Of a stretch of DNA of 22,819 nucleotides, positions 1 through 22,819 are shown in pieces. The stretch comes from Conexibacter sp. Its GTDB lineage: Bacteria; Actinomycetota; Thermoleophilia; Solirubrobacterales; Solirubrobacteraceae. The notes under the pieces were generated by a model. The model saw only the letters and a program-made list of their open reading frames with translations. It was not told the DNA's origin and did not search any database. Positions within the stretch are counted from its first letter, which is position 1. Each line of letters opens with the position of its first letter. The stretch lies in contig JAOPZG010000065.1 of the NCBI GenBank assembly GCA_025964215.1, forward strand, positions 1-22,819, read 5' to 3'. Both the position numbers and the translations under genes were made by a program.

Positions 1-11
1 TCGCCGATCGG

Positions 12-1397
12 ATGGCCATCGTGCGCGCGGTCACCGAGCTACGCGGGACACCCTGGCGGACGGCACGCCAGCGTCTACAACACGTGCTGACCCTCGACGA
101 CGACCCCAGCGCGGCCGAGGCGTCGTACGACTCGCTGCGCGAAGCGCTCAAGAGGCGGGTCCGGACCGCCCCACCGACCCAGCAGTGGGCCGTATGGATC
201 GCGACGCTAGCGGGCCCCAGCGCGGAAACCGACCGCCCAGCTGACACCGTCGCGGTCGGCCCTGTGGCCGTGTGCGGCACACCGTGCTCCAAGCCGCTCG
301 ACGCATGGTTCAAACGGGCGCGGGACGAGCTCGCCGCCGCCTTCCGCGATCGAGGAGACGAGGTGCCGGCCGACGTTCTCGCGCTTGGAGCGCCGATGCG
401 CTATCGCGGCACCGAGGTGCTCGATGCAGAACATTTGTGGGGGTCGCTGGTCGAACCGTCATCGTTTCTTTCGCGCGTGGCGGTCGAGGCTCGTTCGCAG
501 TCTGAGGCGACGACGGTTGCGTTCCCCGCGCTGCGCGCGGTGTTCGGCCGCTACAGCCCGCACATCGCCGACGATCTGCGGCCGGACCCGTGGATCTGGG
601 GCCCTGACAGCCGCTGGTGGCACGGGTCGTCGGCGCGCGACCGTGGGCTCGGGGAGTTGTTCGCCACCCGGGAGGCAGCTGCCGCCGTGTGGCACTGGGC
701 CGACGACCTCGGCCCCAGCCTGGACCTCGACCGCTTGGCGTCGCTGCAGGCACGAGCGCTGATCGGTGACGACCGCGTCGCTACCGAGGTCCGGCTCCTG
801 CGCGCCGCCACTCGTCTGGATGCCATGCCGCGCTCTGGCGGGGGCTGGATCGCCGCCTTGCGCAGTTTGTGGCTCCGTCACGCGCACCAAATGCACACAG
901 ACGACCAGCGCTACCTCCTCGACCTCGCGCGCAGCGGGTACCGCCCGCCGGCGCCGGGCCACACTGATGCCGAGGTAGCCGCCGCGCAGGCGCAACTGAG
1001 CGACTGGGTGGCACATCAGCGACCAAGGGCCGGGACCGCGCTCATGGACGCCATCAAAACCGCCCTCAAACCCGTCCACACCGACGCCGACGCCTGGGAC
1101 CTCTTTCACTGGGTATCCGCGCGACTCGACGATCCGGGTGCCCTGGGCGCCGCGCGGGCCGCGCACGCGCAAGCTTGCCAGCGGGCACAGCGTCACCGCA
1201 ACGTCGTCGCCCACGGATGGACCCTGCCGGAAGCGGTGTTGACACCAAGCGTCAATTTCCTGGCACTGCAGCTCGAGCTGGCAATCGTGGCCGAAAGCGA
1301 AGCAGTCGACAGCAAGAGCCCGTGGCTGGGGTCCTTCACCCGCGGACCCGGCGATCGATGGGAGCACCGAACGGTGCGTCAGCTGCTCGATGAGTGA
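12..1397 (+). CDS. Large protein of unknown function with a C-terminal HEPN-type RNxxxH motif
   Basis: I do not recognise the family as a whole. The frame is open to the left edge, so the ATG used here may be internal and the protein N-terminally truncated by the window. It is rich in Ala, Arg and Trp, with no signal peptide or membrane segment. Near the C-terminus, residues 396-402 read RNVVAHG, matching the R-N-x-x-x-H signature of HEPN domains (R396, H401). It sits at the start of a helix-rich tail (LALQLELAIVAE), as in ApeA-like and Abi HEPN proteins. HEPN proteins are commonly metal-independent RNases in toxin-antitoxin, abortive-infection and other defence systems, so an RNase effector role is possible, but this rests on one short motif. 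The next features downstream are IS and integrase debris, consistent with accessory DNA. That it is a real gene is fairly sure; the function is weak. Confidence 0.7.
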   Translation: MAIVRAVTELRGTPWRTARQRLQHVLTLDDDPSAAEASYDSLREALKRRVRTAPPTQQWAVWIATLAGPSAETDRPADTVAVGPVAVCGTPCSKPLDAWFKRARDELAAAFRDRGDEVPADVLALGAPMRYRGTEVLDAEHLWGSLVEPSSFLSRVAVEARSQSEATTVAFPALRAVFGRYSPHIADDLRPDPWIWGPDSRWWHGSSARDRGLGELFATREAAAAVWHWADDLGPSLDLDRLASLQARALIGDDRVATEVRLLRAATRLDAMPRSGGGWIAALRSLWLRHAHQMHTDDQRYLLDLARSGYRPPAPGHTDAEVAAAQAQLSDWVAHQRPRAGTALMDAIKTALKPVHTDADAWDLFHWVSARLDDPGALGAARAAHAQACQRAQRHRNVVAHGWTLPEAVLTPSVNFLALQLELAIVAESEAVDSKSPWLGSFTRGPGDRWEHRTVRQLLDE

Positions 1398-1500
1398 CGG
1401 TCGCCCAGCGCACAGGTCGTAAGGGCCGCCCGACGTAGCGCCCTTGCGGGCCCGTGCGGCCACCTCGTGAGCGGTCGACACCCGGCTTAAGACCGCGTAC

Positions 1501-1668
1501 TGGAGTCCCCCGCTTGAGCGGACACTCGTTAGGTCTTGATGGGTGAAGATTGATCTTCTCGAACTCGGCCGGAGATAGCATCCCCAGGGTCGAGTGGCGG
1601 CGCTTGTTTTTGTAGAAGACCTCGATGTAGTCGAAGACCTCGATGTAGTCGAAGACCTCGACCGTGCG
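1501..1668 (-). pseudogene. IS3-family transposase (OrfB) C-terminal fragment
   Basis: Read on the minus strand from an in-frame TAG (1669-1671), the frame gives RTVEVFDYIEVF followed by YKNKRRHSTLGMLSPAEFE. This is the characteristic C-terminal end of IS3-family OrfB transposases (F-Y-N-x-x-R-x-H-S-x-L-G-x-x-S-P-x-x-F/Y). Only about 40-55 of the usual 270-300 residues remain; the DDE catalytic core and OrfA are missing. Just beyond the conserved end, TGTCCGCTCAAGCGGGGG on the minus strand (around 1507-1524) resembles the terminal region of such elements, so one IS end may survive. An in-frame 18-bp duplication lies inside the fragment. It cannot encode an active enzyme. Confidence 0.75.
1615..1660. 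repeat. 18-bp tandem direct repeat, about 2.5 copies
   Basis: The unit GAAGACCTCGATGTAGTC occurs at 1615-1632 and 1633-1650 without mismatch, followed by the first 10 bases again at 1651-1660. It lies in the IS3-type transposase fragment and duplicates codons in frame (repeated VFDYIE). This looks like a slippage duplication in decaying sequence, not a functional array. Confidence 0.85.
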
Positions 1669-1690
1669 CTATGAGACTGGCCCTGCGTCG

Positions 1691-2485
1691 TCAAAAAGTG
1701 GGAGCGCTCCCGGCGTACGGGAGGTCCGCGTCCGGCTCCTGGAGGTGAACCTGCCGGACGTCCCATCCCGATAGCGCTCGCTCGCGGTGGTACAGGTCGT
1801 AACGGCTTAGCGTCAGCTGCCGCCCGGCGAGGTCTGAGTACGCGACAACGACTGACAGGCTCTGCTTCCGCGCGAGGAGCTTGGCCAACGTCGCGTAGGC
1901 ATTGTGACCCTGCTCCATGCGGAAGTTCAGACGGCCGCGTTCGCCTGGGCCGATGTTGGTCGGCATGATCGACACGTCGGGCGGCGCGATCGGAGTCCCG
2001 ATCTCCAGCGAGATGCCGCGGATCATCGCCAGCCCGACGCCCGCATTTCGAATCGGAACCGAGATCAGAACGTCACCGTCGCCGACGCTGACCACGACTG
2101 CGCCACGCCGGCTGATCACGCTCTTGTCTCGGCCCGGGAAGGACAGTCGCTCGTTGATGCCCGCTTCGAACGGCACGTCGACCAGGACCGGACGGATCTG
2201 CGCGTTGAGCGTCTGTTCCGAGATGTTCGTCTGCTTGCGAGCCTCGGCCAGCGCGGCCTGGGTGGCCGTAGCCTGGTTGATTGCGGCCTCGGCTTGACGC
2301 TGCGACTCCTCCACGAGCCGGCCGGAATGCTTGACTTCCTCGGCCGTCTTGCGAGCGAGGTTCCGCGTCGACAAGGCGAGGCCGCCCGTCGCGAGCGCAA
2401 GCAGCAGCGTGCCGATGGCGACAAGGCCCTCCCAGCCGAACTCCCACGGCGACGGATCGGCACCGGCGACGACTAGAGCATGCAT
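1691..2485 (-). CDS. Single-pass membrane protein with a coiled-coil stalk
   Basis: The ATG at 2485 gives a 264-residue protein beginning MHALVVAG. The frame is open to a TTG at 2629, but the extra 48 residues begin with FLTVAE, which derives from an integrase fragment, so the longer form is probably artefactual. No clear Shine-Dalgarno precedes 2485. A hydrophobic segment (about residues 20-40, LVAIGTLLLALATGGLAL) should span the membrane. A long Glu/Gln/Lys/Ala-rich helix (about 42-100) looks like a coiled coil, followed by a beta-rich C-terminal domain containing IRPVLVDVP. Related small membrane proteins are common in actinobacteria and usually annotated only as hypothetical. The short N-terminus and basic residues after the segment suggest the C-terminal part is cytoplasmic. 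No enzymatic motif is visible. It follows the AlbA_2 gene on the same strand, but 222 bp of debris lie between, so an operon is uncertain. Confidence 0.7.
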   Translation of the reverse strand: MHALVVAGADPSPWEFGWEGLVAIGTLLLALATGGLALSTRNLARKTAEEVKHSGRLVEESQRQAEAAINQATATQAALAEARKQTNISEQTLNAQIRPVLVDVPFEAGINERLSFPGRDKSVISRRGAVVVSVGDGDVLISVPIRNAGVGLAMIRGISLEIGTPIAPPDVSIMPTNIGPGERGRLNFRMEQGHNAYATLAKLLARKQSLSVVVAYSDLAGRQLTLSRYDLYHRERALSGWDVRQVHLQEPDADLPYAGSAPTF

Positions 2486-2604
2486 CGGCCGCGCAGCATG
2501 GCTGAGCGTCCGGACGGCGTCCGCGAGGATCCGCAGTCCCGCCGCCGGATCGATCGTTCCTATGAGCGTCCGTCCGTCGGCCCGTCCACCTACGCTCGCT
2601 GGGT

Positions 2605-2692
2605 GCTCGGCCACCGTCAAGAACAACAACTCGGGATCCGCATCGCCCGCCCGTCGCCGCTTCGGCCGCGTCGCGCGTCGCGCTGGGTTTCT
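2605..2692 (-). pseudogene. Fragment of a second tyrosine integrase
   Basis: On the minus strand this stretch encodes RNPARRATRPKRRRAGDADP followed by ELLFLTVAE. The intact integrase in this window has ENPVRRATRPKRRRAGDANP followed by DLQFLTVAE, so about 24 of 29 residues agree. At the DNA level 2605-2624 is identical to 8844-8863 and the rest is similar with scattered differences. The piece is the junction between the core-binding and catalytic domains; nothing recognisable of the integrase remains on either side. It lies between the AlbA_2 gene and the membrane-protein gene. The differences show that it is a diverged relative of the integrase at 8197-9420, not a recent copy. Confidence 0.85.
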
Positions 2693-2707
2693 CGGGCGAG
2701 ACGTTCG

Positions 2708-3952
2708 CTACACAAGCCGGGTCGAGTTCTGCAGGTCGGGAGCGATGTAGTCGAGCAACGGCGGACCGTCGTAGAACGTGACGAGCCAACGATCAAGCAG
2801 CTGCTGTGCGACCTTTTTCGGCGCTCGGACGAGTTCATCGTGCGACACGCGCAGCGCACGGAGGTCGCCGTCGGCTGCGGGCTTCATGTACGCCACCGAG
2901 TCGAGACCGGCGCGTGCGTGACTGGCGTAGTACGAGACCGCCCCTGAGAAGCCGGAAAGCTCTGCCGCGACCTCGAGATCGACCGGTGCCACCCGGGCGA
3001 AGAACTCCGCCGCGAAACTTAGCGCGGCGTAGAGCTCGGCGGCGACCTTCCCTTCATAAGCGCACTGATACTCAGGCCCGCCGACGTTGTTCAGCACGGC
3101 GGTAGGGATCGACACTTGTGCGGTGACACGCGCCGGGTAGGCGACGACGGCCGCCGCTGCGGGGCGTGCCGACAGCTTGGCTTCGTCGCCGCCGGCCCAT
3201 CCTGCTCCCCAGCCCTCGGTGCCGAGAGGCCGCCAGTCATCGAGGTCTTCCAGCAGCGTGGTTGGGCGATACACGGCCAGAGCGGAATCGGTCTGGGCTC
3301 GTGCTCGGACGATCGCGTCGTCCAGCGCTCGCCGCAACTGCGCACCGTCTGGATGTGTGAGCGCATCCCGCTCCGGCCGAGCCGACATTCGCACTCGGCC
3401 AAAGCCGTCGAACGCTGTCTGCGGGCCAATGTCATCCAAACCGGGCAGCAGGTCGACGTCCGAGAGCAGAGCGACGGCATCAGGGGGACCATTGCGGCGC
3501 ATGCGCGACTCATATGCGAGGGCGATCTCGTGCTCGGTCAGCTCTCGCGTGGTCGTCCCGTTGCGAACAACGAACCGTCCGTTCGTCATGTGTGGGGCCT
3601 TCTCGGACTTCGGAACAACGACCACGAGGACGCCATCCTCGTCCGTCTCAGCTTTCCGGAGCTCCCTGATCTCGATCGCGGGGAGAGGAGCGATCCCCGC
3701 GACGATCTGCCGGATCCGCTCCTCCGCGCCGGCCAGTGGCACGGTCGGAATTGACGCTGCCAACCCAGTCTTTTTGTCTTCAGCAACGCCGTAGATAAGG
3801 ATTCCTCCTTCCAGCGTCATCGCTGCAATGTCCTTGGCGATCTCCCCGGGCTTGCCCGTGATCTCGGCCTTGAAGTCGAGGCTGCTCGACTCCCGCTGGA
3901 CGCCGATCATCGCCACAATGTCTTGCCAGGTCTGCGCAGATACTCCGATCAC
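2708..3952 (-). CDS. Schlafen/AlbA_2-domain protein
   Basis: The 414-residue protein starts with GTG at 3952, preceded by AGGA 7 bases upstream on the minus strand; an internal ATG at 3910 is the alternative. The N-terminal part (about residues 15-150) matches the AlbA_2 (Schlafen AlbA) fold: ESSSLDFKAEI at the start, the central GGILIYGVAEDKKTG, and FVVRNGTTTRELTEHEI at the end. AlbA_2 domains are found in predicted transcriptional regulators and in Schlafen-type nucleic-acid-processing proteins, some linked to phage defence. The remaining 260 residues are not recognised; they contain alpha/beta-like sequence and no visible catalytic motif. No membrane segment is seen. The gene is divergent from the AbiE pair, across a 421-bp intergenic stretch. 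The domain call is secure; the cellular role is open. Confidence 0.85.
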   Translation of the reverse strand: MIGVSAQTWQDIVAMIGVQRESSSLDFKAEITGKPGEIAKDIAAMTLEGGILIYGVAEDKKTGLAASIPTVPLAGAEERIRQIVAGIAPLPAIEIRELRKAETDEDGVLVVVVPKSEKAPHMTNGRFVVRNGTTTRELTEHEIALAYESRMRRNGPPDAVALLSDVDLLPGLDDIGPQTAFDGFGRVRMSARPERDALTHPDGAQLRRALDDAIVRARAQTDSALAVYRPTTLLEDLDDWRPLGTEGWGAGWAGGDEAKLSARPAAAAVVAYPARVTAQVSIPTAVLNNVGGPEYQCAYEGKVAAELYAALSFAAEFFARVAPVDLEVAAELSGFSGAVSYYASHARAGLDSVAYMKPAADGDLRALRVSHDELVRAPKKVAQQLLDRWLVTFYDGPPLLDYIAPDLQNSTRLV

Positions 3953-4301
3953 AGACTCATCCTAAGCGCGGGCTGGTGCTCGCTAAGTCGCTGGCTCGTC
4001 GAGCCGACGGACGGCGGTGACCAGAGCGGGACCAGTGCGCCGGCTCCAACCGGTAACGACGCCATTTGTCTCGTGCTGCAGGCTCGTTCGACGCAGCGAA
4101 GCGTTGCAACTGCCTCCCGTTTTGGCGCGACCTTAAAGCTCTTGGCCGGAAGATCTCCGCCACGCACCGGCCACACGCGTTGGCTCGCGCCGTTCACGGC
4201 AACGAACAACATGTACAAGTCCGATCGGGGCCGGACGTTTCCACCCGCACGTCGGCGACGAAGCGCTCTTCCTGCATGAAAGCAGCTTCCTGCGGGTTAC
4301 A
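3953..4301. other. Intergenic stretch between divergent AlbA_2 and AbiE genes
   Basis: This 349-bp stretch holds the start-proximal region of the AlbA_2 gene (AGGA ribosome-binding site just right of 3952) and the left part of the AbiE leader. I see no convincing gene. A minus-strand open frame (3949-4218, 89 codons) ends in a GTGA overlap with the AlbA_2 start, but its composition does not look protein-like. Two TCCTGC hexamers (4270-4275 and 4288-4293) lie at its right end and belong to the hexamer cluster described for the AbiE promoter. Confidence 0.5.
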
Positions 4302-4364
4302 GCAGGAGACCGTGTTCTTGCAATCTCCTGCCGCTAGACGGTACCCTGCAACGAGTCGCAGGAG
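4302..4364 (+). promoter_or_regulatory. Promoter, inverted-repeat operator and RBS of the AbiE pair
   Basis: A perfect 8-bp inverted repeat, GCAGGAGA (4302-4309) and TCTCCTGC (4324-4331), is separated by 14 bases. It brackets a candidate -35 box TTGCAA (4318-4323), which has an 18-bp spacer to a -10 box TACCCT (4342-4347). AGGAG (4360-4364) precedes the ATG at 4374 by 9 bases, so the leader is short. In the studied Streptococcus AbiE system the AbiEi antitoxin represses its own operon by binding inverted repeats at the promoter; an equivalent role here is inferred from position and symmetry. Confidence 0.6.
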
Positions 4365-4373
4365 CGACCTTTT

Positions 4374-5429
4374 ATGCAGGAACAAGCCCTTCAATTCGAG
4401 CTCGAAGTTCAACGGCGCCTCCCGGACGTGCTGGGCGACCTGCTAGACGAACCGCCGCTGCGCTTGAGCGCGGACCAGCGCGTCGGCGACCGGCGGGCAG
4501 ACTTCGTCTCTGTCGACGAGCACGGACGGAGGTGGATCGTCGAGGTCAAGGCCTCCAGCCGGCCCGGCGTCGTCGCTGATGCGGCCGACCAGCTCGGCAC
4601 GTTCTCCGACGCGGCAGACGTCGCCGTGCTGGTCGTGCCATACATGACGCGGGCCGGTGCGGAGACGGCTGCCGAGCGGCGACTCAACTGGGTCGACCTT
4701 TCGGGCAACGCCTCGTTGCGCACCGCGGACCGTCAGCTCTACGTGTCGGTCAGCGGCCGACCGAACCGCTACCCCGCACAGGGGCGGCCCTCGTCGCCGT
4801 TTGCGGCCAAGAGCGCGCGAGTGACACGCACGATGCTTCTGGACCCGTCGGTGTGGTGGAGACAGAAAGACCTCGCAGACAAGACCGGGCTCGATGACGG
4901 GCACGTGTCGCGGATCGTTCGCCGCCTCAAGGACGAGCGGATGCTGGAATCGGACGGCACGCTGGTCCGACCGCGAGATCCCGATCTCCTGCTCGACGCG
5001 TGGAGCGAGGACTATCGGTTTGACCGCCACAAGGTGCTCGCCGGGCACGTATCGGGCACCGGTGTCGACCTCGCGCGCCATATCGGCGCGCTGCTCACAA
5101 AGACCGACCATCGCCACGGCTTCACGGGTCTGGCGGCGGCGTGGGCGACCGACGGGTTCGCGCGCTTCCGCGCGGTCACCGTCTACGTGCCCGGCGACGT
5201 CCGGGCCGTGGCCGAGCAGCTCGACATGAGCACCGAGGAGCGCGGCGCCAATGTGCAGCTCGTCGTTCCCGACGACATCGGCGTCCTGGCGGGCAGCTCG
5301 ATCCACAACGACCTGCTCTGCGTATCGACGCCGCAGGTCTACCTCGACCTGCAGCACCTGCCCGAGCGCGCCGACGAGGCGGCCCAGCATCTTCGCGACG
5401 AAGGGTTGCTGTGGGATGCCCCAGCCTGA
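4374..5429 (+). CDS. abiEi: Type IV toxin-antitoxin AbiEi-family antitoxin/repressor
   Basis: The 351-residue protein belongs to the larger AbiEi antitoxin type. Residues 36-100 carry a restriction-endonuclease-like segment with the acidic/EVK pattern (D43, then VEVK with E57 and K59). The family signature WVDLSGNA follows at 106-113, then a winged helix-turn-helix at about 150-195 (QKDLADKTGLDDGHVSRIVR), and a C-terminal domain ending in VYLDLQHLPERADEAAQHLR, typical of AbiEi proteins. Known AbiEi antitoxins repress the operon and counteract AbiEii without a stable protein-protein complex. Whether the endonuclease-like fold is active is unknown; the pattern may be structural. The start is set by AGGAG at 4360-4364. 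The end overlaps the toxin gene by 14 bp, so the two are translationally linked. Confidence 0.85.
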   Translation: MQEQALQFELEVQRRLPDVLGDLLDEPPLRLSADQRVGDRRADFVSVDEHGRRWIVEVKASSRPGVVADAADQLGTFSDAADVAVLVVPYMTRAGAETAAERRLNWVDLSGNASLRTADRQLYVSVSGRPNRYPAQGRPSSPFAAKSARVTRTMLLDPSVWWRQKDLADKTGLDDGHVSRIVRRLKDERMLESDGTLVRPRDPDLLLDAWSEDYRFDRHKVLAGHVSGTGVDLARHIGALLTKTDHRHGFTGLAAAWATDGFARFRAVTVYVPGDVRAVAEQLDMSTEERGANVQLVVPDDIGVLAGSSIHNDLLCVSTPQVYLDLQHLPERADEAAQHLRDEGLLWDAPA

Positions 5430-6315
5430 GAAGCCACGTAATCGCAGCGGCTACAGCCGCGAGGAGACCGAGCAGGTCGTCGCGGCCTGCCTCACGCTGG
5501 CCGTGACCCTCGGCGCCTACATGGACGACATCGCGATCATCGGCGGCCTCGTACCCAGCCTGCTGATCGACATCGGCCGCGAGAGCGACCACATCGACGA
5601 CGACATGCACCCGGGGACCAACGACCTCGACGTCGCGCTCACCATCGCGCTGCTTGACGACGGCCGCTACGCCGAGATCAGCCAGCGGCTCAAGCAGGAG
5701 GACTTCGGCCCAGACCAGACGGCGGACGGCAACGACGTTCTGCAGCGCTGGAAGGCCAAGGACATGAGCGTCACCATCGACTTCCTGATCGCACCGGTCG
5801 ACAAGGAGATGCGACCGGGCCGCATCCACAAGCTCGAGCCCGACTTCGGCGCGGTCATCGCGCCGGGAACCGAGCTGGCCTTCGACGAGCGGGTGATCGT
5901 CGAGCTCGAAGGCCACACGCTCGCCGGCGAGCACGCCACACGGTCGATCGGCGTGTGCGGGCCAGGAGCGTTCGTGGTGCTGAAGGCCCTCGCGTTCGCG
6001 GATCGGGGCGAGCGCAAAGACGCCTACGACCTGGTCTACGTCATCCGGGGTTGGCCAAAGGGAACGGCTGACATCGTGCAGCGGCTGGTGGCTCACTCGC
6101 AGTCGCATCGAGAGATCGTGCTCCGCGCGTTGGGATTTCTGGCGCGGGACTTCGCGACGATCGACGAGGTCGGCCCACAGCGCGCCGCCCGATTCGAGAT
6201 CGTGGAACCTGCGTCGGGCGACGCGCTCGACATCGCGGCGGCAGACGCGCGCGGGCACGTGCGCGACGTGCTGCGCGGGTGCGCCCGCGCCGGGCTGATC
6301 GCCGAATCGAACTGA
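5416..6315 (+). CDS. abiEii: AbiEii-type nucleotidyltransferase toxin
   Basis: The ATG at 5416 lies inside the antitoxin gene (14-bp overlap) and gives 299 residues. Motifs of the AbiEii/AbiGii nucleotidyltransferase superfamily are present: IIGGLVPSLL (G43-G44), NDLDVAL with D70 and D72, a third acidic residue in TIDFLI (D122), and the C-terminal VLKALAFADRGERKDAYDL block (K190, K201, D202). AbiEii toxins act in the cytoplasm; characterised relatives bind GTP or transfer nucleotides to tRNA acceptor ends, blocking growth. The GG to DxD spacing (about 26 residues) is longer than in minimal nucleotidyltransferases because of an acidic loop. All key residues seem intact, so the pair is probably functional. 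Co-regulation with abiEi through the upstream operator is likely. Confidence 0.87.
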   Translation: MPQPEKPRNRSGYSREETEQVVAACLTLAVTLGAYMDDIAIIGGLVPSLLIDIGRESDHIDDDMHPGTNDLDVALTIALLDDGRYAEISQRLKQEDFGPDQTADGNDVLQRWKAKDMSVTIDFLIAPVDKEMRPGRIHKLEPDFGAVIAPGTELAFDERVIVELEGHTLAGEHATRSIGVCGPGAFVVLKALAFADRGERKDAYDLVYVIRGWPKGTADIVQRLVAHSQSHREIVLRALGFLARDFATIDEVGPQRAARFEIVEPASGDALDIAAADARGHVRDVLRGCARAGLIAESN

Positions 6316-6456
6316 GCACCGGCCACGCCGCCGCTCACGGACGCCGAGCTGCGAGTCCTTGTCATCAGAGGACGGCGTGAGGTCCGCCCAGCTGCCCCGC
6401 CGGGCTTCGGCACCGCTTGCACGCTCCCGGCGCGTTCCCCGTGCGTCGAGCGTTCA

Positions 6457-7284
6457 TCAGGAAGGCAGAAATCCGTCGCCGTTCTCGCTGTCTCGGGGTC
6501 GGTAGTAGCCGCTCGCGTTCACGCCGCCGAAGGGCCTGAACCATGCCTCGAGTCGTTGGTCGACCTTGCCCATCTGCTGGCTGACGGGGTCGTGTCCGGC
6601 GAGGGCGGCGTCGGCCGGCTCGAACATGTCGAAGAGGTCGAGGACATCGTCATCTTCGAAGAGCTCGAAGAGTCCTCTGAGCTCGTCTCTGGCGTGCTCT
6701 GCCTCGTCGGCGCCCAGGAGACCGCTGCCGAACTGAGCATCGAGCTCGCTCCGCGCGATGGACAACAACTCGACCGCGACGATCTCCTCGGCCAAGCACC
6801 CTGCCGCTTCTTGCAGGCCGAGTCGGGAGGTGAGCGCCACCGTGGCGGCGAACAAGTTGATGGCCAACGACTCATCCAGCGTACCGGCGAACGCGGCCGG
6901 CACGAGGCGATAGGCCACCGATGTCGCTTTCCCGTCGATGACCGCGTCGCGGAACTCGTCGGTCAGCTGAGAGGCTGCGCTCGCCAACGCGGCTCGCGCG
7001 TGGAGGTCGTCGATGACCGACGGCAGGTAGAAGAGGACGTCATCGCCAACGTGACCTCGCGCAGCCAGATACTGATGACCGGCGTGCAAGAGCAGCGGGA
7101 CATGCCCCTGCTCGTCGTCCCCGAGGTGGATCAAGCCTGCGGCGGCGAGCCAGCGCAGGTCTTCCGCGACCGCGCCCGGGTCACGGCCGAGCTCGCTGGC
7201 GATCCCCAGGGGGTCGAGCGCTTCTGCAGCGGCCGCCGACATCGCGACGGCGCGAAGCACGGGTGCGATCGCGGCGAACTCCAT
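6457..7284 (-). CDS. Winged-helix protein of unknown function
   Basis: The ATG at 7284 (MEFAAIAPVLRAVAMS) gives 275 residues. The frame extends to 7383, but the extra part is Arg/Ser-rich and overlaps the decayed HepT start, so I prefer the shorter form. Residues about 10-55 look like a winged helix: PLGIASELGRDPGAVAEDLR followed by WLAAAGLIHLGDDEQG. The rest is predicted mostly helical, with a very acidic stretch near residue 215 (LFEDDDVLDLFDMFEPAD) and no known catalytic motif. There is no signal peptide or membrane span. It lies directly downstream of the XRE-MNT gene on the same strand, where a HepT toxin would be expected, but it shows no HEPN motif. It could be a regulator or an adaptor. 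The gene seems real; the function is unknown. Confidence 0.65.
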   Translation of the reverse strand: MEFAAIAPVLRAVAMSAAAAEALDPLGIASELGRDPGAVAEDLRWLAAAGLIHLGDDEQGHVPLLLHAGHQYLAARGHVGDDVLFYLPSVIDDLHARAALASAASQLTDEFRDAVIDGKATSVAYRLVPAAFAGTLDESLAINLFAATVALTSRLGLQEAAGCLAEEIVAVELLSIARSELDAQFGSGLLGADEAEHARDELRGLFELFEDDDVLDLFDMFEPADAALAGHDPVSQQMGKVDQRLEAWFRPFGGVNASGYYRPRDSENGDGFLPS

Positions 7285-7357
7285 TGCTGAATGCTCGCAG
7301 CAATTCGCCGCTACAACGAGCGTCTTCGATGGCGTCAGGCGGACGTCTCTCCGGGCC

Positions 7358-7399
7358 CTCGACGATGTCGACCAGGCGCTCACGGTCCTCGCGGCTCAT
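7358..7399 (-). pseudogene. Likely N-terminal remnant of a HepT (DUF86) HEPN toxin gene
   Basis: An ATG at 7399 overlaps the stop of the MNT gene as ATGA, the usual coupling of antitoxin and toxin. It begins MSREDRERLVDIVE, which resembles the start of HepT/DUF86 proteins (M-S-R-x-D-R-x-R-L-x-D-I-L-E). After about 14 codons the frame becomes Arg/Pro-rich, with no HEPN motif, and stops at 7181. The neighbouring winged-helix gene then takes over another frame. I infer a toxin gene truncated or replaced just after its start. The match is short and could be chance. Confidence 0.4.
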
Positions 7400-7905
7400 A
7401 CCGGCACCGCGTCGCGCTGGGCCTCCACGCGGACCGCGTCGCGCAGGGTGTCTGACGTGGCCACGTCGACCTTCAGGCCCAGCAGCGCGCTGGCCTCGCG
7501 CCGTAGCGCGACGAGGTCAAGCAGCGTGCGCCCCGGCTCTAGGTCCACCAGCAGGTCGACGTCGCTCTCCGGGCCGGCGTCGCCGCGCGCCGTGGATCCG
7601 AAGACGCGCACGTTGCGCGCCCCGTAGCGACGCGCGAGCTCCAGCAGTTCGCGGCGATGGCGCCGCACGACCGACCCGTTGACCCCGGCCAGGCGCGCGG
7701 TCGGCACCGCGCGCAGCTCCAGCCGCTGACCGCACGCCGCGAGCAGCCGCTCGAGCGTCGCCAGCGACGGCTGCGCCGCCCCTGTCTCGTAGCGCGCGAT
7801 GGCCGACTGCGACGTTCCCGCCGCCTCGGCCAGCGCGGCCTGCGAAAGACCCGCGTGCATGCGCGCGTCGCAAAGGAGGGCCGTTGCGTCCATGCCCGTA
7901 GTCAT
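7396..7905 (-). CDS. XRE helix-turn-helix fused to a minimal nucleotidyltransferase (MNT-type antitoxin)
   Basis: The 169-residue protein has two domains. Residues 8-62 are an XRE/Cro-type helix-turn-helix (ARMHAGLSQAALAEAAGTSQ, then SAIARYETG). Residues 95-150 are a minimal nucleotidyltransferase with VFGSTARGD (G103, S104), SDVDLLV (D115, D117) and a third acidic residue in KVDVAT (D147). In mntA-hepT modules the MNT protein AMPylates and silences the HEPN toxin HepT; here the fused DNA-binding domain would give autoregulation. ATG at 7905 and ATG at 7893 are both possible starts; a palindrome overlaps the upstream one. The expected HepT gene is not intact downstream, so this is an orphan antitoxin, or its partner is the winged-helix protein or lies elsewhere. 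The domain calls are secure. Confidence 0.88.
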   Translation of the reverse strand: MTTGMDATALLCDARMHAGLSQAALAEAAGTSQSAIARYETGAAQPSLATLERLLAACGQRLELRAVPTARLAGVNGSVVRRHRRELLELARRYGARNVRVFGSTARGDAGPESDVDLLVDLEPGRTLLDLVALRREASALLGLKVDVATSDTLRDAVRVEAQRDAVPV

Positions 7906-7922
7906 ACCTCATCGAGTATGAC
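7901..7922 (-). promoter_or_regulatory. Perfect palindrome at the start of the XRE-MNT gene
   Basis: GTCATAC (7901-7907) and GTATGAC (7916-7922) form a perfect 7-bp inverted repeat around an 8-base spacer. It overlaps the upstream ATG (7905) of the XRE-MNT gene and contains CATACT on the minus strand, which could be a -10 box. XRE-type antitoxins commonly bind such palindromes over their own promoters, so an autoregulatory operator is likely but inferred. Confidence 0.55.
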
Positions 7923-7924
7923 AC

Positions 7925-8173
7925 TCAGGGGAGCACACCAACAGGCCGCTGAGGCCCAGGGTCCCCGCGGTCGGTCCCGGTCTCGGCGCTGCTCGTCCAA
8001 CGCCGCGCCGTCGTCACCGGTGACCGCTCGAGCTTGAGCGGCGGATGCGCGGCCAGGACCTCCGACAGACGCCGGCGAGCCGGGATCAGCGTGCCGCGTT
8101 CGATGAGCGCCGCCATGCCGGCCGGGTACCTCGGTGGGTGATCTCCACTCGGATGGGCCATCGCGCTCGACAC
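7925..8173 (-). other. Possible small open frame or antitoxin remnant in the gap right of the XRE-MNT gene
   Basis: The 274-bp gap between the palindrome and the integrase 3' end contains one minus-strand open frame with a GTG start at 8173 (82 codons). Its middle part (MAALIERGTLIPARRRLSEV) vaguely resembles the C-terminal tail of Phd/YefM-type antitoxins, but the ends look non-coding and no partner toxin is adjacent. The attachment site (attL/attR or attP core) would be expected somewhere here, just beyond the integrase stop; I see no tRNA gene and could not identify a matching core repeat. Confidence 0.2.
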
Positions 8174-8196
8174 TAACGTCGCGTCGGCGATCGCGA

Positions 8197-9420
8197 CTAT
8201 CCATCGTCATCCTCGGCGAACGCCTGGTTGACCATGTCGACCTCGTGCTCGGACGGCGCGTAGTGCGCGTAGATCTGGGTGGTCTTGGAATCGGCGTGGC
8301 CCAGGAACTCCTGGATCGAGCGCAGCGGTTGCCCCGAGGCCGCCAGCCGCGTCGCGAACGTGTGGCGCAAGTTCTTGAACGGGATCACCCGCACCCCAGC
8401 GTCGCTGCACGCCTGCTTGAACCGGCTGCTCATCTTCGTGCGGTCCACCGGCCGGCCCGTCTCGGGGTGGGCGAAGACGAGATCATCGGACGCCGCGTAG
8501 TTTGAGCGCTGTCGCCAGGCGCGTAGAGCATCTGCGACCAGATCGGCCATCGGCACCGAGCGTCTCGTCGACAGGTCCGACTTGCCCTCCCCCGAGTGCT
8601 CGCCGCGCACGAACGTATTACGCACGCGGATGCGCTGCGCCTCCCAGTCGACATCGCGCCACCGCAGCCCCAGCAGCTCGGATTGCCGCAACCCCGTCAA
8701 CGCCGCCACCAGGATGACCACCCGGAGCACCGGCCCCAACACGTCCGGAGGAACCGGCGGCGCCGGCCCACCACGACCACGACGCGTCGGCGCCGGCTCG
8801 CGATGCACGACCTCGTCGGGAATGACTGCGAGGACGCGCTTGAGCTCGGCCACCGTCAAGAACTGAAGGTCCGGGTTGGCATCGCCGGCACGCCGGCGCT
8901 TGGGACGCGTCGCCCGACGCACAGGGTTCTCCGCCGCCCACCCCTTGTCGATCGCATGCTCGAAGACCGAGTGCAAGAAGGTAATGACATTGCGAACCGA
9001 CTTCGGCGCCAAACCCGCCTCGAGCATCTCGACCGCCACCGCTTCAACTTGCGACCGTGTCACGCGGTCCACGGGCGTCGATCCGATCCGTGGCGAGATA
9101 TGCACCCGCTGCATCGACTCCGTGCCCTGCAGATACGAGGTCCGGCAACCCTCGATCTTCAACTTGCGCCGCAGCGAGTCGGTCGCGTCGTCGACCGTCC
9201 GTCGCTCGTCGCTGGACGGCCGCGGACGGGCCTCCTCCTCCTGCTGCATGCGCCGGAAGCGTCGCTCGGCCTCGCTGCGCGTCAAGCCCTCCGCAGACCC
9301 CTTCTCGCGAGCCTTGCCGATCTTGCGGTTCAGCTTGCGGCCGTCCAGCGTGCGCCAGCGGCCGTAGTACGAGCCGAACTCTACGTACAACTGTCCCGTG
9401 CCGTAGTCGCGCTTACCCAT
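8197..9420 (-). CDS. int: Tyrosine-type site-specific integrase
   Basis: ATG at 9420 (MGKRDYGTGQ) gives 407 residues; a GTG at 9435 would add five. Numbering from the GTG form, an N-terminal arm-binding-type region (about 1-45) is followed by a SAM-like core-binding domain (about 80-175) and the catalytic domain (about 190-400). Catalytic residues are visible: R250 in TGLRQSELLGLRW, K354-x-x-R357 in FKNLRHTFATRL (Lys at the His/Lys position), H380 in FLGHAD and the nucleophile Y389 in TTQIYAHY. A Pro/Arg-rich insert (about 210-232) separates two strands. It appears intact and lies just downstream of an excisionase gene, the arrangement of phage-like integrative elements. It probably mobilised at least part of the surrounding island; the att sites were not identified. 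Confidence 0.95.
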   Translation of the reverse strand: MGKRDYGTGQLYVEFGSYYGRWRTLDGRKLNRKIGKAREKGSAEGLTRSEAERRFRRMQQEEEARPRPSSDERRTVDDATDSLRRKLKIEGCRTSYLQGTESMQRVHISPRIGSTPVDRVTRSQVEAVAVEMLEAGLAPKSVRNVITFLHSVFEHAIDKGWAAENPVRRATRPKRRRAGDANPDLQFLTVAELKRVLAVIPDEVVHREPAPTRRGRGGPAPPVPPDVLGPVLRVVILVAALTGLRQSELLGLRWRDVDWEAQRIRVRNTFVRGEHSGEGKSDLSTRRSVPMADLVADALRAWRQRSNYAASDDLVFAHPETGRPVDRTKMSSRFKQACSDAGVRVIPFKNLRHTFATRLAASGQPLRSIQEFLGHADSKTTQIYAHYAPSEHEVDMVNQAFAEDDDG

Positions 9421-9462
9421 GACCCGAAGAGGCACCAGCGGCCGAAACTCGCCCCCACCACG

Positions 9463-9672
9463 TCATCGCGCGCGGGGCCCCCGCTCCCCGACCTCCAGCC
9501 AACGCTCGATCGCAGAACGGCGATAGCGGACATAACGCCCCAGCCGGACATGCGGCAGCCCGTCGCGCCGCGTCTCGGCATAGACCCACGACCGGGTCAC
9601 GCGCATGAAGGCCGCGACCTCCTCAGCGGTCAGAAGCCGGTCCTCCGGCGGTTGCTCGTCGCGCGACTCCAT
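9463..9672 (-). CDS. xis: Excisionase / HTH_17 DNA-binding protein
   Basis: This 69-residue protein has the AlpA/HTH_17 excisionase pattern: LLTAEEVAAFMRVTRSWVY, GLPHVRLGRYVRYRRSAI, then ERWLE. Such MerR-like winged helices bend DNA at attachment sites to direct excision, or act as regulators. AAGGA precedes the ATG at 9672. It is on the same strand as the integrase with a 42-bp gap, so the two are probably co-transcribed. The basic tail (ERGPRAR) is typical. Confidence 0.9.
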   Translation of the reverse strand: MESRDEQPPEDRLLTAEEVAAFMRVTRSWVYAETRRDGLPHVRLGRYVRYRRSAIERWLEVGERGPRAR

Positions 9673-9713
9673 GGTCCTTAGTCGACGAGGCCGGTCATCA
9701 CCCCTCGCCCGGG

Positions 9714-10322
9714 TCAGCCGGGCCGTGGCGGCCGATCAGGACCGGCGCCGCTCGCCGCGACCTGCAACCGCCTTCGCCACGTCTTGGGCAGCGCCTCGCT
9801 CAGCCGAGCCGGCGTCGTCATGCCACGGCTCAACGACTGGCGCACCGCGAGATCGACCTGCTCGCTCCACCCATCCGCCCGCACGACATCGGCGATCGTG
9901 CGCTCCACCCCGCTGATCGGGATTCCGGAGACGGTGTGCCGGTCGCGTCCTTCGATCGGTCGGACCGTGAAATGCACCCGCACCCCGGCGGGCACCGCGG
10001 CACCGCGCTTCGATCGCGGCACCGTGACGTGAACCTCGTCGGCGATCAGGTCCGTGAGCTCCATCAGCTCCAACGCGCTCATGTGAGACACGACGGCGCC
10101 AGCACGCGACAGGCTCAGCCACGCGCAGATGACGTGTTCATGCGGTGAACTCGGAAAGCGACGCAGTCGGTAGACACCTCGCCCCGCCCGCCGAAGCGTC
10201 CCGCCCTCGCGCGCGTGGTACGTCAGAGTCGACCGGGCGACTCCAGCACCGATCGCCTGCCGCGCCGTGAAGAACCCGCCTTGGGCTTCCGCGAGCGCGT
10301 ACAGACAATCCTGGACGCTCAT
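9714..10322 (-). CDS. Orphan AbiEi-type antitoxin (AbiEi_4 winged-helix type)
   Basis: ATG at 10322 (MSVQDCLYALAEAQGG) gives 202 residues; ATG at 10352 would add ten. Neither has a clear Shine-Dalgarno. The N-terminal 60 residues match the AbiEi_4 winged helix: GFFTARQAIGAGVARSTLTY, EGGTLRRAGRGVYRL, PSSPHEHVICAWLSL. The C-terminal part (SGIPISGVERTIADVVRADG) is typical of this group of about 200-residue antitoxins, so length is normal and there is no truncation. These proteins repress and counteract an AbiEii nucleotidyltransferase normally encoded right downstream. Here only 41 bp separate it from the excisionase, so the toxin is absent. It may be a remnant, an element-encoded anti-toxin, or a repressor of the xis-int genes. 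Confidence 0.85.
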   Translation of the reverse strand: MSVQDCLYALAEAQGGFFTARQAIGAGVARSTLTYHAREGGTLRRAGRGVYRLRRFPSSPHEHVICAWLSLSRAGAVVSHMSALELMELTDLIADEVHVTVPRSKRGAAVPAGVRVHFTVRPIEGRDRHTVSGIPISGVERTIADVVRADGWSEQVDLAVRQSLSRGMTTPARLSEALPKTWRRRLQVAASGAGPDRPPRPG

Positions 10323-10355
10323 GTCACCGATTTCGCCAAGGTCCGCGACCATTTG

Positions 10356-10383
10356 TGCGACACAAGCTTAGCTACCTGTCGCA
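10356..10383 (-). promoter_or_regulatory. Inverted repeat upstream of the orphan AbiEi gene
   Basis: TGCGACA (10356-10362) and TGTCGCA (10377-10383) form a perfect 7-bp inverted repeat with a 14-base spacer containing an AAGCTT palindrome. It lies 34 bp upstream of the preferred start (10322), or 4 bp upstream of the alternative (10352). The 14-base spacer equals that of the repeat before the abiEi gene at 4374, although the arm sequences differ. An autoregulatory operator is inferred. Confidence 0.45.
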
Positions 10384-10682
10384 TACGCCATCTGCTCGCG
10401 CGCCCATCCAAGGCTTTGGTGCGACGTCGCCGCGGTGACTAGTCGCGAAGTCCCGGGCACCGATCCCGTCCCGCCAACACCCGAGCACACTAAGCATGGT
10501 CGAACATTTACATACCCTCATCGTCCCATTCGAGAACCGCCTCTTCACGCCAGATGAGTCCTTGCGAGAGCCGCTTGAGGTCCCGGATGCGATGCGGCGT
10601 CTTACCTAGCTGATGCGGCGCCGCGGGCGCCACCGGTGCATGATGGGACATCGGCAGCACACTGCCGATGGATGGTCGAGCG
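10384..10682. other. Lower-GC gap between the island and the ROK-like gene
   Basis: About 300 bp with no clear gene. A minus-strand 47-codon frame (10508-10651, start MSHHAPVAP, stop TAA) has a protein-like tail (LKRLSQGLIWREEAVLEW), and a plus-strand 37-codon frame begins at 10496. Neither has a recognisable family or a good ribosome-binding site, and the first one starts inside a hairpin. This is a plausible place for the right-hand boundary of the accessory region, but I found no att repeat. Confidence 0.3.
10649..10670 (-). terminator. Hairpin downstream of the ROK-like gene
   Basis: CATCGGCAG (10649-10657) and CTGCCGATG (10662-10670) form a perfect 9-bp stem with a CACA/TGTG loop, 12 bp after the stop of the minus-strand ROK-like gene. 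There is no T-tract, as is common for hairpin terminators in GC-rich actinobacteria. Position favours a terminator. Confidence 0.55.
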
Positions 10683-12026
10683 CTAGCGCTCGGCCGGTGA
10701 CGCAGCGCGATCACGCGCGGCAACGTTGGCCTGGAGTTGCGGCCGCAGGCGCTGCTCGAAGACGAGCTTCGCGGAGCCTGCGGCGACGCGGTACTGATGC
10801 GGGAGCTGTTGGGGTTCGAGCGGCGCGGCGAGCGACGCGTCGAGGTTCTCGGTGTCGACCACGACGCCGCGTAGCTCGGCCTCGATGCCCGAGCTGATCT
10901 CGATCGCGGTGCCCGCGACGCGATGGTGCCCGCAGACGCTAAGCAGCCCGTCGCGGAGTTGCTGCTCGTCGCGCGAGAGGAACCCTGTGATGATGACCAT
11001 CGCAGGACCGCACGCCGCGATCGGCCCGTCGAGGCACCGGCCGATCATCTCCCCTGCCCGGTTCATTGCCGCCCGCGCCGTCGTCCCCGCCTCACCACGC
11101 TGTTGCAGCAATGGCTTGAATCTCTCGTTGAAGATGTCGGTGTCCGTGCTCGTGCGCTCCTCCTCGTCCAGAACGCTCAGGCCGGAACGGCCGGTCATCT
11201 CCTCGTAGAGCCGATCGAGTGAGACGGCCTCACGCAGCTTGATCGGCTCGATCACCCCGTCCGGCCTCTCCGCCCAGGTCGTCAGCTCGCCGAGGTCAGC
11301 GACGTCGCCCGCGATGCCGTGCCACGGCACGCCGTCCAGCACCAGCGCCAATCGGACGTTGCGCGAGAGCTTGACGATCATCAGCGGCGACCGGCCTGCC
11401 TGCGATGCCGGGCGGAAGTAGTGCTCGAACACGCCTTCGAAGGCGACGTCCGACGCCCACAGCCATTCCATGCGATCCAGATCCAGGCCGAGTTCCCGTT
11501 CCCGCAGCGCGGCGTGGAGCAACTCCCTGGCGTTCTCCTCCGGCTCGTCCGACAGGAGTTGGCCGGTCTCCGCGTCCATCCCAAACGGCAGCGCCAGGGT
11601 GATTGCGCGCACCTCGGCGCGCACCTGGTCGCCGGCGAGATCGAGCGTCTCGGCCATGATGTCAGCGGTGCGCTCGACGATGGCTTTGACGCCAGGCTCA
11701 GGGCCATCGCTGCGTCGGAGCTTGCTGCGGCGCGTCGCACTCCCGGCGACCGCCCGCGTGTAGGCATCGAACACGCCGGCGTTGATCCGCGATGAACCTA
11801 CCGCGCCGGCGAGGACGTACCCGGCACGTCCGCCGAGCTGCCATGCGCCCCGCTCCATGGGCGACTCCATGACGAAGCGGCCGCTCGCGAGCGCGCTCAG
11901 ACGGCGACGAACCGAATCCGGCCGGAACCCCAGGTCCTTCGCTAGTTCCGCGACGGTGCGCGGGCGCGCTGCCAAGGCATCCACCAGCTCGGAGCGGTTG
12001 ATGTTCTTCGTGGTGCCGCGAGACAT
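10683..12026 (-). CDS. ROK-like winged-helix regulator lacking kinase signatures
   Basis: The 447-residue protein starts at ATG 12026 with AGGAG (plus-strand CTCCT at 12037-12041) 10 bases upstream. Residues 8-62 form an N-terminal winged helix (INRSELVDALAARPRTVAEL then AKDLGFRPDSVRRRLSAL). The remainder follows the layout of ROK/NagC-type proteins: YVLAGAVGSSRINAGVFD (beta-hairpin start), ITLALPFGMDAETGQL, LVLDGVPWHGIAGDVADLGE and a late helical AAMNRAGEMIGRCLDG. The phosphate-binding DxGGT motif, the catalytic ND pair and the Cys-rich zinc motif of sugar kinases are not visible, so a non-catalytic ligand-binding transcription factor is likely. It is divergent from the four-cysteine membrane protein across 118 bp, which makes that gene a candidate target. 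The ROK assignment rests on architecture and is moderately sure. Confidence 0.75.
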   Translation of the reverse strand: MSRGTTKNINRSELVDALAARPRTVAELAKDLGFRPDSVRRRLSALASGRFVMESPMERGAWQLGGRAGYVLAGAVGSSRINAGVFDAYTRAVAGSATRRSKLRRSDGPEPGVKAIVERTADIMAETLDLAGDQVRAEVRAITLALPFGMDAETGQLLSDEPEENARELLHAALRERELGLDLDRMEWLWASDVAFEGVFEHYFRPASQAGRSPLMIVKLSRNVRLALVLDGVPWHGIAGDVADLGELTTWAERPDGVIEPIKLREAVSLDRLYEEMTGRSGLSVLDEEERTSTDTDIFNERFKPLLQQRGEAGTTARAAMNRAGEMIGRCLDGPIAACGPAMVIITGFLSRDEQQLRDGLLSVCGHHRVAGTAIEISSGIEAELRGVVVDTENLDASLAAPLEPQQLPHQYRVAAGSAKLVFEQRLRPQLQANVAARDRAASPAER

Positions 12027-12091
12027 TCGGATAGAACTCCTAAAGAATCCGCCACATCAGCAGGCTTTTTACGGGGTGATCCGTTCAGAGT

Positions 12092-12104
12092 CCCGCAAAG
12101 CGGG
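12092..12104. promoter_or_regulatory. Small palindrome in the divergent promoter region
   Basis: CCCGC (12092-12096) and GCGGG (12100-12104) flank AAA in the 118-bp region between the ROK-like gene and the membrane-protein gene. It could be an operator half-site pair or a leader hairpin. Evidence is only symmetry and position. Confidence 0.25.
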
Positions 12105-12144
12105 TAATTCAGCTCCTAGCATGGCACACCAACGGAGCGATCAC

Positions 12145-12753
12145 GTGCCGAGCTACAAGTTCGGCGATAACAGCCACGTCGAGGCCGGCGGGGACGTGAA
12201 CATCGGCAGCGGCGGGGACGGAGGCGGCGGCTTCTCGGGCTGGCTAGCCCTCGTGTCCGCGGCGGTCGTAGCCGGGCTGATCGTGGCGTTCCTGGTCGCC
12301 GCCATCTCAGGCGGCGATGACCACCAGCGCGGCCCCGCGACGGCGGCCGTAAGCGACAGCACCTCGGCGGCGGCGGTGAGCGGCGGCATCACCGTGACCG
12401 TCGACAACCGGATTCCGATCGGCCGAAGCCGCATGAGCGAGGACAAGCCCCTGCGGCTGTTCACGACCGCGGCGATCTGCCGCGACGAGACCTGCGTGGT
12501 TCCGGGCACGTCCTACAACAGCGGCGACAGGATCTCCCACACCGTATGCCAGACCAGGGGCGACTGGGTGACCAACCAGAACATGAACACGCACGCCGAC
12601 GACGCCAACTCGGGCGTTGCGTCTTCGTCCCTTTGGTACGGGGTCCGGCAGTCGAACGGCCACCTCGCGTTTGTCAGCGTGGTCTGGCTCGCGCGTGGCC
12701 AGCGTGACGGCCGCTCGCTGCCGGACTGCCGCACCCAGGCGTTCCAGCGCTAG
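12145..12753 (+). CDS. Single-pass membrane protein with a four-cysteine external domain
   Basis: GTG at 12145 has GGAG at 12134-12137 with 7-base spacing; ATG at 12121 is in frame but lacks a Shine-Dalgarno, so I chose the GTG (202 residues). A short Gly-rich N-terminus (GDNSHVEAGGDVNIGSGG) precedes one membrane segment at about 32-54 (WLALVSAAVVAGLIVAFLVA). A Ser/Thr/Ala-rich linker and a C-terminal domain with four cysteines follow (AICRDETC, VCQTRG, DCRTQ), which could form two disulfides outside the cell. No enzymatic motif is seen. The gene is divergent from the ROK-like regulator. Family and function unknown. Confidence 0.75.
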   Translation: MPSYKFGDNSHVEAGGDVNIGSGGDGGGGFSGWLALVSAAVVAGLIVAFLVAAISGGDDHQRGPATAAVSDSTSAAAVSGGITVTVDNRIPIGRSRMSEDKPLRLFTTAAICRDETCVVPGTSYNSGDRISHTVCQTRGDWVTNQNMNTHADDANSGVASSSLWYGVRQSNGHLAFVSVVWLARGQRDGRSLPDCRTQAFQR

Positions 12754-13033
12754 CCGCCCATTGCGGGGAACGCCCTACGGTCGGAGCGCGGGAACCGTTG
12801 CGGCGCGCGGGGAGTGCGCCGAACAGTAAGTCCGAAACTACGCACGTAGGCCAGACCGATTTCCCACGGTCGGGAGGTCGGGACCAAGGTCATGAGGCAC
12901 GCGCCGACCATGCAGTGCCCGACCTCGCCGACGGCTTCGTCGGAACCGCGGTTGGTACGCACGGCAAAGCGCCGCGCGGCCGGCTCCCGCCGCTGTTCCA
13001 CTGGCGCGCCGCGCGTGTCGGTGCAGGGCGGAG
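12754..13033. other. Intergenic stretch upstream of the cupin gene
   Basis: No gene is supported in this stretch. A perfect 6-bp stem with a GCTT loop (CCGACG 12928-12933, CGTCGG 12938-12943) is the only clear structure and might end the preceding transcript. A minus-strand open frame covers the region but continues antisense into the cupin gene and looks like a shadow. Confidence 0.45.
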
Positions 13034-13104
13034 TCGCGTGAGTGCGCGAACGTAACGCCACGTTGGCCGCTGACCGGTGCCCGACCAATCGCGCGAACGT
13101 GCGA
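13034..13104 (+). promoter_or_regulatory. Two copies of the TCGCR-N6-YGCGA motif upstream of the cupin gene
   Basis: Copy 1 (13034-13049) reads TCGCG-tgagtg-CGCGA and copy 2 (13089-13104) reads TCGCG-cgaacg-TGCGA followed by TGC. Their starts are 55 bp apart. Copy 2 ends 62 bp before the cupin ATG. Both match the motif found upstream of the SDR, the hydrolase and the esterase. They are probably binding sites for one dimeric transcription factor; its identity is unknown. Confidence 0.6.
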
Positions 13105-13166
13105 TGCGCGACGCCGCCCACGGTGAAAGCGTCAAAGGACGCCGCACCCGACGACCGGAGAGCACC

Positions 13167-13538
13167 ATGTCCACCGACTCGACCATGCCCACGACCCGTC
13201 CCGGCGACGCCCTGGCCGGCAAGCTCAGGCGCACCGAACTCCAGCACGACGCCTCCTCGATCCCTGGCCGCGAGATCGTCCAGGTCCTGACCGAGATCCC
13301 CGCCGGAGTGTCTTCGGGGTGGCACATGCACCCGGGCGAGGAGGTCGGCTACATCCTCGCGGGCACGGTCCGGATGGAGATCGAGGGGCACCCCACGCTG
13401 ACGTTGAACGCCGGCGATCCGTTCCTCATGGCGCCCCGCACGCCGCACAACGCAACCGACCTAGGGCCCGAGACCGGTCGGATGCTGTCGACGTACATCG
13501 TCGAGACCGACGAGCCGCTGGCCACGTTCACCCGATGA
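13167..13538 (+). CDS. Small single-domain cupin protein
   Basis: ATG at 13167 with GGAG six bases upstream gives 123 residues. The cupin_2 metal site is visible: H53 and H55 in GWHMHPGEEVGYILAG, E59, and H94 in APRTPHNATD. Such small cupins bind a divalent metal and act as sensors, dioxygenases or isomerases; substrate cannot be told. The stop overlaps the glycosylase start as ATGA, so the two are translationally coupled. Two copies of the recurrent palindrome lie upstream, implying shared control with the SDR and hydrolase genes. Confidence 0.9.
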   Translation: MSTDSTMPTTRPGDALAGKLRRTELQHDASSIPGREIVQVLTEIPAGVSSGWHMHPGEEVGYILAGTVRMEIEGHPTLTLNAGDPFLMAPRTPHNATDLGPETGRMLSTYIVETDEPLATFTR

Positions 13539-14200
13539 CCGCCGTGACCGCTCACGCGCCCGCATCACCGGACCTCGACAAGGCGTATGACCTGCTCGCA
13601 GCCCATGACCGGCAGCTTTCGGCGTTGATCACCCTCCACGGGCGGCCCGATCCGTTCTCGTGGCAGCTGCTGCGCGATGCGGCGGGCGACGCGCCCCTCG
13701 CCGAGCTGGCGCTGCACATCGTCAGCCAGCAGATCTCGACGGCGGCCGCGCTGACGATCTACGGACGCGTCGTGGCGGCGATGGGCGGTGTCATGGACGC
13801 CGGGCGGCTCCTGGCCGCAAGCTCGCCCGACCTCCGCGCGGCAGGCCTGTCGGGCGCCAAGTCGCGATCGCTCCAGGATCTCGCCCAGCGGGTCATCGAC
13901 GGACGGCTCGACTTCGAGCGCCTCGCGCGCAGCGACGACCAGACCGCCGAGGCGGAGCTCGAGCAGGTCCGGGGCGTGGGTCCCTGGTCGGCGCAGATGT
14001 TCCTCTTGCATCACCTCCGGCGACCGGACGTCTTCCCGGCCGCCGACATCGGGCTGTTGCGCGGAGCGCAGTCCGCCTTCGCGCTCCACGCCCGCCCGAC
14101 ACCGATCGAGCTGGCCGGACGTGCGCAGCGCTGGCGCCCGCTGCGCTCTTACGCCGCCGCGCTGCTCTGGGCGCACGCCAAGGACTTGCCCGCGGGTTAG
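13535..14200 (+). CDS. AlkA-type DNA-3-methyladenine glycosylase
   Basis: ATG at 13535 (ATGA overlap with the cupin stop) gives 221 residues. The helix-hairpin-helix signature LEQVRGVGPWSAQMFLL lies at about 142-158 and the catalytic Asp is D171 in FPAADIGLLRG, as in AlkA and yeast Mag1 homologues. LHIVSQQISTAAA (about 60-72) is the conserved helix of the same family. The enzyme would excise alkylated bases in the first step of base excision repair. The N-terminal AlkA beta domain is missing, as in the short Mag1-like group. The gene ends convergently with the kinase gene, overlapping by 4 bp. Confidence 0.92.
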   Translation: MTAVTAHAPASPDLDKAYDLLAAHDRQLSALITLHGRPDPFSWQLLRDAAGDAPLAELALHIVSQQISTAAALTIYGRVVAAMGGVMDAGRLLAASSPDLRAAGLSGAKSRSLQDLAQRVIDGRLDFERLARSDDQTAEAELEQVRGVGPWSAQMFLLHHLRRPDVFPAADIGLLRGAQSAFALHARPTPIELAGRAQRWRPLRSYAAALLWAHAKDLPAG

Positions 14201-15840
14201 GTCTGGGAGCCCGCCGGCGTCGCCGGCAGCGCCACCTGCAGGCGCGTCCCCCGGCCCGCGGGGCTGAGGATCGCCAGCTCGCCATCGCGGGCCGCGACGC
14301 GGTCACTCAACCCGAGCAGACCCGAGCCGCGTCCCGGGTCGGCGCCCCCTATGCCGTCGTCTTGGATGACGATCGCGAGTGTCGAGCTCGTCGCGTCGAA
14401 CGTGATCTCGACCTCGGCCTCCTTGGCGCGCGCGTGCTTGACGACGTTCGTCAGCGCTTCGGCGACGATGAAGTAAGCGGTCGTCTCGACCTGCGCTTCG
14501 AACCGGGGCGTTGCCACGCGCGAATCGACCGGCAGCGGCAGGTCGGCAGTCAGCGACTCGATCGCGCTGCGCAACCCTCCGGTCCTGAGCGACGCCGGGA
14601 GGATCCCGTGCACCACATCGCGCAGCTCCGTGCTGGCGCGCTCTGCGTGACGCAAGGAGTCCTCCAACAAGGATCGCAGGCGACCATCCACATCGCCGAC
14701 CTCCGCCAGGGCCATCTTGAGCGTGAGCACCGTCTGCACCAGCCGCTGCTGGGCCCCGTCATGGACATCGCGCTGCAGGCGCAGGCGGGTCTCGTCGGCC
14801 GTGGCCACGACGCGGGCACGCGATGCCGTGAGCTGCGCGCGGCTCTCGGCGTTGCCGATCGAAACAGCAACCAGGTCGGCGAACTGGCTCAGCCGGCGCT
14901 CGGTCTCGGGAGGCAACGGGCGGTCACGTGATGTGGCCGTCAGTGCGCCCCAGATCTCCTCCCGCACGATGACGGGAGCGCCAACCACGGCCACCACACC
15001 CCATTCTCGCGCCATCGCACAGTCTCGAGCGACGGCGTCGTCGATCCGAGCCGGCCGTCGGGTATCGCGGACGAGGACGCTGATGTCGCCGTCTTCCAGG
15101 GGGTAGAGCTTGTCGCTCAGCGGCATGTCGGAGGTGGTCGCCAAGATCTGGCAGGTGTCCGGCCCGGCGAGGCGCAGCAGGAACACCTCCTCGCCATCGA
15201 CCAGTGCCGATGCTTCGATCGCCACAGCGGCGAACACCTCGACCGGATCGCCCGCACGGGCTGCGAGCTCGGCGACGCGGCGAAGCGCAGCCTGCTCGTC
15301 GAGCAGCGCGCGCAGTCTTCGCCGGGCCTGTGCGTCGGCGATCGCGGTGCCTGCGAGTTTGGCGAACCGCGTCAGGCTTTCTTCGACGCCGGCGGGCAGA
15401 GGACCGTTTCGGCCCGTTACGACCAGCGTCCCCCAGAGCCGGCCGCCGATCACGATCGGCGCAGCCGCGCTGGAGGCGAACCCCAGCGAGTAGGCGACTC
15501 GCGGCCAGTGGCCGGTGGCCTGGGAGAGGTCGTCCATACGGGCGGCCCGGCCCGTGCGCAGTACTCGCTGCGTTGCTCCTTGCCCGTCGCCGGGTTCGCG
15601 CATCCCCACTGCAAGACCCTCCGGGGCACCGCTCAGCGCCGCGATCTGTGTGCCCCCACCGGCCTCGAACCGCAGCAAGGTGGTGAACTCGACCCCGGTG
15701 AGCTGCGAGGCCTGAGCCACGACCTCGTCCAAGATCTCGTCCGGCGTCGCGTCGGACGCGACCAGGTCGGCGACGTGGCCGATCGCGTCCTGCTCTTCAG
15801 CGACCCGGTGGAGATCTCGACCCAGGTCGGCTTCAGTCAC
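14197..15840 (-). CDS. Cytosolic double-GAF NarL-type sensor histidine kinase
   Basis: GTG at 15840 (VTEADLGRDL) with AGGAC upstream gives 547 residues; the frame runs on to 15963, but those extra residues are Pro/Ser-rich and unlikely. Two GAF domains occupy about 21-170 and 185-335. The HisKA_3 dimerisation motif LQRDVHDGAQQRL carries the phospho-acceptor H360, and the HATPase_c has EALTNVVKHARA (N box) and DDGIGG followed by GSGLLGLSDRV (G boxes). No membrane span is present, so it senses an internal ligand, redox state or gas. NarL-type kinases normally pair with a LuxR/NarL response regulator, but none is adjacent. It converges on the glycosylase gene. Confidence 0.93.
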   Translation of the reverse strand: MTEADLGRDLHRVAEEQDAIGHVADLVASDATPDEILDEVVAQASQLTGVEFTTLLRFEAGGGTQIAALSGAPEGLAVGMREPGDGQGATQRVLRTGRAARMDDLSQATGHWPRVAYSLGFASSAAAPIVIGGRLWGTLVVTGRNGPLPAGVEESLTRFAKLAGTAIADAQARRRLRALLDEQAALRRVAELAARAGDPVEVFAAVAIEASALVDGEEVFLLRLAGPDTCQILATTSDMPLSDKLYPLEDGDISVLVRDTRRPARIDDAVARDCAMAREWGVVAVVGAPVIVREEIWGALTATSRDRPLPPETERRLSQFADLVAVSIGNAESRAQLTASRARVVATADETRLRLQRDVHDGAQQRLVQTVLTLKMALAEVGDVDGRLRSLLEDSLRHAERASTELRDVVHGILPASLRTGGLRSAIESLTADLPLPVDSRVATPRFEAQVETTAYFIVAEALTNVVKHARAKEAEVEITFDATSSTLAIVIQDDGIGGADPGRGSGLLGLSDRVAARDGELAILSPAGRGTRLQVALPATPAGSQT

Positions 15841-15983
15841 GGCGAGTCCTGGCCTTGCGGCGACCCCGGCAGAACTCGACGTGAGGGGCGGAGATGGCGC
15901 AGGCGAAGAGTGTTTCACCGCGCGGAGAGGCGAACAAGGGGGCGACCAGGTGTCCCGCCTCACCAGCCGCCGGCGGCGGGCGT

Positions 15984-17180
15984 CTACGGACGCACCTGCT
16001 GACCGCCGTCGATGACGAGGTTCGTACCCGTCACGTAGGAAGCGCGGCCCGAGACGAGATAGGCGACCGCCTCGGCGATGTCCTCGGGCACGCCGATCCG
16101 GCCGATCGGGATGCCGGCGTTGAGCGTATCGACGTCGATGCCGAACGCCGAAGCGAGGTCCTCCCTGGTCTTGTCGGCGCCCGGCGACTGCACCGACCCC
16201 GGCGTGATGGTGTTGACCCGGACCCCGGTCGGCGCGAGCTCGGTCGCAAGACCCTTGGAGTAGGCGATCAGCGCGGCCTTGGCCGCGCCGTAGTGCAGCA
16301 ACGGCGCCGGAACATCGAAGGCAGCCGTCGACGCGATGTTGATGATGACGCCGTCGCCCCGGTCGAGCATCTGCGGCAAGAGCGCGGTGTTCAGCCGCAC
16401 CGCCGCCAGGAAGTTGATGTCGATGGCGTCCTGCCAGTCCTCGGCGGGGATCGACAGCGATCCGTCGGGAAACGTCCGGGCGGCGCCGGCGTTGTTGATG
16501 ATGATGTCCACGCCGCCCATCGCTTCGATGGCCGCATCAGCGACGGACTGCGCGCCAACCGCGGTGCGCACGTCACCGGCCACATACCGGAGGCGCTCCG
16601 GCAGCTCGGACGGGGCGCTCCGGGCCGTGGTCAACACGTGCGCGCCTGCATCGAGCAACCGCTGGGCGATCCCCGCGCCGATGCCGCGCGAGCCACCGGT
16701 GAGCAGCACACGCCGTCCGTCGAGCTCGCGAGCGCCGTCGCCCGCGGCCCAGGCCCTGCTGACGGCCAACGTGTCTTCGTAGAGATGCAGCCGCACGATC
16801 TCCCCGCCGGCGGTCGTCAGGCGCAACGCCGCCGGCGTGTCGAATCTCCGTCCCGTGTCGCGGGCCACGTGGCTGAAGTTCGCAAGGATGATCGCCTCGG
16901 CGCCGTCGATCACCAGCTGCTCGACGCTGACGATGCTCGCGCCCGGCTCCAGGTGCGACCACAACGTCTGGAAGTACTCGACGATCTCGTCGCGGCGCGC
17001 CCGCCGGCCGGTCCAGGGCAGCTTCTCGTCGCCCGGCACCAGCCAATCGACCGTCGCCGAGAACAGCCGCGCGATCCCTTCGGCGTCTCCGGCACCCAGC
17101 CGCTCCACCAAGGCGCTGGCCAAGGAACGAGCGTCCCCGTCCGTGTCAGGGTCGGGTCGCAAGACGTGCGTGCTGTCCAT
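15984..17180 (-). CDS. SnoaL-like domain fused to a short-chain dehydrogenase/reductase
   Basis: ATG at 17180 with GAGGAAG upstream gives 398 residues. Residues 15-140 form a SnoaL-like/NTF2-fold domain (SLASALVERLGAGDAEGIAR, then WLVPGDEKLPWTGRRARRDE). An SDR follows: TGGSRGIG at 161-168 for NAD(P) binding, NNAG at 229-232, and the catalytic triad S284, Y297, K301 (IAST and HYGAAKAAL). The ending DGGQQVRP is typical of classical SDRs. It likely reduces or oxidises a small carbonyl or alcohol, with the NTF2-fold domain binding substrate or adding an isomerase or hydrolase step. It is divergent from the haloperoxidase-like hydrolase, and one copy of the recurrent motif lies 67 bp upstream. Confidence 0.92.
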   Translation of the reverse strand: MDSTHVLRPDPDTDGDARSLASALVERLGAGDAEGIARLFSATVDWLVPGDEKLPWTGRRARRDEIVEYFQTLWSHLEPGASIVSVEQLVIDGAEAIILANFSHVARDTGRRFDTPAALRLTTAGGEIVRLHLYEDTLAVSRAWAAGDGARELDGRRVLLTGGSRGIGAGIAQRLLDAGAHVLTTARSAPSELPERLRYVAGDVRTAVGAQSVADAAIEAMGGVDIIINNAGAARTFPDGSLSIPAEDWQDAIDINFLAAVRLNTALLPQMLDRGDGVIINIASTAAFDVPAPLLHYGAAKAALIAYSKGLATELAPTGVRVNTITPGSVQSPGADKTREDLASAFGIDVDTLNAGIPIGRIGVPEDIAEAVAYLVSGRASYVTGTNLVIDGGQQVRP

Positions 17181-17247
17181 GAGCTCTTCCTCGGTGTCGA
17201 TGCGTGAACGGTTCGGTCCACGGTGACCGGCAAGTGGCGCGCCGGCA

Positions 17248-17311
17248 TCGCGCATCCGTGCGGTCGTGCGACCGCTGGCTCGGTCTCGATCAACATCGCA
17301 TGGTCGCGCGA
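17248..17311. promoter_or_regulatory. Two oppositely oriented regulatory motifs between SDR and hydrolase genes
   Basis: The copy at 17248-17263 reads CCGCA-cggatg-CGCGA then TGC on the minus strand, facing the SDR. The copy at 17296-17311 reads TCGCA-tggtcg-CGCGA then TGC on the plus strand, facing the hydrolase. Each lies about 65-100 bp before its start codon. A separate perfect 16-bp palindrome (17260-17275, GCGGTCG-TG-CGACCGC) overlaps the first copy. Confidence 0.6.
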
Positions 17312-17397
17312 TGCCCCGAAGTCGCCTGACAGCGAATGTCGGCAGACCTTGTCGCCCCGCCCCCCGGCCCGGCGAAGTTCAACCGAAGGAGCACCTC

Positions 17398-18255
17398 ATG
17401 GGCATCGTCACCGTCGGCAGCGAGAACTCGGCCCCGATCGAGCTGTACTACGAGGACCAGGGCAGCGGTCCGGCGGTCGTGCTGTTGAGCGGTTGGCCGC
17501 TGGACAGCCGCTCCTGGGAGCCCCAGGTCCACCAGCTGCTGGAGGCCGGCCATCGTGTGATCGCCATCGACCGGCGCGGCTTCGGGCAGTCCAGCCACCC
17601 GCTCGGGGGTTACGACTTCGACACGCTCGCCGCCGACCTCGACAAGGTCCTGACCGAGATCGACGTCCACGAAGCGACGCTGGTCGGGTTCTCGCTGGGC
17701 ACGGGCGAGGTCGCGCGCTACATCGGCACGTACGGCACCAACCGCCTGAAGGCTTGTGTCTTCATCGAGAGCCTCGCGCCCTCCTTCGTCAAGTCCACTG
17801 ACAACCCCAACGGGGTCGACCAGGCCGGCGTGGACGGCGTCCGCGAGGCGATCCTCGCCGACCGGCCCGCGTGGCTGACCGGGCTCCTCGCCGACTTCCT
17901 CAACCTCGACGACTACCTCGGCCACCGCGTCAGCGAGGAGACCGTGCGCAGCCTCTGGGGCGCCGGAAACGATGCCTCGCCGTGGGCGACGTGGGCGTGT
18001 GTGGTCACGTGGCTCGACGACTTCGCCGAAGACATCGACCGCATCGACATCCCCACGCTGATCCTGCACGGGACCGCCGATCGGATCCTGTCCATCGACG
18101 GCCAGGGCCGGCGGCTGCACGCCGCCCTGCCTGATGCCAAGTACGTCGAGATCGAGGGCGGTCCGCACGTCATGTGCGTCACGCACGCCCCGGAGGTCAA
18201 CCGCGAGCTGTTGACCTTCCTGCGCGAGACCGCCGACGTGGTCGCCGCGGCCTGA
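17398..18255 (+). CDS. Haloperoxidase-like alpha/beta hydrolase
   Basis: ATG at 17398 with AAGGAG (17386-17391) gives 285 residues. It matches the cofactor-free haloperoxidase/perhydrolase and arylesterase group: GWPLDSRSW, DRRGFGQS, GYDFDTLAADLDKVL, the nucleophile elbow GFSLG (S99), D228 in HGTADRIL and H257 in GGPHVM. RYIGTYGTNRL and DNPNGVDQ are further family marks. The position usually occupied by His before the oxyanion glycine is Ser (LLSGWPL). Such enzymes hydrolyse esters or lactones and can make peracids; the true substrate is unknown. It is preceded by the recurrent motif and followed closely by an esterase gene with its own copy. Confidence 0.92.
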   Translation: MGIVTVGSENSAPIELYYEDQGSGPAVVLLSGWPLDSRSWEPQVHQLLEAGHRVIAIDRRGFGQSSHPLGGYDFDTLAADLDKVLTEIDVHEATLVGFSLGTGEVARYIGTYGTNRLKACVFIESLAPSFVKSTDNPNGVDQAGVDGVREAILADRPAWLTGLLADFLNLDDYLGHRVSEETVRSLWGAGNDASPWATWACVVTWLDDFAEDIDRIDIPTLILHGTADRILSIDGQGRRLHAALPDAKYVEIEGGPHVMCVTHAPEVNRELLTFLRETADVVAAA

Positions 18256-18257
18256 TC

Positions 18258-18273
18258 TCGCATGGGTGTGCGA
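18258..18273 (+). promoter_or_regulatory. Recurrent motif upstream of the esterase gene
   Basis: TCGCA-tgggtg-TGCGA, with perfect 5-bp arms, begins 3 bp after the hydrolase stop and ends 70 bp before the esterase ATG. With flanks, it reads ATCTCGCA...GTGTGCGATGG and differs from the copy at the right window edge at only three positions over 22 bases. Its presence suggests the esterase has its own regulated promoter. Confidence 0.65.
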
Positions 18274-18343
18274 TGGCCCTCTGCCACCGCTCCACAATCA
18301 TAGCTCTCATCAGTCGACTTCCTCTATCAAGGAGCACATCAGC

Positions 18344-19303
18344 ATGGCCGTTCAATCCCGCATCGTCCTCGAGCCGTCCGCGCAGGGCATCGTCGACGCC
18401 ACCGCCCTCCCGCCCTTCCTGTACGAGCTGACGCCCGCCGCGGCCCGGAAGGTGCTCGACGACCTGCAGGCCGACCCCGACGGCCTGCTCGCCATCGACG
18501 AGGAGTGGATCACCGTCCCTGCCGCTGTCGGCGACGTCCGCGTGCGCATCATCAAGCCCATCGACTGCTCCGAGCCGCTGCCCGTCATCGTGTACATGCA
18601 CGGCGGCGGCTGGATCCTCGGCAACGCCGGCACGCACGACCGGTTGGTCCGCGAGCTCGCCGTCGGCGCGCACGCGGCGCTGTTGTTCGTCGAATACCCC
18701 AACGCGCCGGAGGCGCGCTACCCCGTCGCCATCGAGCAGGGCTACGCGACCGCTCAGTGGGTGATCCGCGAAGGCGCGGCCAAGGGCCTGGACGCGACGC
18801 GGATGGCCGCCGTCGGCGAGTCGGTGGGGGGCAACATGGCCGCCGCGCTCACGCTCATGGCCAAGGAGCGTGGGGACGTCACCTTCATCCAGACCTCCAT
18901 GTACTACCCGGTCACCGACGCCGCGATGGACACCGACTCCTACGACGAGTTCGCCGTCGGCTACTACCTCTCGCGCAAGTCGATGGAGTGGTTCTGGGAC
19001 GCCTACCTGCCCGACGCGGCGCGGCGCTCGGAGATCACCGCCTCACCCAACCAGGCCACGATCGAACAGCTCGCCGGCCTCCCGCCGACGCTCGTGTTCG
19101 TCGACGAGGCCGACGTGCTGCGCGACGAGGGCGAGGCCTATGCCGCCAAGCTGCGGATGGCCGGCGTGCCGGTCACCACCGTGCGCTACGACGGCGTGGT
19201 CCACGACTTCATGTTGCTCAACGCCATGAGCGAGGCCAAGGCGACCCGCGCCGCCATCGCCCAGGCCACCGACGTCCTGCACAAGGCCTTCAGCACGTCC
19301 TGA
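18344..19303 (+). CDS. HSL-type (alpha/beta hydrolase_3) esterase
   Basis: ATG at 18344 with AAGGAG (18329-18334) gives 319 residues. Hormone-sensitive-lipase family marks are complete: oxyanion HGGGW (86-90), nucleophile elbow GESVGG (S160), D257 in DEADVLRDEG and H287 in GVVHDF. There is no signal peptide, so it should act in the cytoplasm on short acyl esters. A strong hairpin 25 bp after the stop ends the transcript. Common control with the preceding hydrolase and the SDR is suggested by the shared upstream motif, and the three may process the same substrate. Confidence 0.94.
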   Translation: MAVQSRIVLEPSAQGIVDATALPPFLYELTPAAARKVLDDLQADPDGLLAIDEEWITVPAAVGDVRVRIIKPIDCSEPLPVIVYMHGGGWILGNAGTHDRLVRELAVGAHAALLFVEYPNAPEARYPVAIEQGYATAQWVIREGAAKGLDATRMAAVGESVGGNMAAALTLMAKERGDVTFIQTSMYYPVTDAAMDTDSYDEFAVGYYLSRKSMEWFWDAYLPDAARRSEITASPNQATIEQLAGLPPTLVFVDEADVLRDEGEAYAAKLRMAGVPVTTVRYDGVVHDFMLLNAMSEAKATRAAIAQATDVLHKAFSTS

Positions 19304-19327
19304 GCCGAAGGCCGCAGCCCCGGCCCG

Positions 19328-19357
19328 GGGAGGGCTCCGCCGACACGGAGCCCTCCC
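19328..19357 (+). terminator. Strong hairpin terminator after the esterase
   Basis: GGGAGGGCTCCG (19328-19339) and CGGAGCCCTCCC (19346-19357) form a perfect 12-bp stem with a 6-base loop. There is no T-tract. Its position 25 bp after the esterase stop and before the next transcription unit makes terminator function likely. Confidence 0.8.
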
Positions 19358-19384
19358 GCCCACCCCGCGACAACGGATCTCCCC

Positions 19385-19870
19385 ATGCCCGACGTCCCAC
19401 GGACAGAGCGTCGCTCGGTCCGCTCCGCTGACCCCTCCCTCTCCCCCGAGGCCAACCGCCTGCTCACCGACGAGCTGCGTGCCATCGTCGGTAGCGACGA
19501 GGTCGAAGTGCCCGTCGACCGCGCCGACCCGGCCCACGCGACGCATGGCGTCCACTCGCCCTGGGTCGCCAACATCATCGACGCCCGGCTTGGCCCGGTC
19601 TTCACCGGACTCGCCGCGATCTGCGTCGCAGCGGTCGTCGCGCTGACGTGGAGCTCCTGGGTGATCCTGGTGCTGGCGCTGGCCATCCTCGTCGCGGCGA
19701 CGCTGCTCGCCCTGCGATCGCTCCTTTCACTGACCGACGAGGTCGAGCATCCCGATCCCGAGACGGCCGCGCTGCTGGAGGCCGAGGGCGTCGGCGATCC
19801 CGACCGCGTCCTCGAGGACCTCGTGCACGAGTTCCAGCCGCCCGTCCGCGACCTGCCCACCACCCGGTGA
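19385..19870 (+). CDS. Two-span membrane protein of unknown function
   Basis: ATG at 19385 gives 161 residues. Two hydrophobic segments at about 71-88 (PVFTGLAAICVAAVVALT) and 91-112 (WVILVLALAILVAATLLALR) form a hairpin with both ends probably cytoplasmic. A His-containing stretch HATHGVH (51-57) precedes the first span. The C-terminus is acidic (VEHPDPETAALLEAEG). I do not recognise a family. It is 9 bp before the LysR gene and heads a closely packed unit running to 22745. Confidence 0.8.
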   Translation: MPDVPRTERRSVRSADPSLSPEANRLLTDELRAIVGSDEVEVPVDRADPAHATHGVHSPWVANIIDARLGPVFTGLAAICVAAVVALTWSSWVILVLALAILVAATLLALRSLLSLTDEVEHPDPETAALLEAEGVGDPDRVLEDLVHEFQPPVRDLPTTR

Positions 19871-19879
19871 TCTGACCCC

Positions 19880-20821
19880 ATGGAACTCCGTCATCTGCGC
19901 TACTTCGTCGCCGTCGCCGAGGAACTGCACTTCCGCCGCGCAGCAGCGAAGCTCCACCTGGCCCAGCCCGCGCTCAGCGAGCAGGTGCGCAAGCTCGAGT
20001 TCGAACTCGGCGTGACGCTGCTCGACCGCTCGTCGCGCAGCGTGAAGCTCACCGAGGCGGGAGCCGTCCTGCTCGACGACGCCCGTCGCATCCTTCGCCA
20101 CTCCGAGGCCGCCGCGCACGCTGCGCGCACGGCCGGCAGCGTGTCCCGTCTCCGGCTCCGTGTCGGCTTCACCGCGCTGGGGATCCCGCTCCCGGTCCAT
20201 CAGATGCTCACCGGCCTGCGCCGTGTGCCGCGATCAGCGGACGTCCGGGTCGAGCTGGCGACCGACGATGCCCGCTCGCTGCTCGCCGACGTCCGCTCCG
20301 GCAGGCTCGACGCAGCGATCGTCCATCTGCCCGCCGCGACCGCGGGCCTGCGAGTGCTTGAGATCGGCCGCGACGCGGCGCTCGCCGCAACGCCGGCCGG
20401 TAGCGGCTCGGCGGCAGACCCCCTGACCGTCGAGGCGCTCGCCGGTGAGCGGCTGCTGCTCATGCGGCGCGTGGTGGATCCCGCCTTCTACGACGCGATA
20501 CTCGGCGGGTATCTCCAGCGCGAGATCGTGCACGCACCCGTCGACAGCAACGCGCCAACGGTCGAGCAGCTGCTCCTCGAGGTCGCCGCAGGCGCCGGCG
20601 TCGCCATCGTGCCGCAGGGCGTCGCCGACCGGATGACGATTCCGGGGGTCGTCCTGAGGCCTCTGACGGGATGGGCCCCGGCGCCGCCGATAGGGCTCGT
20701 CGTTCGCGACGAGACCCCTGGGCGAGCACTCGCGGCCGCCCTTACGACCCTGACCAGCGCCTCCGTCCGCGCCCCGCAACGCCCGGCGTTGGCCCTGGTC
20801 GGCGACGCGGTGCCCCGGTGA
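19880..20821 (+). CDS. LysR-family transcriptional regulator
   Basis: The 313-residue protein has a typical LysR N-terminus: MELRHLRYFVAVAEELHFRR, then a helix-turn-helix at about 18-40 (AAAKLHLAQPALSEQVRKLE), LLDRSSRSVKLTEAG, and a periplasmic-binding-like effector domain (about 90-300). It is not divergent from an obvious target as most LysR genes are; instead it is the second gene of a packed unit, and its stop overlaps the next start as GTGA. It is the only LysR in the window and a candidate, though unproven, reader of the recurrent motif. Confidence 0.95.
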   Translation: MELRHLRYFVAVAEELHFRRAAAKLHLAQPALSEQVRKLEFELGVTLLDRSSRSVKLTEAGAVLLDDARRILRHSEAAAHAARTAGSVSRLRLRVGFTALGIPLPVHQMLTGLRRVPRSADVRVELATDDARSLLADVRSGRLDAAIVHLPAATAGLRVLEIGRDAALAATPAGSGSAADPLTVEALAGERLLLMRRVVDPAFYDAILGGYLQREIVHAPVDSNAPTVEQLLLEVAAGAGVAIVPQGVADRMTIPGVVLRPLTGWAPAPPIGLVVRDETPGRALAAALTTLTSASVRAPQRPALALVGDAVPR

Positions 20822-21084
20822 CCGGCATGACGGCGTTCTCCGAGGGTCATCCCGACAGGCGTCGAACGCTGGGCACCCAACTGGAGTCCCATCGTCTGGA
20901 GCACCGCCTCCTGCGCCTCACCACCATCGTCGGGGCCCTTCACGCCCGGGCCGAGCGGCACCAGCTGGATCTCGGACGCTCCCCACGTCAGCTGCGAGCC
21001 GCGATCGCTGACTTCGAAGCCGAGCGGACCAGGACACGTGCCCGGCTCGCCGAGCTCGCCCCGCCGGAGGGCGTGACGCGATGA
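20818..21084 (+). CDS. Small helical protein, first of a paralogous pair
   Basis: GTG at 20818 overlaps the LysR stop (GTGA); ATG at 20827 is the alternative. It encodes about 88 mostly helical, charged residues. The C-terminal part ADFEAERTRTRARLAEL closely resembles THFEAERVETIRRMQEL of the next gene, and both have an RL-x5-L helix and a Pro-containing turn before it. No known family is recognised. Translational coupling to LysR upstream and to its paralogue downstream argues that it is real. Confidence 0.75.
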   Translation: MTGMTAFSEGHPDRRRTLGTQLESHRLEHRLLRLTTIVGALHARAERHQLDLGRSPRQLRAAIADFEAERTRTRARLAELAPPEGVTR

Positions 21085-21287
21085 ACACGTCCAGCGGTAC
21101 TGGTGCCCGACGTGGGCGACAGCAGCGTGCGGCGCGACTCGGAGCCGTGGTCCAGCGGCTGCAGGATTTGGCCGCGGAGCTTCGGAGCGCTGGCGCGCCG
21201 CTGCACCCACAGCTCGTGCACGCGCTCACGCACTTCGAAGCGGAGCGCGTGGAGACCATTCGGCGGATGCAGGAACTGAGCGACTGA
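21081..21287 (+). CDS. Small helical protein, second of a paralogous pair
   Basis: ATG at 21081 overlaps the previous stop (ATGA) and gives 68 residues: a basic N-terminus (GARRGRQQRAARLG), then two helices (VVQRLQDLAAELRSAG and HPQLVHALTHFEAERVETIR) with a turn between. It shares FEAERxxTxxRxxEL with the preceding protein. It ends 15 bp before the kinase gene. Possible roles are a two-helix adaptor for the kinase or the LysR regulator; this is inferred from position only. Confidence 0.75.
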   Translation: MNTSSGTGARRGRQQRAARLGAVVQRLQDLAAELRSAGAPLHPQLVHALTHFEAERVETIRRMQELSD

Positions 21288-21302
21288 GCAACCCCGTCTC
21301 AC

Positions 21303-22745
21303 TTGCCTCGCCTGCGTCCCGCCACGCCGATCACCGTCTTGTCACCAGACCCAATCACCGTTGCCGAGCTGGACGCCATCGATCTCTTCGCGGGGCTCGG
21401 CGCGGCCGAGCTCGCCGAATGGGCGCAGCGGGCCACGGTCCGAGAGGCGGCCGCCGGCGAGATCCTCGTCGAGCAGGGCGAGCACCCGCCCGGGCTGTTG
21501 CTTGTGCTCGACGGGGGCATCAACACGGTCAGGGTCGACAACAACGGCATCGAGCCCGTCGCACGCCACGAGCCCCCCACGTGGATGGGCGCCGTCGCGC
21601 TGCTGACGGGCACGGAGCTCCCGGTCCGGGCGCTGGCGGTGGCCGATTGCCGGGTCGCCCTCGTCGCGGCCTCGGACTTCCACGACCTCGTGCACTCGCA
21701 CCTCAGCGTCCACGACCGGATCATGCGGCGCATCGCTCCGGTCTACGCGCGTGTGACCCAGGTCGACGCCAACCGGGCGCGCCTCGCCGCGCTGGGCACA
21801 CTGGCCGCCGGATTGGCCCACGGGCTCAACAACCCCTCGGCCGCGGCGCAGCGTGCCGCCGCCGCCCTGACCGAGACCATGCGCGTCGGCGATGACGCGC
21901 TCACGAGGCTCCTGGGCATGGAGCTGACGCCGGCGGTCCTGCGGGAGATCGCTGGCCGCCGCACGCAGGCCACGGCCCGGGCGGACGCGGGCGTCACCCT
22001 CGGGGCGGTTGGCGCGGCCGACGCGGAGGACGCCCTGCTCGGGCTCCTAGAGGACCACGGCGTCGGGGAGGCGTGGACGATCGCCGAGCCCCTGGCGGCC
22101 GCCGGGCTGCAGCCGCCGTGGGTCGAGGGCATGGCCGAACTCGCCGGCCCGGCGACCGATCCGGTGCTGCGCTGGGTCGCGGCCGGACTGGCTGCGCGCC
22201 GCCTGTCCGCTGAGGTCGCGGAGGCCGCACGGAGCATGTCCGAGCTCGTGAACGCCATCAAGTCCTACGCCTTCCTTGACCGGGGCGCGCTTGTCGCGAT
22301 CGACCTCGAGCAAGCCCTTGACAGCGCAATCGCACTGGCCGGCCATCGGCTCGGCCGCCTGCGCATCCGACGGGAGTACGCCGAGGGCGTCCCGGCACTG
22401 ACCGGTCGCGGCTCGGCCCTCAGCCTCGTGTGGACCAACCTCATCGACAACGCCGTGGACGCGGCGGGCGACAGCGGGACGATTGCCGTCAGCACGCGAG
22501 CGGAGGGCGACACAGCGGTCGTCGAGATCACCGACGACGGCGCCGGCATCCCGCCCGCGATCAGCGATCGGATCTTCGACCCGTTCTTCACCACCAAGGC
22601 GGTCGGGCGGGGCGCAGGCCTGGGCCTTTCGGCGGCCCGAGCCATCGTCGCCGACCACCCCGGCGGCTCGCTGAGCGTCACCTCGCGGCCCGGTTGCACG
22701 ACGTTCCGGGTGAGCCTGCCCTACGGCACGTCGGCTGACGGCTGA
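21303..22745 (+). CDS. Histidine kinase with an N-terminal CRP-like (cNMP-binding fold) domain
   Basis: A TTG at 21303 gives 480 residues; no good Shine-Dalgarno is seen, so the start is uncertain, but the domain begins soon after (AELDAIDLFAGL). Residues 22-145 are a CRP/cNMP-binding fold (AAGEILVEQGEHPPGLLLVL and WMGAVALLTG then VRALAV). The phosphate-binding cassette has the Arg but Gly-Ala in place of Gly-Glu, so the ligand may not be a cyclic nucleotide. The H box is LAHGLNNPSAAA (H173) and the HATPase has WTNLIDNAVDA (N379, N383), DDGAGIPP and FDPFFTTK. About 200 residues separate H173 from the N box, longer than usual, with an unrecognised insert. No response regulator is adjacent. Confidence 0.9.
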   Translation: MPRLRPATPITVLSPDPITVAELDAIDLFAGLGAAELAEWAQRATVREAAAGEILVEQGEHPPGLLLVLDGGINTVRVDNNGIEPVARHEPPTWMGAVALLTGTELPVRALAVADCRVALVAASDFHDLVHSHLSVHDRIMRRIAPVYARVTQVDANRARLAALGTLAAGLAHGLNNPSAAAQRAAAALTETMRVGDDALTRLLGMELTPAVLREIAGRRTQATARADAGVTLGAVGAADAEDALLGLLEDHGVGEAWTIAEPLAAAGLQPPWVEGMAELAGPATDPVLRWVAAGLAARRLSAEVAEAARSMSELVNAIKSYAFLDRGALVAIDLEQALDSAIALAGHRLGRLRIRREYAEGVPALTGRGSALSLVWTNLIDNAVDAAGDSGTIAVSTRAEGDTAVVEITDDGAGIPPAISDRIFDPFFTTKAVGRGAGLGLSAARAIVADHPGGSLSVTSRPGCTTFRVSLPYGTSADG

Positions 22746-22782
22746 CGTGCCACGGGCCTCGGTCACGCCGCCACGCTCAATC

Positions 22783-22798
22783 TCGCACAGGTGCGCGA
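22783..22798 (+). promoter_or_regulatory. Recurrent motif at the right edge
   Basis: TCGCA-caggtg-CGCGA followed by TGG, 38 bp after the kinase stop. It is almost the same as the copy upstream of the esterase and also contains the inner palindrome CGCAC-AG-GTGCG. By analogy with the other copies, a plus-strand gene under the same control should start about 60-130 bp to the right, outside the window. Confidence 0.6.
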
Positions 22799-22799
22799 T

Positions 22800-22815
22800 G
22801 GAGCCAGTCGGCTCC
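22800..22815. other. Small hairpin next to the right-edge motif
   Basis: GGAGCC (22800-22805) and GGCTCC (22810-22815) form a perfect 6-bp stem with an AGTC loop. It may be a weak terminator for the kinase unit or part of the next promoter. Confidence 0.3.
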
Positions 22816-22819
22816 TCTG

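Follow-up and report, generated by a model that had tools for sequence, protein, structure and literature searches.

Six palindromes in a Conexibacter contig as predicted operators of one clade of LAL regulators

The window analyzed here, a 22,819-nucleotide stretch of Conexibacter sp. DNA known to us from the genome bin of a soil lineage, carries six copies of a gene-oriented palindrome. Each consists of two inverted ATCRC half-sites 8 bp apart (18 bp in total), with a 16-bp core of TCGCAYR-RN-YGYGCGA. From sequence comparisons, we predict with a probability of roughly 0.6 that the six palindromes are operators of one clade of LAL regulators. The palindrome is enriched beside the LAL genes of this clade, whereas it is not enriched at the other regulators tested; the effect is moderate and in part post hoc.

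Six palindromes and their occurrence in genomes

The sequence-only reading had placed copies at 13034, 13089, 17296, 18258 and 22783 on the plus strand and at 17248 on the minus strand, and exact matches are present at each (Table 1). All six lie outside called genes, and dinucleotide shuffles of the window yielded a mean of 0.11 consensus copies (maximum 1). In leave-one-out matrix scoring, five copies reach 19 to 28 and the copy at 13034 stands far lower (5.9). Details of the earlier description also hold: TG[CG] follows on the gene-facing side in five of six copies (the exception, at 13034, reads ACG), three positions separate the 22-mer at 18258 from that at 22783, and a scan of the window found no exact copy left of 12.7 kb. 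A further point, that the last spacer base is G in all six, is true but was already written into the consensus. The distance to visible ATGs, given earlier as 60–130 bp, measures about 62–117 bp by sequence reading (site edge to proposed ATG about 117, 62, 67, 86, and 70 bp for copies 1–5). The sites overall lie about 40 to 125 bp 5′ of start codons, with the better half-site proximal to the gene. The copy at 18258 begins 3 bases past the hydrolase stop codon, and that at 17248 overlaps an alternative, longer start (17255) of the SDR frame. The kinase and SDR genes, separated by a 20 bp gap, are probably co-transcribed. No LAL gene is present in the window.

Table 1. Palindrome copies and genes in the window.
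Feature	Position	Strand	Remark	Basis
Palindrome copy 1	13034..13049	+	Weakest; 5′ of cupin-glycosylase	Exact match; leave-one-out score 5.9
Palindrome copy 2, ATCGCGCGAACGTGCGAT	13088..13105	+		Exact match of relaxed 18-mer
Cupin_2 protein	13167..13538	+		Pfam
HhH-GPD DNA glycosylase	13535..14200	+		Pfam
GAF-GAF-HisKA_3-HATPase histidine kinase	14197..15963	-		Pfam
SnoaL_2-SDR fusion	15984..17180	-		Pfam
Palindrome copy 3	17246..17263	-	Faces SnoaL-SDR gene	Exact match
Palindrome copy 4, ATCGCATGGTCGCGCGAT	17295..17312	+	Faces hydrolase	Exact match of relaxed 18-mer
Alpha/beta hydrolase (haloperoxidase-like)	17398..18255	+		Pfam; relatives search
Palindrome copy 5	18258..18275	+	Faces HSL-type esterase	Exact match
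HSL-type esterase (Abhydrolase_3)	18344..19303	+		Pfam; relatives search
LysR regulator	19880..20821	+	Earlier candidate binder, unsupported	Pfam
cNMP-binding + HATPase sensor protein	21303..22745	+	5′ of copy 6	Pfam
Palindrome copy 6	22783..22800	+	Target past contig end	Exact match

The genome itself is a fragmented bin (674 contigs, 65% complete). Genes were called with a simple codon-bias caller trained on the window and contig C189 of the same genome, so intergenic borders are approximate, and some gene names come from blastp against 19 reference proteins, or were assigned by eye, rather than from Pfam. In this genome the loose consensus, as first written, matches 38 times against 24 for its reversed form, only mildly above this control. 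The locus was read for 20 places outside the window, and 14 of them lie within a reading frame (GC3 ≥ 0.87). Across the genus, the loose consensus was abandoned as a probe, being drowned by TCGCGC..GCGCGA and abundant in the reversed control too. A tightened 18-bp pattern gives 11 matches against 0 reversed: five in the window, one on C189 before a transporter gene, and five elsewhere (three within genes and two, on C439 and C638, where no gene was called). It also exceeds its reversed control in other genomes of the family (9 to 0 in G137, 7 to 0 in G025). The exact 18-mer TCGCAYRGNYGYGCGATG matched 15 of 396 phylum genomes, with four copies in the own genome and one in each of the other 14; this spelling is therefore not widespread. 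Relatives prefer the half-site ATCAC and the own genome ATCGC.

These counts bear on the reading that the six copies are a chance cluster of GC-rich palindromes and no protein site at all. The loose pattern is indeed frequent in the genus, in its reversed form as well, but the window shuffles, the intergenic placement, the 11-to-0 result and the 20 of 21 bases shared with a site of a different genus (locus L347, below) all speak against chance clustering, which we regard as very improbable.

Enrichment beside one clade of LAL genes

A near-perfect copy of the palindrome on C189 (C189:9958-9975) lies 5′ of SLAC1/TDT-hydrolase-DUF1348-PNPOx genes, and it overlaps the transporter gene if the longer of its two possible starts is used. 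Of the three LAL-clade (MalT-like) genes on C189, one is complete (940 aa), another encodes 684 aa and the third runs off the contig end; a fourth clade gene, on C620, is also truncated. The complete protein (C189:3751-6573) combines an N-terminal AAA_16 ATPase domain (Pfam, E = 4.2e-19), also present in the LAL of locus L198, with a C-terminal GerE HTH (Pfam, residues 870-924 of 940), and thus has both marks of a LAL, namely an N-terminal ATPase and a C-terminal LuxR HTH in a protein of ∼900-1000 aa. In the 684-aa protein, Pfam found no ATPase domain and the recognition-helix signature described below is absent. A quick tree, built from 53 LALs with L343a left out as a double-length reading frame, unites 16 proteins, including those of C189 and C620, in one group (SH-aLRT 100).

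We counted a relaxed palindrome, ATCRCNYGNNCRNGYGAT, at two mismatches unless stated otherwise, around LAL genes of this clade in other genomes. Clade loci hold 15 sites in 29.8 kb of intergenic DNA versus 6 in 153 kb of genes, and 1 reversed; no site was found in 17.3 kb at control LAL loci, while response-regulator loci hold 3 in 36.7 kb (0.08 per kb) and esterase loci 5 in 193 kb, with 4 reversed. Two stretches of G113 (L292 and L350) overlap in this count, and neither contains a counted site. With three mismatches the contrast is nearly gone (0.97 per kb intergenic versus 0.68 in genes at clade loci). Phylum-wide loci fetched later, when the pattern was already fixed, gave 4 sites in 10.6 kb versus 2 in 50.7 kb of genes, and 0 reversed; they come from other families, and the result agrees with that of the clade loci. 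A further 18 low-scoring phylum-wide loci hold 5 sites in 22.0 kb, with 1 reversed. Three of the 5 are at L368, whose LAL has the signature helix but was matched in two pieces. In the own genome, copies 2 and 4 of the window are the sole exact matches of the relaxed 18-mer.

A similar picture emerged from a matrix built from the six window sites only and applied to non-overlapping intergenic gaps. Among clade LAL gaps, 7 of 31 scored at p<0.05 (Fisher p = 7.6e-4; 1.4e-3 over the 26 gaps outside the own genome), compared with 0 of 31 control LAL gaps (p = 0.98) and 2 of 42 response-regulator gaps (p = 0.41); the Fisher p was 0.41 for hydrolase gaps and 0.43 for SDR gaps. By rank test, clade gaps differ from control LAL gaps (p = 0.016) but hardly from response-regulator gaps (p = 0.084). 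A search over 13 spacings and 1024 half-sites, with the window and own genome excluded, ranked ATCAC-N8-GTGAT second (6 observed, 0.43 expected, 1 in controls). The exact half-site ATCGCAYG proved too weak to mark LAL promoters by itself (3/22 clade promoters versus 1/23 controls). At L347, in another genus (G106), a clade LAL gene is accompanied by a glycosylase gene and by a divergent SDR/hydrolase gap carrying ATCGCATGGTCGAGCGATGCC (position 7609), which equals the window site at 17295 in 20 of 21 bases.

The palindrome also tracks one recognition helix. When only proteins that reach 450 aa and have a recognizable LuxR helix are counted, a site lies near 9 of 15 LALs bearing HT[VI]xxHLR versus 4 of 56 other LALs (p = 3.3e-5), so six signature LALs have none nearby; without the five loci that had been seen before the pattern was drawn up, the comparison is 4/9 versus 4/56 (p = 0.01). 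Both this test and the relaxed-palindrome counts are partly post hoc, since the pattern was written with some clade gaps in view. Some sites adjoin LALs that carry a different helix, SHRT[VI]GSHLY.

In the mechanism we propose, a MalT-like LAL of ∼940 aa, with an N-terminal AAA_16 ATPase, a C-terminal LuxR (GerE) HTH and the recognition helix HTVxxHLR, would be encoded outside the window contig by one of the clade genes of the own genome. It would bind the palindromes before cupin-glycosylase, SnoaL-SDR-kinase, the hydrolase, the esterase, one unseen gene and the C189 SLAC1/TDT transporter genes, and would switch all these promoters together in response to a putative signal. The link between the window and C189 is suggested by the shared motif and the kinds of gene in a fragmented bin. 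Because of the distance of the sites from the start codons and the gene-proximal position of the better half-site, we favor activation over repression; this is a guess, since a search for sigma-70-like promoters near the sites found none and gave no promoter consensus, so promoter spacing lends activation no support.

Other candidate binders and a second element

A NarL-type response regulator encoded on C189 was our first candidate for the binder. NarL-family inverted-repeat sites have 7-2-7 spacing, and the palindrome could be such an operator, through which the regulator, a GAF-HisKA_3 kinase and the related window kinase would control the island. The C189 palindrome sits in a gap adjoining this regulator gene, the window and C189 kinases share 47% identity over 537 aa, and a response regulator and kinase adjoin island genes at L070, L197 and L256. 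The better arm of the C189 palindrome, however, faces the transporter, away from the response regulator; response-regulator loci are unenriched in both counts above; and C189, L256 and L070 share another element, GGTAGGGCTAGCC, exact in all three. We dropped the NarL-type regulator on the strength of this different element and the lack of enrichment, and consider it quite unlikely as the binder.

Another dimeric regulator, such as the window LysR or a protein of the TetR, MarR or HxlR type encoded in this genome, is also an unlikely binder. The LysR gene lies inside the window cluster; further own-genome sites have a MarR-MFS pair (C391) or LysR- and TetR-like genes (C503) in their vicinity, all named by eye; an HxlR gene precedes the LAL gene in G106; and at L344 a LysR-like gene and a LAL gene flank a relaxed site. 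Yet, in the loci inspected, none of the four families was noticed to recur beside the motif as clade LALs do, and palindromes near SDR relatives (G019, G026, G030; TetR-like by eye) have a different sequence. In the loci inspected, no link between the motif and the local LysR came to light. LysR-type operators are T-N11-A dyads, and the conserved ends of the palindrome, read from the sites, are T-N14-A.

Conservation upstream of orthologues, a check set in advance, failed. Within 400 bp upstream of esterases (a few contigs offered less), 3 of 80 loci gave loose arms-only matches and 0 fit the consensus; at nine loci of the orthologous island, the 17.0 kb between genes contain no relaxed site, against 2 reversed. 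A relaxed scan 5′ of esterases found ATCGCCTGG..CGAC-type sequences at 8 of 80 loci, which we took as coding because none appears in the intergenic list. Two of 29 hydrolase loci have an intergenic match (AGCGCTCG..CGAGCGCT, 2 mismatches), with no conserved copy among the 29, and the hydrolase orthologue of G062 keeps only the left half-site, ATCGCATGGTCG, upstream. The earlier proposal of a gene-oriented operator linking several promoters thus gains from the near-perfect C189 copy and loses from the loose consensus and the orthologous promoters.

In place of the palindrome, some orthologous island genes have a NarL-type regulator and another element beside them. The intergenic DNA of the other esterase loci (184 kb) contains no GGTAGGGCTAGCC at up to one mismatch; 31 kb from further response-regulator loci yielded four one-mismatch matches and no exact one. 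We tentatively suggest, at somewhat less than even odds, that an island conserved among actinobacteria (hydrolase, esterase, cupin, glycosylase, transporter, kinase) may have been rewired between two different LuxR-HTH regulators, each with its own palindrome: in some genomes GGTAGGGCTAGCC with a NarL-type response regulator, in others ATCRC-N8-GYGAT with a LAL ATPase, both elements lying side by side on C189. If so, a sequence-level recognition code, from helix HTVxxHLR to ATCRC, would become available for a class of LALs whose operators are hard to predict, and a palindrome travelling with one recognition-helix type would make LAL regulons predictable from sequence. The regulon itself would suggest joint action of ester-type and haloperoxidase-like hydrolases, an SDR, a DNA glycosylase and a TehA/SLAC1-type transporter.

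Comparison with known systems

LAL regulators are widespread in actinobacteria, and the clade proteins here share an AAA_16 N-terminus, a GerE HTH C-terminus and a length of ∼940 aa. Compared with NarL-family sites, the 16-bp core has the same geometry but is not enriched at NarL-type regulator loci. Judged by titles and the openings of abstracts, the open-licence papers listed by literature searches showed no such LAL consensus. The LAL SCO6993 is reported to bind short palindromes and its own promoter, and its consensus could not be predicted (PMC9628970). The PimM-type PAS-LuxR operator CTVGGGAWWTCCCBAG, which lies in the −35 region and is recognized by a LuxR-type HTH (PMC9774167), is a palindrome of similar length but different sequence, and in the LALs scanned here Pfam detected no PAS domain. 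MalT recognizes two directly repeated decanucleotides, and for TpdR a 15-nt direct repeat has been proposed as the binding site (PMC6099782); in contrast to both, the site described here is an 18-bp inverted repeat that recurs across genera.

Palindrome copies in the window and across the genome

The six copies of YCGCRYRRNYGYGCGA that the sequence-only reading had described in the window are exact in sequence and position, and all six are intergenic; shuffles of the window yield at most one. Their targets also hold as described, namely a cupin-glycosylase pair (two copies), a SnoaL-SDR gene, an alpha/beta hydrolase and an HSL-type esterase, and the sixth copy is oriented toward a gene past the contig end. 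That no exact copy lies left of 12.7 kb, as the same reading had observed, is consistent with the different gene content of that half, which encodes a phage-type integrase, AbiEi/AbiEii-like proteins, a Schlafen AlbA_2 protein and an HTH-nucleotidyltransferase. An integrated element or a defence island probably occupies positions 1-12750, next to the regulon; no tRNA was found in the window.

Genome-wide, the published consensus proved too permissive, with 38 matches in the Conexibacter assembly versus 24 for the reversed pattern used as a control. Loci were read for 20 of the places outside the window, and 14 of these fall within reading frames (GC3 of at least 0.87). We tightened the consensus to an 18-mer that has A fixed at position 5 and ends in ATG, allowing one mismatch. 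This form gives 11 matches versus none reversed: five in the window, a near-perfect palindrome on contig C189 (Table), three inside genes and two where no gene is called (contigs C439 and C638). A relaxed 18-bp palindrome suggested by the best weight-matrix matches, ATCRCNYGNNCRNGYGAT, occurs exactly at two places in the 3.43 Mb of this genome, both in the window, and at up to one mismatch at 12 places, four of them outside called genes. At two mismatches it finds 198 places versus 45 reversed, so the regulon cannot be listed from the relaxed form alone. Intergenic matches on two further contigs (C391 and C503) are possible additional members.

Esterase relatives at 63 to 80% identity are present in many actinobacteria. 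The conservation upstream of orthologues by which the sequence-only reading proposed to judge its regulon did not appear: of 80 esterase loci, three match loosely, and in the arms only, in the 400 bp upstream, and all three depart from the consensus. Nine loci carrying other island genes hold no relaxed palindrome in their 17.0 kb of intergenic DNA (two reversed matches), and a left half-site is retained upstream of the hydrolase in one genome only (G062), where the adjoining upstream gene encodes a LAL (large ATP-binding LuxR-type, MalT-like) regulator.

Table. Positions of palindromes, second-element copies and associated features
Feature	Stretch	Position	Context
Near-perfect palindrome (tightened 18-mer)	C189	9958-9975	upstream of SLAC1/TDT transporter gene
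Degenerate palindrome	L192 (C189)	3685-3702	gap separating two LAL genes
Palindrome match, score 23.3	L194 (C391)	3435	intergenic, ~316 bp upstream of MarR-like/MFS pair (genes read by eye)
Palindrome match, score 17.6	L195 (C503)	1742	intergenic, between LysR-like and TetR-like genes (read by eye)
Relaxed palindrome, two sites	L355		adjoin LAL; one between hydrolase-like gene and LAL
Relaxed palindrome, one site	L363		at end of LAL gene
Relaxed palindrome, one site, 2 mismatches	L361		does not adjoin LAL
GGTAGGGCTAGCC, exact	L192 (C189)	~10013-10030	gap beside NarL-type response regulator/kinase genes
GGTAGGGCTAGCC, exact	L256	11828	gap beside NarL-type response regulator/kinase genes
GGTAGGGCTAGCC, exact	L070	2993	gap beside NarL-type response regulator/kinase genes
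Island	window	13167-19303	
SnoaL_2-SDR fusion	window	15984-17180	
SnoaL_2-GAF-histidine kinase fusion	L192	11227-14079	

LAL regulators and the palindrome

The C189 palindrome sits in the same gap as a NarL-type response regulator gene. Three LAL-clade genes lie on the same contig. The complete one encodes AAA_16 and GerE domains, another is truncated at the contig end, and in the third, of 684 aa, a GerE domain was found and an ATPase domain was not. We read the palindromes as operators of this clade, with a probability of roughly 0.6. We built a weight matrix solely on the six window sites and scored it over gaps beside LAL-clade, control LAL and response-regulator genes; only the clade gaps were enriched (Fisher p 7.6e-4, 31 non-overlapping gaps; p 1.4e-3, 26 gaps, leaving out the Conexibacter genome). 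Control LAL gaps (p 0.98, 31 gaps), response-regulator gaps (p 0.41, 42 gaps), hydrolase gaps (p 0.41) and SDR gaps (p 0.43) showed no enrichment. Rank tests comparing the clade gaps with control LAL gaps and with response-regulator gaps gave p 0.016 and p 0.084, respectively. The degenerate copy between two C189 LAL genes hints at autoregulation.

Scanned with up to two mismatches, the intergenic DNA at clade loci of other genomes (29.8 kb) holds ATCRCNYGNNCRNGYGAT 15 times (reversed, once) and the genes there (153 kb) six times. Control LAL loci hold none in 17.3 kb, response-regulator loci three in 36.7 kb, and esterase loci five in 193 kb and four reversed. With three mismatches the contrast is almost gone (clade, 0.97 per kb intergenic and 0.68 in genes). 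Because the palindrome was shaped partly on these clade loci, LAL homologues from a phylum-wide search were fetched afterwards. The 11 best-scoring later loci, from other families, hold four sites in 10.6 kb (Table), with no reversed match, versus two in 50.7 kb of genes; the 18 lower-scoring loci hold five in 22.0 kb, three of them at L368, with one reversed. A search of clade DNA of other genomes over all five-base half-sites at 13 spacings, the window left out, ranked ATCAC-N8-GTGAT second, after a GC-rich repeat that is high in controls too.

Outside the Conexibacter genome, one or more sites lie no further than 1.5 kb from nine of 15 LALs with an HT[VI]xxHLR recognition helix, versus four of 56 without it (p 3.3e-5); setting aside five loci already seen by the time the pattern was drawn up leaves 4/9 versus 4/56 (p 0.01). 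This protein-side split agrees with the enrichment on the DNA side. Of 53 LALs placed in a quick tree, 16 form one group that includes the Conexibacter genes on C189 and C620 and 13 of the 15 signature genes in the tree; the L363 and L368 LALs bear the same helix and are placed elsewhere. The clearest parallel to the window arrangement is genome G106, where a single stretch carries an HxlR gene, a clade LAL, a hydrolase, a metallo-beta-lactamase-fold gene, an HhH-GPD glycosylase and a divergent SDR/hydrolase gap with ATCGCATGGTCGAGCGATGCC, 20 of whose 21 bases equal the window site at 17295.

A second element in the conserved island

The island is conserved in actinobacteria, in the window and in L057, L058, L060, L070, L084, L197 and L256, as varying subsets and orders of genes for a hydrolase, HSL esterase, second hydrolase, cupin, glycosylase, PNPOx, transporter and cNMP-binding reductase-like protein. 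Part of it adjoins a NarL-type response regulator and its kinase in L070, L197 and L256; in L084 it adjoins a LAL-like gene. Besides its exact copies (Table), GGTAGGGCTAGCC occurs with one mismatch in L084 and at four places at other response-regulator loci, whereas neither 184 kb of intergenic DNA of other esterase loci, nor the LAL-clade loci (17.6 kb), nor the window contains it at up to one mismatch. It is possibly an operator of the NarL-type regulator. The pattern, noticed post hoc at few loci, suggests a second operator and regulator exchange in the evolution of the island.

SnoaL_2 is fused to an SDR in the window and to a GAF-histidine kinase on C189. Among the matches listed, no SDR match at 40% identity or more from another genome starts before query residue 136; the SnoaL_2-SDR fusion may therefore be peculiar to this lineage.

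Proposed mechanism and relation to known LAL systems

MalT is described as oligomerising in its ATP-bound state (PMC5015266). LALs are MalT-like switches, which oligomerise with ATP bound and contact DNA through the LuxR-type HTH; by our inference, a LAL encoded on C189, or the one on C620, would bind the inverted half-sites and activate these promoters. The position of the sites, 40 to 125 bp upstream of start codons and with the better arm on the gene side, fits an activator. A promoter consensus, looked for near the sites, was not found, and it is possible that the LAL acts there as a repressor.

Palindromic LAL sites have been described (PMC9628970), and the titles and abstract openings listed by our literature searches made no mention of this operator or regulon. 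The protein family is known; the novelty would lie in a consensus common to several genera and linked to the type of recognition helix.
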